Source: an uncultured Lachnoclostridium sp. (GTDB taxonomy: Bacteria; Bacillota; Clostridia; Lachnospirales; Lachnospiraceae). Taken from it: a DNA stretch of 64,000 nucleotides. A model generated the notes under the pieces. That model did not search any database. It saw only the letters and a program-made list of their open reading frames with translations, and had not been told where the DNA came from. The stretch spans positions 60,743 through 124,742 of the forward strand of contig CAMMSL010000005.1 of NCBI GenBank assembly GCA_946499505.1, in the 5' to 3' direction. The translations under genes were made by a program, and so were the position numbers. Of the stretch, positions 1 to 64,000 are shown piece by piece. The first letter of the stretch is position 1; the number at the start of each line of letters is the position of its first letter.

Positions 1-865
1 CGCGCTCGTAGATAGTTGCCAGTTCACTGTACAGATATCCCGGATAACCTTTACGGCTGGGAATCTCTCCTTTGGAAGAGGATACCTCACGCATTGCCTC
101 GGCAAAGGAAGTCATATCCGTCAGGATTACGAGGATATGCATATTTTGTTCAAATGCAAGATATTCTGCCACGGTGAGAGCTACTTTTGGTGTGATCAGA
201 CGCTCTACTACAGGATCGTTTGCAAGATTCAGGAACATTGCCACATGATCTGCAACTCCGCTCTCCTCGAATGTATTGCGGAAGAAATCGGCGACATCAT
301 GCTTTACGCCCATGGCCGCAAACACAATAGCAAATTTTTCATCCGAATTCTCGCCAAGTGATGCCTGTTTTACGATCTGCGCGGCAAGCTGGTCATGAGG
401 AAGTCCGTTTCCTGAGAAGATCGGGAGTTTCTGTCCGCGGATCAGAGTGGTAAGCCCGTCGATTGCGGAGATACCGGTGTGGATATAGTTTCGCGGATAC
501 TCTCTGCGGACAGGGTTCAGCGGCAGTCCGTTTACGTCTCTTTTTAATGTAGAGACGATCGGTCCCAGATCATCAATGGGCTGGCCGATTCCGTTGAATG
601 TACGCCCCAGCATATCCGGGGAAAGTGCGATCTCCATGGGATGTCCGGTCAGCTTTGTGTGTGTATTTTTCAGGGACATATTTTCTGAGCCCTCAAATAC
701 CTGAATGATAGCTTTATCCTCATAGATCTCTACGATACGTCCGATTTTGTGTTCGGTGCCGTCCACGACGAATTCCACAATCTCATCGTAAAATGCGTCC
801 TGCACACCCTCAAGAGCGATCAGAGGTCCGTTGATGCTGCTTAAGCCTAAATATTCAATTGACAT
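1..865 (-). CDS. ntpB: V-type ATP synthase subunit B (partial, C-terminal part beyond window)
   Basis: Non-catalytic nucleotide-binding subunit of the V1 head, alternating with subunit A in the hexamer on the cytoplasmic face. About 288 N-terminal codons are visible. The translation starts [14 protein letters not shown] and carries the family features [16 protein letters not shown], the [12 protein letters not shown] segment, the [14 protein letters not shown] region that replaces a true P-loop in B subunits, and [16 protein letters not shown]. The start is the ATG at 865 with GGAGG upstream. It follows subunit A by 15 bases, so it is the last gene visible in this minus-strand operon; subunit D would be expected beyond position 1. 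Family assignment is certain; only the end is missing. Confidence 0.97.
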
Positions 866-880
866 GATAATCGGTCCTCC

Positions 881-2650
881 TTATGCATTTTTTTCCAGTA
901 CCCGCTGATAGAATGCATCGATATCGCGGTGGTATTGTGCAAACATTTCCAGACGGTCATTGGGCACATCATATTTGATGGCGATGATCCGGTCGAAAAT
1001 GTTCTCGGATTTCAATACAGACATCGGATGCCCCATAGTGACAAGGGCGCGGGCCTGTTTATAGAGATACAGGATCGTGTCCATCATGAGAAACTGTTTC
1101 TCAAGCGACACACAGGTATCATCTTTGTGGAACGCATTCTGCTGCAGAAAGCCCAGGCGGATCACACGGGCAATCTCGAGCACCAGTTTCTGGTCGTCCG
1201 GGAGCACGTCGCTTCCGATCAGTTTTACGATCTCCAGCAGGCTGCTCTCCTGATTTAACAGCGCCATCAGACGGTTGCGGTAGTCTACGAATTTCGGCGA
1301 TACATTGTCCTGATACCAGTGACTCAGGTCATTCAGATATTCACTGTAACTGGTCAGCCAGTGGATTGCCGGGAAATGTCTGGAATATGCAAGGCTCTTG
1401 TCCAGTCCCCAGAAACAGCGCACAAAACGTTTGGTATTCTGGGTGACAGGCTCGGAAAAATCGCCGCCCTGCGGTGACACTGCTCCGATAATGGTAACGG
1501 AACCGTCGGTACCGTTTAAGTTGTGCATCATGCCTGCACGCTCGTAAAATGCAGACAGGCGGGATGCAAGGTATGCAGGGAAACCTTCCTCTGCGGGCAT
1601 TTCCTCCAGTCGTCCGGAGAGCTCGCGGAGCGCCTCTGCCCATCTTGACGTAGAGTCCGCCATGATCGCCACGTCGTACCCCATATCGCGGTAGTATTCC
1701 GCAAGGGTAAGTCCGGTGTAGATACTTGCCTCGCGGGCGGCCACCGGCATATTTGACGTGTTGGCGATCAGAGTGGTGCGGTCCATCAGAGGATTCCCGG
1801 TCCTCGGGTCGGTCAGTTCGCCGAATTCTTCCAGAACCTGTGTCATCTCGTTGCCGCGCTCGCCGCAGCCAATATAGATGATGATATCTGCATCCGCCCA
1901 TTTTGCGATCTGATGCTGCGTCATTGTTTTTCCTGTTCCGAAACCGCCGGGAATAGCGGCTGTTCCTCCCTTGGCAATGGGAAACATAGTGTCAATGATA
2001 CGCTGTCCCGTGATAAGCGGTACAGACGCCGGAAAACGGTGATGTGTGGGACGCGGCACACGGATGGGCCAGTGCTGCGTCATGGTCAGCTCCTTTTTGC
2101 TTCCGTCAGAAAGTTCCAGTGTGAGAATCGTCTCGTCAATGGTGTATTCTCCGTCCGGAACTGTGTCAATTACTGTCCCTTCCACATCGGGCGGCACCAT
2201 ACATTTGTGCACAATGGCGTGCGTCTCCGGAACTTCCGCGATAATATCGCCGCCGTGGAGATACTGGCCTTTTTCAACAGTAATATGCGTCTGCCATTTT
2301 TTCTGGCGGTCCAGTGAGTCTACACTGACACCGCGCGTGATGAAAGCGCCGCCGGAGGATTCTGCGATTCGTTCCAGCGGACGCTCGATTCCGTCAAATA
2401 TATTGTTCAGGATACCGGGAGCAAGAGTAACCGAGACCGCGCTGCCGCTTGCCAGGACTTCCTCTCCCGGCCGAAGTCCTGTTGTCTCCTCATATACCTG
2501 TACTGTGGTCATATCCTTGTCAAGGGCAATGACCTCGCCCACCAGTTTCTGTTTTCCGACATAGACCATCTCGGACATACGGAAACCGGTATTTCCCTTC
2601 AGGTAGATGACAGGACCGTTAATGCCGTAGATCGTTCCTGTATTAAGCAA
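881..2650 (-). CDS. ntpA: V-type ATP synthase catalytic subunit A
   Basis: Catalytic ATPase subunit of the V1 sector. The protein is about 589 residues, the usual length. A P-loop GGFGTGKT lies near residues 235-242, preceded by the A-type insertion (roughly residues 95-200) that separates A from B subunits, and followed by [11 protein letters not shown] and [17 protein letters not shown] chose the TTG at 2650 because AGGAGG at 2664-2659 is 8 bases upstream; the GTG at 2659 overlaps that Shine-Dalgarno itself. With this start the gene overlaps the end of subunit E by 8 bases, which suggests coupled translation. The order E-A-B matches other bacterial V-type operons. Confidence 0.96.
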
Positions 2651-3230
2651 TGCCGTCACCTCCTAAAAACATAAATTTATCGTATTCGTTGCGCAGCTGT
2701 GTTTTAAATGAATTGTCTATGAGGATGTTGCGGGAGCGGATGACTGCGCGGACACCGCCGATAAAATCCTCTGCGCTGATCGTGAGATGAACTCTTGTGG
2801 CATCCTCGAGATCGGAACGCTTTTTCTCATCCGATGGATTAATATAAATAACAACCGGATCCTCACCGGCATAATGTACTGCCTGACGGATACAGCGGAT
2901 GAGAAAGTCATTGTAGGCTTCCGTCTTCATATAATCATCAACGAGGCTTTCCGCCTCTTCGAATATCTTGTCCTTAAGTTCCTGCTGGACTTTTCCCTGC
3001 TGCCGCTTGATCTCGAGCTGGGACTTTGCAACCGCCTGATTTAAAGATAATCTGGCATTGGTCGTCTCTGCCTTGATCCGAGTCTCCGCCTGACGCAGGG
3101 CTTCTGCTTTGTGATCTTCAAATACTTTTTCCAGCGCTTCGCGATGGGAATCAATGATCGCGTTACCCTCAGCGCGTGCCTGCTCCATGGAAGCAGACTG
3201 CATCTGTGCAAGTTTTTCTTCAAGAGTCAA
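2643..3230 (-). CDS. ntpE: V-type ATP synthase subunit E (peripheral stalk)
   Basis: One half of the E/H (or E/G) peripheral stalk that holds the V1 head against rotation. 195 residues: an N-terminal charged, Ala/Glu/Lys/Gln-rich helix of about 100 residues (MTLEEKLAQMQSASMEQ onward) followed by a globular C-terminal domain with the DFIGGVRAVI segment typical of subunit E. The start is TTG at 3230 with GGAGGGA about 7 bases upstream. It lies between subunits F and A. Family identity rests on position plus the helix-then-globular layout and the FIGGV motif. Confidence 0.93.
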   Translation of the reverse strand: MTLEEKLAQMQSASMEQARAEGNAIIDSHREALEKVFEDHKAEALRQAETRIKAETTNARLSLNQAVAKSQLEIKRQQGKVQQELKDKIFEEAESLVDDYMKTEAYNDFLIRCIRQAVHYAGEDPVVIYINPSDEKKRSDLEDATRVHLTISAEDFIGGVRAVIRSRNILIDNSFKTQLRNEYDKFMFLGGDGIA

Positions 3231-3244
3231 GAGGAATCCCTCCT

Positions 3245-3553
3245 TTATAGTTTTAATCCGATGGCCTCGGTAATGTACGAAGTGATGAAATCTTTCTTGC
3301 GCCCTGTGCCGTGCCGGTCGGGAATCTCGACTAGAAGCGGCATTTTCCGCTCCAGCCGGAATGTGTCGATAATATCCGGAAATTCCCTCCCGAATTTCTC
3401 AGTCAGGAGCACAATGCCCACATTTTTGTCCGTGAGTACGTCTTCGAGCGCTTTCCTGAGCTCATCCCGTTCGTGGACAACAACGCCGTCCACACCTGCC
3501 AGACGCATGCCGGTATAGGTGTCGACATTGTCGCTTATAAGAAACATTTTCAT
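3245..3553 (-). CDS. ntpF: V-type ATP synthase subunit F
   Basis: Small central-stalk subunit (102 residues) that binds subunit D and modulates rotation. The N terminus MKMFLISDNVDTYTGMRLAGV and the middle VGIVLLTEKFG are characteristic of the Rossmann-like subunit F fold. ATG at 3553 with GGAGG upstream. Flanked by K and E in the expected order. Confidence 0.94.
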   Translation of the reverse strand: MKMFLISDNVDTYTGMRLAGVDGVVVHERDELRKALEDVLTDKNVGIVLLTEKFGREFPDIIDTFRLERKMPLLVEIPDRHGTGRKKDFITSYITEAIGLKL

Positions 3554-3640
3554 ATAATTGCCTCCAGTTCGGCTTTGTGAATAGTGCGGGCGGACCCGCA
3601 GATTCCGTCAGTCCGTATCTTTCTGCACGGCTGACTGGTA

Positions 3641-4075
3641 TTACAGATTTCCTAAGATCATGAAGGAGATGATCAGTCCGTAGAGGCAGACACCTTCTGC
3701 CAGACCTACGAAGATCAGTGATTTACCGAGTACACTGGAATCTTCGCTGATCGCTCCGAGAGCGGCGCTTGCGGCGCTTGCAACTGCGATACCGCCGCCG
3801 ATACAGGAAAGGCCTGTAACAAGTGCTGCTGCCAGATAACCAAGTCCGGTTGCAAAACCGCTGTCAGCTGTTACAGATTCGGCAGCCTGTACGTCCGGCC
3901 CGCCCAGCAGCATGATCGTTGCAATGGCAAACGCACCGAAGAAGAAAAATGCATTGGTTCCAATGGCGCGTTTATAGCGTTTCTTTGATTTCTCCCCCAG
4001 CAGATAGTAGCCGAAAGGTACAATGATGCTTACGATCAAAGCGATGATAAAGATGATTTTGGTTGCTAAAGTCAT
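3641..4075 (-). CDS. ntpK: V-type ATP synthase proteolipid subunit K
   Basis: Membrane rotor ring subunit. 144 residues with four predicted membrane segments. The second hairpin (about residues 75-143) is a classic proteolipid: a Gly/Ala-rich helix around GGGIAVASAASAALGAISED and a helix carrying the ion-carrying Glu127 in LAEGVCLYGLIISF. The first hairpin is unlike it: a hydrophobic helix, a basic loop (GEKSKKRYKR), then a Phe-rich helix with no acidic residue, followed by a polar stretch containing VQAAES. So there is one carboxylate per four helices, as in other V-type K subunits. Whether the ion is sodium or protons cannot be decided by eye. Confidence 0.93.
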   Translation of the reverse strand: MTLATKIIFIIALIVSIIVPFGYYLLGEKSKKRYKRAIGTNAFFFFGAFAIATIMLLGGPDVQAAESVTADSGFATGLGYLAAALVTGLSCIGGGIAVASAASAALGAISEDSSVLGKSLIFVGLAEGVCLYGLIISFMILGNL

Positions 4076-4102
4076 GGTTGAATCCTCCTGATTTCTTTAG
4101 AT

Positions 4103-6049
4103 TTATTTTTTCGCTTTCTTTGCATTCTTTTTCGTATATGGGTCAAATGCGTGTCCGCTGCCTTTGTAGAAGCGGCTGAACATCTCATAATATTCGAGAC
4201 GAAGTACCTGTATGCCGACGATAAGTCCTTCGAAGCCGCAGACAAACAGGTTGCCGAATATCACGCCGATCCAGTTGGGATGTCCGCTCTCTGCGCCTGC
4301 GAGCTGCAGGACTACTTCCATGATCGCTGCATGGCTGACCGCGAATGCGCCGATACGGATGAAAGAGATCGTGTTGGAGAAGTAGCTTAAAAGCGTCTCA
4401 AACATTTCGAAAAATCCCTGAACGATGAACATTGCCTTGCCGGTCTCCATCTTGTCGGCGCGTTTCTGTATGGCTCTTGTGATCGGCTCGCGGAAGAGCA
4501 TTACGATCAGCGGTACGCCGAACATAACGGCCATCACGATTCCGCCCGGAAGCGGATTGCCTGTCATAAAGAGAACGATAGTTATAACCACTGCCACATA
4601 GAAGACCAGTCCGGCGACACCGTTCGGTTCGAACCATGCGGCTTCGATGTCCTTGCTCTTGGCGGCATTGATAATATGAAGAATCATTGCCACTATGATA
4701 AGGAACATACCGAACGCCACTGCAACGATAAACACCGTGTTCAGCTTGCCGAGGAAGGGAAGCGTGGTCATATGATCGATAGGCCGCATCCACAGGGCAG
4801 GCAGCACATCTTCAAAACCGAAGATGCTTCCGAAGAGGAATCCGAAGATGGTGGAAAATACACCTGCCGAAGCAATGATTCCTGCAAGAGGCGCTTTCTT
4901 AAAGTGATAGATAAGCGCGCCGCCGATCAGAAGCAGCAGCCCCTGTCCTACATCTCCGAACATGACGCCGAAGATAAAAGAATAAGTGATGCCGACGAAT
5001 ACGGTGGGATCCATTTCATTGTGAGCCGGAAGCCCGTACATCTGGACAAACATTTCAAAAGGTTTGAACAGTTTCGGGTTTTCCAGCTTGGTGGGCGGTT
5101 CACCGAAGTAGGCGTCGTGGTCATCTTCGACTACGACAAATACTTTGTCGTCGTCCTCCACTTCCTTTAAGAATTTCTCTACATCGTCTTCAGCCATCCA
5201 GCCGCATAGGATGTAGTAATCTTCCTTGTTGTCCTCCATTCGTGCTGCAAGCTTGCGGACGTCGAAGTTATTGGACAATTCCTCAAGACGGTTTCTCGCC
5301 GCGATGAGCTGGGGAGCACGGTCAGAGAGCATCTCGCCGGCCTGCTTATCCAGATCTTCAATCTCAAGGTTTACCCGGGCAATCTCTGCCTCGATGGACT
5401 GATAGGCATATGCCGGAGTGCCCTCGAATTCGTCTTTTATTTCAATCCGTTCAAAATGAAGGGAACGGAAGACTGCATCGACTTTCTGTGCCTCCGCAGG
5501 GGAAACAAAATAAGCCCCGTATACAAAACTTTCATCCCGCTCGCCCTCAACGAAGATAGCTTTTAAATCTTCCATGAGATATTTCTGCATTTTGTGGTAG
5601 AATTCCACGGCAATGCGTCCGAACCGGTAGGTGATATACCGGTAGTTCAGCACTTTGTGGAGATCACAGTCCACAGGGCGGAAAGGAGCGATGATCTGTT
5701 GTTTTGCGCGAAGCTCGTCAATCTTTTTCTTTAATTTTTCTTTCTTTTCCTGAAGGGTCTGATAGTCTTCATTTGCCTTGCGAACGAGCTCAAACATATC
5801 GTCAAGGCCCAGATTCGATGCGGGTTCCACATCGTCTGCATTAGGCAGGTAACCTACGAACTGGTTCGCCTTAGCGAGCGCGTCGCGGTATGGATTGATC
5901 TCTACGAAAGGTCTTAAGTTGTCTACGGTCTTCAGTTCCGACAGTGCGGATTCGAGCTGGATCTCATAGCGGGAGAGATACAGGTCGGTCACGCGGTCGA
6001 TGTCATTCCTCGGACCGGATATGTTGATAAATTTCATTTTAACGATCAT
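4103..6049 (-). CDS. ntpI: V-type ATP synthase subunit I (membrane stator)
   Basis: The a/I-type stator that forms the ion half-channels against the K ring and anchors the peripheral stalks. 648 residues, normal for the family: about 330 residues of soluble alpha/beta and coiled-coil sequence (for example residues 90-125, rich in Lys/Glu), then seven or so membrane helices. The C-terminal helices contain SNTISFIRIGAFAVSHAAIMEVV with the essential Arg, and the protein ends near GLIVGIQVLRLEYYEMFSRFY, both hallmarks. It overlaps the end of subunit C by 4 bases (ATGA), indicating translational coupling. Confidence 0.96.
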   Translation of the reverse strand: MIVKMKFINISGPRNDIDRVTDLYLSRYEIQLESALSELKTVDNLRPFVEINPYRDALAKANQFVGYLPNADDVEPASNLGLDDMFELVRKANEDYQTLQEKKEKLKKKIDELRAKQQIIAPFRPVDCDLHKVLNYRYITYRFGRIAVEFYHKMQKYLMEDLKAIFVEGERDESFVYGAYFVSPAEAQKVDAVFRSLHFERIEIKDEFEGTPAYAYQSIEAEIARVNLEIEDLDKQAGEMLSDRAPQLIAARNRLEELSNNFDVRKLAARMEDNKEDYYILCGWMAEDDVEKFLKEVEDDDKVFVVVEDDHDAYFGEPPTKLENPKLFKPFEMFVQMYGLPAHNEMDPTVFVGITYSFIFGVMFGDVGQGLLLLIGGALIYHFKKAPLAGIIASAGVFSTIFGFLFGSIFGFEDVLPALWMRPIDHMTTLPFLGKLNTVFIVAVAFGMFLIIVAMILHIINAAKSKDIEAAWFEPNGVAGLVFYVAVVITIVLFMTGNPLPGGIVMAVMFGVPLIVMLFREPITRAIQKRADKMETGKAMFIVQGFFEMFETLLSYFSNTISFIRIGAFAVSHAAIMEVVLQLAGAESGHPNWIGVIFGNLFVCGFEGLIVGIQVLRLEYYEMFSRFYKGSGHAFDPYTKKNAKKAKK

Positions 6050-7092
6050 TGGGTTTTACCTCCAACGTATGCCAGCGTCTCGCCGGGTGTCAGGCTGTAG
6101 CGTACACACTCCATAGTGGTCGTCAGCTTATTGATTTCCTCTTCTTTCAGGAAGAGGTAAGTGTTGATCGCGGCAATCGAATAGGGATTGCGCCTGCGGT
6201 CTATTGTGTACAGATGGTGCAGACAATCCGCATACATCTGCTCAATGGTAAGATTCTGACGGAAATTATAGTGGCACGCGTAATAGGTACGTGCAACTGC
6301 ATTCTCAAATTCTTCCAGTCCCGGTGCGTCAACCATCTCTTTGACCTGATCGGTGGACAGCTTGTAATGGATCGGAATCAGAAGCAGATAGATGTCTGCC
6401 GGTTTCATATTATAATATTTTTTCGCCCGGTAGATCCACTGCAGGTTCAGAAGATCGATCTTGGAGCCGCGGTCCCGCATGAAGAGCTCGAGATCTGCTT
6501 TCTTTAAGACTTTTTTCTGCTCTTTCCATGTAGAAGTAAAATAGTACAGATCCAGAGTCAGATTATAGTCGTAAAGCGTGACATTCTGACTGTCTTTCAG
6601 TTTCCTGAGAGGAGCGTAATATTCTGTGCCTTTCAGGTTCTCGACCAGTTCATCCGTGGTACGCGATGTGATGAGCTTCTCAATGGAAATCTGGGAATAG
6701 CGGTCAAAAAAACCGCGTTTGTAATTCAGGTCAAAAGGCTGTTTATAATGATTGATCACAATGCGCAGACAATAATTTATCAGGTCAATCTCGTAACTTT
6801 TCAGGATCAGTTTCATAAACTGCCGCTGCTTCTGGCCGCAGAAGCGATATAGCTTTGTGTAATCGTGATAAAGCGACTGTGTCAGCACTTTCTCAATATT
6901 TCCGCGGTGGATCTGATCCTCGGTCAGTGTGTCGAGGACATCGCCATATGCCGTGTTCTTTTTCAGATAATCCGCGATCTCGGGTACACTTCCCAGATTG
7001 GCAATCTCGACAAACTGCTCTGGTTTCAGGAGTTTAGCTTCCATAGCCCGTACTTTTGTTACGATACCGCTGTATTCAAGTAAGTTTCCCAT
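6046..7092 (-). CDS. ntpC: V-type ATP synthase subunit C
   Basis: Subunit C/d adaptor that links the central stalk to the K ring. 348 residues, all-helical in appearance, beginning MGNLLEYSGIVTKVRAMEAK as in subunit C family members and with repeated Tyr-rich helices such as CLRIVINHYKQPFDLNYKRG. It is 4 bases from the upstream stalk gene and overlaps subunit I by 4 bases. Confidence 0.93.
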   Translation of the reverse strand: MGNLLEYSGIVTKVRAMEAKLLKPEQFVEIANLGSVPEIADYLKKNTAYGDVLDTLTEDQIHRGNIEKVLTQSLYHDYTKLYRFCGQKQRQFMKLILKSYEIDLINYCLRIVINHYKQPFDLNYKRGFFDRYSQISIEKLITSRTTDELVENLKGTEYYAPLRKLKDSQNVTLYDYNLTLDLYYFTSTWKEQKKVLKKADLELFMRDRGSKIDLLNLQWIYRAKKYYNMKPADIYLLLIPIHYKLSTDQVKEMVDAPGLEEFENAVARTYYACHYNFRQNLTIEQMYADCLHHLYTIDRRRNPYSIAAINTYLFLKEEEINKLTTTMECVRYSLTPGETLAYVGGKTQ

Positions 7093-7095
7093 AGG

Positions 7096-7407
7096 CTACA
7101 CCTCGGTGATATGTTTTAATATTTCGTGGGCGTATTCCGTATGTTTTTCTTCATATTCCTTCTGAAGAGAACGGATCAGCCCGGCGCTTGAATCGCTCTG
7201 GGTCTCCAGAATCTGTGAAGTCTTTTTTTCAAGATCCGCGCGGATCTCATTCAGACGGGCCGTGGTCTTCGCATCCAGTTCTTCGTCAAATGCTTTCTTT
7301 TTTTCATCATATTCCCGGTTCAGAACTTCTTTCTGATCTTCCGCGTGTTTGACGATCGCTGTAGCCGCATCCTCAATTTCCGTCAATTTGTTTACAATAG
7401 AGTCCAT
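7096..7407 (-). CDS. V-type ATP synthase stalk subunit H/G-like coiled coil
   Basis: First gene of the V-ATPase operon, about 103 residues. It is almost entirely a charged helix (IEDAATAIVKHAEDQKEVLN onward, rich in Glu/Lys), as expected of the H/G partner of subunit E in the peripheral stalk. I start it at ATG 7407 (MDSIVNKLTEIE), which has AGGAGG at an ideal distance; the longer reading frame up to 7458 would begin upstream of that site and overlap the promoter. The role is inferred from the coiled-coil nature and the operon position. Confidence 0.82.
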   Translation of the reverse strand: MDSIVNKLTEIEDAATAIVKHAEDQKEVLNREYDEKKKAFDEELDAKTTARLNEIRADLEKKTSQILETQSDSSAGLIRSLQKEYEEKHTEYAHEILKHITEV

Positions 7408-7446
7408 ATAAAGCCTCCTGTTTGTAAGAAAATCATAATATACTTT

Positions 7447-7474
7447 ATCATACACCATTCGCTGAAAAATGCAA
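7447..7474 (-). promoter_or_regulatory. Sigma-A-type promoter for the V-ATPase operon
   Basis: On the minus strand the sequence reads TTGCAT, 16 bases, TATGAT, and ends about 40 bases before the first gene of the operon. Its placement also argues against the longer N terminus of that gene. Confidence 0.65.
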
Positions 7475-7547
7475 GTTAAGAATTGTTAGCACAGAGACCG
7501 GAAAATATGAGAAATACCAATAATTTCCGTTAAATTCCAACTACGTT

Positions 7548-7576
7548 TTGACCTCTATCTGCCCGCGTGTTATTAT
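7548..7576 (+). promoter_or_regulatory. Sigma-A-type promoter for trmB
   Basis: TTGACC at 7548, a 17-base spacer, and TATTAT at 7571, about 58 bases ahead of the trmB start. It is divergent from the V-ATPase promoter. Confidence 0.65.
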
Positions 7577-7633
7577 GGTAATGGCATGGAAAAGTGCCGG
7601 TATTAGTCTGGCAGATTCAGGGGAGGGTAATAC

Positions 7634-8284
7634 ATGAGACTTAGAAATATACCAAGGGCGGAAGGAACGCTTCAGGCCCATAAAATAGTAATTAAAAGAC
7701 CGGAAGACCAGAAGGGATGCTGGAAACAGGTATTTGGAAATAAACATCCCGTGAGAATCGAAGTCGGAACGGGGAAAGGCCGTTTTATTTTGAATATGGC
7801 GAAGGAAAATCCGGATATCAACTTTGTCGGGATCGAGAGATATTCAAGCGTGCTGCTGCGCGCAGTTGAGATGTATGATACAGATGAGTTCAAAGATCTG
7901 CAGAATGTCCGTTTTATCTGTATTGATGCGAGAAGGATTGAAGAGGTGTTCGGGCAGGATGAAGTGGACCGTATTTATCTGAACTTTTCCGACCCGTGGC
8001 CCAAGGCAAGACACGCTAAAAGACGGCTGACATCGGTAGAGTTTCTGGAGAGATACGAGAAAGTACTCGTGCCGTACGGCAGACTTGAATTTAAAACGGA
8101 TAATACAGAACTTTTTAATTTTTCGCTGGATCAGATGAAAGAAGCTGGCTGGACACTTCAGGGCTTTACTTATGACCTGCATCATAATGAGGAAATGAAT
8201 CAGGGAAATATCATGACAGAATATGAAGAGAAATTCTCTCAAAGAGGAAATCCGATCAATAAACTGATCGCTGTGAGAAAGTAA
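7634..8284 (+). CDS. trmB: tRNA (guanine-N7-)-methyltransferase
   Basis: SAM-dependent enzyme that methylates G46 in the variable loop of many tRNAs. 216 residues. The SAM-binding motif is VGTGKGRFI near residues 45-53, followed by NFVGIERYSS, and the TrmB signature LNFSDPWPKARHAKRRLTS, with EFKTDNTELF further on. The ATG at 7634 follows GGGGAGGG. It is a single gene with its own promoter and no operon partner. Confidence 0.96.
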   Translation: MRLRNIPRAEGTLQAHKIVIKRPEDQKGCWKQVFGNKHPVRIEVGTGKGRFILNMAKENPDINFVGIERYSSVLLRAVEMYDTDEFKDLQNVRFICIDARRIEEVFGQDEVDRIYLNFSDPWPKARHAKRRLTSVEFLERYEKVLVPYGRLEFKTDNTELFNFSLDQMKEAGWTLQGFTYDLHHNEEMNQGNIMTEYEEKFSQRGNPINKLIAVRK

Positions 8285-8367
8285 ATAACGTAACAGTTCA
8301 GCTCGGCACATTTTGTTTTATCCGGCATATAATAATTTATGACCGCTCAGAAGGCAGGTGTATATAG

Positions 8368-8541
8368 ATGAAGAAAAAGTGCTGGAAATCATGTGTCAGG
8401 GAAATGTTTTACTGCAGACCGCGGCTTAACAGACAACTGCTCTGTATCCGCAGTTCTATGCTGGATGTGTGCAAGATACTGAATTCAGGCATCTGTCATG
8501 GGTGTGATAGAAATGACCGGGAAGGCAGGTGCCGGAAATGA
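8368..8541 (+). CDS. Small Cys-rich protein, translationally coupled to a thioredoxin
   Basis: A 57-residue reading frame, MKKKCWKSCVREMFYC to GRCRK, strongly basic, with eight cysteines at residues 5, 9, 16, 26, 35, 43, 46 and 54, including a C-x2-C near the end. It has no signal peptide or membrane segment. The stop TGA overlaps the ATG of the following thioredoxin (ATGA), the usual arrangement for coupled genes, and AAGGCAGG lies upstream of its own start. I do not recognise the family. Cysteine density and the thioredoxin neighbour suggest a metal- or redox-active peptide; this is inference. Confidence 0.6.
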   Translation: MKKKCWKSCVREMFYCRPRLNRQLLCIRSSMLDVCKILNSGICHGCDRNDREGRCRK

Positions 8542-8843
8542 TCACAAAAATCAGACCTGGACAGTTTGAGGCAGAGGTAAGAGACTCACAGCAGCCGGTC
8601 CTGCTGGAATTTTATGCTTCTTGGTGTCCGCGGTGCGCGATGATGGAAGATGTAGTAGAAGAGTTTGCGTCGGCAAATAGAGGGAAAATTAAAGTCTGCC
8701 GGATCGACGAAGCAGATGCGGCTCTGCTCATGGATCAATACGGGATTGACAGAGTGCCAACCTTTCTGGCATTCTCCAGCGGCAAACTGACCGGAGCAGT
8801 GGTGGGAGCCGTATCCCGGGAAGTCCTGGAAAAGCTGTTTTAA
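8538..8843 (+). CDS. Thioredoxin-family protein
   Basis: Thiol-disulfide oxidoreductase with a single thioredoxin domain, 101 residues from the ATG at 8538. The active site is WCPRC (Cys30 and Cys33), rather than the WCGPC of housekeeping thioredoxin, and the cis-Pro loop is seen as DRVPTFLAF. I prefer ATG 8538 to the GTG at 8529 because GAAGGCAGG (8521-8529) is correctly spaced for it and it overlaps the stop of the preceding Cys-rich ORF. No signal peptide, so it is cytoplasmic. Its electron partner is not evident here. Confidence 0.88.
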   Translation: MITKIRPGQFEAEVRDSQQPVLLEFYASWCPRCAMMEDVVEEFASANRGKIKVCRIDEADAALLMDQYGIDRVPTFLAFSSGKLTGAVVGAVSREVLEKLF

Positions 8844-8928
8844 CGATACAGTTCAGTCCGTTTTCCTGCAGATTTAAGCAAAAAATGCGGTTACAGATAA
8901 AAAACAGATGAAAAATGTAAAAAAATGC

Positions 8929-8957
8929 TTGCATTTTTGTAAACTGTCGTTTATAAT
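8929..8957 (+). promoter_or_regulatory. Promoter of tRNA-Lys
   Basis: TTGCAT at 8929, 17-base spacer, perfect TATAAT at 8952, ending 35 bases before the tRNA. Confidence 0.75.
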
Positions 8958-8991
8958 ACTACTTGCGCTGTTGATAAAGCACATAAGAAAT

Positions 8992-9064
8992 GCGCCATTA
9001 GCTCAGTTGGAAGAGCACCTGACTCTTAATCAGGGTGTCCAGGGTTCGAGCCCCTGATGGCGCA
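8992..9064 (+). tRNA. tRNA-Lys (anticodon CTT)
   Basis: The cloverleaf can be drawn by hand: acceptor GCGCCAT (8992-8998) pairs with ATGGCGC (9057-9063); the D arm contains AGCTCAGTTGG; the anticodon stem CCTGA/TCAGG holds loop CTCTTAA with anticodon CTT; the T arm reads CAGGGTTCGAGCCCCTG. Discriminator base A9064; the 3' CCA is not encoded. Decodes AAG. Confidence 0.97.
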
Positions 9065-9068
9065 CTTG

Positions 9069-9117
9069 AAATCGCTGTTTTTGCGGACATTGCGAGCCGC
9101 GGGGACGGCGATTTTTT
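9069..9117 (+). terminator. Intrinsic terminator of tRNA-Lys
   Basis: AAATCGCTGT (9069-9078) pairs with ACGGCGATTT (9105-9114), with an inner GCGG/CCGC helix, followed by a T run. Confidence 0.8.
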
Positions 9118-9126
9118 ACGTTAAGC

Positions 9127-9163
9127 ATTGAGCAACGCGGAATTGAGGTACGCGTTGCTCAAT
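9127..9163. repeat. 13-bp perfect inverted repeat
   Basis: ATTGAGCAACGCG (9127-9139) and CGCGTTGCTCAAT (9151-9163) with an 11-base loop. No T run follows on either strand, so it is not an ordinary terminator. It sits between the tRNA terminator and the 3' end of a minus-strand membrane gene. Function unknown. Confidence 0.6.
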
Positions 9164-9202
9164 ACGACCGGAGTCAGGATGTGCATGTGGCGAAAGCCAT
9201 GA

Positions 9203-9565
9203 TCACATGACAACCGACTGAATCACGTGCACAGCCACAAGCATACATACGGCTGCCCCGAGTGCGATATGTATCTTCCGCCATCCAGCCTGCTTTACTT
9301 TCTTTTTCATCAGTGTGAGAAGCGTAAGAACCAGGAGCAGCATCCATGCCGGCTTTCCGGTTATCATGGCCGGGCCGCTTACGGCAAGGATGCCATGTGC
9401 CAGTCCCGCAATGAGTAAAATGATCCCATAGGCTGTATGAAAGCCGGTGATATGAGGAATCCAGGGATGCTTTTTCGCCAGCTCTGTGCGTTTCAGCGGT
9501 GCGAGCGCACAGAGAATGAGTAACAGTACAGATATAAATGCAAGACTCTTTTCCAGTATGTTCAA
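9203..9565 (-). CDS. Small four-helix membrane protein, probable di-heme b cytochrome-like
   Basis: 120 residues with four hydrophobic segments (about 5-23, 42-62, 72-86, 98-117). Helices 2 and 4 each carry two histidines 14 apart: His43/His57 and His99/His113. This H-x13-H pairing in two helices is the pattern used by ferric-reductase-like and cytochrome b561-like membrane domains to hold two stacked b hemes. No flavin or soluble reductase domain is attached. The start is TTG at 9565 with GGAGGG 8 bases upstream. It has its own promoter. Heme binding is inferred from the spacing only; substrate and partners are unknown. Confidence 0.7.
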   Translation of the reverse strand: MNILEKSLAFISVLLLILCALAPLKRTELAKKHPWIPHITGFHTAYGIILLIAGLAHGILAVSGPAMITGKPAWMLLLVLTLLTLMKKKVKQAGWRKIHIALGAAVCMLVAVHVIQSVVM

Positions 9566-9599
9566 AATAATACCCTCCGGTTTGTTTATGCTATCTTGG

Positions 9600-9650
9600 G
9601 TTAATTAAAACTAACTTGTATGATTATACCAGAAAAAGAGGATTTGTAAA
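9600..9650 (-). promoter_or_regulatory. Promoter plus small palindrome for the small cytochrome-like gene
   Basis: On the minus strand TTTACA (9650-9645), 16 bases, TATAAT (9628-9623). Just downstream, GTTAATTAAAACTAAC (9600-9615) is an imperfect palindrome at the expected transcription start, a possible operator. Confidence 0.55.
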
Positions 9651-9676
9651 GAGGGTATTATTCTGAATATTTTACA

Positions 9677-10615
9677 CTATGCCCGCCCGAAATATTCTTT
9701 TATATGCTCTGCTACAATCTTTATCAGCCGCTGCCTCGCCTCAACCGCTGCCCATGCGACATGGGGTGTGATGAAGAGCTGTTTTTTGTCTTGTACTCCA
9801 AAGAGTGGATTATCCTTTCTCATGGGTTCCACAGAAAGCACGTCCAGGCCGGCGGCCCGGATTTCTCCGGAATTGAGAGCAGCGGCAAGATCCGCTTCAT
9901 TTACGATGGGACCTCTGCCGAGATTGAGGAGGATAGCACTGGATTTCATTTTCCGAAAAGCGTCTGCGTTCATGATATTTTCCGTGTACTCATTGAGCGG
10001 AGCGTGGATGGAGAGAATATCAGCCTGGGCAAGCAGAGTGTCGAAATCTACCTGCCGGTAGCCTTCCTGAGCGTGAGCACCTGATGCAGAGTAATAGATG
10101 ACCTTTGCGCCGAACATTCCGGCAATGTCTGCCACCCGGCGGCCGATAGCGCCAAGCCCCAGAATACCCCATGTGACACTGCCCAATTCATGGAACGGGA
10201 TTCCGAAGTGGGTAAAGAGTGAGGAAGCGGCGTAATTGCCGTTTTTAACATAATCGTCATAGTATCTTAAATCTTCCATCAGATAAAACAGCATGGCGAA
10301 TGTGTGCTGCGCTACAGATTCTGTGGAATATCCGGCAGCATTGCGCCATTCTATCCCGCGCTGGTCAAGATAGTCCTTATCCAGATTGTTGGTTCCGGTT
10401 GCACTGACGCATACGAGCTTTAAATTCCGTGCTGAGGATATGGTACTCTCATTGACCGGGACTTTGTTTACCACGATCACATCGGCATCCTCGATGCGTT
10501 CCGGTACTTCTTCCGGAGAAGTGCGGGGATACGTTACGACTTCTCCGAGCTGCTCGAATTCAGAATAATCAACATCGCTGCCGAGTGATTCGGCGTCCAG
10601 AAATACAATTTTCAT
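9677..10615 (-). CDS. D-2-hydroxyacid dehydrogenase (NAD-dependent)
   Basis: 312 residues of the D-isomer-specific 2-hydroxyacid dehydrogenase family, which reduces 2-oxoacids to D-2-hydroxyacids. The nucleotide-binding motif is GILGLGAIGRRVAD near residues 150-163. Catalytic-loop features are LLNLGRGPIVNE (Arg) and ITPHVAWA (His). The substrate is not fixed by the sequence; glycerate/hydroxypyruvate-like and branched-chain enzymes look similar. ATG at 10615 follows GGAGGT. The upstream AraC regulator (23 bases away, same strand) may be cotranscribed. Confidence 0.9.
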   Translation of the reverse strand: MKIVFLDAESLGSDVDYSEFEQLGEVVTYPRTSPEEVPERIEDADVIVVNKVPVNESTISSARNLKLVCVSATGTNNLDKDYLDQRGIEWRNAAGYSTESVAQHTFAMLFYLMEDLRYYDDYVKNGNYAASSLFTHFGIPFHELGSVTWGILGLGAIGRRVADIAGMFGAKVIYYSASGAHAQEGYRQVDFDTLLAQADILSIHAPLNEYTENIMNADAFRKMKSSAILLNLGRGPIVNEADLAAALNSGEIRAAGLDVLSVEPMRKDNPLFGVQDKKQLFITPHVAWAAVEARQRLIKIVAEHIKEYFGRA

Positions 10616-10638
10616 AATATAAATACCTCCAGATTAAA

Positions 10639-11481
10639 TTATTTATCATTTTTTCGGACTGATGAGGGAGTACAGCCGTATATTTTTTTAAAAGTACGGT
10701 TAAACAGTTTCTGATTGGAAAAGCCATTCTGCTCCGCAAGTTCTCCAACCGGTGTATCGGTCCGGATCAGATCCTGATAGATATGGGAGACCCGGACTTC
10801 ATTGACGTACTGCAGAAAGGACATTCCCATGTTCTTTTTGAAAAAACGGCAGAAATATTCTTTGCCCAGTCCGAGGTGACCTGTAATGTCATGAAGGGAT
10901 ATTGGCTCCCGGAAATGTTCCTCTACATAGGTAATGACATTTCTGATACGTTCCAGAGTCAGTTTATCTGCAGCACTGTCTGCCGATACAGTCCTGGCAG
11001 AGAAAAAACGGATCAGATGGGCCAGTATCTGCATGATGATCCCCTCGGCTTCCATGAGATACGCAGGGACGTCTTCAATATACAGCCTGGTAAGTTCTTC
11101 CATCTGCTTACATATGGAAAGATATTGGGGAAACTGTTCATTAGTGATATCATCCGGAATACAATGGATCTGATACATGTCAAGGTCCGGAAGATATTTT
11201 TCCATATATTTCCCTGAGATGTGAATACAGATAAACATGGATGTATCGCTGTAAGTGTATGTGCTGTGTACCTGACGGGAATCGATCACAGTGAGATGTT
11301 TGTTTGCAATCTGGTATTTCCGCCCTTCGATCTGAATCGTGGATTCTCCGTTGAGAAGATATAGAAGTTCGATTTCCTCGTGCCAGTGAAGAGGATGGTA
11401 GCCGCCGGGTGTTGTGTGATATGCCAGCTGGATGCCGAGCTCGTTTATCTCCTGAAATGTTTCATAATAAGGCTGTTCCAT
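10639..11481 (-). CDS. AraC-family transcriptional regulator
   Basis: 280 residues: an N-terminal cupin sensing domain (about residues 20-140, with HWHEEIELLYLLNGE) and a C-terminal pair of helix-turn-helix motifs (about 185-278, EPISLHDITGHLGLGKEYFC and the second at VGELAEQNGFSNQKLFNRTF). Such proteins usually bind a small ligand and activate transcription. The gene faces a 59-residue ORF across an intergenic region with two direct repeats 21 bases apart, the spacing AraC proteins prefer. ATG 11481 has GGAGGTGAT upstream. Confidence 0.93.
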   Translation of the reverse strand: MEQPYYETFQEINELGIQLAYHTTPGGYHPLHWHEEIELLYLLNGESTIQIEGRKYQIANKHLTVIDSRQVHSTYTYSDTSMFICIHISGKYMEKYLPDLDMYQIHCIPDDITNEQFPQYLSICKQMEELTRLYIEDVPAYLMEAEGIIMQILAHLIRFFSARTVSADSAADKLTLERIRNVITYVEEHFREPISLHDITGHLGLGKEYFCRFFKKNMGMSFLQYVNEVRVSHIYQDLIRTDTPVGELAEQNGFSNQKLFNRTFKKIYGCTPSSVRKNDK

Positions 11482-11538
11482 GTTAGATCACCTCCGATCG
11501 TCCGATCTATGGAAAGCATAATTGATAATGAACGAAAA

Positions 11539-11605
11539 GTCAATATCGACTTAGAACAGGTCAATATAGAGACTGTTATATCTGCAGTTTGAGCGCTATT
11601 ATAAT
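11539..11605 (+). promoter_or_regulatory. Direct repeats and -10 element, likely AraC-type activation site
   Basis: GTCAATATCGA (11539) and GTCAATATAGA (11560) are direct repeats exactly 21 bases apart. A perfect TATAAT lies at 11600-11605, but no good -35 box is present, as expected for an activator-dependent promoter. The second repeat ends about 40 bases before the inferred start of transcription. The target would be the 59-residue ORF at 11650. Confidence 0.6.
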
Positions 11606-11649
11606 AGACGTAAACAGGAAACAGCAATAAGAAAAAGGAGAGATAAATA

Positions 11650-11829
11650 ATGAGTACACTCGCAATAAATAAAAATAATTATGCAGAAAAAGAAAACAAT
11701 ACAAAAAGAGTTTCATTGAAAGAAAGACTGAGAAAATATTTTGAGGAGAATGCAGCAACAATTACAACAGGACTTCTCTTTATGAGCGGAAGTGCAAATG
11801 TCTATACTCTGTACCGGTCAATGAAATAA
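11650..11829 (+). CDS. 59-residue protein with one C-terminal membrane segment
   Basis: A small ORF starting at ATG 11650 with AAGGAGA at 11633-11639. The N-terminal half is polar and charged (KNNYAEKENNTKRVSLKERL), and the C-terminal third (AATITTGLLFMSGSANVYTLY) is hydrophobic enough for one membrane helix. No recognised family. The strong ribosome site, the TATAAT upstream and the facing AraC gene support a real, regulated gene. Function unknown. Confidence 0.6.
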   Translation: MSTLAINKNNYAEKENNTKRVSLKERLRKYFEENAATITTGLLFMSGSANVYTLYRSMK

Positions 11830-11928
11830 GGAACAGAGGTATGGTATCAGATGGAAGGGTGATAAAAGTAGCGGGAAATCCCGCAGGCCAATGCTTCCTG
11901 AATTTGGAAACAATTACTCTTCGCGGAC

Positions 11929-11957
11929 TTGACATTTCTTCATCATGCGTGTACCAT
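11929..11957 (+). promoter_or_regulatory. Promoter of the thiT transcript
   Basis: TTGACA at 11929, 17-base spacer, TACCAT at 11952, about 30 bases before the riboswitch. Confidence 0.7.
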
Positions 11958-11987
11958 AAAGTCCGACAGAAATTTACATAAGATTGA

Positions 11988-12077
11988 TGACAAGGGGAGC
12001 TTGTAGTACAGGCTGAGAGGAAGTTGAGAACTTCGACCCATAACCTGATTTGGATAATGCCAACGTAGGGATATGTT
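11988..12077 (+). promoter_or_regulatory. TPP (thiamine pyrophosphate) riboswitch
   Basis: The THI-element signature is complete: GGGGAGC (11994-12000), GGCTGAGA (12011-12018), GACCCATAACCTGATT, then TGGATAATGCCAACGTAGGGA. The closing stem can form from ACA at the 5' end and TGT at the 3' end. It controls the thiamine transporter gene that starts 55 bases downstream. Binding of TPP normally lowers expression of such genes. Confidence 0.96.
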
Positions 12078-12131
12078 ATGAGTGCTTTTAGGCCCTTTTG
12101 TTTTCAATCTGAGAACAGGAGGGTTTTTATT

Positions 12132-12797
12132 ATGTCAGAATTACTTGTAAATGCGGAAGGCGGCCTGACGATGGCCGGATATGCGGTCACCATTATTGTC
12201 GGGATCATACTGTTTCTTGCGGCGGTATATTTTGCGGCAAAGACTTCTTCTAAAAAACGGATGAGCACCAAGCAGCTTGTATTTTGTGCTGTCGCTCTGG
12301 CGCTGGCGTATCTCACATCCTATATTAAACTCTTTGAGATGCCATGGGGCGGGAGTGTTACATTATTCAGTATGCTGTTTATCGTACTGATAGCGAACTG
12401 GTACGGTCCGAAGACAGGAGTACTTGTCGGTCTTGCTTACGGAATTATCCAGTTTATCCAGGAACCGTATGTCCTGTCCTTTTTCCAGGTGTGCTGCGAT
12501 TATATCCTTGCGTTTGCAGCCTTGGGAGTAGCGGGATTTTTTGCAAAAAGCAAATATGGACTGGTAAAGGGCTACATAGTTGCAGTGCTGGCAAGAGGTG
12601 CATTCCATGCCTTGGGCGGCTATCTGTACTGGATGGATTATATGCCGGACAACTTCCCGAAAGCGCTGGCGAGTCTGTATCCGATCCTCTATAATTACAG
12701 CTATCTGCTGGTCGAGGGCGTGATCACAGTGATCATTATTTCGATTCCTGCGGTGTCAAAAGCACTGGCGAGAGTAAAACAGATGGCAGCAGAATAA
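12132..12797 (+). CDS. thiT: Thiamine ECF transporter S-component ThiT
   Basis: Substrate-binding membrane subunit of an energy-coupling-factor transporter for thiamine. 221 residues, six membrane helices. The conserved HALGGYLYWMDYMP region corresponds to the family's thiamine-contacting His and Trp segment. I start it at ATG 12132 (MSELLVNAEGG), preceded by ACAGGAGGG; the upstream in-frame ATG at 12078 lies in the riboswitch expression platform and has no ribosome site. It needs the shared EcfA/A'/T module, not encoded here. Confidence 0.95.
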   Translation: MSELLVNAEGGLTMAGYAVTIIVGIILFLAAVYFAAKTSSKKRMSTKQLVFCAVALALAYLTSYIKLFEMPWGGSVTLFSMLFIVLIANWYGPKTGVLVGLAYGIIQFIQEPYVLSFFQVCCDYILAFAALGVAGFFAKSKYGLVKGYIVAVLARGAFHALGGYLYWMDYMPDNFPKALASLYPILYNYSYLLVEGVITVIIISIPAVSKALARVKQMAAE

Positions 12798-12857
12798 ACA
12801 GACGGATTGATTTTGAATCCGCTCGGACTATTGCAAAGCCGTATGAATGAAAATCTG

Positions 12858-12915
12858 ACGAGGGTATCGCTCCATCATCTGATCGGATGATCTTGCGGCA
12901 CCCTCGTCCTTTTTT
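12858..12915 (+). terminator. Intrinsic terminator after thiT
   Basis: ACGAGGGT (12858-12865) pairs with ACCCTCGT (12900-12907), with an inner ATCATC/GATGAT hairpin, followed by CCTTTTTTT. Confidence 0.85.
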
Positions 12916-12940
12916 AAGAGTTACAGTTTGCAGTGACAGG

Positions 12941-12954
12941 TGAATATTTGTTCC
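12941..12954 (+). promoter_or_regulatory. Possible degenerate LexA (SOS) box
   Basis: TGAATATTTGTTCC resembles the Gram-positive LexA consensus CGAAC-N4-GTTCG with GAA and GTTC intact and three mismatches. It lies 93 bases ahead of the SRAP gene. A weak call. Confidence 0.3.
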
Positions 12955-13046
12955 AATTGTATTATTATGATGTTGGGGGAAGCACTGACTATGATGTCTG
13001 CGGACTGTTCCGTACTGCTGGAAATTAAGCTGGGAGGCATGAAGAG

Positions 13047-13691
13047 ATGTGTGGAAGATATTACATGAGTGATGAGACGATATGGGAGATCGAACGCAGG
13101 ACAGGAGTGTCCATATCCCAATTGTGGAGAGAACTGCAGGATGGAACGAGAGATATATGCCCTTCCCAATATGCGATCATTCTCCGGGCAGAAAAGGATT
13201 ACTTCAATGCAGAAAAGATGCGATGGGGATTCCCCGGTTTTCAGGGAAATGGGCTGCCGATCAATGCCAGGGCGGAGAGTGCCCTGCAGAAGAAGACTTA
13301 CCGGGACAGTGTGCTGAACAGGCGGTGCGTGATCCCGGCCAAAGGATTCTATGAGTGGAATAATTCAAAGGAGAAATTCGCTTTCGAGAGCGCGGAGAAC
13401 CCGATACTTTTTCTGGCAGGCTGTTTTAACTGGTTTGAAAGTGAACGGAATCTTTCTGAAATTCAGACATCCGGCACAGCAGCCTCCCGGGTAGAGAAAA
13501 GATTTGTTATCCTGACGACGGAAGCGAGAGGCAGAGCAGCACAGATACATGAGCGTATGCCGCTGCTCCTTCGGGCAGATGAGATCAGAGCATGGATCTT
13601 TGATGACGGGAAGACAGAGCAGTTCCTGCACAGAGAGCCGGAAGAAGTGCTGGGGTGTAAGACGGATTATGAGCAGCTCAGCCTGTTCTGA
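13047..13691 (+). CDS. SOS-response-associated peptidase (SRAP/YedK/HMCES family)
   Basis: 214 residues. Proteins of this family form a stable DNA-protein crosslink with abasic sites in single-stranded DNA. Catalytic features are visible: Cys2 in MCGRY, exposed after Met removal; Asn in NARAES; Glu in KGFYEWN; His in IHERMPLLL. ATG at 13047 follows GGGAGG. Monocistronic between the thiT terminator and a two-component system. Confidence 0.95.
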   Translation: MCGRYYMSDETIWEIERRTGVSISQLWRELQDGTRDICPSQYAIILRAEKDYFNAEKMRWGFPGFQGNGLPINARAESALQKKTYRDSVLNRRCVIPAKGFYEWNNSKEKFAFESAENPILFLAGCFNWFESERNLSEIQTSGTAASRVEKRFVILTTEARGRAAQIHERMPLLLRADEIRAWIFDDGKTEQFLHREPEEVLGCKTDYEQLSLF

Positions 13692-13819
13692 TCCGGTAAT
13701 CTTTATAGAATAGAAAATTTGCAGAACAGAAAATAAGATTTTTTTAAGATTTAGGTCCGGGAATTTTTAAGCCCGCCACTTTATATTCAATATAGAAACA
13801 AAAAACAGGGGGAGCAGTT

Positions 13820-14524
13820 ATGGCACAAGAAACGATACTGGTTGTGGATGACAATAAGGAAATTGTTTACTCAATCAGTGAATTACTGAAGTACGAGGGA
13901 TATCAGGTGATGGGCGCATATGACGGGATGCAGGCTCTTGACGTGCTGGAGCAGAACAAGATCGACCTGATCCTTCTGGATGTGATGATGCCGAGGCTGA
14001 ACGGGCTGTCTACGCTCATGAAGCTGCGGGAGAAGCATAAGATACCGGTGATTATCCTGTCGGCAAAGACGGAGGAGAGCGATAAAGTGTCCGGTCTGAT
14101 CATGGGAGCAGACGATTATGTGGAGAAGCCTTATAATCCGGCAGAGCTGATGGCGAGGGTGAAAGCGCACCTGCGCAGATACCGTGCATGGGGCGGCGAA
14201 GCGCCGAAAGAGGATGCAGACCGTATCGTAAACGGCGGTCTGGTACTTGATAAGAAGCAGAGAATCATTGAGGTAGAAGGCGAAGAGGTTCGGCTGACTG
14301 CCACGGAGTACAAGATATTGGAACTCCTTATGGAGCATCCGGGTCAGGTCTTTTCAGCGGAACAGATCTATGAGAATGTCTGGCAGGAGACTGCGACGTA
14401 TGCAGTGGAGAACACGGTCATGGTGCACATCCGCCATATCCGCGAAAAGATTGAGATCGATACGAAGAAACCAAGATATGTAAAGGTGGTGTGGGGAATT
14501 GGATACAAAATGGAAAAATATTGA
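13820..14524 (+). CDS. OmpR-family response regulator
   Basis: 234 residues: receiver domain (about 1-120) with acidic pocket Asp10/Asp11, phospho-acceptor Asp54 in LILLDVMMP and Lys in EKPYNPAEL; winged-helix DNA-binding domain (about 135-232) with LTATEYKILELLMEHPGQVFS. Layout and the paired kinase resemble VanR-type systems. Its 3' end overlaps the kinase gene by about 26 bases, so the two are coupled. The target genes are not evident. Confidence 0.95.
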   Translation: MAQETILVVDDNKEIVYSISELLKYEGYQVMGAYDGMQALDVLEQNKIDLILLDVMMPRLNGLSTLMKLREKHKIPVIILSAKTEESDKVSGLIMGADDYVEKPYNPAELMARVKAHLRRYRAWGGEAPKEDADRIVNGGLVLDKKQRIIEVEGEEVRLTATEYKILELLMEHPGQVFSAEQIYENVWQETATYAVENTVMVHIRHIREKIEIDTKKPRYVKVVWGIGYKMEKY

Positions 14525-15791
14525 TGAAAAGGCAGTAAAGTTTTTCGGACGGTATTATAAACGTGCGGCAAGTGTGATGGCGGCTGCCTGCGGGATTGCC
14601 TTCTTCTATAGTATTATCGCATACCGCGGGTGGCATCCTACCGGTGAGTCTATATTTTTTGGGATTCTGGGAAATCTTCTGCTGGGAATCGGAATATATT
14701 TTGGAGTAAACGAGCTACTGGACAAAAGGTTCAGAGACTGGCTGCCGGATGACGACAACAGTTATGCAGAGTGGAAAGAATACGGGAAAACTACGGAGCG
14801 CGGCATACGCATAGCGGGAGCTGCGGCGCTTCTGACGGCGATCTGGTATTTCTTCTATCTTATGGGCGGAGCTGTTTACTGGGCAAACGGTCCTCATTAT
14901 AACTATGCGTCAGGATATGTGATGATATTTTCTGCACTGCTCCAGTTTATTGTGGCGGAGACGGCTCTGAAACGTTTTCAGAAGAAACAGCTCGATTATA
15001 TGATGGAGCAGATGGAGAATCTCAACCGGCGCAGGCTGGACGTGGCGCTTGAGATCGAGAAGAAGAGTCTGGAGAAAGTCTCCCGAAGTGACCAGCTCCG
15101 TGTGGATCTTATTACAAATGTATCGCACGATCTGAAGACGCCGCTCACATCTATGGTGGGCTATATTGAACTGATCCGGAAAGAAGAACTGAGCGATACG
15201 GTCAGGGATTATGTGGACGTAATATCAGACCGCGCGGAAAAGCTGAAAGAAATGGTGAACAGCCTCTTCAGCCTCGCAAAAGCGAGCAGCGGAAACATAG
15301 AGCTCCATCCGGAGAAGTTTGAACTGAACCGCATGATCGAGCAGATCTTTGCGGATATGGACGACCAGATCAAGAGCAGTGGGCTGGAGTTCGTGACCCG
15401 TCTGACGGATGAAAACACAGAGCTGGTCTCGGATAATTCTTATTTTTACAGAATCTGCCAGAATCTCATGGAAAACGCCCTGAAATATTCTGCAAAAGGA
15501 ACAAGGGTATTTGTCACTACTTACATCAGCAGGAAAGGTTCAAACGGAGGTCCGCTGAAGGAAAATCTGTGTATGGAGATCACCAATACATCGGCGTATC
15601 CTATGGATTTTACAAAGGAAGATATCGTGGAGCGGTTCGCGAGGGGAGATAAAGCGCGCTCCAGCGACGGAAACGGGCTGGGTCTGGCAATCGTCAGCAC
15701 ATATGCAAAAGCGCTTGGAGGGGAGTTTGATATAAAGATTGACTGCGATCAGTTCAAAGCGTGTGTGATGATGCCGAAGAAAGACGGCTGA
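14499..15791 (+). CDS. Membrane sensor histidine kinase
   Basis: 430 residues. The N-terminal part has four hydrophobic segments (about 25-43, 50-70, 105-125, 135-150), then a coiled stretch, the dimerisation domain with His210 in NVSHDLKTPLTSM, and the ATPase domain with the N box (NLMENALKYS) and G box (GNGLGLAIV). The start appears to be TTG 14499 inside the end of the response-regulator gene, with AAAGGTGG upstream. Partner is the response regulator just before it; signal unknown. Confidence 0.93.
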   Translation: MDTKWKNIDEKAVKFFGRYYKRAASVMAAACGIAFFYSIIAYRGWHPTGESIFFGILGNLLLGIGIYFGVNELLDKRFRDWLPDDDNSYAEWKEYGKTTERGIRIAGAAALLTAIWYFFYLMGGAVYWANGPHYNYASGYVMIFSALLQFIVAETALKRFQKKQLDYMMEQMENLNRRRLDVALEIEKKSLEKVSRSDQLRVDLITNVSHDLKTPLTSMVGYIELIRKEELSDTVRDYVDVISDRAEKLKEMVNSLFSLAKASSGNIELHPEKFELNRMIEQIFADMDDQIKSSGLEFVTRLTDENTELVSDNSYFYRICQNLMENALKYSAKGTRVFVTTYISRKGSNGGPLKENLCMEITNTSAYPMDFTKEDIVERFARGDKARSSDGNGLGLAIVSTYAKALGGEFDIKIDCDQFKACVMMPKKDG

Positions 15792-15827
15792 GCAGGAATG
15801 AAAATGAAAGAAGGGGTCTTGTATTGA

Positions 15828-15860
15828 CAGGCTGCTACATGGCAGCCTGTTTCAATTTTT
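15828..15860. terminator. Bidirectional terminator between kinase and MATE genes
   Basis: CAGGCTGC and GCAGCCTG form a tight hairpin with a six-base loop, followed on the plus strand by TTTCAATTTTTT. The stem overlaps the stop codon of the convergent MATE gene. Confidence 0.75.
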
Positions 15861-17295
15861 TCTGTTCTGTTTCCATCTGTTTCATTTTCTTCATTTCCCT
15901 TGCAATCAGGCAGATCGTCACGATAAATGCGATGCTGTCCGCTGACGGCCCGGCAAAGAGGATGCCGTTAAGTCCGAAGAACAGAGGCAGGATGAGCACG
16001 AGCGGAATGAGAAAGATGACCTGCCGTGTCATGGAGAGCAGCAGCCCCTTTACCGGTTTTCCGATAGCGGCGAAGAAATTGGACGAGATAAGCTGCACTC
16101 CGTTGAAGATAACCATAAAAAGGAAAATCCTCATAAATCTCACCGAAAATTCAAAGTAAGCCGCATCACCCGTGCCGAACAGGGAGATGATCTGATACGG
16201 AAAGAACTGGAAGAGGATAAAACCGATCGCGGAGATACACAGATTTGCTGTGATGGCAAGTTTATAAGTCTTCCGCACTCTGTCATACTGGCGGGCGCCG
16301 TAATTGAAACCGATGATCGGCTGGGAGCCCTGAGAGATACCGATAATAACAGCAAGCAGGATTGCGTTCGTCTTCATTACGATACCGCAGGCGGCGAGAG
16401 GAATTTCTTTCCCGTATACAGACATTGCGCCATAGTAGGTCAGTGAGTTGTTCAGCACGATCTGCACAAATGTAATCGCAACCTGATTCAGGCTGTTGCT
16501 CATTCCGAGAGAAGCAGTCTGGAGGCATTCCTTTGCTGACAGGCCGATATCTTTTCTTGTCAGTGTTATATTCTTAAATTTCCTTATGTACAGCAGGGCA
16601 AAAATAAAAGAAAAGAACTGGCCGATGATGGTCGCCCATGCTGCTCCTGCTACTCCCAGATGAAAAATAAAGATAAATACGGGATCAAGGATCGTGTTGA
16701 TGACGGCTCCGATCAGCATACATACCATGGAGTACTTCGGACTTCCGTCAGCACGAGCCAGATTGCTCATACCGTTGGTGACGATAAGAAAAGGCATGCC
16801 GAGAGCTACGATGCGGGAGTAAGTTTCCGCATAGGGCATGACATCCTGTGTGGCTCCGAAAGCAGTCAGCAGAGGCTGCATGAAAATCTCAACGAGCAGT
16901 GCATAGATAACGCCGAATACTACCATCATGCAGATTCCGTTCCCTACAACTCTCTGTGCGATATCCTTTTCACCAGCTCCCAGATGAAGAGAGAATCTCG
17001 AGGCGCTTCCGATTCCAATCAGGAGCGCGATGGCAAGACAGATCGTCGTAAGAGGATAAGCTACATTTGTAGCGGCGTTCCCGAGATAGCCGACACCCTG
17101 ACCGATGAAAATCTGGTCTACAATATTATATAAAGAACTGACCAGCATTGCGATGATGCTGGGAATGGCAAAGCCTCTCAGGAGCGACGGGATGCTTTTG
17201 TATCCGAGGGGATTATCAGCTGTATTCTGTCTTGCACCTGCATTCTGATTTTGCAGTGTATTTGGATTTTTTGGTGTCTCTGTCAAATCGTTCAC
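15835..17295 (-). CDS. MATE-family efflux transporter
   Basis: 486 residues with twelve membrane helices in two repeats; such proteins export drugs or metabolites using a sodium or proton gradient. The N-terminal helices read SIIAMLVSSLYNIVDQIFIGQ (20 shown as SIIAMLVSSLYNIVDQIFIG), typical of the DinF/NorM-like subfamily. A polar tail rich in Asn/Gln/Thr occupies about the first 30 residues. The start appears to be GTG at 17295 with a weak ribosome site. It is monocistronic and convergent with the kinase gene. Substrate unknown. Confidence 0.93.
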   Translation of the reverse strand: MNDLTETPKNPNTLQNQNAGARQNTADNPLGYKSIPSLLRGFAIPSIIAMLVSSLYNIVDQIFIGQGVGYLGNAATNVAYPLTTICLAIALLIGIGSASRFSLHLGAGEKDIAQRVVGNGICMMVVFGVIYALLVEIFMQPLLTAFGATQDVMPYAETYSRIVALGMPFLIVTNGMSNLARADGSPKYSMVCMLIGAVINTILDPVFIFIFHLGVAGAAWATIIGQFFSFIFALLYIRKFKNITLTRKDIGLSAKECLQTASLGMSNSLNQVAITFVQIVLNNSLTYYGAMSVYGKEIPLAACGIVMKTNAILLAVIIGISQGSQPIIGFNYGARQYDRVRKTYKLAITANLCISAIGFILFQFFPYQIISLFGTGDAAYFEFSVRFMRIFLFMVIFNGVQLISSNFFAAIGKPVKGLLLSMTRQVIFLIPLVLILPLFFGLNGILFAGPSADSIAFIVTICLIAREMKKMKQMETEQKKLKQAAM

Positions 17296-17384
17296 TTCTT
17301 TCTTATGAAATTTCGCCCATGTATTATAACGCAGATGTCAGGTCTGTGCCAGCATTTTGTGAATTGAGTTTTGAATATCCATAT

Positions 17385-17935
17385 ATGGATATATCTGATC
17401 TGAAAAAGCTGAAAAAAGAAGCGGGACTTACGAACGCGGAGATTGCAGAACTCTCAGGGATTCCGGTAAGCACTGTCAATAAGATATTCTCAGGTGCAAC
17501 AAAGAATCCCCGTTATGCTGCAATGCTGGCGATCGAGCAGGTGCTTACGACAAAGGAAAAGATCCCGTTTACTTATGACAAACTGAAAGAAGAACCGGCT
17601 ATAGTCAGGGATGCGGCAGCCCCCTATATGTATTCTGCCAGAGAGTATGGCGGAGAGGATATTGAAAAGCTGTCGGAATGGTCGCGGGCAGAGCTGATCA
17701 ACGGGAGATTGTTTCAAAAAGTAATTCATCCCACGATTATGTCCGGAAACTGATACAGTATCAGAAAGCCGGTGTGAGAGAGTACTGGATTGCAGATCCG
17801 TTTCAGGAGGTGATCTCTGTATTCAATTTTGAAGATGCAAAGAAAAGCGGGGAATATAGCTATGGGGAAGCGGTGCCATCCGGTGTACTGGAGGGGCTTG
17901 AGATCCGGTTCGGGGAGGTGATGGAAGGGTACTGA
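17385..17935 (+). pseudogene. Decayed HTH-Uma2 protein gene (internal deletion, frameshift)
   Basis: The 5' part encodes an N-terminal helix-turn-helix (MDISDLKKLKKEAGLTNAEI, SGIPVSTVNKIFSG) and a linker ending WSRAELINGRL, where a Uma2-type nuclease domain begins. The reading then falls out of frame and stops at 17753. In another frame from about 17700 the sequence resumes EIVSKSNSSHDYVRKLIQYQ and GVREYWIADPFQEVI, which is the C-terminal core of Uma2 (DUF820, PD-(D/E)XK-like). So the middle of the nuclease, probably tens of codons, has been deleted at about 17700 and the two halves are out of frame. Intact HTH-Uma2 proteins are common in Clostridia; this copy should be non-functional. Confidence 0.75.
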
Positions 17936-17953
17936 AAGAGAAGCAGTTGAATA

Positions 17954-17982
17954 TTGACAAATCTCCCAATTAAACTTATTGT
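17954..17982 (+). promoter_or_regulatory. Promoter for the MutS-like gene
   Basis: TTGACA at 17954, 17-base spacer, TATTGT at 17977, about 38 bases before the start codon. Confidence 0.6.
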
Positions 17983-18019
17983 ATTAATAGAATGATACAA
18001 AATGAAAGGTGGTATTTCT

Positions 18020-19642
18020 ATGCTGTCTGCGGTGTTGGGAGTTATGGCGGTTTTCCTTTTCCTGCTGGTCATATGGCTGATCTCATATTACAGTATGAAA
18101 CGGAAAAGAAAAGCATATATTCACGAGAAGTTCGGAAAGATTCCGAAGATCAGGGAATGGAACGATGCAGTCAGGAATTACTATGATGTGGTAAATGACG
18201 GCACCGGTCTGGATGACATTACGTGGAATGACCTGTCTATGAATGATGTTTTTCAGAGAGCCGCCCAGTGCGACACATCTCCGGGAGAGGAAATCCTGTA
18301 TTGGAGATTACGCCGGAACAGGATGTCACCGGAAGAGCAGAGAATCTTTGAGGAAAGAGTGCGGACATGGGCAGATAATGAAAAAGAAAGAGAAAAGATT
18401 GAGGAACTGCTGTGTGATATCGGAAAGAGTGATTCCTCATATTATCTTCCCGCCTATCTGGACGGGATAGAGTCTTATGTATTCGGACATCAATGGGTAT
18501 ACCGGGTGCTGCAGATTCTGCTGGCGGCTTCGCTTGTTTTTATACCATTCTATCCGGTCGACTGGTCGCTGATGCCATTTGTGGGAATGTGCGCCGTGAA
18601 CCTCGGTCTGTATTTCCGGATAAATATGAAGCATGACCTTGAGCTGTCCCTGATCGGAACAGCGGTAAGCCTTCTTGGAAATGCAAAGCAGATGGCAGCG
18701 AGAAAAGAAATCAGAGATTTGTTCCCGGAACTTCAGGATGCGCTGTCCGGACTGAAGGGGGTTATACGGGGAGAAAAGATACTCCGGATCAAGAGGGAGG
18801 GTGCTCGTACAGGAGATGCGCTGGGTACCTGCCTTGATTATCTGCTGGGTATTACTTTAATGCAGATCACCACATACAATAAAGTAATGAAACGTCTGAT
18901 GAACAATGTGGAAAACTATCTAACAGTGTACCGCTGTATCGGCGAACTTGATGCGGCGATCAGTACGGCGTCATTTCGGAAGTCTCTGCCATGGTGCTGT
19001 ATTCCGGAGTATACAGACGAGAAGAGACTGGAAATGACCGAAGTATATCATCCGCTCATCAAAGAGCCGGTGGCAAATGACTTTGCTGTGGAAAAGAGCT
19101 GCCTGATCACCGGTTCTAACGCCTCGGGTAAATCTACATTTATAAAGGCTGCTGCTGTCAATGCAGTACTCGCGCAGGCGATCAATACGTGTGCGGCAAA
19201 GCGCTTTGTAATGCCGCCGGCTGAAGTGATCACGTCCATGGCTGTGAGAGACGACCTGATGGCAGGCGAGAGCTATTTTATCCGTGAGATCAGATATCTG
19301 AAACGTATTCTTGACAGTATTACAGAGGAGAGGGTAACTATCTGTGCTATTGATGAGATCCTGAGAGGAACAAATACCGGCGAGCGTATCCGGGCGTCAA
19401 GGGCAATCCTTGAATATCTCAGAGATAAGAACTGTATTGCGCTTGTGGCTACACATGATAAAGAACTGACGGAGCTTCTCGGCAGCGATTATCTGAATTA
19501 TCATTTCAGTGAGGAAATCGGAGAAGATGATATCGCGTTCAGCTATAAGATCATGGAAGGGCCGGCGACATCGCAGAATGCAGTGAAGCTGCTGGAGTTC
19601 GCGGGATTCCCGGAAGAGATCATAGAAGCGGCGCAGGAATAA
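18020..19642 (+). CDS. Membrane-anchored MutS-like ATPase
   Basis: 540 residues. The C-terminal third is a MutS/ABC-type ATPase: Walker A GSNASGKST near residues 365-373, Walker B TICAIDEIL near 440-447, then RGTNTGERIRAS and a His switch in VATHD. The N terminus lacks the mismatch-binding domains and instead has one membrane helix (about 3-25) and a hydrophobic pair (about 160-195). These proteins are distinct from repair MutS1 and MutS2, and their role is not established. Start ATG 18020 (MLSAVLG) has AAAGGTGG correctly spaced; the ATG at 18002 lies before that site. Confidence 0.85.
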   Translation: MLSAVLGVMAVFLFLLVIWLISYYSMKRKRKAYIHEKFGKIPKIREWNDAVRNYYDVVNDGTGLDDITWNDLSMNDVFQRAAQCDTSPGEEILYWRLRRNRMSPEEQRIFEERVRTWADNEKEREKIEELLCDIGKSDSSYYLPAYLDGIESYVFGHQWVYRVLQILLAASLVFIPFYPVDWSLMPFVGMCAVNLGLYFRINMKHDLELSLIGTAVSLLGNAKQMAARKEIRDLFPELQDALSGLKGVIRGEKILRIKREGARTGDALGTCLDYLLGITLMQITTYNKVMKRLMNNVENYLTVYRCIGELDAAISTASFRKSLPWCCIPEYTDEKRLEMTEVYHPLIKEPVANDFAVEKSCLITGSNASGKSTFIKAAAVNAVLAQAINTCAAKRFVMPPAEVITSMAVRDDLMAGESYFIREIRYLKRILDSITEERVTICAIDEILRGTNTGERIRASRAILEYLRDKNCIALVATHDKELTELLGSDYLNYHFSEEIGEDDIAFSYKIMEGPATSQNAVKLLEFAGFPEEIIEAAQE

Positions 19643-19650
19643 AAGTTATA

Positions 19651-19700
19651 AAAGGATATGATGCAGGAGCTGCTAAATCAGTTCAGGCATCATATCCTTT
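19651..19700. terminator. Bidirectional terminator between convergent genes
   Basis: AAAGGATATGATGC (19651-19664) and GCATCATATCCTTT (19687-19700) form a perfect 14-bp stem that overlaps the end of the lysR-type gene. The T-rich flank is better on the minus strand. Confidence 0.75.
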
Positions 19701-20548
19701 GTCAGTTTCAGGAATTTCAGAGCGGCCGGCGTCAGATCCTTTTTGGACTTCATAGCAACCCCAAGGGTTCGGGAGCAGAAAGGTTTCAGAGGATAAGCCG
19801 ACACATGGGACTCAAAGTTGCGGCAGGTAAGACCCGGAAGAATACTGATCCCCAGCTTATTTTCAATCATGGAGATGATCGCATGGTCATCTTTTGATGT
19901 GAAGTCGATATTCGGTTTGACACCGGAACTGCTCAGCGCATGATGAACATCGTAATCCGTCCCCATGGCAGAGATGACAAAATGCTGCCCTTCAAACTTT
20001 TCTATGGGAAAGATTCCGCCTTCCGGAGCCGGATAATCGAGGGGAACAACTGCATAAAGAGGATCCTCATACAGAGATATCCAGTCAAGAGATTTCGTAT
20101 TTCTTTTGCTGACGAACCCAAAATCGACAAGATCGGATTCAATCCAGTTTACAATATCGTCTGTGCCTCCTTCCATCAATTTGATCTTGATACCCGGATG
20201 GTTCTGCTGGAAGACATGTATGATTTTCGGGAGCCAGTGGATAGAAATACTGGAAAATGTTGCAATCACGAGCTGTCCTTTTTCGAGTCCGTTTATCTCG
20301 CTGATCATCTGTTCGAGATGTTCGGTCATGGCGAGGAGAGAACGTACGCCGGGAAGGATCATTTTCGCATTTCCGGTAAGCTTCACTCCCTGTTTAGATC
20401 GTATAAATAAAGAAAAACCTATTTCGTCCTCCAGTGATTTCAGAAGATGGCTTACGCCGGATTGAGTGTATCCCATACGGTCGCCTGTTTTTGTGAAATT
20501 TTCTGTTTCCGCCACATCTGCAAACAATAGAAGTTTCTTAATATCCAT
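19673..20548 (-). CDS. LysR-family transcriptional regulator next to the prd locus
   Basis: 291 residues: N-terminal winged helix-turn-helix (MDIKKLLLFADVAETENFTK, GYTQSGVSHLLKSLEDEIG) and a C-terminal substrate-binding-type effector domain. Start ATG 20548 has AGGAGGATCA just upstream, so the longer reading frame to 20644 is not used. It is divergent from prdC. LysR proteins usually control a divergent neighbour, so it is a candidate regulator of the proline reductase genes. No PrdR-type sigma-54 activator is visible in this locus. Confidence 0.93.
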   Translation of the reverse strand: MDIKKLLLFADVAETENFTKTGDRMGYTQSGVSHLLKSLEDEIGFSLFIRSKQGVKLTGNAKMILPGVRSLLAMTEHLEQMISEINGLEKGQLVIATFSSISIHWLPKIIHVFQQNHPGIKIKLMEGGTDDIVNWIESDLVDFGFVSKRNTKSLDWISLYEDPLYAVVPLDYPAPEGGIFPIEKFEGQHFVISAMGTDYDVHHALSSSGVKPNIDFTSKDDHAIISMIENKLGISILPGLTCRNFESHVSAYPLKPFCSRTLGVAMKSKKDLTPAALKFLKLTKDMMPELI

Positions 20549-20609
20549 TGATCCTCCTCCTGTTCTTGTCCGCCCGCGACTATATTGTGTGCATTGTTTA
20601 AATAAAGAA

Positions 20610-20648
20610 AAAGACGTCGGGGACGGCCCTGACGTCTTTGTCATTTTT
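20610..20648 (+). terminator. Intrinsic terminator upstream of prdC
   Basis: AAAGACGTC (20610-20618) pairs perfectly with GACGTCTTT (20631-20639), followed by GTCATTTTTT. No plus-strand gene ends here, so it may end a short leader RNA or antisense transcription from the lysR side. Confidence 0.7.
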
Positions 20649-20659
20649 TAATAATAACT

Positions 20660-20693
20660 GATATCTATTAATATTTTATAAAGTATAGACATC
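20660..20693. promoter_or_regulatory. Candidate operator between lysR-type gene and prdC
   Basis: GATATCTAT (20660-20668) and ATAGACATC (20685-20693) are an inverted repeat matching at eight of nine positions with a 16-base AT-rich centre. LysR sites are typically interrupted palindromes of this kind. Confidence 0.4.
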
Positions 20694-20757
20694 GGAACCG
20701 GTTCTGTCAATAGATTCTATGATGAGAAACTGTCATGACAAAAGCAGTAAACGTCAT

Positions 20758-20786
20758 TTTACTTTTGACGGAGACGCGCATATAAT
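20758..20786 (+). promoter_or_regulatory. Promoter of the prd operon
   Basis: TTTACT at 20758, 17-base spacer, perfect TATAAT at 20781, giving a leader of about 26 bases. No sigma-54 -24/-12 element is visible. Confidence 0.55.
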
Positions 20787-20818
20787 CAGAGGCAAACATA
20801 CGGAAAGGAAGTGATCTG

Positions 20819-22117
20819 GTGAAGCGAATATTTCGCTTTCCTTTAAAACAGAATATCGGTGCAAAGGCTGCCCCAACAGTTGTCGAAGGTGACAAAATTG
20901 TTCGCGGGCAGCTTATTGCTTCTGTCGGAGAAAGTGAGCTTGGAGCAAATCTGTTTTCCAGTGTGAGCGGAAGTGTCACGGGGATTGATGAAAATGAAAT
21001 CCGTGTGCAGGCCGACGAAGTGCAGCCTGCCGAATATAGAAAGCTGTCGGGAAGCAATCCTCTGGAACTGATCAGAGAAGCCGGGATCGTCGGCCTTGGC
21101 GGCGCAGGATTCCCTACATACTATAAACTTAAAGAACCATTTAAAACAGATGGAATTGTGATTGTCAATGCCGCGGAGTGTGAACCGATCCTTGGACATA
21201 ATATAGCGGCAATTGAAAAGAATCCGCAGAAACTGATACGGGGTCTGCAGATTGTCATGGATATCGTACATTCATCAAAAGGCGTTGTAGCAATTAAAGA
21301 AGTGCATTCTCAGGCAGTTGAAAAACTGAGGGAAACACTGGACGATGACAGAATAAGGATCGCGCTTTTACCTGATATGTATCCGATGGGAGAAGAGAGA
21401 GCTGTTATAAGAGAAGTGACAGGCACGCTGCTCGGTGTAGATACACTTCCTCTTGATGCTGATGCGATCGTAGTTAATGCTGAAACGGCCTGCCGGATAG
21501 AGGAAGCTGTAGATTTGAAAAAACCTCTCATAGACAAGGATATGACTGTTGCGGGAAAGCTGAGAGGAAATACAGATCTGATCCGAATCTTTGAGAATGT
21601 TCCTATCGGGATGAGCGTACGTGACGTCTTTGATATGGCAGGAGGGCTTGCGGATGAATATGGTGAAATCATTATGGGCGGTCCTTTTACCGGAAAGCGT
21701 GTACAGCTCGATGATCCGGTCATAAAGACTACGGGCGGTCTGATCGCAGCGGAATGCTTTATGAAAGGGCCGGAGAAACTGGGGCTTCTGGTCTGTGCGT
21801 GCGGAGCAGGCAGGGAACGGCTGGAGGAGATTGCGAAGAGTATGGGATCCGAGGCTGCCGGCGTAGAGTACTGCAAGCAGGCACACAGGGTAAAGAACAG
21901 CCTGAAATGTGAAAATCCGGGAAAATGTCCGGGACAGGTACAGAAAGTCATGGCACTTAAAAAAGCAGGTGCGCAGGCTCTTCTGATCAGCAACTGTACA
22001 GATTGTACCAATACTGTGATGTCGTGTGCCCCGAAACTGGGATTACCGGTCTATCATTGTACGGACGGCGCACTCCGGGCAGTGAATCATAAACTGATCC
22101 GGAAGATCCACACATAG
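20819..22117 (+). CDS. prdC: Proline reductase-associated electron transfer protein PrdC (RnfC-like)
   Basis: 432 residues of the RnfC-like family that passes electrons to D-proline reductase. The N terminus has the RnfC hybrid lipoyl-like barrel (MKRIFRFPLKQNIGAKAAPT), then the NAD/FMN-binding-like GIVGLGGAGFPTYYKL and NAAECEPILGHN motifs. The C-terminal part is Cys-rich (VCACGAG, KCENPGKCPG, SNCTDCTNT). All of these cysteines are encoded as Cys; no in-frame TGA is present. GTG start at 20819 with AAAGGAAG upstream. First gene of the prdC-prdA-orf-prdB set. Confidence 0.92.
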   Translation: MKRIFRFPLKQNIGAKAAPTVVEGDKIVRGQLIASVGESELGANLFSSVSGSVTGIDENEIRVQADEVQPAEYRKLSGSNPLELIREAGIVGLGGAGFPTYYKLKEPFKTDGIVIVNAAECEPILGHNIAAIEKNPQKLIRGLQIVMDIVHSSKGVVAIKEVHSQAVEKLRETLDDDRIRIALLPDMYPMGEERAVIREVTGTLLGVDTLPLDADAIVVNAETACRIEEAVDLKKPLIDKDMTVAGKLRGNTDLIRIFENVPIGMSVRDVFDMAGGLADEYGEIIMGGPFTGKRVQLDDPVIKTTGGLIAAECFMKGPEKLGLLVCACGAGRERLEEIAKSMGSEAAGVEYCKQAHRVKNSLKCENPGKCPGQVQKVMALKKAGAQALLISNCTDCTNTVMSCAPKLGLPVYHCTDGALRAVNHKLIRKIHT

Positions 22118-22196
22118 GTAAAATACCAGCGGTACGATCAGAAGAACAGCAGATACATATAACAGAAAGATAGAAAAGAAGAATGGAGGAAATGAG

Positions 22197-24050
22197 ATGT
22201 CAATTACAAAGGAAACACTGGAACAGCATTTGAAAGATCCGGCGATCTTCTGCTGCAGGAGACAGAAAGGGCTGGTGATCAGCGCGGCAGATCTGGAAGA
22301 TCCGTCACTGTTTGACGATATGGAGGAGGCCGGTCTTCTGAAACTGAGTGATGACGGCCTGAAGATCGAGCAGGTGATCGGTTCCACACTTGTATGCGAT
22401 GTGGAAGCCCTGACCCCTATTACCAAAGATATGGTCGACAAAGTAAATGAAGTAACAGAAATAGCTTCGAAGGAGGCGGATAAAGGGGAAGAGGGATCTG
22501 CACCTGCAGAAGGGAAGACAGATGCTCCCGCAGGTCCGATTCCGCAGGTCAAAGCAGTACAAGGAGGAAACGGCATGATACATATTGAGATTGGAAAAGC
22601 AGAAAAACTGGAACATTTGAGCATGGATATCCCTGTGTTTTCAGGCCCGGGTGCAGCGGCACCTGTATGTACAGGCGGAGAAACTGCGGGAGCAGCAGAC
22701 TCTTCCGCAGTTCCGGATGAAGAAAAGGCCGGTGAAAAGAAAGTCATCCGTACCCTTATCAAGAAACATATCCGTATTACGGACGCGGAGATCGGGACAG
22801 AGACTTCCATTAAAGACGGAAAGATTACGATTGATAAAAATATTATCGAAAAAGCGCTTAAGGAAGATCCTTTGTGCAAGAAGATCGAGCTCGATGTGAT
22901 CAAACCGGATAACAGGCATATTTATACAGAGACCATCATGGATATCTGCCCGATCGCGACAAAAGTTGAAGGCGAACTTGGAAGCGGCGTGACAAAAGTG
23001 GCAGACGGCGTTGTATTCATGCTGACAGGCGTGGATGAGGATGGTGTACAGATCCATGAGTTCGGCTCCTCAGAAGGTTATCTGGACGAAAAAATGTATT
23101 TCGGTCATCCGGGATGCGCAGATGAGAATGATATTATCATCCGCTGCAATGTTGTGATCGAGAAGAAGACCGGAATGACACGGCCGGGTCCGTTTGCGGC
23201 ACATAAGTGTCAGGATTATATTATTCAGGCAGTCCGCGACGAACTGAAGAAATATGACGGTGAAGTAGTGCGTGAGGAAGTGTGTGAAGACGTCCGCAGA
23301 CCGGGTAACCCGAGAGTCGTGCTTGTAAAAGAGATTATGGGACAGGGAGCCATGCATGACAATGTGATCTGTCCGACAGAACCCTGCGGTATTCTGGGCG
23401 GGCAGAAAAACGTGGACTGCGGAAACGTACCTATCATCCTGACTCCGAATCAGGTGCGTGACGGCTCTATCCATGCATTGACCTGCATCGGACCTGCCAC
23501 CAAAGAGATGACCAGACACTATATCCGGGAACCTCTTGTAGAGGGGCTCGCGGCGGACAGTGAAATGGATCTTGTAGGAGTTGTTTTCGTCGGTTCGCCT
23601 CAGGTGAATGATGAGAAGATGTGGGTTTCCGAAAGGCTGGGATCTCTTCTGGAGTCTCTGGATATTGATGGCTGTATCATTACAACAGAAGGCTTCGGAA
23701 ATAACCATATTGATTTTATCCAGCATATCGGACAGGCGGGAAAACGAGGCATTCCTGTGGTAGGCGTCTCATTCTGTGCTTATCAGGGCCAGCTTGTAGT
23801 AGGAAATAAATATGCTGACGCCATGATCGAAGAAAATATGGACAAAGGCGGTTTTGAGAACAATGTAGCTGGATGTTCCTGTGTTACAAAAGAGGTGGCG
23901 GCAAGAGCGATCCAGATGCTGAAGAACAAGATGGCCGGAGTTGAGATCAAGCCTGCGCCGAAGAAGTGGGACAATGAAGTTGTTAACAATAACAACAGGC
24001 TGCTTGGACTTCCGGATACTGAGCTGTTAGACTCCGGGACAATGCACTGA
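22197..24050 (+). CDS. prdA: D-proline reductase proprotein PrdA
   Basis: 617 residues. PrdA is made as a proprotein that cleaves itself to give a large subunit and a smaller one bearing an N-terminal pyruvoyl group, which binds D-proline. The cleavage residue is predicted to be Cys430 in IHALTCIGPATKEMTRHY. Residues about 110-185 form an Ala/Gly/Glu-rich variable stretch. C-terminal features include GFGNNHIDFIQHIGQAG and NVAGCSCVTKEVAARAIQML, shared with glycine-reductase GrdE-type proteins. ATG 22197 follows GGAGGAAATGAG. It works with PrdB. Confidence 0.95.
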   Translation: MSITKETLEQHLKDPAIFCCRRQKGLVISAADLEDPSLFDDMEEAGLLKLSDDGLKIEQVIGSTLVCDVEALTPITKDMVDKVNEVTEIASKEADKGEEGSAPAEGKTDAPAGPIPQVKAVQGGNGMIHIEIGKAEKLEHLSMDIPVFSGPGAAAPVCTGGETAGAADSSAVPDEEKAGEKKVIRTLIKKHIRITDAEIGTETSIKDGKITIDKNIIEKALKEDPLCKKIELDVIKPDNRHIYTETIMDICPIATKVEGELGSGVTKVADGVVFMLTGVDEDGVQIHEFGSSEGYLDEKMYFGHPGCADENDIIIRCNVVIEKKTGMTRPGPFAAHKCQDYIIQAVRDELKKYDGEVVREEVCEDVRRPGNPRVVLVKEIMGQGAMHDNVICPTEPCGILGGQKNVDCGNVPIILTPNQVRDGSIHALTCIGPATKEMTRHYIREPLVEGLAADSEMDLVGVVFVGSPQVNDEKMWVSERLGSLLESLDIDGCIITTEGFGNNHIDFIQHIGQAGKRGIPVVGVSFCAYQGQLVVGNKYADAMIEENMDKGGFENNVAGCSCVTKEVAARAIQMLKNKMAGVEIKPAPKKWDNEVVNNNNRLLGLPDTELLDSGTMH

Positions 24051-24051
24051 T

Positions 24052-24519
24052 ATGGCCGGGGCAGAGTATATCATCAATCCTGTCCTGATGGGCGGACTGG
24101 TGAAAGAAGTAACCGGAGACATGATAAAAGTGCATCTGCACGGCCGTCTGGGCGTTATTACGGTTCCCGCGGAATGTATTTTAAGGGGAACAGAGGAAAA
24201 CTCCGGCGGGGAAGAGCCTGCGGCCGGAACAGAGATGCAGTTTTACTTCAGCTATCTTCAGGTGAATGAAAATCCATATGATTATGATGCATGTGCGATA
24301 AAAAACGGCGAATTTGAACCATGCTTAATTGGTGGAACAATCACAGAAGTAAATGATACTGCCATTAAGGCGGAGATCATGGATGGTCTGGGTACGGCAG
24401 CAGTGCCCAGACGGTGGGTATTTACAGATGTAGAATTAAAAGAAGGGCAGAATGTGGAGTTCTATTTCAGCCCGATGAAAATATCCGGTAAAAGGGATAT
24501 CCCTGTGGAATCCATATAA
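24052..24519 (+). CDS. CBO2463/CBO2479-type protein between prdA and prdB
   Basis: 155 residues, starting 2 bases after the prdA stop, so cotranscribed and probably coupled. From memory, a protein of this type recurs between prdA and prdB in other clostridia, but no biochemical role is established. The sequence is an internal duplication: GGLVKEVTGDMIKVHLHG...FYFSYLQV in the first half and GGTITEVNDTAIKAEIMDG...FYFSPMKI in the second. Each repeat looks like a small beta barrel. A structural or maturation role in the reductase complex is inference. Confidence 0.8.
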   Translation: MAGAEYIINPVLMGGLVKEVTGDMIKVHLHGRLGVITVPAECILRGTEENSGGEEPAAGTEMQFYFSYLQVNENPYDYDACAIKNGEFEPCLIGGTITEVNDTAIKAEIMDGLGTAAVPRRWVFTDVELKEGQNVEFYFSPMKISGKRDIPVESI

Positions 24520-24538
24520 GAATGCAAGGAGGATGAAT

Positions 24539-25264
24539 ATGAAATTAACAACAGTAGAGGGTATGCAGTCCGAAATCTTTGTGCCGGTCACACCGGTCCC
24601 TGTATTTACAGAATTAAAGAAACCGCTTTCTGAATGTAAGGTGGCGTTTATTACGGCAGGAGGAATTCATAAAAAGAGCCAGACTCCGTTTAATACATCC
24701 GGTGATTATTCCTATCGGACGATTGAGTTCGATACACCGTCCTCAGAGCTGATGGTCACACACGGAGGTTTTGACAACTCGGACATTAATAAAGATGTGA
24801 ACGCTATGTTTCCCATTGACCGTCTTCATGAGCTTGTGGCAGAGGGCTTTATCGGTTCTCTCCCGAAAGAGACGTATACGTTTATGGGCGGCGGCGGAAA
24901 TGTAGAAAAATTCAAGGAGGAGACAGGACCTGAGATTGCCCGGAAATTAAAAGCTCAGGGAGTCGATATCGTACTGTGCACCGGTGGCTGCGGCACCTGC
25001 CACAGGTCTGCCACGATCGTTACGAGATGCTGCGAGGCGGCAGGAATGAGCTGCTGTGTGATCGCCGCACTCCCGCCTATCGCAAGACAGCAGGGAGCGC
25101 CGAGGATTACTGCTCCGCATGTGCCGATCGGTTCCAATGCGGGAGAGCCGAACAATATTCCGATGCAGACTGCCATTGTGAAAGAGTCACTGGAATGGGT
25201 ACGCGACTGTCCGGGATACAATCAGATAAAAGTACTGCCTTATGAGTACAGACATAATGTATAA
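24539..25264 (+). CDS. prdB: D-proline reductase subunit PrdB, cysteine variant
   Basis: 241 residues. PrdB carries the thiol or selenol that attacks the ring carbon of D-proline bound to PrdA, giving 5-aminovalerate. The active motif is CTGGCGTCHRSA; the second Cys (codon TGC at 24989-24991, residue 151) aligns with the selenocysteine near residue 152 of the Clostridium sticklandii enzyme as I recall it. Here the codon is TGC, not TGA. Start ATG 24539 (MKLTTVEG) is six bases after AGGAGG; ATG 24533 is too close. Last gene of the prd set. Confidence 0.93.
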   Translation: MKLTTVEGMQSEIFVPVTPVPVFTELKKPLSECKVAFITAGGIHKKSQTPFNTSGDYSYRTIEFDTPSSELMVTHGGFDNSDINKDVNAMFPIDRLHELVAEGFIGSLPKETYTFMGGGGNVEKFKEETGPEIARKLKAQGVDIVLCTGGCGTCHRSATIVTRCCEAAGMSCCVIAALPPIARQQGAPRITAPHVPIGSNAGEPNNIPMQTAIVKESLEWVRDCPGYNQIKVLPYEYRHNV

Positions 25265-25376
25265 CTGACAGTAACAGTTTACTCATTTACGAACAAACAT
25301 TACAAATCCTCATGACAGTATGAAAAAAGTTAATTTTACAAATATAATGTTTTGTGCTTAAATAAGACGCATAATC

Positions 25377-25424
25377 AAAAGGGACAGACAACGGAGTCGA
25401 AAAAGACAGTTGCCTGTCCCTTTT
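25377..25424 (+). terminator. Terminator between prdB and the amino-acid ABC transporter
   Basis: AAAAGGGACAG (25377-25387) pairs with CTGTCCCTTTT (25414-25424), extended by an inner ACAAC/GTTG helix; TTTTGCTTATTTC follows. A TATAAT at 25343 just upstream means it could instead act as a leader attenuator for the transporter. Confidence 0.7.
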
Positions 25425-25473
25425 GCTTATTTCATTTATAGAGGCATATGATTCTTAAAAGGAGGTAACTATT

Positions 25474-26358
25474 GTGAAAAAGAAAATAATTTCAATCTTG
25501 ATGACGACAGCCATGGTGATGACACTTGCAGCGGGCTGTGGAAGTTCATCAGGAAGCAGCGCAGGCAGCGAAGATAAAAAATCTGCAGAGGACAGCAGTT
25601 CCTCTTCATCCTCCGGGACAGATGGTTCGGTTGAAGGTGCACTGAAAGGTGTAAAACTTTCCTTCGGAACGACAGCACTTTTTGCCCCGTTTACATACTA
25701 TGACGAGGATGGAACTACACTGATCGGTTTTGATATTGATCTGGAGAAAGCACTTCAGGATTATCTTGGATTTGAGCTGGACGGAGATGTTCAGGTAATG
25801 GATTATTCAGCGCTGACCACTTCTCTTGCAGAGGGAAAACTTGATTTCGGCATGGCTGCCCTGTGTGCAACTGATGAGAGAAAAGCCGTTATGCAGTTCT
25901 CGGATACATACTGTGATTCCGGTCAGGTGGTTATGATCAACAAAGAGACGTCACCTAAGGAGATTACAGATATTGATACTCTGATAGACGGAGACTACAC
26001 GATCGCTGTAGAAAAAGGAACGGCTTCACATCTGTACTGCCAGAATAACGGAGTGGACGATTCCCGTCTTGAGGTACATGACACGATCACCACTGCATAT
26101 GAATCCCTTGAACAGGGCAAGGTTGATGCAGTGATCCAGGACTCACCGAATGCTTACTACTACATAAAAACAACAGACAATACAAAGCTTGAAGTCGTAG
26201 GAGATCAGTTCAATCAGGGACAGTCACCGTATGCGATTGCTATTTCCAATGATGCAGCGGAACGCAATGACGGCCTTGTGGATATTTTCAATCAGGCGCT
26301 TTCAGATCTGACCGATAACGGCACAATAGATGAGCTGACTTCAACATGGCTGGAGTAA
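25474..26358 (+). CDS. Amino-acid ABC transporter substrate-binding lipoprotein
   Basis: 294 residues. A lipoprotein signal peptide ends in the lipobox LAAGC (Cys near residue 22), followed by a Ser/Gly/Asp linker and a type 3 periplasmic-binding-protein fold for polar amino acids (GFDIDLEKALQDYLG, MAALCATDERKAVMQFSDTY, EKGTASHLYCQN). Start GTG 25474 with AAAAGGAGG upstream. It stands at the head of the transporter operon. Placement between prd and the hydroxyproline genes suggests proline or hydroxyproline as ligand, which is inference. Confidence 0.92.
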   Translation: MKKKIISILMTTAMVMTLAAGCGSSSGSSAGSEDKKSAEDSSSSSSSGTDGSVEGALKGVKLSFGTTALFAPFTYYDEDGTTLIGFDIDLEKALQDYLGFELDGDVQVMDYSALTTSLAEGKLDFGMAALCATDERKAVMQFSDTYCDSGQVVMINKETSPKEITDIDTLIDGDYTIAVEKGTASHLYCQNNGVDDSRLEVHDTITTAYESLEQGKVDAVIQDSPNAYYYIKTTDNTKLEVVGDQFNQGQSPYAIAISNDAAERNDGLVDIFNQALSDLTDNGTIDELTSTWLE

Positions 26359-26378
26359 TCTGAAATAGAAAGATGAAA

Positions 26379-26427
26379 AAGAGCAGGGATGCTTCAGCTG
26401 TTAAGCCGGAGCGTCACCTGCTTCTTT
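26379..26427 (+). promoter_or_regulatory. Intercistronic hairpin after the binding-protein gene
   Basis: AAGAGCAGG pairs with CCTGCTTCTT, with an inner GCTTC/GGAGC helix, and only a weak T run. Such hairpins often protect the binding-protein mRNA and let more of it be made than of permease and ATPase. Confidence 0.5.
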
Positions 26428-26458
26428 GATGAGTAACATAGAAAGAGAGGATTCATCT

Positions 26459-27106
26459 ATGGATTTGAGCTTTTTAAACGTACTGCTCCCCATGCTGTTT
26501 CAGGGACTGAAAGTTACGCTGTATATCGCGGTAGTCGGTATTCTTCTCGGATTCCTGCTGGGCGCTGTGACAGGTTTCGTACTGCAGACAAACTGCAGGA
26601 TCCTCAAAGCGATTGCCGGAGTATATATATGGATCATACGTGCGACACCTCTTATTGTTCAGGCACTGTATGTGTACTATGTTGTTCCGAAACTCATTGG
26701 CGTGGATCTGAGCAGCAACACAGCCGGTATTATTGTAATTACAGTCAACTCAGGAGCCTTTATAGCAGAAATCGTAAGAGGCGCACTGGAAGGAATCGAC
26801 CCGGGACAAAGAGAGGCGGGGCTTTCGCTGGGACTCACCCCTACGCAGACAATGTTCCATATTATTATCCCGCCTGCGTTTCGTTCTATGCTCCCGGCGC
26901 TTTTTAACCAGTTTATTATTTCAGTAAAAGATACGGCTCTGCTGTCTGTGATCGTGGTAAATGAGATAACAAAACAGATCCAGAACTATGCAGCCATCAG
27001 TTTCAGAACGATTGAAGCTTATACCACAGGCGCTGTATTTTATCTTGTATTGATCTCGATTCTGATCATTCTGCAGAAGCTGGTAGAACATAAGATCAGG
27101 GGGTAA
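26459..27106 (+). CDS. Amino-acid ABC transporter permease
   Basis: 215 residues of the HisM/GlnP type with about five membrane helices and the ATPase-contact motif [22 protein letters not shown] (20 shown as [20 protein letters not shown]). Start ATG 26459 ([11 protein letters not shown]) has AGAGAGGA correctly spaced; the upstream ATG at 26426 overlaps the intercistronic hairpin. Probably a homodimer. Confidence 0.93.
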
Positions 27107-27111
27107 GTGAT

Positions 27112-27843
27112 ATGATGCTTAAAATCAGAAATCTACAGAAAAATTTTGACGATCTTGAGGTCCTCAAAGATATCAATATTGATGTGGACGAAGGCGAGGT
27201 AGTGTGCATCATCGGGCCTTCCGGTTCCGGAAAAAGCACTTTGCTGCGGTGTATCAACCAGCTTGAAATCCCCACGGCAGGAGATATCGAGTATAAAGGG
27301 AAAAGCGTTACGGGTGGAGAGATAAAGCTGAGAGATTTCCGCGAGGAAGTAGGCATGGTCTTCCAGCGGTTCAACCTGTTCCCTATGAAAACGGTCCTTG
27401 GAAATGTGACGCTTGCTCCGGTACTGACAAAACATAAGAATAAGAAAGAAGCAGAGGAAAAGGCCATGGAGCTTCTGAGAAAAGTAGGGCTTGAAAACAA
27501 AGCTTCAGCGATGCCGGCAATGCTTTCCGGAGGACAGCAGCAGAGAGTCGCCATCGCAAGGGCGCTGGCCATGGAGCCTCAGGCGCTACTTTTTGACGAG
27601 CCGACATCTGCATTGGACCCGGAGCTTGTCGGAGAGGTGCTCAATGTTATGAAAGAGCTTGCAAAAGAAGGTATGACTATGGTTGTGGTCACCCATGAGA
27701 TGGCATTTGCACGGGATGTCTCCGACAAAGTTATTTTTATGGACGACGGTTATGTGGTGGAAGAGGGGACGCCGCATGAAGTACTGGAAAACCCGAAGGA
27801 AGAGCGTACAAAAGCATTCCTTTCTCGTTTCCTGAATTCATAG
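27112..27843 (+). CDS. Amino-acid ABC transporter ATP-binding protein
   Basis: 243 residues of the GlnQ/HisP family. Walker [10 protein letters not shown] near residues 35-43, Q loop [11 protein letters not shown], signature [14 protein letters not shown], Walker [14 protein letters not shown], and H loop VVTHEM. It follows the permease by 5 bases and energises it at the inner face of the membrane. Confidence 0.96.
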
Positions 27844-27877
27844 ATCAACTTATCATATCAGAACAGGGGGTAAGGCA

Positions 27878-28543
27878 ATGCAGAAGTATGTTATTACAAT
27901 AACAAGAGAGTTCGGCAGTCTGGGAAGACCGATCGCTAAGAGATTGTCCCAGCTGCTGGGCATTAATTACTATGACAGGGATATTGTGGAGGCGACGGCA
28001 AAGCGTATGAATCTGCCGGTATCGACTCTGAGCGGCAAGGAAGAGAAAAGATCCAGTTTCTGGAAAATGCTGGTGCCGCTGGGAACGGATTCTCCGGAAC
28101 AGCAGGAGCGGATTTTTGTTACGCAGACGCAGATCATCCATGAGCTGGCGGAGAAAGGTTCCTGTATCATTGTAGGCCGCTGTGCAGATTATGTACTGAA
28201 AGACGAGTTGAACGCTATTCATATTTATATCTATGCTCCGTATGCGGACCGGCTGGCAAACTGCGTGGGACCGCTGGGAATGGAGAAAAATGAAGCGAAG
28301 CGAATGATACGGGAAGTAGACCGGGCGAGATACGCATACCATAAACATTTTGCAAAATATGCTCCGGGAGATCCTCAGCACAAGCATATCATCATCAACA
28401 GCGCACTTCTGGAAGTGGAGGGAACTGCTCAGGCACTTGCCACCATTGCCCGGCAGAAATTCGGAGGCGAGGAAGAAACCGGATTTTTGACAGCACCCCG
28501 GAAGACGTCAGACGGCGCTCCGGAAAAGGAGGCGGAAGAATGA
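27878..28543 (+). CDS. Cytidylate kinase-like family protein
   Basis: 221 residues of the cytidylate-kinase-like family (Cytidylate_kin2 type). The N terminus [18 protein letters not shown] holds the family's degenerate nucleotide-binding loop, and [14 protein letters not shown] and the Arg/His-rich [13 protein letters not shown] segment follow. It is not the housekeeping Cmk, which has a canonical GPxGSGK loop. The substrate is unknown. It overlaps the next gene (racemase-TetR) by 4 bases (ATGA), so the two are coupled; a link to proline metabolism is not explained. Confidence 0.83.
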
Positions 28544-30147
28544 AATGTCCGAGGGTGCGGAAATATGCATATCATTTGAAAACCATTGATTCACATACAG
28601 AGGGCGAGGCGACCCGGATCGTTTATGACGGCTTCCCGGAATTACATGGCGAAACCATGATGGACAAGAAAAAATATCTGATGGATCATTATGATTTCCT
28701 GCGCACAGCGCTGATGCTGGAGCCCCGGGGACACAGGGACATGTTTGGCGCTCTGCTCACGGAGCCGGTACACAAAGAGGCGGATTACGGCGTTATATTT
28801 ATGGACAGCGGCGGCTGCCTCAATATGTGCGGGCATGGCAGCATAGGGACAGCTTCTATGCTGGTAGAAACCGGGATGGTAGATGTAAGGGAGCCATATA
28901 CAGAAGTGGTGCTGGATTCACCCAGCGGTCTGATCCGTGCAAAGGTGCATGTAGTGGACGGAGAGGCGGTAGAGGTCAGTATCCTGAACGTACCCTCATT
29001 CCTATTGAAAGAGGATGTCACGGTGCAGACATCTCGGTTTGGAAAAGTCCACTGTGATATCGCGTTCGGCGGTTCTTTTTTTGCCCTTGTAGATGCGGAG
29101 AAAATAAGTCTTTCACTGGAGACTGAGAATATTGATGAGATTACAGATCTGGGAATGGAACTGAGGGATAAGATCAACGCCACGGTGACGGTCAGACATC
29201 CGTATCTGAATATTACGAGCGTTGACCTTGTGGAATTTTACGCACACACGGACTATAAAAATGCCGATATGAAAAACTGTGTGATATTCGGCAGTGCGCA
29301 GGCGGACCGCTCGCCCTGCGGTACAGGCACAAGCGCCAAATTAGCGTCACTGTATGCCAAAGGCGAACTGAAGCTGCACGAAAAATTTCTGTATGAAAGT
29401 ATTACGGGCTCTATCTTTCGCGGGGAAGCGGTGAGTGAAGTGGATATTGCGGGAGGAAAGGGCATTATACCACAGATTACCGGAAGCGCCTATATTATCG
29501 GATTTAATGAATGGATCATTGACAGTCAGGATCCGCTTAGAAACGGTTTCCTTCTAGGAAGCCGGACACAGGAAGAGCAGGAAAACCCGCGCAGCCGTAT
29601 CGTACAGGCTGCATGGAAACTGTTCCGTGAGAAAGGGTATGAGCAGACAGATACAGCAGATGTGATTGCTCTTGCAGAAGTGTCGGAAGACGAATTTTAC
29701 CGCTTTTTCACCCGGAAGGATGATCTGGAGCATACACTTGGCGATCTGTTCGACAGAAAATATGCAGAGCTCATGGTATCTATGAGCCCGAGACTGTCGG
29801 TCCGTGAAAAACTGATCTATCTTAATAAAGAACTGTTTACACTGATCGAGAAGGAAGTTCCTTTTGAGCTGGTGACACATATTTATGTCAATATGCCGGA
29901 AGAACGGCAGGAAATGCTGAATAAGGAGCGGTTTTATTATAAGCTGATTCCGCAGCTTATCGAGGAAGGACAGAAGAGCGGGGAGTTCTGGACTGATGAG
30001 ACAGCAGAGGCGGCCGCTGAAACCTACGCCTCTCTGGAGAGGGGTATGATCTATGACTGGTGTGTGAAAGGCGGAACAGAAAGTCTTGTGGAGAAAGGTC
30101 AGAAGATCATACCGGTTTATCTCGGATCTATGCTGAGCGGAACATAA
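28540..30147 (+). CDS. Proline racemase fused to a C-terminal TetR-like regulator domain
   Basis: 535 residues in one uninterrupted frame. Residues 1 to about 335 are a proline racemase/hydroxyproline epimerase: [16 protein letters not shown] at the N terminus, Cys97 in [11 protein letters not shown] and Cys260 in [14 protein letters not shown], the two-Cys pair of racemases (dehydratase relatives lack the first Cys). Residues about 350-410 are a TetR-type helix-turn-helix ([20 protein letters not shown], then [19 protein letters not shown]), followed by about 120 residues of helical ligand-binding-type sequence. The enzyme would convert L-proline to the D-proline needed by PrdA/PrdB. The attached domain suggests control of transcription by substrate occupancy. 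Proline versus hydroxyproline preference cannot be set by eye. Confidence 0.9.
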
Positions 30148-30176
30148 TACCGAAATGCAATAGGAGGTGCCGTAAA

Positions 30177-31079
30177 TTGAAAAAAATTGCACTGATGCTT
30201 ATTCTGATTGCCGGAATGCTGTGGGGATGCATGGGACTTTTTGTCAGAAAACTGAATGGCATCGGGCTTGAATCAATGGATATCGTTGCTCTGCGTGCAA
30301 TTGTGACGTTTATCGTACTGCTTTTATATATGGTACTTTTCCAGAGGCCGCTTCTGAAGATCCGTCTTCGTGATCTGTGGTGCTTTTTAGGTACGGGAAT
30401 ATGCAGTATCGTGTTTTTTAATCTGTGCTATTTTAAAGCCATAACGCTGACTTCCCTGTCCGTTGCGGCAGTTCTGCTCTATACGGCGCCAGCCATAGTA
30501 ATGGTACTTTCGTATTTCCTTTTTGGTGAAAAAATGACCGGAAGAAAAATACTGTCGCTGGTTATGACAATAGCGGGATGCGTGCTTGTTACAGGAGTCA
30601 TCTCCGATGCAGGCAGAATTTCAGGATTCGGGCTGCTTGCGGGACTTGGAGCGGGGTTAGGGTATGCATTATATTCTATTTTCAGCAGGTTTGCGCTGGA
30701 GAGAGGATACCATTCTTTAACGATAACATTTTATACCTTTTTTATTGCGGCGGCAGCTTCGTTTTTGTTGAGTGACGGGAAGCGTGTTATATCGACAGCT
30801 TTCCAGAGCGCGGATATGTTTGCGTTCAGCTGTGTATTCGGTATTCTCTGTACAGTCGTTCCTTATCTGACTTACACGATCGGCTTGAAATATACAGAAA
30901 ACAGTAAAGCGTCGATCGTTGCATCGATAGAACCCGTGACAGCTACAGTACTTGGGATCATAGTTTTTCATGAAAGTATTACGCTGCCGGAAGCGGCGGG
31001 AATTGTACTTGTAATAAGCGCGCTGGCGATATGCAGCAGTACAGATACATCGGAGGTAAAATATGAGACACACATATAA
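30177..31079 (+). CDS. EamA/DMT-family transporter
   Basis: 300 residues with ten membrane helices in two EamA repeats (for example MLWGCMGLFVRKLNGIG at the start of repeat 1 and GLLAGLGAGLGYALYSIFS at repeat 2). The start is TTG 30177, 8 bases after AGGAGGT; the frame open from 30060 overlaps the racemase gene and is not used. It ends overlapping the next gene by 17 bases. Members usually export amino acids or metabolites; here 5-aminovalerate or an amino acid is conceivable, but this is not shown. Confidence 0.9.
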   Translation: MKKIALMLILIAGMLWGCMGLFVRKLNGIGLESMDIVALRAIVTFIVLLLYMVLFQRPLLKIRLRDLWCFLGTGICSIVFFNLCYFKAITLTSLSVAAVLLYTAPAIVMVLSYFLFGEKMTGRKILSLVMTIAGCVLVTGVISDAGRISGFGLLAGLGAGLGYALYSIFSRFALERGYHSLTITFYTFFIAAAASFLLSDGKRVISTAFQSADMFAFSCVFGILCTVVPYLTYTIGLKYTENSKASIVASIEPVTATVLGIIVFHESITLPEAAGIVLVISALAICSSTDTSEVKYETHI

Positions 31080-32322
31080 TCCATATAAGAACGTGATTGA
31101 TGTTATGGAAAAGGCAATGAAACTGGGAGACATTGATACATCTATGTTTGAGATACTGAAAAATCCGCAGAGGGAGACAAAAGTCTATCTTCCGGTGGAA
31201 ATGGATGATGGAAGCGTCAGAGTATTCGAAGGCTACAGAGTACAGCATTCTAATATACGCGGTCCGTTCAAGGGCGGTATTCGGTTTCATCAGAACTGCG
31301 ATCTTGATGAGGTCAAGGCTCTAGCCACCTGGATGACTCTGAAGTGCGCTGTGGCAGATCTTCCATATGGAGGCGCAAAAGGAGGAATCCAGGTAGATCC
31401 GTCGACTCTCTCTGAACGCGAACTTTGCGCTCTTACACGCCGCTATACTTTTGCCATAGCGCCGATCATAGGAGCGGATACGGATATTCCGGCTCCGGAT
31501 GTAAATACAAATTTTCAGACAATGGCGTGGGTGTTGGATACATACAGTCAGTTGAAAGGACATCCGTGTCCGGGCGTGGTAACAGGAAAACCGATTGAAC
31601 TAGGCGGTTCCAGAGGCAGAAATTCCGCAACGGGGCGAGGAGTTGTTATCAGTACGAAACTGATCCTGGCGCTGGACGGCAGACCGCTTGAGGGTACATC
31701 AATTGCAATTCAGGGGATGGGAAATGTGGGCGCAAATGCAGCGCGTATATTTTATCACAGAAAAGCAAAGATAGTAGCACTCAGCGATATTTCGGGAGGT
31801 ATCTATTGCGAGGACGGACTGGACGCGGATGCCGTCTCAGCGTTTCTGGAGCAGGGAAATGTAATGATAAAAGATTATAATGCCGAAGGTGTTGTACACA
31901 TTTCGAACGAAGAAGTGCTTACCTGTAAATGTGATGTCCTTGTACCGGCAGCCCTTGAAAATCAGATAACTGCAGATAATGCGGCAAAGCTGAACTGCTC
32001 TTATGTGGTAGAGGCGGCAAACGGACCGACAACAGAGGAGGCAGACCAGATCCTTGATGCGAGGGGGATAACTCTTCTGCCGGATATATTTGCAAACAGC
32101 GGAGGGGTGATCGTCTCGTATTTTGAGTGGGTGCAGAATATACAGGAATTAACGTGGGACAGAGATCAGGTGAATGAGATGCTGGAGAAACTGATGTCAA
32201 GGTCTTTCCAGAATATTCTTGAAGAAAAAGAAGCCCATCATTGTTCTTATCGTATGGCGGCATATATTGTCGCGTTGAAAAAACTGGTATATGCGGAGAA
32301 ATTAAAAGGTATTTTCCCGTGA
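31063..32322 (+). CDS. Glu/Leu/Phe/Val-type glutamate dehydrogenase
   Basis: 419 residues, the usual length for hexameric NAD(P)-glutamate dehydrogenase. Substrate-site motifs GPFKGGIRFH, LPYGGAKGGI (catalytic Lys) and IPAPDVNT; nucleotide-binding AIQGMGNVGANAARIF. Start ATG 31063 with GGAGGT, inside the end of the transporter gene. It interconverts glutamate with 2-oxoglutarate and ammonia. In this operon it would recycle 2-oxoglutarate for the aminotransferase downstream. Confidence 0.94.
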   Translation: MRHTYNPYKNVIDVMEKAMKLGDIDTSMFEILKNPQRETKVYLPVEMDDGSVRVFEGYRVQHSNIRGPFKGGIRFHQNCDLDEVKALATWMTLKCAVADLPYGGAKGGIQVDPSTLSERELCALTRRYTFAIAPIIGADTDIPAPDVNTNFQTMAWVLDTYSQLKGHPCPGVVTGKPIELGGSRGRNSATGRGVVISTKLILALDGRPLEGTSIAIQGMGNVGANAARIFYHRKAKIVALSDISGGIYCEDGLDADAVSAFLEQGNVMIKDYNAEGVVHISNEEVLTCKCDVLVPAALENQITADNAAKLNCSYVVEAANGPTTEEADQILDARGITLLPDIFANSGGVIVSYFEWVQNIQELTWDRDQVNEMLEKLMSRSFQNILEEKEAHHCSYRMAAYIVALKKLVYAEKLKGIFP

Positions 32323-32364
32323 TAAAAGAGTATATATGATGAACAATACAGAGGAGACAGGAAA

Positions 32365-33273
32365 ATGTGCATGATCACAAATATACAAAGATACAGTATC
32401 CATGACGGAGACGGCATACGTACTACAGTATTTTTCAAAGGATGCCCGCTTCGATGTGTCTGGTGCCATAATCCGGAAGCCCAGAATAGAGGCAGAGAGC
32501 TTTTATGCAGCGGGGAGAAATGTACAGGCTGCGGTGCCTGTGCTGCGGTCTGTCCCCAAAAAGCTGTATCGTTAAAAAACGGGACAGCGCGGACCGACAG
32601 AAAGCTTTGCACTGCCTGCGGCGCCTGTGCGGAAGTGTGTGTCCTGAATCTGCGTGAAATCGCCGGCAGGGAATATACCGTGAAAGAATTGACCGCCGAA
32701 CTGTTGAAAGACCAGATATTTTATGAAGAGTCCGGCGGGGGAGTTACTTTTTCCGGCGGAGAGGTTATGGCCATGGATATGGATTTTATCCTTGAAGCTG
32801 CAAAGGAGTTGAAGCGGCAGGGCATTCCGCTTGCGATAGACACCTGCGGTTATGTTCCCTATGAAAGATTTCAGAGGATTCTCCCATATACGGATGTCTT
32901 TCTCTATGATGTAAAAGTGATGGATGAGGGACTCCATAAAAAGTATACGGGAGTGGATAACAGGCTGATCCTAGAGAATCTGGTCCGGCTTGCACATGAC
33001 GGGGCCCGGATCTGTGTCCGGATCCCCACAGTGAAAGAAGTGAATGGGAACGAGCGGAGTATGAAGGAAATCATAGCGTTTCTTCAGGAACATGACATTC
33101 ATCCGATCCAGATCAATCTGCTGCCTTACCATGATACAGGAAGCGGAAAGTATAGAAAACTGGATACAGCATATAAAGGTACAGACCTGCACGCTCCGGA
33201 CAAAGAAGAGATGGAAGCGCTGACCGCTCTGTTTATCAATGCAGGCTTTAAAAATACAAAAACAGGAGGTTGA
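32365..33273 (+). CDS. Glycyl-radical enzyme activating protein (HypD activase)
   Basis: 302-residue radical-SAM enzyme that installs the glycyl radical on the neighbouring HypD. The radical-SAM cluster is C27-x3-C31-x2-C34 (KGCPLRCVWCHNP). An inserted ferredoxin-like domain has two CxxCxxCxxxC sets at 53/56/59/63 and 82/85/88/92, as in activases of the PflA2 type. SAM-binding GGG-like motif GGGVTFSGGEV. The gene ends 4 bases before hypD. Confidence 0.95.
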   Translation: MCMITNIQRYSIHDGDGIRTTVFFKGCPLRCVWCHNPEAQNRGRELLCSGEKCTGCGACAAVCPQKAVSLKNGTARTDRKLCTACGACAEVCVLNLREIAGREYTVKELTAELLKDQIFYEESGGGVTFSGGEVMAMDMDFILEAAKELKRQGIPLAIDTCGYVPYERFQRILPYTDVFLYDVKVMDEGLHKKYTGVDNRLILENLVRLAHDGARICVRIPTVKEVNGNERSMKEIIAFLQEHDIHPIQINLLPYHDTGSGKYRKLDTAYKGTDLHAPDKEEMEALTALFINAGFKNTKTGG

Positions 33274-33277
33274 AACG

Positions 33278-35656
33278 ATGGGAAAATCACGGGGAATGAA
33301 TGAAAGAATCCGGAAACTTAGAGAGATCAGTGTGAATACACCGGTTCACATTGATCTGGAAAGAGCGAAGATTGAGACGGATTTTTACAAATTAAATGAC
33401 GGAAAATATTCCATTCCGGTTATGAGAGCTATGACTCTGAAAGAGTATTTCTCGAAAAAGACACTGTATCTCGGCGACGGCGAATTGATTGTCGGAGAGA
33501 AGGGAAAGGATCCTCAGGCTTCGCCTACATTCCCGGAACTTTGCTGCCACAGTGAAGAAGACATGGTTGTTATGAGCGAAAGAAAACTGGTGTCCTTCAA
33601 AACGACAGAGGAGGACCGCAGACTCCAGAAAGAGGAGATCATTCCTTACTGGACAGGAAGAAGCATGAGGGAAAAACTGCTTTCCAGAATGACGCCCCAG
33701 TGGCATGACTGCTACGAGGCGGGAATGTTTACCGAGTTTATGGAGCAGAGAGGCCCCGGTCACACATGCGGGGGCGAACAGGTATTTACCACCGGATACA
33801 TGGAGTACAAAGAAAAGATCAAAAAGACAATGGATGAACTGGATTACCTCAATGATCCGGAGGCTCTGGATAAATGCGAGGAACTCAAAGCAATGGACAT
33901 TGCCTGCGATGCTGTTATGATCCTCGGGGAACGTTATCATAAGCTGGCTCTTGAGATGGCGGAAAAAGAAACAGATGAGACAAGAAAGGCCGAGCTCTTT
34001 CAGATCGCGGCAAATCTGGAAGTGGTTCCGGCACACAGGCCTCAGACATACTGGCAGGCAATCCAGCTGTACTGGTTTACTCATCTTGCAGTCACAACGG
34101 AACTCAATCCGTGGGATGCATTCAGCCCGGGAAGACTGGATCAGCATCTGTATCCGTATTACAGGAAAGATGTGGAGGCAGGCATTCTGGATGACAGGAA
34201 AGCACTGGAACTCCTGGAGTGTCTGTGGGTGAAGTTCTACAACCAGCCGGCACCTGTTAAAGTGGGTATTACGCTGAAAGAAAGCGCGACCTACACAGAT
34301 TTTGCAAATATCAATACAGGAGGTGTCACTCCGGACGGACGCAACGGCGTAAATGAAGTGAGTTACCTGATTCTGGACTGCATGGATGATATGAGACTGG
34401 TTCAGCCGAATTCCAATGTAACAATCAGTAAAAAGACTCCTGCAAGATTCCTGAAGAGGGCATGTGAGATTTCCCGGGAGGGATGGGGACAGCCGGCTTT
34501 CTATAATACAGAAGCCCAGATCATGGAGCTGGTAAATGCCGGAAAGTCGCTGGCCGATGCAAGACGCGGGGGTTCATCCGGATGCGTGGAGACAGGCGCA
34601 TGGGGAAGCGAAGCCTATATTCTGACTGGATATCTGAATATTCCGAAGATTTTTCAGCTGACGCTGTTCAACGGATATGACCAGTACAGTGGCAAGCAGA
34701 TCGGTCTTAAGCTTGGAGAGGCGAAAGACTTTAAGTCATTTGATGAACTGTGGGCTGCATTTAAGAAACAGATGGAGTATTTCGTAGATGTTAAGATCCG
34801 GGGAAATAACGTGATCGAGAAACTGTATGCCGAGGATATGCCGGCTCCCTGTCTGTCTGTTGTGACAAATGACTGTATTTCCAACGCAAAAGACTACAAT
34901 GCGGGAGGCGCAAGATATAATACCAGCTATATTCAGGGCGTGGGCATCGGAACGGTCACCGACTGTGTTGCCGCCGTGAAATACAATGTTTATGACAAAA
35001 AGAACTTTACCATGGAGGAACTGATCGAAGCCATGGAGCACAACTTTGAAGGGTACGATGCGATTTATCATATGGTCCATGATAAAAGCCCGAAATACGG
35101 CAATGATGATGACTACGCAGATGAGATCATGCAGGATATCTTTGAGCTGTACAGAAGTACGATCACAGGCCGCCCGAATATGCGGGGAGGAGAGTACCGG
35201 ATTGATATGCTGCCGACTACCTGTCATGTGTATTTTGGCGACGTTATCCTTGCAACGGCAAATGGAAGAAAGGCACATAAGCCGGTATCGGAAGGAATTT
35301 CTCCCGAAAAATCAGCAGATACGCACGGCCCGACAGCAGTGATCAAATCCTGTGCCAAAATGGATCATCTGGCGACAGGCGGAACACTTTTGAACCAGAA
35401 ATTTACTCCTGATGTTGTAGCAGGAGAAACGGGACTGAACAACATGGCAAGCCTGATCCGTTCCTATTTTGCAATGGACGGGCATCACATCCAGTTTAAT
35501 GTGGTAGACCGTCAGACTCTGATCGATGCACAGCAGCATCCGGAGGACTACAAAGACCTGATCGTCCGCGTGGCAGGGTACAGCGACTTTTTCCGAAATC
35601 TGGATAAACCGCTTCAGGACGAGATCATAGAGAGGACGGAGCAGAGCTTCAGCTGA
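33278..35656 (+). CDS. hypD: Trans-4-hydroxy-L-proline dehydratase (glycyl radical enzyme)
   Basis: 792 residues. It removes water from trans-4-hydroxy-L-proline to give pyrroline-5-carboxylate. The thiyl cysteine and general base are Cys436 and Glu438 in GGSSGCVETGAWG, and the glycyl radical site is Gly767 in RVAGYSDFF; both lie two residues from the positions I recall for the Clostridioides difficile enzyme (434, 436, 765). Start ATG 33278 (MGKSRGMN) follows AGGAGG. Placement between its activase and proC supports HypD over other glycyl-radical dehydratases such as glycerol dehydratase or choline lyase. Confidence 0.93.
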   Translation: MGKSRGMNERIRKLREISVNTPVHIDLERAKIETDFYKLNDGKYSIPVMRAMTLKEYFSKKTLYLGDGELIVGEKGKDPQASPTFPELCCHSEEDMVVMSERKLVSFKTTEEDRRLQKEEIIPYWTGRSMREKLLSRMTPQWHDCYEAGMFTEFMEQRGPGHTCGGEQVFTTGYMEYKEKIKKTMDELDYLNDPEALDKCEELKAMDIACDAVMILGERYHKLALEMAEKETDETRKAELFQIAANLEVVPAHRPQTYWQAIQLYWFTHLAVTTELNPWDAFSPGRLDQHLYPYYRKDVEAGILDDRKALELLECLWVKFYNQPAPVKVGITLKESATYTDFANINTGGVTPDGRNGVNEVSYLILDCMDDMRLVQPNSNVTISKKTPARFLKRACEISREGWGQPAFYNTEAQIMELVNAGKSLADARRGGSSGCVETGAWGSEAYILTGYLNIPKIFQLTLFNGYDQYSGKQIGLKLGEAKDFKSFDELWAAFKKQMEYFVDVKIRGNNVIEKLYAEDMPAPCLSVVTNDCISNAKDYNAGGARYNTSYIQGVGIGTVTDCVAAVKYNVYDKKNFTMEELIEAMEHNFEGYDAIYHMVHDKSPKYGNDDDYADEIMQDIFELYRSTITGRPNMRGGEYRIDMLPTTCHVYFGDVILATANGRKAHKPVSEGISPEKSADTHGPTAVIKSCAKMDHLATGGTLLNQKFTPDVVAGETGLNNMASLIRSYFAMDGHHIQFNVVDRQTLIDAQQHPEDYKDLIVRVAGYSDFFRNLDKPLQDEIIERTEQSFS

Positions 35657-35685
35657 CAGTTCAGGTATTTAAGGGAGGTGTGGAT

Positions 35686-36477
35686 ATGAAGATTGGATTT
35701 ATCGGTACAGGAAACATGGCAGGCGCTATTATGAGCGGTCTCATTAATAAAGGAATCTTTCAACCGGATGAGATCATCGGTTCTGATATCAGCGGACAGG
35801 GCAGACAGAACGCGAAAGACAATTACAGTATCTGCGTGACGGAGGACAACAGAGAGGCGGCATCGGCGGAAGTGCTTGTTCTCTCTGTAAAGCCCCAGTT
35901 TTACGCTGATACGATCGCAGAGATCCGGGATAGTATGACAGAAAAGCAGCTCGTCATTACAATCGCTCCGGGCAAGACGCTGAAATGGCTGGGAGAACAG
36001 TTCGGAAAGGAGATGAAGATCATCCGTACTATGCCTAATACTCCGGCTATGGTCGGGGAAGGCATGACAGCAGCATGCCCTAATGAATTCGTCACGGACG
36101 AAGAGCTGGGATACGCTCTGAAGATTCTGGGAGCATTCGGAAAAGTTGAGATTGTTCCCGAGAGGATCATGGATGCCGTCGTAGCTGTGAGCGGAAGCTC
36201 CCCTGCGTATGTGTTTATGCTGATCGAGGCGATGGCGGATGCCGCAGTCATGGAGGGAATGCCGAGAACACAGGCCTATAAATTCGCCGCACAGGCTGTA
36301 TACGGAAGCGCCAAAATGGTGCTGGAGACGGGAAAACATCCCGGCGAATTAAAGGATATGGTCTGTTCTCCGGCAGGCACGACCATCGGGGCGGTAAGGA
36401 TACTGGAAGAAAAAGGCTTCCGAAGCGCGGTTATTGAGGCAATGAAAGCGTGTGCGGATATCTCCGGAAAGATTTGA
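35686..36477 (+). CDS. proC: Pyrroline-5-carboxylate reductase
   Basis: 263 residues. It reduces pyrroline-5-carboxylate to L-proline with NAD(P)H. The N terminus MKIGFIGTGNMAGAIMSGL is the Rossmann motif; TMPNTPAMVGEGMTA and the C-terminal VCSPAGTTIGAVRILEEKGF are ProC signatures. Start ATG 35686 is 8 bases after AGGGAGG. The reductase next to hypD is the established arrangement for hydroxyproline use. Confidence 0.96.
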   Translation: MKIGFIGTGNMAGAIMSGLINKGIFQPDEIIGSDISGQGRQNAKDNYSICVTEDNREAASAEVLVLSVKPQFYADTIAEIRDSMTEKQLVITIAPGKTLKWLGEQFGKEMKIIRTMPNTPAMVGEGMTAACPNEFVTDEELGYALKILGAFGKVEIVPERIMDAVVAVSGSSPAYVFMLIEAMADAAVMEGMPRTQAYKFAAQAVYGSAKMVLETGKHPGELKDMVCSPAGTTIGAVRILEEKGFRSAVIEAMKACADISGKI

Positions 36478-36514
36478 GCCGGGGAATATATTTATCATTC
36501 AGGAGGAGATTAAC

Positions 36515-37741
36515 ATGAGATTAAAAGACACAGGACTGACAGTGCAGGACATTAAGGACAAAGTAAACAAATATATGATCGAGACATATGAGCGTTTTGA
36601 TTTCCTTGCAGAGACAGCAAAGGGAATGTACCTCTATGATGAGAAAGGAACTCCATATCTGGATTTTTACGGGGGAATTGCCGTGAATTCCGCAGGAAAC
36701 TGCAATGAGAAAGTTGTGGCTGCCATCAAGGATCAGGCAGATGATATTATGCACACGTTTAATTACCCATATACGATCCCTCAGGCGCTGCTGGCAGAGA
36801 AAATCTGTACGACGCTTGGCATGGACAAGATATTTTTCCAGAATTCCGGAACAGAGGCAAACGAAGCCATGATCAAGATGGCAAGAAAGTACGGCGTGGA
36901 AAAATACGGACCGCACAGATATAATATTGTTACTGCTTCTCAGTCATTCCATGGCAGGACGTTCGGCTCCATGAGTGCTACCGGCCAGCCGAATAATGCC
37001 TGTCAGATTGGATTCGGAGATATGACGCCCGGATTTACTTATGCTCCTTTCAATGATCTTAAGGCATTTGAAGATGCCTGTACAGAGGATACGATCGCAG
37101 TGATGATAGAGCCGGTACAGGGCGAAGGCGGAGTACATCCCGCTTCGGAAGAATTTATGAAAGGCCTGCGAAAATTGTGCGATGAGCGGGGAATGCTCCT
37201 GCTGCTGGATGAAGTACAGACCGGATGGTGCAGAACCGGTGCCGTCATGTCCTATATGAATTACGGCGTAAAACCGGATATCATATCTATGGCAAAGGCT
37301 ATGGGAGGCGGAGTGCCGATCGGCGCTATCTGTGCAACAGAAGAAGCTGCAAAAGCATTTACCATGGGATCCCACGGTACCACGTTCGGCGGAAATCCGC
37401 TGTGCTGCGCTGCAGCACTGGCTGAGATCGGAGAGCTTCTTGACAGAGATCTTGCCGGCAATGCAAAAGTCATGGGTGAGTACTTTATGAAAGAATTAGA
37501 GAAACTTCCTCATGTGAAAGAAGTCAGGGGACAGGGCCTGCTTGTGGGCGTAGAATTTGACGGTACGGTTAATGCCGTAGATATCAAGCATGGATGTCTC
37601 GACCGCAAACTTCTCGTCACAGCAATCGGAAGCAGTGTGATCCGTATGGTGCCTCCGCTGATCCTGACAAAGGAAGATTGCGACAAAGCATTTGATATCT
37701 TGAGAGATACGGTGGAAACACTGGCGGCTGGAAATAAATAA
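36515..37741 (+). CDS. Class III aminotransferase (ornithine/acetylornithine or 5-aminovalerate type)
   Basis: 408 residues, PLP-dependent. Features: FFQNSGTEANEAMIKMARKY (phosphate site), FHGRTFGSMSATGQ, IEPVQGEGGVHPA, LLLDEVQTGWCRTG (Asp to PLP N1), the Schiff-base Lys in ISMAKAMGGGVPIG, and THGTTFGGN-like GSHGTTFGGNPL. Start ATG 36515 has AGGAGGAG upstream. The family includes acetylornithine, ornithine and 4-aminobutyrate/5-aminovalerate aminotransferases. The context suggests either ornithine feeding pyrroline-5-carboxylate or deamination of 5-aminovalerate to glutarate semialdehyde; the sequence does not decide. Confidence 0.88.
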   Translation: MRLKDTGLTVQDIKDKVNKYMIETYERFDFLAETAKGMYLYDEKGTPYLDFYGGIAVNSAGNCNEKVVAAIKDQADDIMHTFNYPYTIPQALLAEKICTTLGMDKIFFQNSGTEANEAMIKMARKYGVEKYGPHRYNIVTASQSFHGRTFGSMSATGQPNNACQIGFGDMTPGFTYAPFNDLKAFEDACTEDTIAVMIEPVQGEGGVHPASEEFMKGLRKLCDERGMLLLLDEVQTGWCRTGAVMSYMNYGVKPDIISMAKAMGGGVPIGAICATEEAAKAFTMGSHGTTFGGNPLCCAAALAEIGELLDRDLAGNAKVMGEYFMKELEKLPHVKEVRGQGLLVGVEFDGTVNAVDIKHGCLDRKLLVTAIGSSVIRMVPPLILTKEDCDKAFDILRDTVETLAAGNK

Positions 37742-37772
37742 AATATTTTATCTAATAACAGGAGGAAACACA

Positions 37773-38927
37773 ATGTCGGATGAAAAAACAGAAAGATTGG
37801 ATTTTTCTTATTATCTTCCGGTAAATATCATTTTTGGATGTGGAAAGGCAGATCTTGCCGGGAGTCTGGCAAAGAAGTACGGAGAGAGGGCGCTGATCGT
37901 TACAGGGCAAAGCAGCGCAAAAAAATCCGGGCTGTATGACAGAGTCGCATCCAGTCTGGAACAGTCCGGAATGTCCCATCTGCTTTTTGACAAAGTTACA
38001 CAGAATCCTCTGACGACAACTGCGGAAGAGGGCGCTTCTCTTGCCAGAGAAAATAACTGTGACGTAATTATCGGAATCGGCGGGGGAAGTATTATGGACT
38101 GCGCGAAGGCCATCGCGTTCCTTGCAGTGAATAAAGGAGATATCAATGACTACATATATAACCGGCAGAAAAGTGAGAATGCACTGCCTCTGCTTCTGAT
38201 TCCAACTACATGCGGGACAGGATCAGAGGGAAATGGTTTCGCGGTGCTGACAAATCCGGAAAACGGAGATAAAAAATCTCTCCGCTGCAATGCGATCATA
38301 CCGAAAGTCTCCATTGCAGATCCGGAATGTATGATGACAATGCCGAAGAAAGTGCTCGCTTCTGTAGGTTTTGATGCCTTATGCCACTGTATGGAAGCGT
38401 ATACCTCAAAGAATGCCCAGCCCTTTACGGACGCACTGTGCGAATATGCAATGCGGCTGACGGCGGAAAATCTGGTAAGAGTCTATCATGGACAGGGTGA
38501 TACGTCAGCGTGGGAAAATCTGACGCTTGCAAGCACGATCGGCGGCATGGTGATCAATACAGCGGGAGTTACGCTTGCCCACGGAATGGAACATCCTGCA
38601 AGCGGATTGAAAAATATCGTACATGGACAGGGACTTGCGGCTCTTACACCGTCTGTGATCGAGGCATCACAGGAAGGTAATCCGGTAAAATTCAGAAAAA
38701 TATCAGAAATCCTGAGCGGCGGTACAGACACCGGTTGTGCTTCTGCAGTGCGAAAATTGCTGAAGGATCTGGAACTTGACTGTACGCTCTCGGATCTTGG
38801 GATACGGAAAGAAGATATTCCGTGGATGGCAGAAAACTGCATGAAAGTCTCGGCAGCTTCGGTTGCGGCGAATCCGGTCGTATTTACGGAGGAGGAGATT
38901 GCCGGGATCTATGAGAAAGCACTGTAA
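37773..38927 (+). CDS. Iron-containing alcohol dehydrogenase
   Basis: 384 residues. NAD(P) motif GIGGGSIMDCAKAIA; metal ligands are the Asp in VSIADPE and His residues in FDALCHCMEAYTS, LAHGMEHPASG and IVHGQGLAA. The family reduces aldehydes to alcohols. It is the last gene of the cluster. Reduction of glutarate semialdehyde to 5-hydroxyvalerate is an inference from the aminotransferase upstream; a role with the convergent diol dehydratase operon (propanal or 3-hydroxypropanal) is the alternative. Confidence 0.9.
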   Translation: MSDEKTERLDFSYYLPVNIIFGCGKADLAGSLAKKYGERALIVTGQSSAKKSGLYDRVASSLEQSGMSHLLFDKVTQNPLTTTAEEGASLARENNCDVIIGIGGGSIMDCAKAIAFLAVNKGDINDYIYNRQKSENALPLLLIPTTCGTGSEGNGFAVLTNPENGDKKSLRCNAIIPKVSIADPECMMTMPKKVLASVGFDALCHCMEAYTSKNAQPFTDALCEYAMRLTAENLVRVYHGQGDTSAWENLTLASTIGGMVINTAGVTLAHGMEHPASGLKNIVHGQGLAALTPSVIEASQEGNPVKFRKISEILSGGTDTGCASAVRKLLKDLELDCTLSDLGIRKEDIPWMAENCMKVSAASVAANPVVFTEEEIAGIYEKAL

Positions 38928-38964
38928 CTGACATTATTCCAATTTATTTTCTGTGTTCAATAAA

Positions 38965-39004
38965 ACAGGGAGAACCATACTTCATACAGTACGGTTCTCC
39001 CTGT
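38965..39004. terminator. Bidirectional terminator between the ADH and pdu-like operons
   Basis: ACAGGGAGAACC pairs with GGTTCTCCCTGT, extended by TAC/GTA across an A-C mismatch, between convergent genes. The minus-strand flank TTTTATT is the better T tract. Confidence 0.8.
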
Positions 39005-39009
39005 GCAGT

Positions 39010-39573
39010 TTATCGCATATCTTTTAAAATATTCCTCACAACCTGATCCTGTATCCCGTCTGTTTTTTCATTCTGCACACGGTAATCAGCATACCGTGCA
39101 CACATATACAGATAGTCAGACAGCCGGTTGATATACTGGATTGCTTTGGCGTCCGCCCCATAGTTCTGTTCTACTTTGCGGAAACGTCTCTCGGCGCGTC
39201 TGGTAACAGATCTCGCAACGTCGAGCCTTGCGGACAGCTCACAGCCTCCATACAGGACAAAGTCTTTGATGCGGGGGAAGGAATTCTCAATCCGGTCGAT
39301 CTCTTCCTCAAGGGTCTTCGTTTCATCGTGTGAGAAACGGTAATCAAGATTTCTCGGATCAGCCACACCTGCCATGATCTGCATCAGATTTCTCTGGATG
39401 TGGGACAGGTCCTCTTTCAGAGCGGCGTCTGCGAGAACTTTTGCCAGTCCGATGAAACTGTTCAGTTCGTCAATTGTTCCCACAAGTTCGATCCGGTCGT
39501 CAGACTTTGAAACACTGATGCCGTTCATCAGGGAAGTGGTGCCCCGGTCCCCGTTTCTGGTATAGATATTCAT
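39010..39573 (-). CDS. PduO-type cob(I)alamin adenosyltransferase
   Basis: 187 residues. It transfers the adenosyl group from ATP to cob(I)alamin to make coenzyme B12, needed by the diol dehydratase upstream. Signatures: YTRNGDRGTTSLMNG at the N terminus, VGTIDELNSFIGLA, and the ATP-site SARLDVARSVTRRAERR with NRLSDYLYMCARY. ATG overlaps the end of the reactivase small subunit by 4 bases. Last gene of the operon. Confidence 0.94.
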   Translation of the reverse strand: MNIYTRNGDRGTTSLMNGISVSKSDDRIELVGTIDELNSFIGLAKVLADAALKEDLSHIQRNLMQIMAGVADPRNLDYRFSHDETKTLEEEIDRIENSFPRIKDFVLYGGCELSARLDVARSVTRRAERRFRKVEQNYGADAKAIQYINRLSDYLYMCARYADYRVQNEKTDGIQDQVVRNILKDMR

Positions 39574-39914
39574 GATCTGTATTCCTCCTTAAACGGCAGT
39601 TTCTTGATCGCCCGAGCACTGTTTGCGCCGATATTGCGGCACTGTGCACGGCTTGGCGTAAGATAGCTCTCGATATTGCGGCCTTTCTCCAGCCCGCGCA
39701 TTTTCAGGCACACTGCGGTGCCGAAGATTCCGACTCCGGAACCGAGCATAGAATCCCGCGCCGCCTTGTATGCCAGCTTTTCCATGCATTCGTCCGGCAT
39801 TTCGGTGGTGTCATAGAAGACGCCTTCCTCCTCGATTCCGGCGCAGACTTCCTTCAAAACAGCGGGGTCAGCCTCATGTGTGTAAATATATATAGAAGGT
39901 CTTTTAATAATCAA
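39570..39914 (-). CDS. Diol dehydratase reactivase, small subunit
   Basis: 114 residues similar to DdrB/PduH, which with the large subunit exchanges damaged cobalamin out of the dehydratase. N terminus RPSIYIYTHEADPAVLKEVC, conserved GSGVGIFG and a C-terminal SRAQCRNIGANSARAIKKLP. It lies 2 bases after the large subunit gene. Confidence 0.9.
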   Translation of the reverse strand: MIIKRPSIYIYTHEADPAVLKEVCAGIEEEGVFYDTTEMPDECMEKLAYKAARDSMLGSGVGIFGTAVCLKMRGLEKGRNIESYLTPSRAQCRNIGANSARAIKKLPFKEEYRS

Positions 39915-39916
39915 AA

Positions 39917-41734
39917 TCAGCCCTCCATTTCTCCGATATAGGAGAGCACCAGTCCGGTGGCAACGGCGTTTCGCGGACCTTCGGTACCGCGGATATTCCC
40001 GCGCCCGCAGACGATGCGGTAATCCGTAAATGCCTCCATCAGCATCTCAGGTATCTCGAAATCCTCTGCCGATCCTCCTACGAGGACAACAGTGGAAATA
40101 TTTCTCAGATTATGATCTGGGGCAACTTTTTTAAGTGCCCGGAATGCATTTGTCACAAAGACTTTGCGTTTTGCCTCACGGCGTACCTGAACGATCTTCT
40201 CCATGGGGATCTCCTCCTCGATACGGATGAGCCCGTTCTCGGTGAGCAGGACGACACGCCCGAAAAATCTGGGATCAATGGATTCGTCCACAAAAGTCAT
40301 CTGTCCGTTTTCCATGCGCATATGGAAGAGGCTTTCCACCTTGGCAAGCGGATATTTCTTGATCTCCTCTGCAATATGGCGGTCACTTAAGCCAAGCTCG
40401 GTCTGGATCAGCATGGATACCAATTCTCCGGCCCCTGCCTGATGGGTCAGGTTAACATTGCCGTTTTCGTCTATGATAGCGGCATCCGTGGAGCCGCCTC
40501 CCATGTCAAGGATAGCAAGAGGCAGTTTTGTGCCCGGTGTAGTCAGGGCTCCGAGACTGGCCATAACAGCTTCTACACCTGCGACTTTTACATCGGTTCC
40601 CAGCTCTGTCACAAGTCTTGAGGCAATCTCCTGCATGGGAAGTTTCTGTGTCTTGACCATGGCTGCAATGCCCACTGCCTTTTCCAGACAAGTCTCGCCT
40701 GCAAGGGCGCCTGAGATAAGGACCGGTGCCAGTGTATCGACGGCAAGGATATCGGTGATACGGATATCTGCTTCATCGCTTTTATCCAGCTCGCTCATGC
40801 CGGTGCGGATGCGGGAAAGCATATTTCCTACATTAGTATCGGGCTGACCGCTGATATCTCGGATGTCACCTGCATCCTCTGCGGCTGCCATGATCTTTTC
40901 CGCGCCTTCGTCAAGGCTGATCGTAACATTTTTATCTCCGTAAAAATAAATCTCTCCTGCCGGGAGTACATTTTCATGAATATTTCCGCCCGGCGTCTTC
41001 AGTACAACGGCACTGCGCTTGCCGATCAGGCTCTTGGCGATCGGTGTGATAGTACGCGTCTCATCTGCGGTGAGTCTCAGAAGAGTGGCAATGCCGTAAG
41101 GATTGGAGAGCATGCGGATCGTCTGTCCCGGAAGCGCCACTTCAATAGCAGCAGGAACACCGTCCGGAAGCCGGTCGATCCGCCGCACTTCATCGATGAT
41201 CGGTATCTCCTTGTGGATACGGTTTTCTACAAGAACAGCCTCGTCCGCCTGCAGAATAATGCCGACAATATCGATCTCATTATGCTGGTTCACGACTGCA
41301 GCCACTTCCTCGTAGCTGTGCTCTGACGATGCGGCAAGGATGTATGCGGTACCCGATACGGCCCGGGAGATATTTTCAATCAGGAGAATCTCACCGACTG
41401 CCTGCCCTGCTCCTGCCGGAGTGGACGGATTATGCCCGATCATGGATGAGTCCGTGATCACAGTCTCGGTCAGTGTTTCCATGGCAGTGTCTCCGATGAC
41501 CGGTGCGGCTTCGTTGAGCCGTACAAGATCGATATCGGAAGTCTCGCGCCCGATCCGGCTCATTGCCAGCTTGAGCGCATTCTTTACGGAATAGACATTC
41601 TCGATGGTCCCTTTTGTGCCTGTGGTCGGACAGGAAGCACTGGTGAGAAATGTGACATTTCCTCTGTCAGTTACTTCGCCCACGCAGACTTCAGTTGTGG
41701 AATTTCCTATATCAACTCCTGCGATATAACTCAA
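39917..41734 (-). CDS. Diol dehydratase reactivase, ATPase large subunit
   Basis: 605 residues of the DdrA/PduG family with an actin/Hsp70-like ATPase fold. MSYIAGVDIGNSTTEVCVGE is the phosphate-1 loop, LAILDMGGGSTDAAIIDENG the phosphate-2 loop, and VVLVGGSAEDFEIPEM the adenosine motif. It reactivates the B12 enzyme using ATP. Overlaps pduE by 4 bases. Confidence 0.95.
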   Translation of the reverse strand: MSYIAGVDIGNSTTEVCVGEVTDRGNVTFLTSASCPTTGTKGTIENVYSVKNALKLAMSRIGRETSDIDLVRLNEAAPVIGDTAMETLTETVITDSSMIGHNPSTPAGAGQAVGEILLIENISRAVSGTAYILAASSEHSYEEVAAVVNQHNEIDIVGIILQADEAVLVENRIHKEIPIIDEVRRIDRLPDGVPAAIEVALPGQTIRMLSNPYGIATLLRLTADETRTITPIAKSLIGKRSAVVLKTPGGNIHENVLPAGEIYFYGDKNVTISLDEGAEKIMAAAEDAGDIRDISGQPDTNVGNMLSRIRTGMSELDKSDEADIRITDILAVDTLAPVLISGALAGETCLEKAVGIAAMVKTQKLPMQEIASRLVTELGTDVKVAGVEAVMASLGALTTPGTKLPLAILDMGGGSTDAAIIDENGNVNLTHQAGAGELVSMLIQTELGLSDRHIAEEIKKYPLAKVESLFHMRMENGQMTFVDESIDPRFFGRVVLLTENGLIRIEEEIPMEKIVQVRREAKRKVFVTNAFRALKKVAPDHNLRNISTVVLVGGSAEDFEIPEMLMEAFTDYRIVCGRGNIRGTEGPRNAVATGLVLSYIGEMEG

Positions 41735-42123
41735 AGTAATATTCCTCTCTTTTCATACACCTCTGCCGCTTCCATGACAAGGCGCGCGCAGTTCTTTGCG
41801 TTGTATTTTTCAAGAAGCTCCTGCGCCATCATGACCAGTTCCAGTTTTGTGGAGCGGTTCGGGCGCAGTTTGTCGTACATTTTCAGGATCACATCATCCG
41901 GCACGTCTACAAGTTCGGCGGCGCGTTCAAAATTTTTCTCCATGGGGGCGTTGTCTGCTTCCATTGCCACCTGTCCCTGCGCTTTCAGGATTTCCTTTGA
42001 AATCTTGATATCGTCCGGTGCTACATGGTCTTTCATTACTTCATCCAGTGTAATATCAGTAAATTTCTTGCCGGTCTTGGATGTAATATTATCTTTTTCG
42101 TGTTCTGCTAAAGGATATCTCAT
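41731..42123 (-). CDS. pduE: Diol/glycerol dehydratase small subunit
   Basis: 130 residues. It begins directly at RYPLAEHEKD, the start of the conserved core, and contains NFERAAELVDVPDDVILKMY and LRPNRSTKLELVMMAQ. It lacks the roughly 35-residue N-terminal extension that Salmonella PduE has for microcompartment targeting. Four-base overlap with the reactivase gene. Confidence 0.95.
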   Translation of the reverse strand: MRYPLAEHEKDNITSKTGKKFTDITLDEVMKDHVAPDDIKISKEILKAQGQVAMEADNAPMEKNFERAAELVDVPDDVILKMYDKLRPNRSTKLELVMMAQELLEKYNAKNCARLVMEAAEVYEKRGILL

Positions 42124-42819
42124 TTATCTGCCCTCCCATTCAACTGCGCCGACTTCCGGGTCAAGCTGTTCGGTCTCTGCAATGTGCATGATCGCTGCCT
42201 TTACCTGATAGCGCGGTCTGGACATCGGATCGTTTGTACAGGGAATCGGAACAACCTGCTCGCCTTTCACATATTTCGCCGCGTTCTGTCCAATCTGGCG
42301 GTATGTCTCAAGCGTCATGAGCGGCGCCTGCGGGAACAGTTCCAGATTGGAGAGAGGGTAGAGGTCTTTCTGGTGGATGACCGTCGTTCCTTTGGACTGG
42401 ATGCCGATGCCGATTCCGGACCCGGACAGTTTCGCTGCCTCCAGTGCCATGAAACATACATCCGATGTATCGAGGATCTTTACGACTCGCGGGATCATTC
42501 CCTCCTCTTCGATACCTGCCTTTACATTGCGGAGCACGTCATCCAGCGGGATGCCGCAGATGGTCTTTTTGATCTCCTTCTGGAAGGCTGCGCCGACTCC
42601 GATAACAACCTCTTTCGGATCTGTTCCTTTCTTTGCGCGGGGATAAGAAGCATAAGAAGTCTTTTCCTCGTTGATGCGTTCTCTTCCTGCGAGGGAAGGC
42701 ATCTTCCCGGCAGAAGGAACTGATGCAGTGTCTCCTGCTGAAGAGGAGACGCCGGACTGTGACATCTGGCTTAAAACTGCGTTGGTGATCTGTTTTACTA
42801 ATTCTTCGCTGATCTGCAT
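42124..42819 (-). CDS. pduD: Diol/glycerol dehydratase medium subunit
   Basis: 231 residues. The core has [38 protein letters not shown] and [18 protein letters not shown]. The N terminus, [20 protein letters not shown], is an amphipathic helix followed by a Ser/Gly/Ala/Pro linker (to about residue 50). This closely parallels the encapsulation peptide of Salmonella PduD, so the enzyme may be packed into a microcompartment. Confidence 0.95.
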
Positions 42820-42837
42820 GATTTTGTCTCCTCCCTT

Positions 42838-44502
42838 CTATATGTCATACGGATTGATGATATGCGGAATCTGCTTGATCTCTTCCCAGCGGTCGCCGTC
42901 TACGCGGTAGCCGGTTCCCGGTCCCATATAGTCGTTCGGAGTGTTGACTCCGGACATTACATGGAAGTCTTTGTCAAGAATCGCTGCTGTCTGCATATAA
43001 TCGCCTGCAACACGCTGTTTCAGCATATTCAGTACGCTTGCGGCTACATCTTCGAATCCGGTCTCTGCCAGTGCTTTTACTACATCGATGCCGGTGATGC
43101 CGCGTTTGAGCACGTCTTCGGCTGCTGCAAGATCTGCGGTAACATCGCGGGGCAGCGTGTCCTTGCTGCCGTGGGCATAAGTTACAGCTTCCACCTGCTC
43201 GTCCGTTACCGGAGAGAGGTTCAGGTTGCGGAATACAGCCTGCACAGCACGTGCAGCTTTGTTTCTCACATGGATCACCTGTTCTTCTGTGACAGGTTTG
43301 AGTCCGCCGTCTACCTGCATATCTCTCTGAAGTACGTTATAGTCGTCAAAGTCCTCTGCATCAAAGTTGGAACCGGCAAACATGTTATCGTAGTTCGGCT
43401 CTGCCGCATATCCCGAGAAGATGAAGTCTGTTCCCGGAAGGAATTCAAGCATCGTCCTTGCGGTACGTCTCATATCCGAGTTGGAGAAGCTCTGGTCATT
43501 GGAAGAAGCACATTCCAGACCGAGGAGTGCTGCCACAAGGTTCTCTGAGAGAACTTCACGGATACCTGCCGGTACGGATCCGGTCACACCGATACAGCTT
43601 ACGGAACCGTTCTGGATTCCCTGACTTCCCGCGCCCTTTGTCACGAACAGGCAGCGGCATTCCAGATAGAGCATGGATTTCTTCTCGCTGCTTCCCATGA
43701 GCACTTCGGAGCCGGAGCCTGAAGTGAAACGGACCTTCAGTCCGCGGGAGGCATATGCGGAGTTCAAAAATGCTTTGGAATACGGGGTATCATCCCCATC
43801 GATAAATACTTTTTCTGTTCCATATACAGACAGTGTCTCTGCATAAGTGGTCAGTCCGCGGATACCAAGTTCAAGCTCTGTAGCCTCCTCTGCGGAACAC
43901 TGTGTAAGTACGCCCGGACGTCCTGCCTGTGAACCGATCAGAAGAGCCATGGCGCTTAAAGGAGCGTAGCGCGCAACACCCATAGTCGTCTCTTCTTCGG
44001 CGAATCCTCTCAGCGCGCCCTCAGCGGCGTCTGCGGCAATCTGTACCGGATCGTCTTTCAGGTTTGTAATGTGAGCCTGATTGCCGGGGGTTCTTCTGGC
44101 GCGGATCTTCTGCATTCCCATCATGAGTTCTACTACATTCAGATGGTTCATGACCTCTGTCATCTTTGCAGGTGTAATGCCTGAGATGAGTTCAAGGATT
44201 TCTTTTCTGGATACGTTGATGTCTACGATCATCCTCGCGATCTCAAGAGAAGATACTGCCATTGATTTCTCGGCCCGGTCGATGTTGATAGCGTAATCGG
44301 CGATGAACTGGTCGATAAAGTCGAAATCTTCACGGCTTTTACCGTCCAGTTCTACGATCTTTCCATCCACAACTTTAACAGAGGGTTTCGGATCGTAGGG
44401 ACTGCTCATCGCAACAAAGCCCATCTCCGGCCACTCATTGATGTAGCCGTCCAGATTGACCGGACGGGCATCCAGTGCTTCAATTCGTTTTGAACGTTTC
44501 AT
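42838..44502 (-). CDS. pduC: Coenzyme B12-dependent diol/glycerol dehydratase large subunit
   Basis: 554 residues, the same length as Salmonella PduC. It converts 1,2-propanediol to propanal or glycerol to 3-hydroxypropanal by a radical mechanism. The TIM-barrel body includes MGMQKIRARRTPGNQAHITN, GFAEEETTMGVARYAPL, SGSGSEVLMG and LGLECASSNDQSFSN. I start it at ATG 44502 (MKRSKRIEALDARPVNLDGY) with AAGGAGAG upstream; the frame open to 44724 crosses the promoter. First gene of the operon. Diol versus glycerol preference cannot be read by eye. Confidence 0.95.
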   Translation of the reverse strand: MKRSKRIEALDARPVNLDGYINEWPEMGFVAMSSPYDPKPSVKVVDGKIVELDGKSREDFDFIDQFIADYAINIDRAEKSMAVSSLEIARMIVDINVSRKEILELISGITPAKMTEVMNHLNVVELMMGMQKIRARRTPGNQAHITNLKDDPVQIAADAAEGALRGFAEEETTMGVARYAPLSAMALLIGSQAGRPGVLTQCSAEEATELELGIRGLTTYAETLSVYGTEKVFIDGDDTPYSKAFLNSAYASRGLKVRFTSGSGSEVLMGSSEKKSMLYLECRCLFVTKGAGSQGIQNGSVSCIGVTGSVPAGIREVLSENLVAALLGLECASSNDQSFSNSDMRRTARTMLEFLPGTDFIFSGYAAEPNYDNMFAGSNFDAEDFDDYNVLQRDMQVDGGLKPVTEEQVIHVRNKAARAVQAVFRNLNLSPVTDEQVEAVTYAHGSKDTLPRDVTADLAAAEDVLKRGITGIDVVKALAETGFEDVAASVLNMLKQRVAGDYMQTAAILDKDFHVMSGVNTPNDYMGPGTGYRVDGDRWEEIKQIPHIINPYDI

Positions 44503-44629
44503 ATTGCTTTCTCTCCTTGCGGTTTGGTCTGCACATATATCTGTAAGATGCGTGTGCATAATATCCCATATATTGGTGTTTTCGCAGGTCCGCCTGCTAA
44601 ATATGCGCAAACGGGCATTTCTAATACTG

Positions 44630-44671
44630 ATTATACTATAACCACAGGCAAATGGCAACATGATAATGTTG
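44630..44671 (-). promoter_or_regulatory. Promoter and palindrome of the diol dehydratase operon
   Basis: On the minus strand TTGCCA (44658-44653), 17 bases, TATAAT (44635-44630). The palindrome CAACATGATAATGTTG (44656-44671) touches the -35 box, a likely operator. The leader is about 120 bases. Several CCACA repeats lie further upstream (44685-44731). Confidence 0.65.
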
Positions 44672-44738
44672 AAATGTGGCAAAAACCCACAACAAAGAAA
44701 AAGGAAAACCACATAAAACCACAAAAAATGGCATCGAC

Positions 44739-44766
44739 TTTACATTCCCGAATAAAATGATAAAAT
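44739..44766 (+). promoter_or_regulatory. Promoter of the M20 amidohydrolase gene
   Basis: TTTACA at 44739, 16-base spacer, TAAAAT at 44761, about 40 bases before the start. Divergent from the diol dehydratase promoter. Confidence 0.6.
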
Positions 44767-44805
44767 CTAAATGATGCTATCAAAAGTAAAAGGGATGTGA
44801 TATTT

Positions 44806-46140
44806 GTGAGAGAAGAAATAAAAAGAAAAATGAAAGACACTGCGGAGTACATTTTTTATAATCCGGAATTGTCTTTACAAGAATATAAATCTTCCCGCAG
44901 GCTGGCGGAATTTCTGGAAAGTGAAGGATTTAAGATCAGATGGGGCATCGCAGGTTTTGAGACTGCATTTGTTGCGGAATGGAGCAGCAGGCGGCGCGGA
45001 AACGAACCGGGAGAAAATGCGCAGGCAGAGAACGGACCGGTTGAATCAACCGAACCAGTCGAACCGGTCATTGGTTTTCTGGCGGAGTATGACGCCCTGC
45101 CGGGACTGGGGCAGGAGTGTGTGTCCCGGCAGCAGCAGGACGGAGGCCCGGGGCATGGGTGCGGACACAATCTGCTGGGAACCGCCTGTGCAGGAGCGGC
45201 CTGCGCTCTGAAGGACCGGATGCAGGATGAGAATCTTCAGGGAACAATCCGTGTGTACGGCTGTCCGGCGGAGGAGATCGTGGTCGGAAAGATCCGGATG
45301 AACGAACAGGGAGTGTTTGACGATCTGTCTGTGGCTGTTACATGGCATCCTTTTGACCGGAACCGCGTCAGCTATGATATCTGGCAGGCACAGGATATTA
45401 AGAACTACAAGTTTTACGGGACGGCAGCACATGCGTCAAAACATCCCGAAATGGGCAGAAGCGCACTGGATGCGGCGGAACTGATGAATGTGGGCGTTAA
45501 TTATCTGAGAGAACATGTGACGGACGATGTGCGGATGCATTATACTTATACAAATACGGATGGTCCGGCAAATATCGTGCCGGCCTATGCGTCCACCAAT
45601 TATTTTATCCGTTCCAATAAGTGGGAGAGGACAGCTGACGCTTCGGAGCGGGTAGACAACTGTGCCAGAGGGGCGGCGCTCATGACAGGGACAAAGGTCG
45701 AGATCGAACGGGTGACCTGCAATAAGGAAATGAAAGTGAACCGGACTCTGGCGGAGATCTTTTACGAAGAGATGACAAAGATCCCGGCGCCGTCCTATAC
45801 AAAAGAAGAGTTGAAGTTTGCGGAAGAAATATCAGAAGCGGCAGGATTTGATAACAAAGGGGAGTACTTTACAGGATTAGAGCCTCTTGAGGACAAACCG
45901 GTGCCGCTTTCCATCGGGACAGATGTGTCGGATGTGAGCCACACAGTTCCTGCGATTATGCTGAGTGCGGCTGCTATGTGCAAGGGAACCCTGCTGCACC
46001 ACTGGGCGGCGACGGCGCAGGCAGGCATGAGCATCGGACAGAAAGGAATGTTCTATGCGGCTGAGTGTATGGCTGCAGGAGCATACCGGCTGGTGAAGGA
46101 ACCGGGACTGATCCGGAAGGCATGGCAGGAGATGGATTGA
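44806..46140 (+). CDS. M20-family amidohydrolase (AbgB-like)
   Basis: 444 residues of the M20 peptidase family, close in layout to p-aminobenzoyl-glutamate hydrolase subunit B. Metal-site motifs GHGCGHNLLG and GCPAEEIVVGKIRM, dimerisation-domain FYGTAAHASKHPEMGRSALD, and a late His in LLHHWAATAQAGMSIG. An inserted acidic Glu/Pro-rich stretch (about residues 62-87, AENGPVESTEPVEPV) breaks the N-terminal domain. I start at GTG 44806 since AAAAGGGA (44788-44795) is too close to GTG 44797. Substrate unknown. Confidence 0.88.
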   Translation: MREEIKRKMKDTAEYIFYNPELSLQEYKSSRRLAEFLESEGFKIRWGIAGFETAFVAEWSSRRRGNEPGENAQAENGPVESTEPVEPVIGFLAEYDALPGLGQECVSRQQQDGGPGHGCGHNLLGTACAGAACALKDRMQDENLQGTIRVYGCPAEEIVVGKIRMNEQGVFDDLSVAVTWHPFDRNRVSYDIWQAQDIKNYKFYGTAAHASKHPEMGRSALDAAELMNVGVNYLREHVTDDVRMHYTYTNTDGPANIVPAYASTNYFIRSNKWERTADASERVDNCARGAALMTGTKVEIERVTCNKEMKVNRTLAEIFYEEMTKIPAPSYTKEELKFAEEISEAAGFDNKGEYFTGLEPLEDKPVPLSIGTDVSDVSHTVPAIMLSAAAMCKGTLLHHWAATAQAGMSIGQKGMFYAAECMAAGAYRLVKEPGLIRKAWQEMD

Positions 46141-46172
46141 CGGTTATAAAATGTGGAAAGTGATGATACAAG

Positions 46173-47558
46173 ATGAAAGAAAACGATAAGATAGAGCTCT
46201 TTGAAAAAGCGCCGATCTCCGGGGCAGTAGCCAAACTGGCTGTTCCGATGATCTTCAGCTCTCTTGTTATGGTGCTCTACAATATGGCGGACACTTATTT
46301 TGTGGGGATGATGAATGATCCGGTGGAGAATGCCGCGGTATCTCTGGCTGCACCGGTACTGCTGGCATTTAATGCGGTGAACAATCTGTTCGGCGTGGGA
46401 ACATCCAGTATGATGAGCAGGGCGCTTGGAAGAAAAGATTATGAAACGGTATCGGAAAGTTCGGCTTTCGGCTTTTACTGTTCCCTTATATGCGGTGTGA
46501 TTTTCGGACTACTCTGCGGTCTTCTTCACACTCCCCTTCTGACGCTTATCGGGGCGGATACGACTACCCGGGCGGCAACGCAGGGATATATGTTCTGGAC
46601 TGTATATCTGGGGGCGGCGCCGGCCATCCTCAATGTAGTTATGGCATATCTGGTGCGGTCAGAGGGAGCGGCTCTACACGCCAGCATCGGAACGATGAGC
46701 GGATGTCTGCTCAATATTGTTCTGGATCCTGTATTTATACTTCCGTGGGGACTGAACATGGGAGCTGCAGGAGCAGGACTGGCAACATTCCTGTCTAACT
46801 GTGCAGCATGTCTGTATTTCTTTGTCCTTCTTTATATAAAGAGGGGAAATACATTTGTCTGCATTGATCCGAGAAAGTTCCGACTTAAAAAGAGGATCAT
46901 CATAGAAGTGTGCGGCGTCGGTATTCCGGCTTCAATCCAGAATCTTCTGAATGTGACGGGAATGACAATTCTGAACAATTTCACTTCTGTATACGGGGCT
47001 GACGCCGTGGCGGCTATGGGGATCACGTACAAGATCTATATGGTGCCCATGCAGGTGGCGCTTGGATTTTCACAGGGAATCATGCCGCTTGTCAGCTATA
47101 CATTTGCCGCAGGGAATATAAAAAGGATGAAAGGTACGATCCTGTTTGCGCTTAAGCTGATCGTACCGGCTCTGGCGGTGGTGACGATCGGATATTATGC
47201 GGGGGCGGATGTACTGATCAGCCTGTTTATGAAGAATGAGACCATCATTGCCTATGGTTCGTCATTCCTGAGGGGCTTCTGTCTGGGAATTGTATTTCTC
47301 AGTATTGACTTTCTGGCAGTCGGTGTATTTCAGGCGCTGGGACTCGGAAGATACGCGCTCGTATTTGCCATTATGAGAAAGGTTGTACTGGAGATTCCTG
47401 CCCTGATCATACTGAACCGGCTGTTCCCGCTGTATGGTCTTGCCTATGCACAGTTTGCAGCAGAGCTGATCTTAAGCATCTGCGCTGTAGTGATGCTGGG
47501 ACACATATTCAGAAAGTATGGGAAGCAACGGCCTGCTGCAATACGGCAGACGGATTGA
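46173..47558 (+). CDS. MATE-family efflux transporter
   Basis: 461 residues, twelve membrane helices. N-terminal AVAKLAVPMIFSSLVMVLYN and NMADTYFVGMMND are typical of clostridial MATE pumps. Distinct from the other MATE protein in the window, so not a recent duplicate. Begins 32 bases after the amidohydrolase and may be cotranscribed. Substrate unknown. Confidence 0.93.
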   Translation: MKENDKIELFEKAPISGAVAKLAVPMIFSSLVMVLYNMADTYFVGMMNDPVENAAVSLAAPVLLAFNAVNNLFGVGTSSMMSRALGRKDYETVSESSAFGFYCSLICGVIFGLLCGLLHTPLLTLIGADTTTRAATQGYMFWTVYLGAAPAILNVVMAYLVRSEGAALHASIGTMSGCLLNIVLDPVFILPWGLNMGAAGAGLATFLSNCAACLYFFVLLYIKRGNTFVCIDPRKFRLKKRIIIEVCGVGIPASIQNLLNVTGMTILNNFTSVYGADAVAAMGITYKIYMVPMQVALGFSQGIMPLVSYTFAAGNIKRMKGTILFALKLIVPALAVVTIGYYAGADVLISLFMKNETIIAYGSSFLRGFCLGIVFLSIDFLAVGVFQALGLGRYALVFAIMRKVVLEIPALIILNRLFPLYGLAYAQFAAELILSICAVVMLGHIFRKYGKQRPAAIRQTD

Positions 47559-47603
47559 GATAAAAAAGCAGCACAGCGCTGCAAAATAAGGAGAATAAAT
47601 AAT

Positions 47604-48194
47604 ATGAAGAAACGTATCATTCTCGGCTCGGCTTCTCCGCGCAGGAGAGAGCTCCTCGCACAGATCGGTGTGGAATTTGAGGTCAGAGTCAGCAATAAGG
47701 AAGAGGTATATAAGAGCAGTATCCCGGAAGAAATCGTAAAAGAGCTCTCTCTCATGAAAGCGGAGAATGCCGCTTCAGTACTTGACGGAGATATTGAAGA
47801 TACGGTGATCATCGGCGCAGATACTATAGTCGTGTTGGACGATGAAATACTGGGAAAACCGTCGGACGAAGAAGATGCAGTCCGTATGCTTACACGTCTG
47901 CAGGGGCGGGAACACCAGGTATATACCGGCGTTGCTGTTCTGGATTTTGGACCGGACGGAGAGAAGACAGTGATCAATTATCCGGTGGGAACGAAAGTGT
48001 ATGTCAATGCCATGACGGAAGATGAGATACGCGCCTATGCGGCGACAAAAGATCCGCTGGACAAGGCGGGCGCTTACGGCATACAGGGAAGGTTTGCCGC
48101 GTATATCGACCGGATCGAAGGAGACTATTATAATGTAGTGGGGCTTCCGGTGTCGCGGGTATACCAGACGCTCAAAGAGATTGGTATACAATAA
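47604..48194 (+). CDS. maf: Maf-like nucleotide pyrophosphatase
   Basis: 196 residues. Maf proteins hydrolyse dTTP, UTP or modified nucleotides to monophosphates. N terminus IILGSASPRRRELLAQIG (phosphate loop), VIIGADTIVVLDDEILGKP (catalytic Asp), KAGAYGIQGRFAAYIDRIEG and YYNVVGLPVSRVYQTL. ATG 47604 follows AAGGAG. Confidence 0.95.
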   Translation: MKKRIILGSASPRRRELLAQIGVEFEVRVSNKEEVYKSSIPEEIVKELSLMKAENAASVLDGDIEDTVIIGADTIVVLDDEILGKPSDEEDAVRMLTRLQGREHQVYTGVAVLDFGPDGEKTVINYPVGTKVYVNAMTEDEIRAYAATKDPLDKAGAYGIQGRFAAYIDRIEGDYYNVVGLPVSRVYQTLKEIGIQ

Positions 48195-48237
48195 CAGATA
48201 AGCGGATGAATAGAAAATATTTAAGGAAAAGAATAGA

Positions 48238-48267
48238 GGCGCAGTCCATATGCGGGCTGCGCCTTTA
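48238..48267 (+). terminator. Terminator after maf
   Basis: GGCGCAG (48238-48244) pairs with CTGCGCC (48257-48263), followed by TTTAT. Convergent genes lie on both sides. Confidence 0.55.
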
Positions 48268-48281
48268 TCCGTTCTGGAAAA

Positions 48282-49196
48282 TCAGACGCCGTATTTCCTA
48301 TACATTTCTTCCCGGTATTCCGGGTCAGATGCAATCTTAATGATCAGGTCGTCTTTCTTTTCTTTACTGAGGATGAGGATCAGCCTGCTGTAGCGTTCAG
48401 AAGCTTGTTTCTCACCGATTTCCTGACCGATTCGCTCGCCTTCTTTTATTGCGTCATCCCATATCATCTGTCCGAGTTTTGTCATTGCAATCGCCTCCTT
48501 TACAACTGTCAAATCATCGTTATTTAAAAATTTTACTGCGAAAGCATACAGAATGGCTTCCATTTTTTGCACTTCGCTTCTGCTGAATGAGTTTTCCGCT
48601 TTCTTCAATATATGGATACCGTCCATAATACGGTTTTTCTGTTCAGGTTTCTCTGCCATGAGTGGTGAGAGCAGCAGAGGTATAATGTCTTCCCGTTGCA
48701 GCCCGGCTGAGGTTTTTTGTTCGAGCTGCGAGAGGATATTATCTGGATTATTATCCTTCAGGCGGATAACTCTTACCCGGTATGTATTGATACCTTCGGA
48801 TATGCTGCAGCGGATTTTCCTGACTTTGGAGGAGCATATAACGTAAGTAATTACAGGGGCATTTATCCGTCTTGCTGTAGATGCCTCGTATTCACGAAAA
48901 CGTTTCAGATCATCGACGGTAAGAGGATCACTTTCGAATTCAAAGTGATACCAGTTTCCGTTCTCCATTTCGTAGAGAAAATCCTCATACATATGCCGGG
49001 TTTCCAGTTCCACGATCTCGGTCGGCGCCGATCGGACTGTTTTTTCCTTTATCCCGAGCCAGTGGATCAGCTCATCGCCGAAATAGTCTATAGCGGACTT
49101 AAGTGCTAAATCTTCCAGATGGCTGAGATCGCTGTTTCTTTTGTAATTGTCCTGCAATAAAACCTCCGTTTCCAGCGGCACAGGAACTGTCTCCAT
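48282..49196 (-). CDS. Rpn/YhgA-like PD-(D/E)XK nuclease-family protein
   Basis: 304 residues. The N-terminal part has the nuclease-like pattern seen in Rpn/putative-transposase proteins (LKSAIDYFGDELIHWLG, then the acidic WYHFEFESDPL after MYEDFLYEME). The C terminus has a Gly/Glu/Lys helix (EGERIGQEIGEKQASERYSR), a common tail in these Clostridia proteins. No terminal inverted repeats or target duplications flank it, so it is not an insertion sequence. The ATG at 49196 has no strong ribosome site. Confidence 0.75.
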   Translation of the reverse strand: METVPVPLETEVLLQDNYKRNSDLSHLEDLALKSAIDYFGDELIHWLGIKEKTVRSAPTEIVELETRHMYEDFLYEMENGNWYHFEFESDPLTVDDLKRFREYEASTARRINAPVITYVICSSKVRKIRCSISEGINTYRVRVIRLKDNNPDNILSQLEQKTSAGLQREDIIPLLLSPLMAEKPEQKNRIMDGIHILKKAENSFSRSEVQKMEAILYAFAVKFLNNDDLTVVKEAIAMTKLGQMIWDDAIKEGERIGQEIGEKQASERYSRLILILSKEKKDDLIIKIASDPEYREEMYRKYGV

Positions 49197-49537
49197 ATCA
49201 TTATAATATCATAACAGACAGCAGATTGCTTAGTTTTTGTAAAAAATGACTGATTAATTGGTTGCGGTGGATATCTGTCCGAAACGGACACAGATATTCG
49301 GATTGGTATTGGATGAAAGACATCCGGAGAAGTGAAATGAATAAGAATCACTTCGAACATATAATATGGGCGGCAGTATCTGTGCGAAACTGCGGTCTGT
49401 GACAAATACAGTACCACAACCAAAGAAGAACTGCAATGTGGAAATGCAGGTGATTTCATTTTCGGCATTTTGACAAAGAGAAAACAATTCGTTAGAATGA
49501 TGGCTGTATAGAGAAAGCAGTATGGAAAGCGTGTTGT
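49197..49537. other. Gene-free intergenic stretch with one hairpin
   Basis: 341 bases upstream of the Rpn-like gene and downstream of the YgjP-type gene. No reading frame here has a ribosome site or recognisable protein. Around 49271-49301 an imperfect hairpin is visible (ATATCTGTCCG, AAA, CGGACACAGATAT, with a two-base bulge). Nothing else is identified. Confidence 0.5.
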
Positions 49538-50110
49538 TCACACCATCTCCCACAGCATCTGCCCTTTATCCCGCAGCCATTTCCGCGCCGCTCGATAATC
49601 CGGCAGCACGGATTCCACGATGGCATAAAATGCCTTTGAGTGGTTCATCTCCCTGCGGTGGGCGAGCTCGTGTACGACGACATAGTCCAGCACTTCTTCC
49701 GGGGCGAGGATGAGCCGCCAGTTGAAATTTAAGTTGCCCTTACTGCTGCAGCTTCCCCAGCGGGTTTTCTGCTCGCGAATGGAGATGCGTCCGTAGGAGA
49801 CGCCCATAATGCGGGCATAATATTCGGTCTTTCTGGTGAAGATATCCCTTGCGATTTCAATGTAGCGACTGCGGTCTTTTGCAGAGAGCGGCGGATGCGT
49901 AGAAGAAGAGTTCTTTTTCTGCTCTTCAAGTTCTTTTGCGCGGGCAAGATGTTTCAGTACCCAGTCTTCATTTTTAGAGACAAAAGTATCAATATAGGAA
50001 CGGGTGCAGTGCCTGGGAGAGCGCACGAGGACACGGCCATCGCGCGTTACCTGGATCGCGATGGTCTTCCGGCTGCTGTATATGATTTCGTAATCAAATG
50101 GATGGTTCAT
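49538..50110 (-). CDS. YgjP-type metalloprotease (M48-like)
   Basis: 190 residues of the YgjP/DUF45 family. Zinc motif HELAH in VVHELAHRREMNHSKAFY, with RWGSCSSKGNLNFNWRLI just before it. I start at ATG 50110 (MNHPFDYEIIY) with GAGGTA upstream. Cellular role not established. Confidence 0.88.
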   Translation of the reverse strand: MNHPFDYEIIYSSRKTIAIQVTRDGRVLVRSPRHCTRSYIDTFVSKNEDWVLKHLARAKELEEQKKNSSSTHPPLSAKDRSRYIEIARDIFTRKTEYYARIMGVSYGRISIREQKTRWGSCSSKGNLNFNWRLILAPEEVLDYVVVHELAHRREMNHSKAFYAIVESVLPDYRAARKWLRDKGQMLWEMV

Positions 50111-50233
50111 GATAGTACCTCGGAATTCTGTTAAGTGGTAACAATTTATAGTGTAGCAGGAAACGCAGATCTCCCGCAAGTGTCAGAAAGCAGGATTTTC
50201 CGAAGACAGGATTGGGATAAAGAAGGAGTAAAA

Positions 50234-50926
50234 ATGGAACTAATACTTATTATAGAAGATGACGATATCCTGGCGCGGGGGGTGAAGTTCAATCTGGAGC
50301 TGGCGGGATTCTTTGCGGATACAGCTTCTGACTTAAAAGAGGCAAAGAGAAAACTGGACGATGTGCGGGGGACAGGCTCCGGCTGGCAGCTCTTGATCAT
50401 TGATGTGAATCTCCCTGACGGGGATGGATTTGCTTTCGCAGGCAGCTTAAGAAAAGAGCGCGACATCCCGGTGATCTTTCTGACGGCGAGAGATCTGGAT
50501 GAAGATGTGATGCGGGGCTTTGAGGCCGGAGCAGATGATTATATCACAAAGCCTTTTAATGTACAGATACTGGTTCAGCGGGTGCGCGCTGTGTTGAATC
50601 GATATCGTGCGGGAAATGAGAAGAAGGGGCGGCTCAAAACAGGAAATCTGGAGATAGACTTCAAGTCATGGCAGGTGTGGAAGCGGGGAGAAGAACTGAC
50701 ACTTACTCCCACCGAGTTTAAGCTTTTGAAGAAATTCTGTGATAATCCGGGAATAGTCCTGACACGGACGGTTCTGCTGGAGGCTTTGTGGGATAAGGAT
50801 GGAAATTATGTGGATGAGCACACCCTTACTATATTTATCAGCAGGCTGCGTTCCAAGCTTGCTGACGGGGTACACACATATATAAGGACGATTTACGGAA
50901 CCGGATATCAGTGGACAGGAGAATAA
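50234..50926 (+). CDS. OmpR-family response regulator of the two-component/ABC module
   Basis: 230 residues. Receiver domain with acidic pocket Asp9/Asp10 and phospho-acceptor Asp58 (LLIIDVNLPDGDG), Lys in ITKPFNVQIL; winged-helix DNA-binding domain with LTLTPTEFKLLKKFCDN. Start ATG 50234 has GAAGGAG at 50221; the frame open from 50135 is not used. Immediately followed by its kinase and an ABC transporter it may control. Confidence 0.95.
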   Translation: MELILIIEDDDILARGVKFNLELAGFFADTASDLKEAKRKLDDVRGTGSGWQLLIIDVNLPDGDGFAFAGSLRKERDIPVIFLTARDLDEDVMRGFEAGADDYITKPFNVQILVQRVRAVLNRYRAGNEKKGRLKTGNLEIDFKSWQVWKRGEELTLTPTEFKLLKKFCDNPGIVLTRTVLLEALWDKDGNYVDEHTLTIFISRLRSKLADGVHTYIRTIYGTGYQWTGE

Positions 50927-50928
50927 GG

Positions 50929-51894
50929 ATGGATCAGAGGGCAATACTTTTTATTACAGTGTCAGCCATTGTGTTTTTTGGGCTTTTGGGCGCGGTATCA
51001 GCGGGAATCTGGCTGCATATGCGAAGAAAGTATATTTCTTTTGCCGAAGAGACGTGCAGGAGTATCGACGCTGTCCTAAATGGCAGGTCTGCGGAAGAAC
51101 TCGACATGGACGAGGATACATTGCTGTCGAAAGTGCAGATGAAGCTGAAGAGGTTAGAGGAGATTACTGCGGCGGCAGCACGGAAAAGCGAAGCGAGGGA
51201 ACAGGAGGTGCAGGAGATCATCTCGGATCTTTCCCACCAGCTTAAGACGCCGGTCGCCAATATCATAATGTATTGCGATACTGCCATGAATCCCGTGATC
51301 ACGGAAGAAGAACGCGCAAAGTGTATGGCGGTACTGAAAAATCAGGTGGGAAAGCTTGATTTTCTGGTACAGGCAATGATACGCATGTCCAGGCTGGAGC
51401 AGAATATTATTTCCCTTCATCCGGACACAGTTCCCCTTCGAAATCTGTTAGACAGAGCTCTGCAGAGTATTCGGGGAAAAGCCGCGGAAAAAAAGATCTC
51501 GCTGGAGATACTCTGTGATGAGGACGTGATTCTTCTGTGCGACGAAAAGTGGACGGCGGAGGCTCTTTTTAATGTGTTGGACAACGCGATAAAATATTCC
51601 CCCTTCGGCAGCCGTGTTGCGGTACGTTGCGAGCGGCTGGAGATATATACAAAGATTGAGATAAAAGATGAGGGGATCGGCATCTCACCGGAACATGCAG
51701 CAGATGTGTGTAAGCGTTTCTTTCGGGAGGAAAAGGCTGCGAAGACGGAGGGGGTAGGCATCGGTCTCTATCTGACCCGGGAGATTCTGGAAAAGGAAAA
51801 CGGTTATCTGAAGATCAGCCCCAGAGAAAGGGCAGGCACTGCTGTGAGTGTTTATCTCCTGAATGCGGAAGAATTTATGAATGCTTCAAAATAG
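50929..51894 (+). CDS. Sensor histidine kinase of the two-component/ABC module
   Basis: 321 residues with one clear N-terminal membrane helix (about 5-27), no large extracellular domain, a coiled linker, the dimerisation helix with His103 in DLSHQLKTPVANI, and an ATPase domain (N box NVLDNAIKYSPFG, G box GVGIGLYLTREIL). This short-sensor layout resembles BceS-type intramembrane-sensing kinases that respond through their ABC partner. Start ATG 50929 overlaps the ribosome site in the end of the regulator gene. Confidence 0.93.
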   Translation: MDQRAILFITVSAIVFFGLLGAVSAGIWLHMRRKYISFAEETCRSIDAVLNGRSAEELDMDEDTLLSKVQMKLKRLEEITAAAARKSEAREQEVQEIISDLSHQLKTPVANIIMYCDTAMNPVITEEERAKCMAVLKNQVGKLDFLVQAMIRMSRLEQNIISLHPDTVPLRNLLDRALQSIRGKAAEKKISLEILCDEDVILLCDEKWTAEALFNVLDNAIKYSPFGSRVAVRCERLEIYTKIEIKDEGIGISPEHAADVCKRFFREEKAAKTEGVGIGLYLTREILEKENGYLKISPRERAGTAVSVYLLNAEEFMNASK

Positions 51895-51979
51895 CTTTTC
51901 CTTTCCGAGACTTTTCTGAAACATTTCCCTGTTATCCTTTAGTCATCAGCTATAGAACAGCAGGAAAGGGGAAAGAAAA

Positions 51980-52660
51980 ATGAGTATTCTGGTCACAGAG
52001 AATCTGAAAAAGTACTATGGGACAGAACCGAATATTGTGCGCGCTCTGGACGGGGTGTCGCTGTCCGTTGAGGAGGGAGAGTTTGTCGCTGTTGTAGGAA
52101 CGAGCGGAAGCGGCAAGTCTACCCTCCTTAATATGATGGGCGGACTGGATAAGCCCACGGAAGGCGAAGTGATCATAGCGGGAAAGAAACTTTCGGGGCT
52201 GAATGACGAACGTCTGACTATATTCCGGAGACGGCGGATCGGTTTTGTGTTTCAAAATTATAATTTGGTGCCAATCTTAAATGTCTACGAGAATATTATC
52301 CTGCCGGTATCTCTTGACGGAGAGCGGCCGGATGAAGAGTATATCAGGCAGATAATCCGACTTCTGGGAATTCGAGACAAACTTATGGATATGCCGAACA
52401 ATCTGTCCGGAGGCCAGCAGCAGAGGGTGGCGATTGCGAGAGCACTGGCGGCGAAACCGGCAATTCTGCTATGTGATGAACCGACCGGGAATCTGGATTC
52501 AAAGACCAGTCAGGATGTACTCGGACTGATACGGATGTCCAGCAGACAGTTCAATCAGACGGTTATTATGATCACGCATAATGAGGAGATTGCCCAGACA
52601 GCAGACCGTATCATACGTATTGAAGACGGGAAGATCACGGAAAGCAGGTGGGGCGCATGA
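51980..52660 (+). CDS. ABC transporter ATP-binding protein (MacB/LolD/BceA type)
   Basis: 226 residues. Walker A GTSGSGKST, Q loop VFQNYNLVP, signature [14 protein letters not shown], Walker B LLCDEPTGNLDSKT, H loop MITHNEEIA. It follows the kinase by 85 bases and overlaps the permease by 4 bases. Energises the FtsX-type permease. Confidence 0.96.
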   Translation: MSILVTENLKKYYGTEPNIVRALDGVSLSVEEGEFVAVVGTSGSGKSTLLNMMGGLDKPTEGEVIIAGKKLSGLNDERLTIFRRRRIGFVFQNYNLVPILNVYENIILPVSLDGERPDEEYIRQIIRLLGIRDKLMDMPNNLSGGQQQRVAIARALAAKPAILLCDEPTGNLDSKTSQDVLGLIRMSSRQFNQTVIMITHNEEIAQTADRIIRIEDGKITESRWGA

Positions 52661-55119
52661 GGCGGCAGGGAAGGGTATCTGCAAACAATAATGCCGGATA
52701 CATTCGCGGTCTTGCATGGAAAAGCGTGAAGAACAGCCGGCTGCGGAATGTCTTTGTTATCTTGACGATCGTACTGTCGGTCAGCCTTCTGATGGTGATG
52801 GCATTGTTTTACGCTGGATTGAATACTGCGGCAAAGCGACAGGTGGAAAAGATGCAGCATGTCATCTATTATGGGCTGAGTGGGGAACAGTTGACCGACA
52901 TGGCGGCGAAAAATGAACCGACCAGTTATGTACTCGGAATGAAGCAGGGACAGGGCGTGGAGATTGATGGAATCATAATCTCTCCTGCGGCATATACCAG
53001 TGAGCCGCTCAAAGACGAGGGGGTGGATCTGAATCCGGTCACCCCGATTAAGGGCGGAATGCCGGAAACTGAAAAGGAAATTCTGCTGCCGGACGCGTAC
53101 TGTGTACTGGCGGGGATTACGCCGGAGCCGGGCGGAAAAGTCTCTTTTACATGGCTGGACGGCACAACGGAAGAGTATACGATCTCCGGTATCTTCCATG
53201 CAGAGGATAATATGTCTGTTTACACCGTTGTATTATCTGAGGCGTATGCCGTGAATGGAAGTCAGCTGAAAGACGTTCTATGGCAGGGAATTGTCTGTCT
53301 GAAAGGTGCGGAAGAGATGACTCAGACGGAATTTGAGGATGCGGCATACTCTCTTGGAAATGATTTGGGAGTAGAACGGCGAAATGTCAATGTAAATAAC
53401 TTCTTTATGGATACTCTGCCGGGCGGAGAACAGCAGGTGCAGGAGACTGTTGCGATTGTTGGAGTGGGAATCGGGATCCTCCTTGTGAGCGTGCTTGTTA
53501 TTTACAGTGTGTTCTATCTGTCTGTAGTGGGACGCATCCGTCAATTCGGGCAGTTGCGCACCATTGGGATGACAAAACGACAGATACGTAAAATGGTGCG
53601 TATGGAAGGCATTATGTTAAGTACAGCAGGAATTCCGGTGGGGCTGGCTGTCGGCGGGATTGTGAGCTATTTCATACGGCCGTCCGGATGGAGCTGGCTG
53701 AACATGCTGCTGATTTCTGTATGTGTCGCTGCGGCAGATGTGGTTACCGTTTTATGTTCTATTCGCAGACCGGCGAAGATAGCAGCTTCCATATCACCGG
53801 TCGAAGCCGCAAAATACGGGGGATATGAAACAGGAGATAAAGGCGGCGGACAGAAGAAGACCGGAAAACTGGCGCGCAGGATCACACCGGGAAGTCTTGC
53901 TCTTATGAGCAGTTTCCGAAATAAGAAAAAGACAGCCCTTACCCTTGTATCTCTCGGGATCGGCGGTGTGCTGTATATGCTGGCAGCCTTCTGGGTGAGT
54001 TCCACAGACAAAGAAAGTTATGCAAGGCAGGGAGAGTTTGCGTATGGTGAGTTTGTCATCGATTATTCTTATAATCTTGTGGAAACGGCGGAAAACGGAG
54101 AGATGGAACTTCGGGCAGAGCACCCGATGGATGGATCACTGGTCGGAGAAATCGAAAATATTGACGGTGTGGAGCGGGTGATTCCTGTGGAAAGCCTTCC
54201 TGTCGCTTTTGAGACACACGATGATGACGGGAACGTACGTGTAGGCGTGGTCAGTGAAGAGCGGGCAGAGACTCTCCGGAATATTGTACAGGAGGGATAT
54301 CTGTCTTATGACGACATGGTGAAAGATGACAGTATCATAACGACGGACGGCGGCGTCTGGGAAGAAGTATATGGCTGGAAACTGGAAGTTGGGGATGAAG
54401 TGGCATTTACCTGGTATGACGGACAGCAGGAACGAGAGAAGTCTTTTAATGTGTGCGGGATTATTGACGCGGATGATTTCTCAAGAGTGTCGGATGGACA
54501 GCCGGGAGACTATACGCTGTCATTCCTGCTCCCGGATGTAGTGCTGCGGGAGATGGCAGGAAACGCTGGTTTGACCGGAACACTTGTGGTCAAGACAGAT
54601 GCGGATAAAGATGAGCAGATTGAAGACGGCCTGAATATGCTTCTTGAAGAATATCCGTATTATTCTCTTAGTACGCTGCGGGAAAATATACTTGAAACAG
54701 AGTCTATGTTTACGCTGCTTTTTTCAGTCATGGTCGGGCTTAGCCTGTTTGTCATAGTATTTGCCCTTATTAATCTGCTCAACACACTTATCACAAATAT
54801 TCTGACACGGGGGCGTGAGTTTGCCATGCTCCAGTCTGTCGGCATGACAAGAAAGCAACTTGCAAAAATGCTCCGTATGGAAGGCCTGACGCTCTCGGCA
54901 GGTAATCTCCTGATAACGCTTGTGATCGGCACCGCGGCAGGATATGCGATGATTTGGCTTCTGAGATATTTCGGCGCGGATTATATGTATTTCGTATTCC
55001 CTGTATGGTTCTTCCTCGGATATGCAGTTTTCATTCTGCTTGTACCGGTACTGATCACAGAATATATGGTGAGGAGATTCCAGAGACAGACACTTGTGGA
55101 GAGGCTGAGAGAAGAATAA
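52657..55119 (+). CDS. FtsX-type ABC transporter permease
   Basis: 820 residues. One N-terminal helix (about 25-48), an extracellular domain, three helices with FtsX motif around RQFGQLRTIGMTKRQIRKMV, then a second helix, second extracellular domain and three C-terminal helices with REFAMLQSVGMTRKQLAKML. This two-domain duplicated FtsX layout differs from BceB (single large loop) and is closer to MacB/SalY-type permeases. Start ATG 52657 overlaps the ATPase stop (ATGA). Likely substrate is an antimicrobial peptide or lipid, inferred from context only. Confidence 0.93.
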   Translation: MRRQGRVSANNNAGYIRGLAWKSVKNSRLRNVFVILTIVLSVSLLMVMALFYAGLNTAAKRQVEKMQHVIYYGLSGEQLTDMAAKNEPTSYVLGMKQGQGVEIDGIIISPAAYTSEPLKDEGVDLNPVTPIKGGMPETEKEILLPDAYCVLAGITPEPGGKVSFTWLDGTTEEYTISGIFHAEDNMSVYTVVLSEAYAVNGSQLKDVLWQGIVCLKGAEEMTQTEFEDAAYSLGNDLGVERRNVNVNNFFMDTLPGGEQQVQETVAIVGVGIGILLVSVLVIYSVFYLSVVGRIRQFGQLRTIGMTKRQIRKMVRMEGIMLSTAGIPVGLAVGGIVSYFIRPSGWSWLNMLLISVCVAAADVVTVLCSIRRPAKIAASISPVEAAKYGGYETGDKGGGQKKTGKLARRITPGSLALMSSFRNKKKTALTLVSLGIGGVLYMLAAFWVSSTDKESYARQGEFAYGEFVIDYSYNLVETAENGEMELRAEHPMDGSLVGEIENIDGVERVIPVESLPVAFETHDDDGNVRVGVVSEERAETLRNIVQEGYLSYDDMVKDDSIITTDGGVWEEVYGWKLEVGDEVAFTWYDGQQEREKSFNVCGIIDADDFSRVSDGQPGDYTLSFLLPDVVLREMAGNAGLTGTLVVKTDADKDEQIEDGLNMLLEEYPYYSLSTLRENILETESMFTLLFSVMVGLSLFVIVFALINLLNTLITNILTRGREFAMLQSVGMTRKQLAKMLRMEGLTLSAGNLLITLVIGTAAGYAMIWLLRYFGADYMYFVFPVWFFLGYAVFILLVPVLITEYMVRRFQRQTLVERLREE

Positions 55120-55142
55120 AGGAACCTTCGGAAGTGAAAAAT

Positions 55143-55184
55143 AAGAGAGCCTGCATCCGGTGTGAAAGTGGTGCAGGCTCTCTT
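55143..55184. terminator. Bidirectional terminator between the permease and deacetylase genes
   Basis: AAGAGAGCCTGCA and TGCAGGCTCTCTT form a perfect 13-bp stem with a 16-base loop. The minus-strand exit is followed by ATTTTTC. Confidence 0.8.
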
Positions 55185-55201
55185 GTGTGGAAATGAGCCG
55201 G

Positions 55202-56635
55202 TCAATTGTTTACAGAGTGATGTGCGGGATAGGAATCAACGGTCAGCGCCTCAAAAGCATATCCCTGACCGCGGTAATATTTGATGATATCCGGCAGAGC
55301 GTCCACAGTCGTGCCTTTTGCATCGGTATCATGCATCAGGATGTTAATGTGCTGGGCGCTGCTGGAAGTTGCATTTTTCACAAGTGTTTCGGCCGGGACA
55401 TTGTTCCCGCTGGCGTCCGTTGAATCACAGTTCCAGTCAAAGTATTGATAGCCTTTTTCCTGCACGTCTTTGGTCAGTTTTGTCATAAGACCGGGGCAGT
55501 ACTGTGCGCTGACCGTGTTGCTGGACCCGCCGGGGAAACGGATCAGTTTTGATTCGACCCCGGTAGCCTCTTTTACCATATCTGAGATCTTCTGCAGATC
55601 ATCGAAATATGCCTCTTCGGAAGCGTAGACTTTTGCGTAATCGTGTGTATATGTATGGAGGGCTACAACACTGTCCTGGTCGACGATGCGCTTGAGTACA
55701 TCATTATGCTTCTGGTTGTTCCCTGTTACGAAAAAAGTAGCCTTCGCATTGTAGGTATTCAGGATTTCAAGAATCTTGTCTGTGTGCGCGGACGGGCCGT
55801 CATCAAATGTAAGATAGACGACTTTCCGGTCGTAGTCCCGGTCCTTTTTGACAGTAACTTGCCGGATAGTGGTTCCTTCATTACCGGAACGGTCTTTTGT
55901 CGTATATGTGACTTCGTAGGTACCCGGTGTGGCAAAATCTACCTGATCAGAATTGACAGAGAACGACGGATCCGGATCCATATCATCTGTCACTGTGACG
56001 CCTTCGGAGAAGTCCATTGTTCTTCCCTGAAGCACTTCTACATTATCTGCGCCCTGGACTACAGGCGGCGTGATGTCCTTTTCCCGCGTCAGCGTCGTTG
56101 TCTCCACGGTTTCGTTGCCGGAAGTGTCCGTGGCAGCGATCTGTATGTCATAGGTCCCTTCTTTATCCCATGCTTTCGGGTCTTTGAAATGCACAGATGT
56201 TTCTGTAAAGTCACTGACTTCTTTTACAAACTTTTCCGGTGTGACCTCTTCCACAAGGTCTGTTGTATAGGGTTTTACTTTCAGAACAGGAGGTGTAGTG
56301 TCTTCTACTTTGACAGTGGCTTTATACTCATGTCCGCGGCAGGTATAAGTGACCGGATAATCTCCAAGCTTTTCTACATCTGCCTTCGACTGGATGTCAA
56401 CGTCCTTTTTGTCGGCAAAATAAAGATCTTTTACATTTTCCCACGGATCGAACGGTGTCATCAGTTCATGTTTGATGACGGTATCCTTTAACTTGACCGG
56501 GTGCGTGTACAGATATGCAAATATTCCCGCTGCGGCCAGAATCGGGATGATCAGCAGTACAGCTGTGATCCGCAGCAGGAGCGCTCGGCGGCGTTTTCTT
56601 TTTCTTGATAATCGTCTTTTGTCTCTTTTAGTCAT
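55202..56635 (-). CDS. Polysaccharide deacetylase with Ig-like repeats, cell-surface
   Basis: 477 residues. A basic N terminus is followed by one membrane anchor (about 20-43). Residues about 85-265 contain three Ig-like beta repeats of the Cry22/DUF5011 sort (PVTYTCRGHEYKATVKVEDT, TYDIQIAATDTSGNETV, TYEVTYTTKDRSGNE). The C-terminal NodB domain has TFDDGP (276-281), the metal-binding HTYTH (327-331) and RFPGGSS. It probably removes acetyl groups from peptidoglycan or another wall polymer outside the cell. Confidence 0.92.
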   Translation of the reverse strand: MTKRDKRRLSRKRKRRRALLLRITAVLLIIPILAAAGIFAYLYTHPVKLKDTVIKHELMTPFDPWENVKDLYFADKKDVDIQSKADVEKLGDYPVTYTCRGHEYKATVKVEDTTPPVLKVKPYTTDLVEEVTPEKFVKEVSDFTETSVHFKDPKAWDKEGTYDIQIAATDTSGNETVETTTLTREKDITPPVVQGADNVEVLQGRTMDFSEGVTVTDDMDPDPSFSVNSDQVDFATPGTYEVTYTTKDRSGNEGTTIRQVTVKKDRDYDRKVVYLTFDDGPSAHTDKILEILNTYNAKATFFVTGNNQKHNDVLKRIVDQDSVVALHTYTHDYAKVYASEEAYFDDLQKISDMVKEATGVESKLIRFPGGSSNTVSAQYCPGLMTKLTKDVQEKGYQYFDWNCDSTDASGNNVPAETLVKNATSSSAQHINILMHDTDAKGTTVDALPDIIKYYRGQGYAFEALTVDSYPAHHSVNN

Positions 56636-56686
56636 ATTCCCCTCTTTTATATATAAACTCCAAATTGATATGTATGTGGCCCCACT

Positions 56687-56715
56687 ATACTACTAGGTCA
56701 TAGGTACATATGCAA
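56687..56715 (-). promoter_or_regulatory. Promoter of the polysaccharide deacetylase gene
   Basis: Minus strand TTGCAT (56715-56710), 17 bases, TAGTAT (56692-56687), about 50 bases before the start. Confidence 0.5.
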
Positions 56716-56760
56716 GAGAGTTACACAAAACGTAAGTAAAATTACATAAAATATTAAGAA

Positions 56761-56789
56761 TTGACCATTTTTGCCTGCGTGGTTATACT
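56761..56789 (+). promoter_or_regulatory. Promoter of the DUF2238-like membrane protein gene
   Basis: TTGACC at 56761, 17-base spacer, TATACT at 56784. Because transcription would start near 56796, the true start codon must be ATG 56830. Confidence 0.65.
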
Positions 56790-56829
56790 ATACACGATAC
56801 GTTTTCTGACAGATGAAAAGGACGGTTAT

Positions 56830-57864
56830 ATGACTAGAAAGAATAACAGACCCGAAGAGATAAGAGCAAATAACAAAGAAAATAAGAAAAACAGAAAGCG
56901 CACGGACGGCCGTATGCGCAATTTGAGCGAAGCGTTGTATCTGGAACTCCGTGAGCACAAGAGTTCATTTATCGTGTATTTCACGCTTCGTATTCTTGTG
57001 ATCGTGATGCTGATTCTCCAGCTTTTGAACCGGAATTATGAAAATGTGTTTCTCTGTGCACTGACGATGCTCCTTCTGATCATGCCCAGTCTTGTGCAGG
57101 TTACATTTAAGGTGGAGCTGCCGACGACACTGGAGATTTTTATACTTGTTTTTATTTTTGCGGCCGAGATCCTGGGGGAGATCAGTGAGTTTTATCTTGT
57201 ATTCCCTTTCTGGGATACAGTACTCCACACGATCAATGGTTTCCTTGCAGCAGCTATCGGTTTTTCTATGGTAGACCTTTTGAACCGGAGTGAGAAGGTT
57301 GTGTTCAATCTGTCCCCTTTGTTTATGGCGATTGTCGCATTCTGCTTTTCCATGACGATTGGTGTCATCTGGGAATTCTTTGAGTTTGGTATGGATCTGC
57401 TGATCGGGTATGACATGCAGAAGGATACGGTTATCCACACGATCCAGTCCGTGACGCTGGATCCGGCAGGGCGCAATGTACCCTATACGATCAGAAATAT
57501 TACGGAGACAGTGGTGAACGGCCAGGAGCTGGGAGTTGGCGGCTATCTGGATATCGGCCTGATCGATACGATGGAGGACCTGATCGTCAACTTTATCGGA
57601 GCGTTTGTGTTTTCCGTGATCGGTTTCTTCTTTGTGAAAAATCGCGGGAAAGGCGGAATTGCCGGCAGGTTTATCCCGCGCAGAAAAGCCAAAGACAGAG
57701 ATTTCCTGAAGATTGCAAGGAAGATCGCGGAGAACGGGGGTGATGTGAAAACCGTCGTACGTAAGAGAGCAGCACGGCTGAAAGCAAAAAGAAGCGGATC
57801 AGCGAAGAAATCGGAAGATCAGTTTCCAGACAAGAAAAAGGATAAAAGCGCCGAGGATCGTTGA
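56830..57864 (+). CDS. Membrane protein, DUF2238-like
   Basis: 344 residues. Basic N terminus (MTRKNNRPEEIRANNKENKK), then about six membrane helices, and a basic C-terminal tail of some 70 residues ending in a Lys/Asp-rich stretch. Core motifs FPFWDTVLHTINGFLAAAIG and TIGVIWEFFEFGMDLLIG match the DUF2238/YjdF family, whose role is unknown. The promoter position sets the start. The last 66 bases overlap the convergent gene. Confidence 0.82.
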   Translation: MTRKNNRPEEIRANNKENKKNRKRTDGRMRNLSEALYLELREHKSSFIVYFTLRILVIVMLILQLLNRNYENVFLCALTMLLLIMPSLVQVTFKVELPTTLEIFILVFIFAAEILGEISEFYLVFPFWDTVLHTINGFLAAAIGFSMVDLLNRSEKVVFNLSPLFMAIVAFCFSMTIGVIWEFFEFGMDLLIGYDMQKDTVIHTIQSVTLDPAGRNVPYTIRNITETVVNGQELGVGGYLDIGLIDTMEDLIVNFIGAFVFSVIGFFFVKNRGKGGIAGRFIPRRKAKDRDFLKIARKIAENGGDVKTVVRKRAARLKAKRSGSAKKSEDQFPDKKKDKSAEDR

Positions 57865-58515
57865 AGCGATATAGAACAAAATAACGCCTGTATTACCCAG
57901 AATGGGGAGCAGATCGCGGAATACGACCTGCTGCATCTGGTAATCCGGATTGATATAGAACATATTGATCGTGCCGAATCTGTCCAGAGAGAGGTTCAGC
58001 AGTTCGGCGATCAGGCAGCATGCGAGATACAGGAGTGAGCTGTAAAGAAAAGGACGCAGTGGAAACGCAGTTTTGAGAGAGCGGGAAAACAGCGCCTTTT
58101 TTTTGTTAGCCCTGAGCAGCCGGAGGTAAGTGATTCCTGCCGTGACCCCTAATATAATAAGAAGAATATGCCACAGATAAGAGTGGATGGTAAGCGCTCT
58201 TAGCGGGTAATGCAGCCCTGAGGTATCTGCAAACACGGCAACTCCGCCGAGCAGACAGTAACACATGAGAAATGTGAGAAGTGTTCGCCGCGTATTACTG
58301 CGGCGCAGCCATGGATAAGCGAGCAGGATATACATGGGAATACTGCAAAGCTGAAAAGGGAAATACCACCAGTTGTATCTCCCGCCCCCGATGACGAAAG
58401 TGAGTGTGAACTGCTTCCACACCTCACTGCAGAGCATAAGGATACCACAGGCAAAAAAGAAAACATCAGATTTATTGGAAAAGAAAACGGAAATCAAAGT
58501 TTTTTTACGATTCAT
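57799..58515 (-). CDS. YwaF-like integral membrane protein
   Basis: 238 residues with about six membrane helices. The WWYFPFQLCSIPMYILLAYP motif and later HSYLWHILLIILG are typical of the YwaF/TIGR02206 family of unknown function. Convergent with the DUF2238-like gene and overlapping its 3' end by 66 bases. ATG 58515 has GAGGTG upstream. Confidence 0.82.
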   Translation of the reverse strand: MNRKKTLISVFFSNKSDVFFFACGILMLCSEVWKQFTLTFVIGGGRYNWWYFPFQLCSIPMYILLAYPWLRRSNTRRTLLTFLMCYCLLGGVAVFADTSGLHYPLRALTIHSYLWHILLIILGVTAGITYLRLLRANKKKALFSRSLKTAFPLRPFLYSSLLYLACCLIAELLNLSLDRFGTINMFYINPDYQMQQVVFRDLLPILGNTGVILFYIASTILGAFILFLVWKLIFRFLR

Positions 58516-58806
58516 TTATGCACCTCTTTTATATTGTACCACGATCGCATAAATGTTTATACCGGTTTGACAGCTTTTACATGCAAAATGGTGAAAAAGG
58601 GGAACCGGATTGTAAGAAACATACAAATAGCAATTGTTTTTTCAACAAAATTATACAAAATTATACGAGAATGTGCGGGCGACGCGGTTTTTCTGAAAAA
58701 TCGGATGAAAAAGTAATAAAACGAAACGGTTCTTATATTGTGAAAAAGGACAATTTGAAGTAAAAAACATGCACTTCCGGCGGAAGAAAGTTAATGTGTG
58801 AAAATG

Positions 58807-58835
58807 TTGACAAATTCTGAAGCGGGGCGTAATAT
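58807..58835 (+). promoter_or_regulatory. Promoter of the F-type ATP synthase operon
   Basis: Perfect TTGACA at 58807, 17-base spacer, TAATAT at 58830. Transcription would start near 58842, giving a leader of about 160 bases. Confidence 0.65.
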
Positions 58836-58875
58836 TTAGACAGCTTTTCGGAATATTCTTTTACATAGGAAGAAA

Positions 58876-58939
58876 AGCCGGCTGAATTGAGAAGTGAAAA
58901 AGGTTTTAGGGGGTTCAAAGGGGAACGGCTCTTTTTTTT
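58876..58939 (+). terminator. Possible attenuator in the F-ATPase leader
   Basis: AGCCG (58876-58880) can pair with CGGCT (58926-58930), followed by CTTTTTTTT. The loop is long (45 bases), so this is a weak call. Confidence 0.3.
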
Positions 58940-59004
58940 ATGCCTAAAATCATGACCTTTTCGGGTTCGGTCAATAAATACTGGTGAAAAAAGGAGGGAG
59001 CAAT

Positions 59005-59688
59005 ACGGGAAATCTGACAGAAACACTGATGGAAGAATTGAACTGTGAGACAATGTTCACTCTTCCGGTCGTGGGAGGTATCTCCGAATCCGTGGTGGTC
59101 ACATGGATCATCATGGCGGTTCTTGTTCTGCTGTCTATTATCCTGACGAGAAACCTCAGGGTAGAAAATCCCGGCAAAGTCCAGCTCGTACTGGAAGCGG
59201 GAATAAGTTGGGCGCAGAACTTTTTTGAAGGGATTCTCGGGAAAGAAAGCCGAAGATACAGCCCTTATCTGATCACGGTACTTCTCTATCTGGCTGCAGC
59301 AAACACGCTTGCGCCGCTGTTCGGCTTTAAACCGCCGACAAAAGATCTGAACGTGACGGCAGCTCTGGCTATTATGAGCATGTGCCTGATCGAATTTTCG
59401 GGCATCCGCAAGAACGGAGTGAAACATTGGGTAAAACATTTCGCCCAGCCCATTCCGGTGGTGGCGCCGATCACAGTACTGGAGATCGTCATCCGGCCGC
59501 TGTCGCTCTGTATGCGACTCTTCGGAAACATGCTGGCCGGATTTGTGGTACTGGAGCTTTTGAAATTCTTTGTACCGCTGATCGTACCGATCCCGGTAAG
59601 TTTTTATTTTGACATTTTCGACGGTCTGCTTCAGGCATATGTATTTGTATTTCTGACAGCACTATTCATGACCGAGGAGATGGAGTAG
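59005..59688 (+). CDS. atpB: ATP synthase F0 subunit a (apparent ACG start)
   Basis: About 227 residues. Stator subunit forming the proton half-channels. The essential Arg is in SLCMRLFGNMLAGFV, with a C-terminal LLQAYVFVFLTALFM helix. The start is unusual: AAGGAGG (58991-58997) is 7 bases before an ACG at 59005 (MGNLTETLMEELN if read as Met), while the GTG at 58984 lies before the ribosome site and the first ATG (59029) is 31 bases after it. The gene itself is certain; its start is not. Confidence 0.9.
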   Translation, partial: TGNLTETLMEELNCETMFTLPVVGGISESVVVTWIIMAVLVLLSIILTRNLRVENPGKVQLVLEAGISWAQNFFEGILGKESRRYSPYLITVLLYLAAANTLAPLFGFKPPTKDLNVTAALAIMSMCLIEFSGIRKNGVKHWVKHFAQPIPVVAPITVLEIVIRPLSLCMRLFGNMLAGFVVLELLKFFVPLIVPIPVSFYFDIFDGLLQAYVFVFLTALFMTEEME

Positions 59689-59785
59689 CCCGCAGACAGC
59701 GGGGAAGGCTGTACCCGGATGAAGAGGGGAAGGCATCAGCAATTCATAAAACACAAAATATTATGAAAAAAAGGAGATTAGAATT

Positions 59786-60010
59786 ATGGGAACAATTATT
59801 GCTATCGGAGCAGGTATTGCAGTATTAACAGGTATTGGAGCAGGTGTAGGTATCGGTATTGCAACAGGAAAGGCTACAGAGGCAATTGCAAGACAGCCTG
59901 AGGCAGAGGGTAAGATCAGCAAGAACCTGATTCTTGGATGTGCGCTTGCAGAGGCAACAGCTATTTATGGTTTCATCATCGGACTTCTGATCATCATCCT
60001 TCTTCAGTAA
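59786..60010 (+). CDS. atpE: ATP synthase F0 subunit c
   Basis: 74 residues, two membrane helices joined by the ARQPEAEGK loop. The ion-carrying Glu is in [15 protein letters not shown]. At the positions equivalent to Gln32 and Ser66 of sodium-type c subunits (Ilyobacter numbering) there are Ile (GVGIG) and Ala (AEAT), so protons rather than sodium are the likely ion. ATG follows AAAAAAGGAG. Confidence 0.96.
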
Positions 60011-60059
60011 TGGCAATGGCAGAATTTAGAGACGATAACATGAAAGGTGGGTTGCAAAG

Positions 60060-60560
60060 GTGATTTCAATAGACTTGAACCTTGTCTGGACCATAATCAA
60101 CCTTGTTGTTCTTTATCTTTTGCTGAGACATTTCCTCATCGGCCCTGTGATGAATATCATGGAGCAGCGGAAACAGATGATAGATGATGGATTTAAGAAT
60201 GCAGAGGCGGCACAGGCGGATGCTGACAGGCTGAAACAGGAGTATGAGACAGCTTTAAGCGGAGCAAAACAGGAATCTGTACAGCTTATAGAGAATGCGA
60301 GAAAGAGTGCAAAGGCAGAATATGACCGCATCATAAATGAGGCGGGGGAGAAGGCCGGCACTATGATCGAATCCGCGAAAGAGAATGTGCGCATCGAGCG
60401 TGAGCAGACGATGAAAGAACTGAAGTCACAGATCGCAGGGCTTGCAGCTGCATCAGCGGCGAAGATCATTGGCGGCAATGCGGATGATAAGGAGAGCCGG
60501 GACCTGTACGATCAGTTCCTGAAAGAAGCAGGTGAGGGCGATGGCAATGCAGACAAATAA
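60060..60560 (+). CDS. atpF: ATP synthase F0 subunit b
   Basis: 166 residues: one N-terminal membrane helix (NLVWTIINLVVLYLLLRHFL) and a long charged coiled coil (QKMID-like KNAEAAQADADRLKQEYETA onward) forming the peripheral stalk. GTG start at 60060. Overlaps atpH by about 20 bases. Confidence 0.95.
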   Translation: MISIDLNLVWTIINLVVLYLLLRHFLIGPVMNIMEQRKQMIDDGFKNAEAAQADADRLKQEYETALSGAKQESVQLIENARKSAKAEYDRIINEAGEKAGTMIESAKENVRIEREQTMKELKSQIAGLAAASAAKIIGGNADDKESRDLYDQFLKEAGEGDGNADK

Positions 60561-61074
60561 TGAAATACGCTGTTCTTCTACTGCGGTCTCATACGGAAAA
60601 GTTCTTTTTGAACTGAATATTCCCGAGGAGAGTGTAAGAAAGACACGCGAGATATTAGAGGCTGTTCCGCAGCTCTCTGATCTGTTCATGAATCCTACGG
60701 TCGCCCAGAAAAAGAAAATGGCAGTCATCGACAGAGTATTTCCGGAAGATATGCGGAACTTCCTGAAGACGGCATGCAAGTATCACAGGATGGACCTTAT
60801 GGATGAGATTTTCGCCGCATATGACAGATGCCGGGATGAGGAGGATAAAGTCCTAAAGGCCGTGCTGACATGTACTGCCGAGCCGGATGAAGAACAGAAA
60901 AAGGGAATGGAGAGTTTCCTGTGCAGAAAGTACGGTGCTCAGAAAGCGCAGATTGAAGTGCGTCATGATGCGAATCTGCTGGGAGGATTTATTCTCCGCG
61001 CGGGCAGTGACGAGTACGACTGGAGCATGAAAGGACGTCTGGACAGACTTACGCAGACTCTGGGCGGACACTGA
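60541..61074 (+). CDS. atpH: ATP synthase F1 subunit delta
   Basis: About 177 residues. Connects the b stalk to the top of the alpha/beta head. AVSYGKVLFELNIPEESV at the N terminus and the C-terminal LLGGFILRAGSDEYDWSMKG are typical. The start may be ATG 60541 (MAMQTNNEI), placed after AGGTGAGG; GTG 60532 and ATG 60547 are alternatives. Confidence 0.94.
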   Translation: MAMQTNNEIRCSSTAVSYGKVLFELNIPEESVRKTREILEAVPQLSDLFMNPTVAQKKKMAVIDRVFPEDMRNFLKTACKYHRMDLMDEIFAAYDRCRDEEDKVLKAVLTCTAEPDEEQKKGMESFLCRKYGAQKAQIEVRHDANLLGGFILRAGSDEYDWSMKGRLDRLTQTLGGH

Positions 61075-61127
61075 TAACAGAACTGCATCAGAAGTCTTAC
61101 TCTTAATATAACCTGGAGGTGAACAAG

Positions 61128-62633
61128 GTGAGTTCAATCAACTCAGATGAGATTATCTCTATTCTCCGAGAAGAGATAGAGAATTTTGATACAATGAGCA
61201 AAGACAGTGAAGTCGGAACTGTCGTCTCAGTAGGTGACGGGATTGCTACGATCTATGGGATCGACCACGCCATGTACGGAGAGATCATCACATTCGAGAC
61301 CGGGCTTAAGGGAATGGTCCAGGATATCCGCAAAGATGAGATCGGATGTATCCTTTTCGGAAGTGATACGGAGATCCGTGAGGGCACGAAAGTATCCCGC
61401 ACAGGGAAAAAAGCCGGCGTACCTGTCGGTGAAGCATATATAGGAAGAGTCGTCAATGCACTCGGCGAGGCAATTGACGGACGGGGCGAGATCAAAGCAG
61501 ATGATTACCGCCCGATCGAGCAGGAGGCTCCGGGAATTATTGACAGAAAGTCTGTCAGTGTTCCGATGGAGACCGGAATCCTGTCTATCGACGCGATGTT
61601 TCCGATCGGCCGTGGGCAGCGTGAGCTGATCATAGGAGACCGTCAGACAGGAAAGACATCTATTGCGATGGACACGATTCTGAACCAGAAAGGAAAAGAT
61701 GTGATCTGTGTCTATGTTGCGATCGGACAGAAAGCGTCTACGGTGGCAAAGGTAGTAAATACGCTGAAGACACACGGAGCTATGGATTATACGATCGTGG
61801 TATCCTCCACGGCAAGCGACTGTGCGCCGCTGCAGTATATTGCTCCTTATGCAGGGACATCGATGGCAGAATACTTTATGTATCAGGGCAAAGACGTATT
61901 GATCGTATACGACGATCTGTCCAAACATGCGGTTGCATACCGTGCGCTGTCTCTTCTTCTGGGACGTTCTCCGGGACGTGAGGCATATCCGGGAGATGTA
62001 TTCTATCTTCACTCAAGACTGCTGGAGCGCTCCAGCCGTTTGAGCGATGAGAAAGGCGGCGGTTCTATTACGGCGCTGCCGATCATTGAAACACAGGCGG
62101 GAGATGTATCCGCTTATATTCCGACCAATGTAATTTCTATTACTGACGGCCAGATATTCCTGGAGAGCGGTCTTTTCGCATCAGGTATGAGACCGGCGGT
62201 CAATGTAGGTCTTTCCGTATCCCGTGTGGGTGGTGCGGCCCAGACAAAAGCCATGAAGAAGGCATCCGGAAGTATCCGTATCGATCTGGCGCAGTACAGA
62301 GAGATGGAAGTGTTTACGCAGTTCAGCTCTGATCTGGATGCTGCAACGAAAGAACAGCTTGAATACGGAAGCGGTCTGATGGAGCTGTTAAAACAGCCGC
62401 TGTATCATCCGCTGTCCCTGCATGAGAAAGTCATTACTCTCTGTGCAGCAACACATAAAGTACTCCTGGGAATCGATAAAAAGGAGATCAAGCAGTTCCA
62501 GTCAGATATGCTCACATATTTTGATACTGCACATCCGGAGATCGGACAGGAGATCGAAGAAAAGAAAGTGCTGTCTGACGAGCTGATCGAAAAGATCGTG
62601 GAGACTGCAAAGGAATTCAAGAAGAGCAGGTGA
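61128..62633 (+). CDS. atpA: ATP synthase F1 subunit alpha
   Basis: 501 residues. Non-catalytic nucleotide-binding subunit. P-loop [15 protein letters not shown] near residues 170-184, and LLRRPPGREA-like [20 protein letters not shown]. Start GTG 61128 ([17 protein letters not shown]) is 8 bases after TGGAGG; GTG 61119 overlaps that site. Confidence 0.97.
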
Positions 62634-62637
62634 TAAC

Positions 62638-63522
62638 ATGCCAAATATCAGAGAGATACAGAGCCGTATCAACAGTGTCAAAGACACGATGAAGATTACA
62701 AATGCAATGTATATGATCTCCTCTTCCAAGATGACGCAGGCAAAGAAAAAGCTGGCGGATACAGAGCCGTACTTTTATGCACTGCAGGGTGAGATTTCAA
62801 GGATCTTAAGGCATCTGCCGGAACTTGAACATAATTATTTCATGCAGAGAGAGGAAATTCCTCCGGAAGAACGTAAGATTGGCTCCATCGTGGTCACTGC
62901 CGACAAAGGACTGGCAGGAGCATATAACCACAATATTGTCAAGCTGGAAGAAGAGATCCTGGCAAAGCCGGGAATCCATAAACTGTTCATTGTGGGAGAA
63001 CTGGGACGTCATTACTTTGCAAAACGCGGCGTGGAGATAGATACAAATTTCCAGTATACTGTACAGAAGCCGACAATGCACCGCGCGAGAGATATTTCCG
63101 GAGTGCTGTTGGAGCAGTTTGAAAAGGGAGAACTGGACGAAATCTATATTGTGTATACCCGAATGGAGAATTCTGTCCAGTCAGATGCGGAAGTGATGAA
63201 ACTTCTGCCGCTTGAGAGAAGCTCGTTCAATGAGATGAAGATGCCTCTTAATGTACACCGTGAATCAATCGAGCTGTATCCGTCCGCGGAGGCTGTGATG
63301 GACAGTATTGTGCCGAACTACGTGACCGGTATGATATACGGATGCCTTGTAGAGGCCTATGCAAGCGAACACAATGCCCGTATGATGGCGATGAAATCGG
63401 CAACGGACAGTGCGCAGGATCTGATCCATGATCTGTCTATCTCGTACAACAGGGCACGACAAGCGGCGATCACACAGGAGATCACTGAAGTCTGCGCAGG
63501 TGCAAGGGCGCAGCAGAAGTAG
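62638..63522 (+). CDS. atpG: ATP synthase F1 subunit gamma
   Basis: 294 residues. Central rotating shaft. N-terminal helix NIREIQSRINSVKDTMKITN, the ADKGLAGAYNHNI motif, and C-terminal MKSATDSAQDLIHDLSISYN and RARQAAITQEITEV helix. Starts 4 bases after atpA. Confidence 0.97.
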   Translation: MPNIREIQSRINSVKDTMKITNAMYMISSSKMTQAKKKLADTEPYFYALQGEISRILRHLPELEHNYFMQREEIPPEERKIGSIVVTADKGLAGAYNHNIVKLEEEILAKPGIHKLFIVGELGRHYFAKRGVEIDTNFQYTVQKPTMHRARDISGVLLEQFEKGELDEIYIVYTRMENSVQSDAEVMKLLPLERSSFNEMKMPLNVHRESIELYPSAEAVMDSIVPNYVTGMIYGCLVEAYASEHNARMMAMKSATDSAQDLIHDLSISYNRARQAAITQEITEVCAGARAQQK

Positions 63523-63555
63523 AAGGATACTTTTGAAAAGAAAGTGAGAATGATT

Positions 63556-64000
63556 ATGAATAAAGGAAGAATCACACAGGTCATGGGACCTGTAGTTGAC
63601 GTAGTATTTGAAGACGGCGAACTTCCCTTTATCAAAGATGCGCTTGAAGTCGATAATAACGGTAAAAAATGCATCATGGAAGTTGCCCAGCACCTTGGAA
63701 ACAATGAGGTGCGCTGTCTGATGCTGGCGGCGAGCGAGGGACTTCACAAAGATATGGAAGTTACAGCCACAGGAGACGGCATTAAAGTACCGGTCGGAGA
63801 GAAAACGCTGGGGAGACTCTTTAATGTTCTCGGCGAGACGATCGATGACGGAGATGCCATTGAAGATTCTGAAAAATGGGTGATCCACAGAGATCCGCCG
63901 TCATTTGAGGATCAGAGCCCGGTCGTTGAGATCCTGGAGACAGGAATCAAGGTCATCGTTCTTCTGGCACCATATGCGAAAGGCGGTAAGATCGGACTCT
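63556..64000 (+). CDS. atpD: ATP synthase F1 subunit beta (partial)
   Basis: 148 N-terminal codons of the catalytic subunit, starting MNKGRITQVMGPVVDVVF at ATG 63556 (ATG 63550 is an alternative). GRLFNVLGETIDDGD and ETGIKVIVLLAPYAKGGKIGL are visible; the P-loop lies just beyond the window edge. The KVIDLLAP motif reads KVIVLLAP here: residue 135 is Val (GTT) where the family has Asp. Confidence 0.97.
   Translation, partial: MNKGRITQVMGPVVDVVFEDGELPFIKDALEVDNNGKKCIMEVAQHLGNNEVRCLMLAASEGLHKDMEVTATGDGIKVPVGEKTLGRLFNVLGETIDDGDAIEDSEKWVIHRDPPSFEDQSPVVEILETGIKVIVLLAPYAKGGKIGL

Follow-up and report, generated by a model that had tools for sequence, protein, structure and literature searches.

Two routes between metabolic enzymes and transcriptional regulators are known. 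In one, an enzyme gains a DNA-binding module. The trifunctional PutA combines an RHH module with proline dehydrogenase and P5C dehydrogenase, and the module binds DNA and represses the put genes, as outlined in PMC5293562. In the other, regulators descend from enzymes. In BzdR-type evolution a DNA-binding protein was fused to an enzyme domain; the enzyme part is no longer catalytic, whereas the regulator was retained, according to the outline in PMC3602430. For D-proline reductase genes, the regulator PrdR has been predicted for Clostridium, Clostridioides, Alkaliphilus, and Geosporobacter, as summarized in PMC6615313.

Here we describe a proline racemase fused to a TetR-type regulator, encoded in a 64,000-nucleotide stretch of DNA from an uncultured Lachnoclostridium sp. 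(the window). Like PutA, the protein joins a proline enzyme to a transcription-factor module, but its domains are unrelated to those of PutA and its module carries signs of lost DNA binding. Like BzdR, it is a fusion of a DNA-binding protein and an enzyme domain, though the outcome appears to be the reverse. With the PrdF-type proline racemases (7pb3, AsProR; 1w61, TcPRACA) it shares the full domain, both cysteines, and a prd/hyp locus. Unlike the fused protein, the 17 solved racemase-family chains listed, of 318-414 residues, are without a TetR part. With the TetR regulators (nearest solved chains 3lwj, 5gp9, 3dcf, 3whb, and QacR) it shares a TetR_N match and an alignment over most of the length. 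It differs from them in that the TetR part is C-terminal to an enzyme, contact residues and basic surface are mostly lost, and no operator was found. No description of a racemase-TetR architecture was found in titles and abstract openings of the open-licence literature, and within that scope the preliminary description, which named no protein of this kind, is supported.

Results

A racemase and a TetR-type domain share one reading frame

The preliminary description had placed a complete two-cysteine racemase, followed by a TetR-type helix-turn-helix (HTH) and a helical domain, in a single 535-codon frame within a hydroxyproline and proline reduction locus. All of these points hold (Table 1). 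The translation runs through without a stop, including positions 29560-29590, where a stop or frameshift would have told against the fusion. In Pfam searches PF05544 (Pro_racemase) matches residues 16-337 with 389.6 bits (cut-off 27), and TetR_N matches with 35 bits (cut-off 24) within residues 345-410, where the lack of a match would likewise have told against the fusion. TetR_N also scores above its cut-off in all eight fused proteins tested. Cys97 and Cys260, the catalytic cysteines of the proline racemase family, are both kept in all 13 rows of the fused alignment, one of which (L077) is a second copy of L021. In hydroxyproline dehydratases the second catalytic Cys is replaced by Thr.

The closest solved chain to the racemase domain is 7pb3, Proline racemase A (400 bits). 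The best NCBIfam model is the proline racemase PRK13969 at 477 bits, below its cut-off of 556; the 4-hydroxyproline epimerase model scores lower, at 320 bits, also below cut-off. The fused gene is the sole racemase match in its genome (E 1e-20). Between residues 330 and 374 the window gene has no in-frame ATG, GTG, or TTG, so its TetR part is not separately started ahead of the HTH. Several other fused genes do have such codons close to the join. The NCBIfam FadR model gives the fused protein 43.6 bits, far below its cut-off of 200.

Curated models place the gene between prdC, prdA, and prdB upstream and the genes for the trans-4-hydroxyproline dehydratase activase, the dehydratase (hypD), and ProC downstream.

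Table 1. Features of the fused gene and its surroundings, in window coordinates
Feature	Coordinates	Strand	Basis or remark
LysR-type regulator	19673..20644	-	divergent from prdC; synteny
LysR/prdC promoter region	20645..20818	.	best TAGAC-N4-TTCTA match has 2 mismatches
prdC	20819..22117	+	TIGR04481
prdA	22197..24050	+	TIGR04480
CBO2463/CBO2479-domain protein	24052..24519	+	NF041553
prdB	24533..25264	+	TIGR04483; Cys codon where Sec-type relatives have TGA
Promoter region before transporter-kinase-racemase genes	25265..25473	.	best TAGAC-N4-TTCTA match has 3 mismatches
TTTACAAAT box	25335-25343		within promoter region 25265..25473
Amino-acid-type ABC transporter (binding protein, permease, ATPase)	25474..27843	+	named from translation only
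Cytidylate kinase-like gene	27878..28543	+	Pfam PF13189; overlaps racemase start
Fused racemase and TetR-type gene	28540..30147	+	535 codons, open frame without stop
Proline racemase domain, residues 1-340	28540..29559	+	Pro_racemase E 1.4e-116
Catalytic Cys97 codon	28828..28830	+	alignment; motif MCGH
Catalytic Cys260 codon	29317..29319	+	alignment; motif SPCGTG
Acidic linker, residues 341-350	29560..29589	+	position of basic N-terminal arm in separate TetRs
TetR_N HTH domain, residues 354-396	29599..29727	+	Pfam
Recognition-helix segment, residues 381-391	29680..29712	+	degenerate vs TSKGTFYHYFK of most racemase-adjacent relatives
TetR ligand/dimerisation domain, residues 411-528	29770..30123	+	largely conserved
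trans-4-Hydroxy-L-proline dehydratase activase	32365..33273	+	NF043069
trans-4-Hydroxy-L-proline dehydratase (hypD)	33239..35656	+	NF043068
Pyrroline-5-carboxylate reductase (proC)	35680..36477	+	TIGR00112

The fusion recurs in the Lachnospiraceae

The fusion is genuine and conserved. A search for homologues with the same join found it in frame in 15 Lachnospiraceae sequences, whose TetR parts are 47-99% identical to that of the window. Nine loci (L019-L027) from a scan of one genome per species match over nearly the full length, with frames spanning both domains; they include the cultured isolate Blautia sp. Marseille-P3087 (L023, NZ_LT635539.1). Further fused frames are G386, G352 (the same protein as L023), G536 (the same record as L021), G696, G1144, G1136, G1226 (99%, like L019), and G1211 (present from residue 138 on). 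L019 almost duplicates the window sequence (99%), and L094, L126, and L128 are near-copies of one another; L132 lacks what precedes residue 138, where its contig ends. In the part covered, none of the 15 sequences has a stop or frameshift. All fused sequences are named Lachnospiraceae or bear the family code of the window.

Among 11 racemase-bearing genomes of other families in an order sample (of 29), and 41 other racemase-bearing genomes in a phylum sample (of 42), no frame exceeded 376 residues. The matched loci of Selenomonas, Treponema, and others have no TetR in frame with the racemase. Two candidates were rejected. The 498-residue frame of G655 is no racemase join; its TetR part is N-terminal and followed by a TIM-barrel domain. 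A match in G142 running through a TAA to residue 354 is not a TetR remnant, as the DNA after the stop runs into the next gene.

Separate relatives of the TetR part lie beside proline genes

The same TetR subfamily is also encoded by separate genes, at 31-42% identity. We surveyed 397 genomes of the family, 49 of which have a racemase (E 1e-60), for 56 racemase matches in all. A TetR relative lies downstream of 31 of the 56, on the same strand and within 1.5 kb, in 30 of the 49 genomes. Three of the 31 are fused (G000, G536, and G696) and 28 are separate, counting one with a broken racemase (G417:C4) and one with a gap of 1,120 bases (G548). In all 11 fetched stretches containing both, the racemase-tetR pair is oriented away from prdC-prdA-prdB; four were checked for a selenocysteine tRNA gene in between, and all four have one.

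Nine relatives not adjacent to a racemase were also examined, comprising seven of the 58 TetR matches not beside a racemase together with L017 and L018. Seven of the nine are beside a gene for a putP-like sodium/proline symporter. Five of these neighbours score 485-514 bits against TIGR02121, whose cut-off is 515.5, and the other two were recognized by tblastn. The L017 relative adjoins hypD and proC; L075 is beside neither a putP-like gene nor hypD/proC. The subfamily is tied to proline by its neighbourhood, be it racemase and prd genes, putP-like genes, or hypD and proC, and its ligand may be proline or a derivative. In gut Lachnospiraceae its members are candidate proline-responsive regulators of proline uptake and of D-proline reductase.

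A probable single fusion, repeated loss, and a ligand domain under selection

In the TetR tree the domains from 12 fused proteins group as one clade (bootstrap 100, SH-aLRT 100), placed beside the racemase-adjacent TetRs with weak support (83/42). The racemase domains of the fused proteins are not one clade; fused and unfused rows alternate, with eight state changes on the tree, at least three of them forced by well-supported branches (seven and four on another tree). A single fused racemase clade is rejected (p 1.2e-15). Distances between racemase domains and between TetR domains correlate over 11 fused proteins (Mantel r 0.70, p 0.0004; with two close rows removed, r 0.52, p 0.019). Because the TetR parts form one clade and the racemases do not, the best-fitting history is a single fusion after which the TetR part was lost repeatedly. 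Exchange of the TetR domain between species could be an alternative.

Racemase matches with fewer than 250 aligned residues (L006, L051, and L052) were excluded from the trees, as were L126, L128, and L132, and only the longer piece of the L044 racemase, which is in two frames, was entered. One racemase tree was built without L003, L004, L053, and L077, and the TetR tree without L077 and L005 (the same place as L018). L076 was flagged in the TetR tree as a long branch of odd composition.

Downstream of 16 unfused racemase loci no TetR remnant was found at E 0.05, with only 300 bases there in L042 and with L039, L040, and L098 being near-copies. L030, which is near L024, lacks the HTH by an in-frame deletion, and L051 has larger in-frame deletions; either may be genuine or a fault of the assembly.

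The ligand side of the TetR part is better kept than the HTH side. Columns conserved to at least 90% in 31 separate relatives number 44 after residue 398, where the fused proteins keep 382 of 528 cells, and 29 up to residue 398, where they keep 190 of 348. R464, Y466, E482, Y496, E500, R501, Y505, and W507 are present in all 12 fused proteins, and so are the residues at positions 359, 404, and 405; D506 is a further residue that has been kept. S450, Q452, and L453, found in 28, 31, and 31 of the 31 separate relatives, are gone in all 12, and positions 401, 409, 445, 448, 514, and 519 are kept in at most two. With these losses the ancestral ligand may no longer bind, and the pocket may have changed in the fused proteins.

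Two pairs of fused genes gave usable dN/dS values, the remaining pairs being saturated or nearly identical; at a dS of 0.8 to about 2 the values are rough. For the window and L132 the ligand domain has 0.043, the HTH 0.233, and the racemase 0.058. For L021 and L022, the one unsaturated pair with every part computed at similar identity, the values are 0.036, 0.047, and 0.052 in the same order. The HTH value of this pair is no higher than the rest, which runs against our main reading of a TetR part that has lost DNA binding.

These data bear on whether the TetR part is a passenger, non-functional or purely structural and gradually being lost. Repeated loss on the racemase trees, the HTH deletion of L030 and larger deletions of L051, and the loss of several ligand-domain columns would all fit, and a domain that has been lost several times, and whose whole HTH is missing from L030, is dispensable. 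We nevertheless consider a passenger unlikely. Frames without a single interruption, a ligand-domain dN/dS close to that of the racemase even if rough, and ligand-side columns kept better than those of the HTH argue that selection keeps a folded domain.

The fused DNA-binding domain has lost most contact residues and its basic surface

The recognition helix reads TSKGTFYHYF in most racemase-adjacent TetRs. Over residues 382-389 the mean pairwise identity is 0.98 among adjacent TetRs (n=22), 0.80 among stand-alone TetRs (n=13), and 0.35 among fused proteins (n=11). Dividing HTH distance by ligand-domain distance gives 0.42 [0.26-0.66] for the adjacent, 0.57 [0.37-0.83] for the stand-alone, and 1.21 [0.81-1.88] for the fused group. 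The alignments for helix, charge, and distance left out L116 and L121 as well; distance ratios were computed without the near-copies L019, L126, and L128 and the outgroup L007-L010, although for charge and helix identity the 13 stand-alone rows include that outgroup.

Net charge over residues 341-398 averages +7.7 (4 to 9) in adjacent, +2.0 (0 to 5) in stand-alone, and -4.8 (-9 to 0) in fused sequences. None of the 15 fused sequences is above 0 and no separate TetR is below. In the ligand domain net charge differs little (-4.3, -3.0, and -4.6, respectively). By a like measure the 11 other TetR_N domains in the genome of the window range from -1 to +4 vs -5 for the fused one. Charge alone decides nothing, since the recognition segment of L026 is at net +2 and the HTH is at net -1 in two further TetR proteins from the genome of the window.

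In the gonococcal repressor MtrR, as described in an account of its DNA contacts (PMC8053128), the residues touching bases are T43, R44, G45, Y48, and W49, and those touching phosphate are T11 and H50. Mapped by the offset of the MtrR model match, assumed to be gap-free, they correspond to positions 382, 383, 384, 387, 388, 350, and 389. Among 12 fused proteins, the consensus residue of the separate relatives is kept in five at position 382, in none at 383 and 384, in ten at 387, and in one at 388. At the phosphate-contact equivalents it is kept in none (350) and two (389). Position 387 is a tyrosine that contacts DNA in many TetR proteins. The fused proteins thus lack the basic surface and most of the DNA-contact residues of their separate relatives. 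The domain has not simply decayed, as core positions 354, 358, 359, 362, 366, 370, 390, 393, and 396 of the HTH domain are kept in 12 of 12.

The palindrome of the separate TetRs is not kept in fused clusters

A palindrome, TAGAC-N4-KTCTA, was first spotted by eye in three divergent racemase/prdC regions (L016, L107, and L108) and then tested. Eighteen of 24 racemase-adjacent loci gave a usable racemase/prdC region. With the three discovery loci held out, TAGAC-N4-TTCTA is present with at most one mismatch in 14 of 15 adjacent-type regions (60 shuffles: mean 0.9, maximum 4), though the regions share descent, which shuffles ignore. The 14 palindrome bases are 0.82 identical pairwise; the flanking 60 bases are 0.33 and 0.50 on the two sides. 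The G form, TAGAC-N4-GTCTA, is found with at most one mismatch in 16 of 18 adjacent-type regions, with a mean best of 1.06 mismatches vs 3.33 in shuffled sequence. Between tetR and putP it occurs with at most two mismatches in four of six intergenic regions, and the match in L078 is perfect. Position and conservation suggest the palindrome is the operator of the separate TetRs, and it offers a testable site for the subfamily. L121 was left out of these scans.

This palindrome is almost absent from the promoters of the fused clusters. We scanned 18 promoter regions from 11 loci, among them L052, whose contig ends before the join; L019 and L020 gave none, having no 80-base gap or being unlisted. 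TAGAC-N4-TTCTA with at most one mismatch is in none of the 18 (four have two mismatches), and in none of 21 promoter regions of unfused, TetR-less clusters (three have two). One fused-cluster region, that of L022, has the G form with one mismatch, and the mean best over the 18 is 3.50 vs 3.44 in shuffles. Within the window the sole K-form place within one mismatch is at 31174-31187, inside a glutamate-dehydrogenase-like gene, which is fewer than chance.

Whole-genome scans for exact copies gave none in the fused genomes G000, G536, and G352; G696 and G386 have three and four, none on the contig of the fused gene. The separate-TetR genomes G001, G364, G368, G668, G295, G250, G510, and G573 have one to six each. 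In all eight one exact copy is at the racemase or putP region, although the motif had been tested largely on these very loci. With so few exact copies in any genome, a count of zero alone means little.

A changed recognition helix might use a changed operator. No palindromic dyad in the 18 fused-cluster regions rose above shuffles. TGTCATGACA is in two of the promoters (LysR/prdC in the window, and L021), no more than shuffled dyads reach; a new operator of this sort is conceivable.

Of the 18 promoter regions from fused clusters 8 contain the TTTACAAAT box, as do 2 of the 21 from unfused clusters. Its setting is similar in both sets, and in our judgement it is not a TetR site; we regard it as a -35-like or LysR-linked element.

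The fused clusters of the window, L021, L023, L024, L027, L076, and L094 have a LysR gene that is divergent from one of three neighbours, namely prdC, the gene for the binding protein, or the racemase. It is likewise divergent in the unfused clusters L028, L029, L031, L039, L093, and L096, the remaining loci being too short or arranged otherwise. Judged by this synteny, the LysR protein is the likelier candidate for transcriptional regulator of these clusters.

The preliminary description had proposed that the protein reports proline supply directly to transcription. It would then be a trigger enzyme similar to PutA, binding DNA at changed operators and informing prd/hyp transcription. We judge this improbable. 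The TetR_N match is real and above its cut-off, Y387 is kept in 10 of 12, the locus and the TetR subfamily are linked to proline, L022 has its one-mismatch G form, and PutA, whose fused DNA-binding domain lets it repress its own genes as outlined in PMC5293562, sets a precedent. However, while the enzyme part is intact by sequence, the DNA-binding part appears disabled. It is acidic or neutral in all 15 fused sequences, most contact residues are lost in all 12, and the recognition helices differ among fused species that share one pathway. The palindrome of the separate TetRs was not kept, no other was enriched above shuffles in the 18 regions, and a LysR gene is already present in fused and unfused clusters. 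The proposal is thus mostly unsupported.

Discussion

Taken together, the data favour a former repressor turned enzyme part over a DNA-binding reporter. In the reading we prefer, a proline-linked TetR repressor, neighbour of racemase/prd or putP-like genes, would have been joined, in frame and a single time, to the C-terminal end of the racemase in some ancestor among the Lachnospiraceae. The fused TetR would then have lost most of its DNA-contact residues and basic surface, with its fold and much of the ligand/dimerisation domain staying under selection. DNA binding would be absent from the fused proteins, and the TetR module would now act at the protein level on the racemase and not on genes. 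It is more likely than not that a captured proline-linked repressor lost DNA binding and became a racemase module in this manner. Counting against this reading are the dispensability of the domain, the TetR_N scores above cut-off, the tyrosine kept at 387, the lost ligand-domain residues, the one-mismatch site of L022, and the exact palindrome copies in G696 and G386.

Most likely the module would serve in dimerisation and small-molecule sensing, tuning L-/D-proline interconversion ahead of D-proline reductase. The proline-sensing repressor may even have become an allosteric domain, its dimer and ligand states setting racemase activity so that L-/D-proline flux into D-proline reductase is controlled post-translationally. 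We hold this to be possible, at somewhat less than even chances.

That two genes were joined by an error of assembly or sequencing, as might be suspected with most members being MAGs and with separate adjacent genes existing elsewhere, is refuted by recurrence of the same join in 15 sequences over 47-99% TetR identity, including the Blautia isolate.

If a repressor was indeed captured by an enzyme and then disarmed, it would be a clear case of a route opposite to those known from PutA and BzdR. Separate-gene, fused, and TetR-less states are all found in one bacterial family, providing a direct experimental series. Of the solved chains nearest to the TetR part, 3whb is a regulator of fatty acid metabolism.

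PrdB types and the selenocysteine tRNA gene

The prdB gene of the window has a Cys codon, in the context GGCGTCHR, at the site where PrdB of clusters with a separate tetR gene has an in-frame TGA. Counting duplicates, this codon is TGC or TGT in 19 loci and TGA in 12; the TGA-type loci compared with the window were L016, L081, and L084-L092. The TGA in the separate-TetR clusters presumably encodes selenocysteine (Sec), and the LysR/CBO2463-domain cluster, the type found in the window, appears to be accompanied by a selenium-free D-proline reductase type. All four Sec-type prd clusters checked carry a selenocysteine tRNA gene within the divergent racemase/prdC intergenic region. None was found in the fetched stretches of the loci L094, L027, and L021.

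Features of the prd loci and of related genes

Feature	Locus	Coordinates	Context
prdB, Cys type	window	24533-25264	
TTTACAAAT box	window (example)	25335-25343	upstream of prdC, binding-protein gene or racemase
Cytidylate-kinase-like gene (PF13189)	window	27878-28543	
Selenocysteine tRNA gene	L016	11705-11802	racemase/prdC intergenic
Selenocysteine tRNA gene	L081	8519-8616	racemase/prdC intergenic
Selenocysteine tRNA gene	L084	6858-6955	racemase/prdC intergenic
Selenocysteine tRNA gene	L090	8315-8412	racemase/prdC intergenic
TAGAC-N4-TTCTA	G295:C1	437749-437762	51 bases upstream of second racemase gene
Fused gene, apparently shortened	L030	2250-3620	
Fused gene, apparently shortened	L051	1728-2426	
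TetR-enzyme fusion	L075 (G655:C28)	6002-7489	

Promoter elements

The TTTACAAAT box is present in 8 of 18 promoter regions from fused clusters and 2 of 21 from unfused clusters (shuffled means 0.2 and 0.1, respectively), and is perhaps a common -35 or LysR element. The genome G295 has an exact copy of the separate-TetR palindrome before its second, 41%-identical racemase gene, as if one TetR might control both racemase genes.

Variants of the fusion and neighboring genes

Two relatives of the fused gene have apparent in-frame internal deletions, with the HTH and the join missing in L030 and portions of both domains missing in L051. A further TetR-enzyme fusion of the same TetR subfamily was seen in one genome, at L075. 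Its single 495-residue frame matches TetR_N (57.6 bits) and then AP_endonuc_2 (168.6 bits), the latter a xylose-isomerase-like TIM barrel; the TetR part is thus N-terminal, the reverse of the racemase-TetR order. The recognition helix is intact (TSKGSFYHYF).

Many such clusters, fused or unfused, have the cytidylate-kinase-like gene together with those for the transporter and the racemase. Adjoining the proline cluster, on the minus strand at 38-45 kb of the window, are genes that we take, from the resemblance of their translations, to be probably diol-dehydratase-like: large, medium, and small subunits, a reactivase, and a cobalamin adenosyltransferase.
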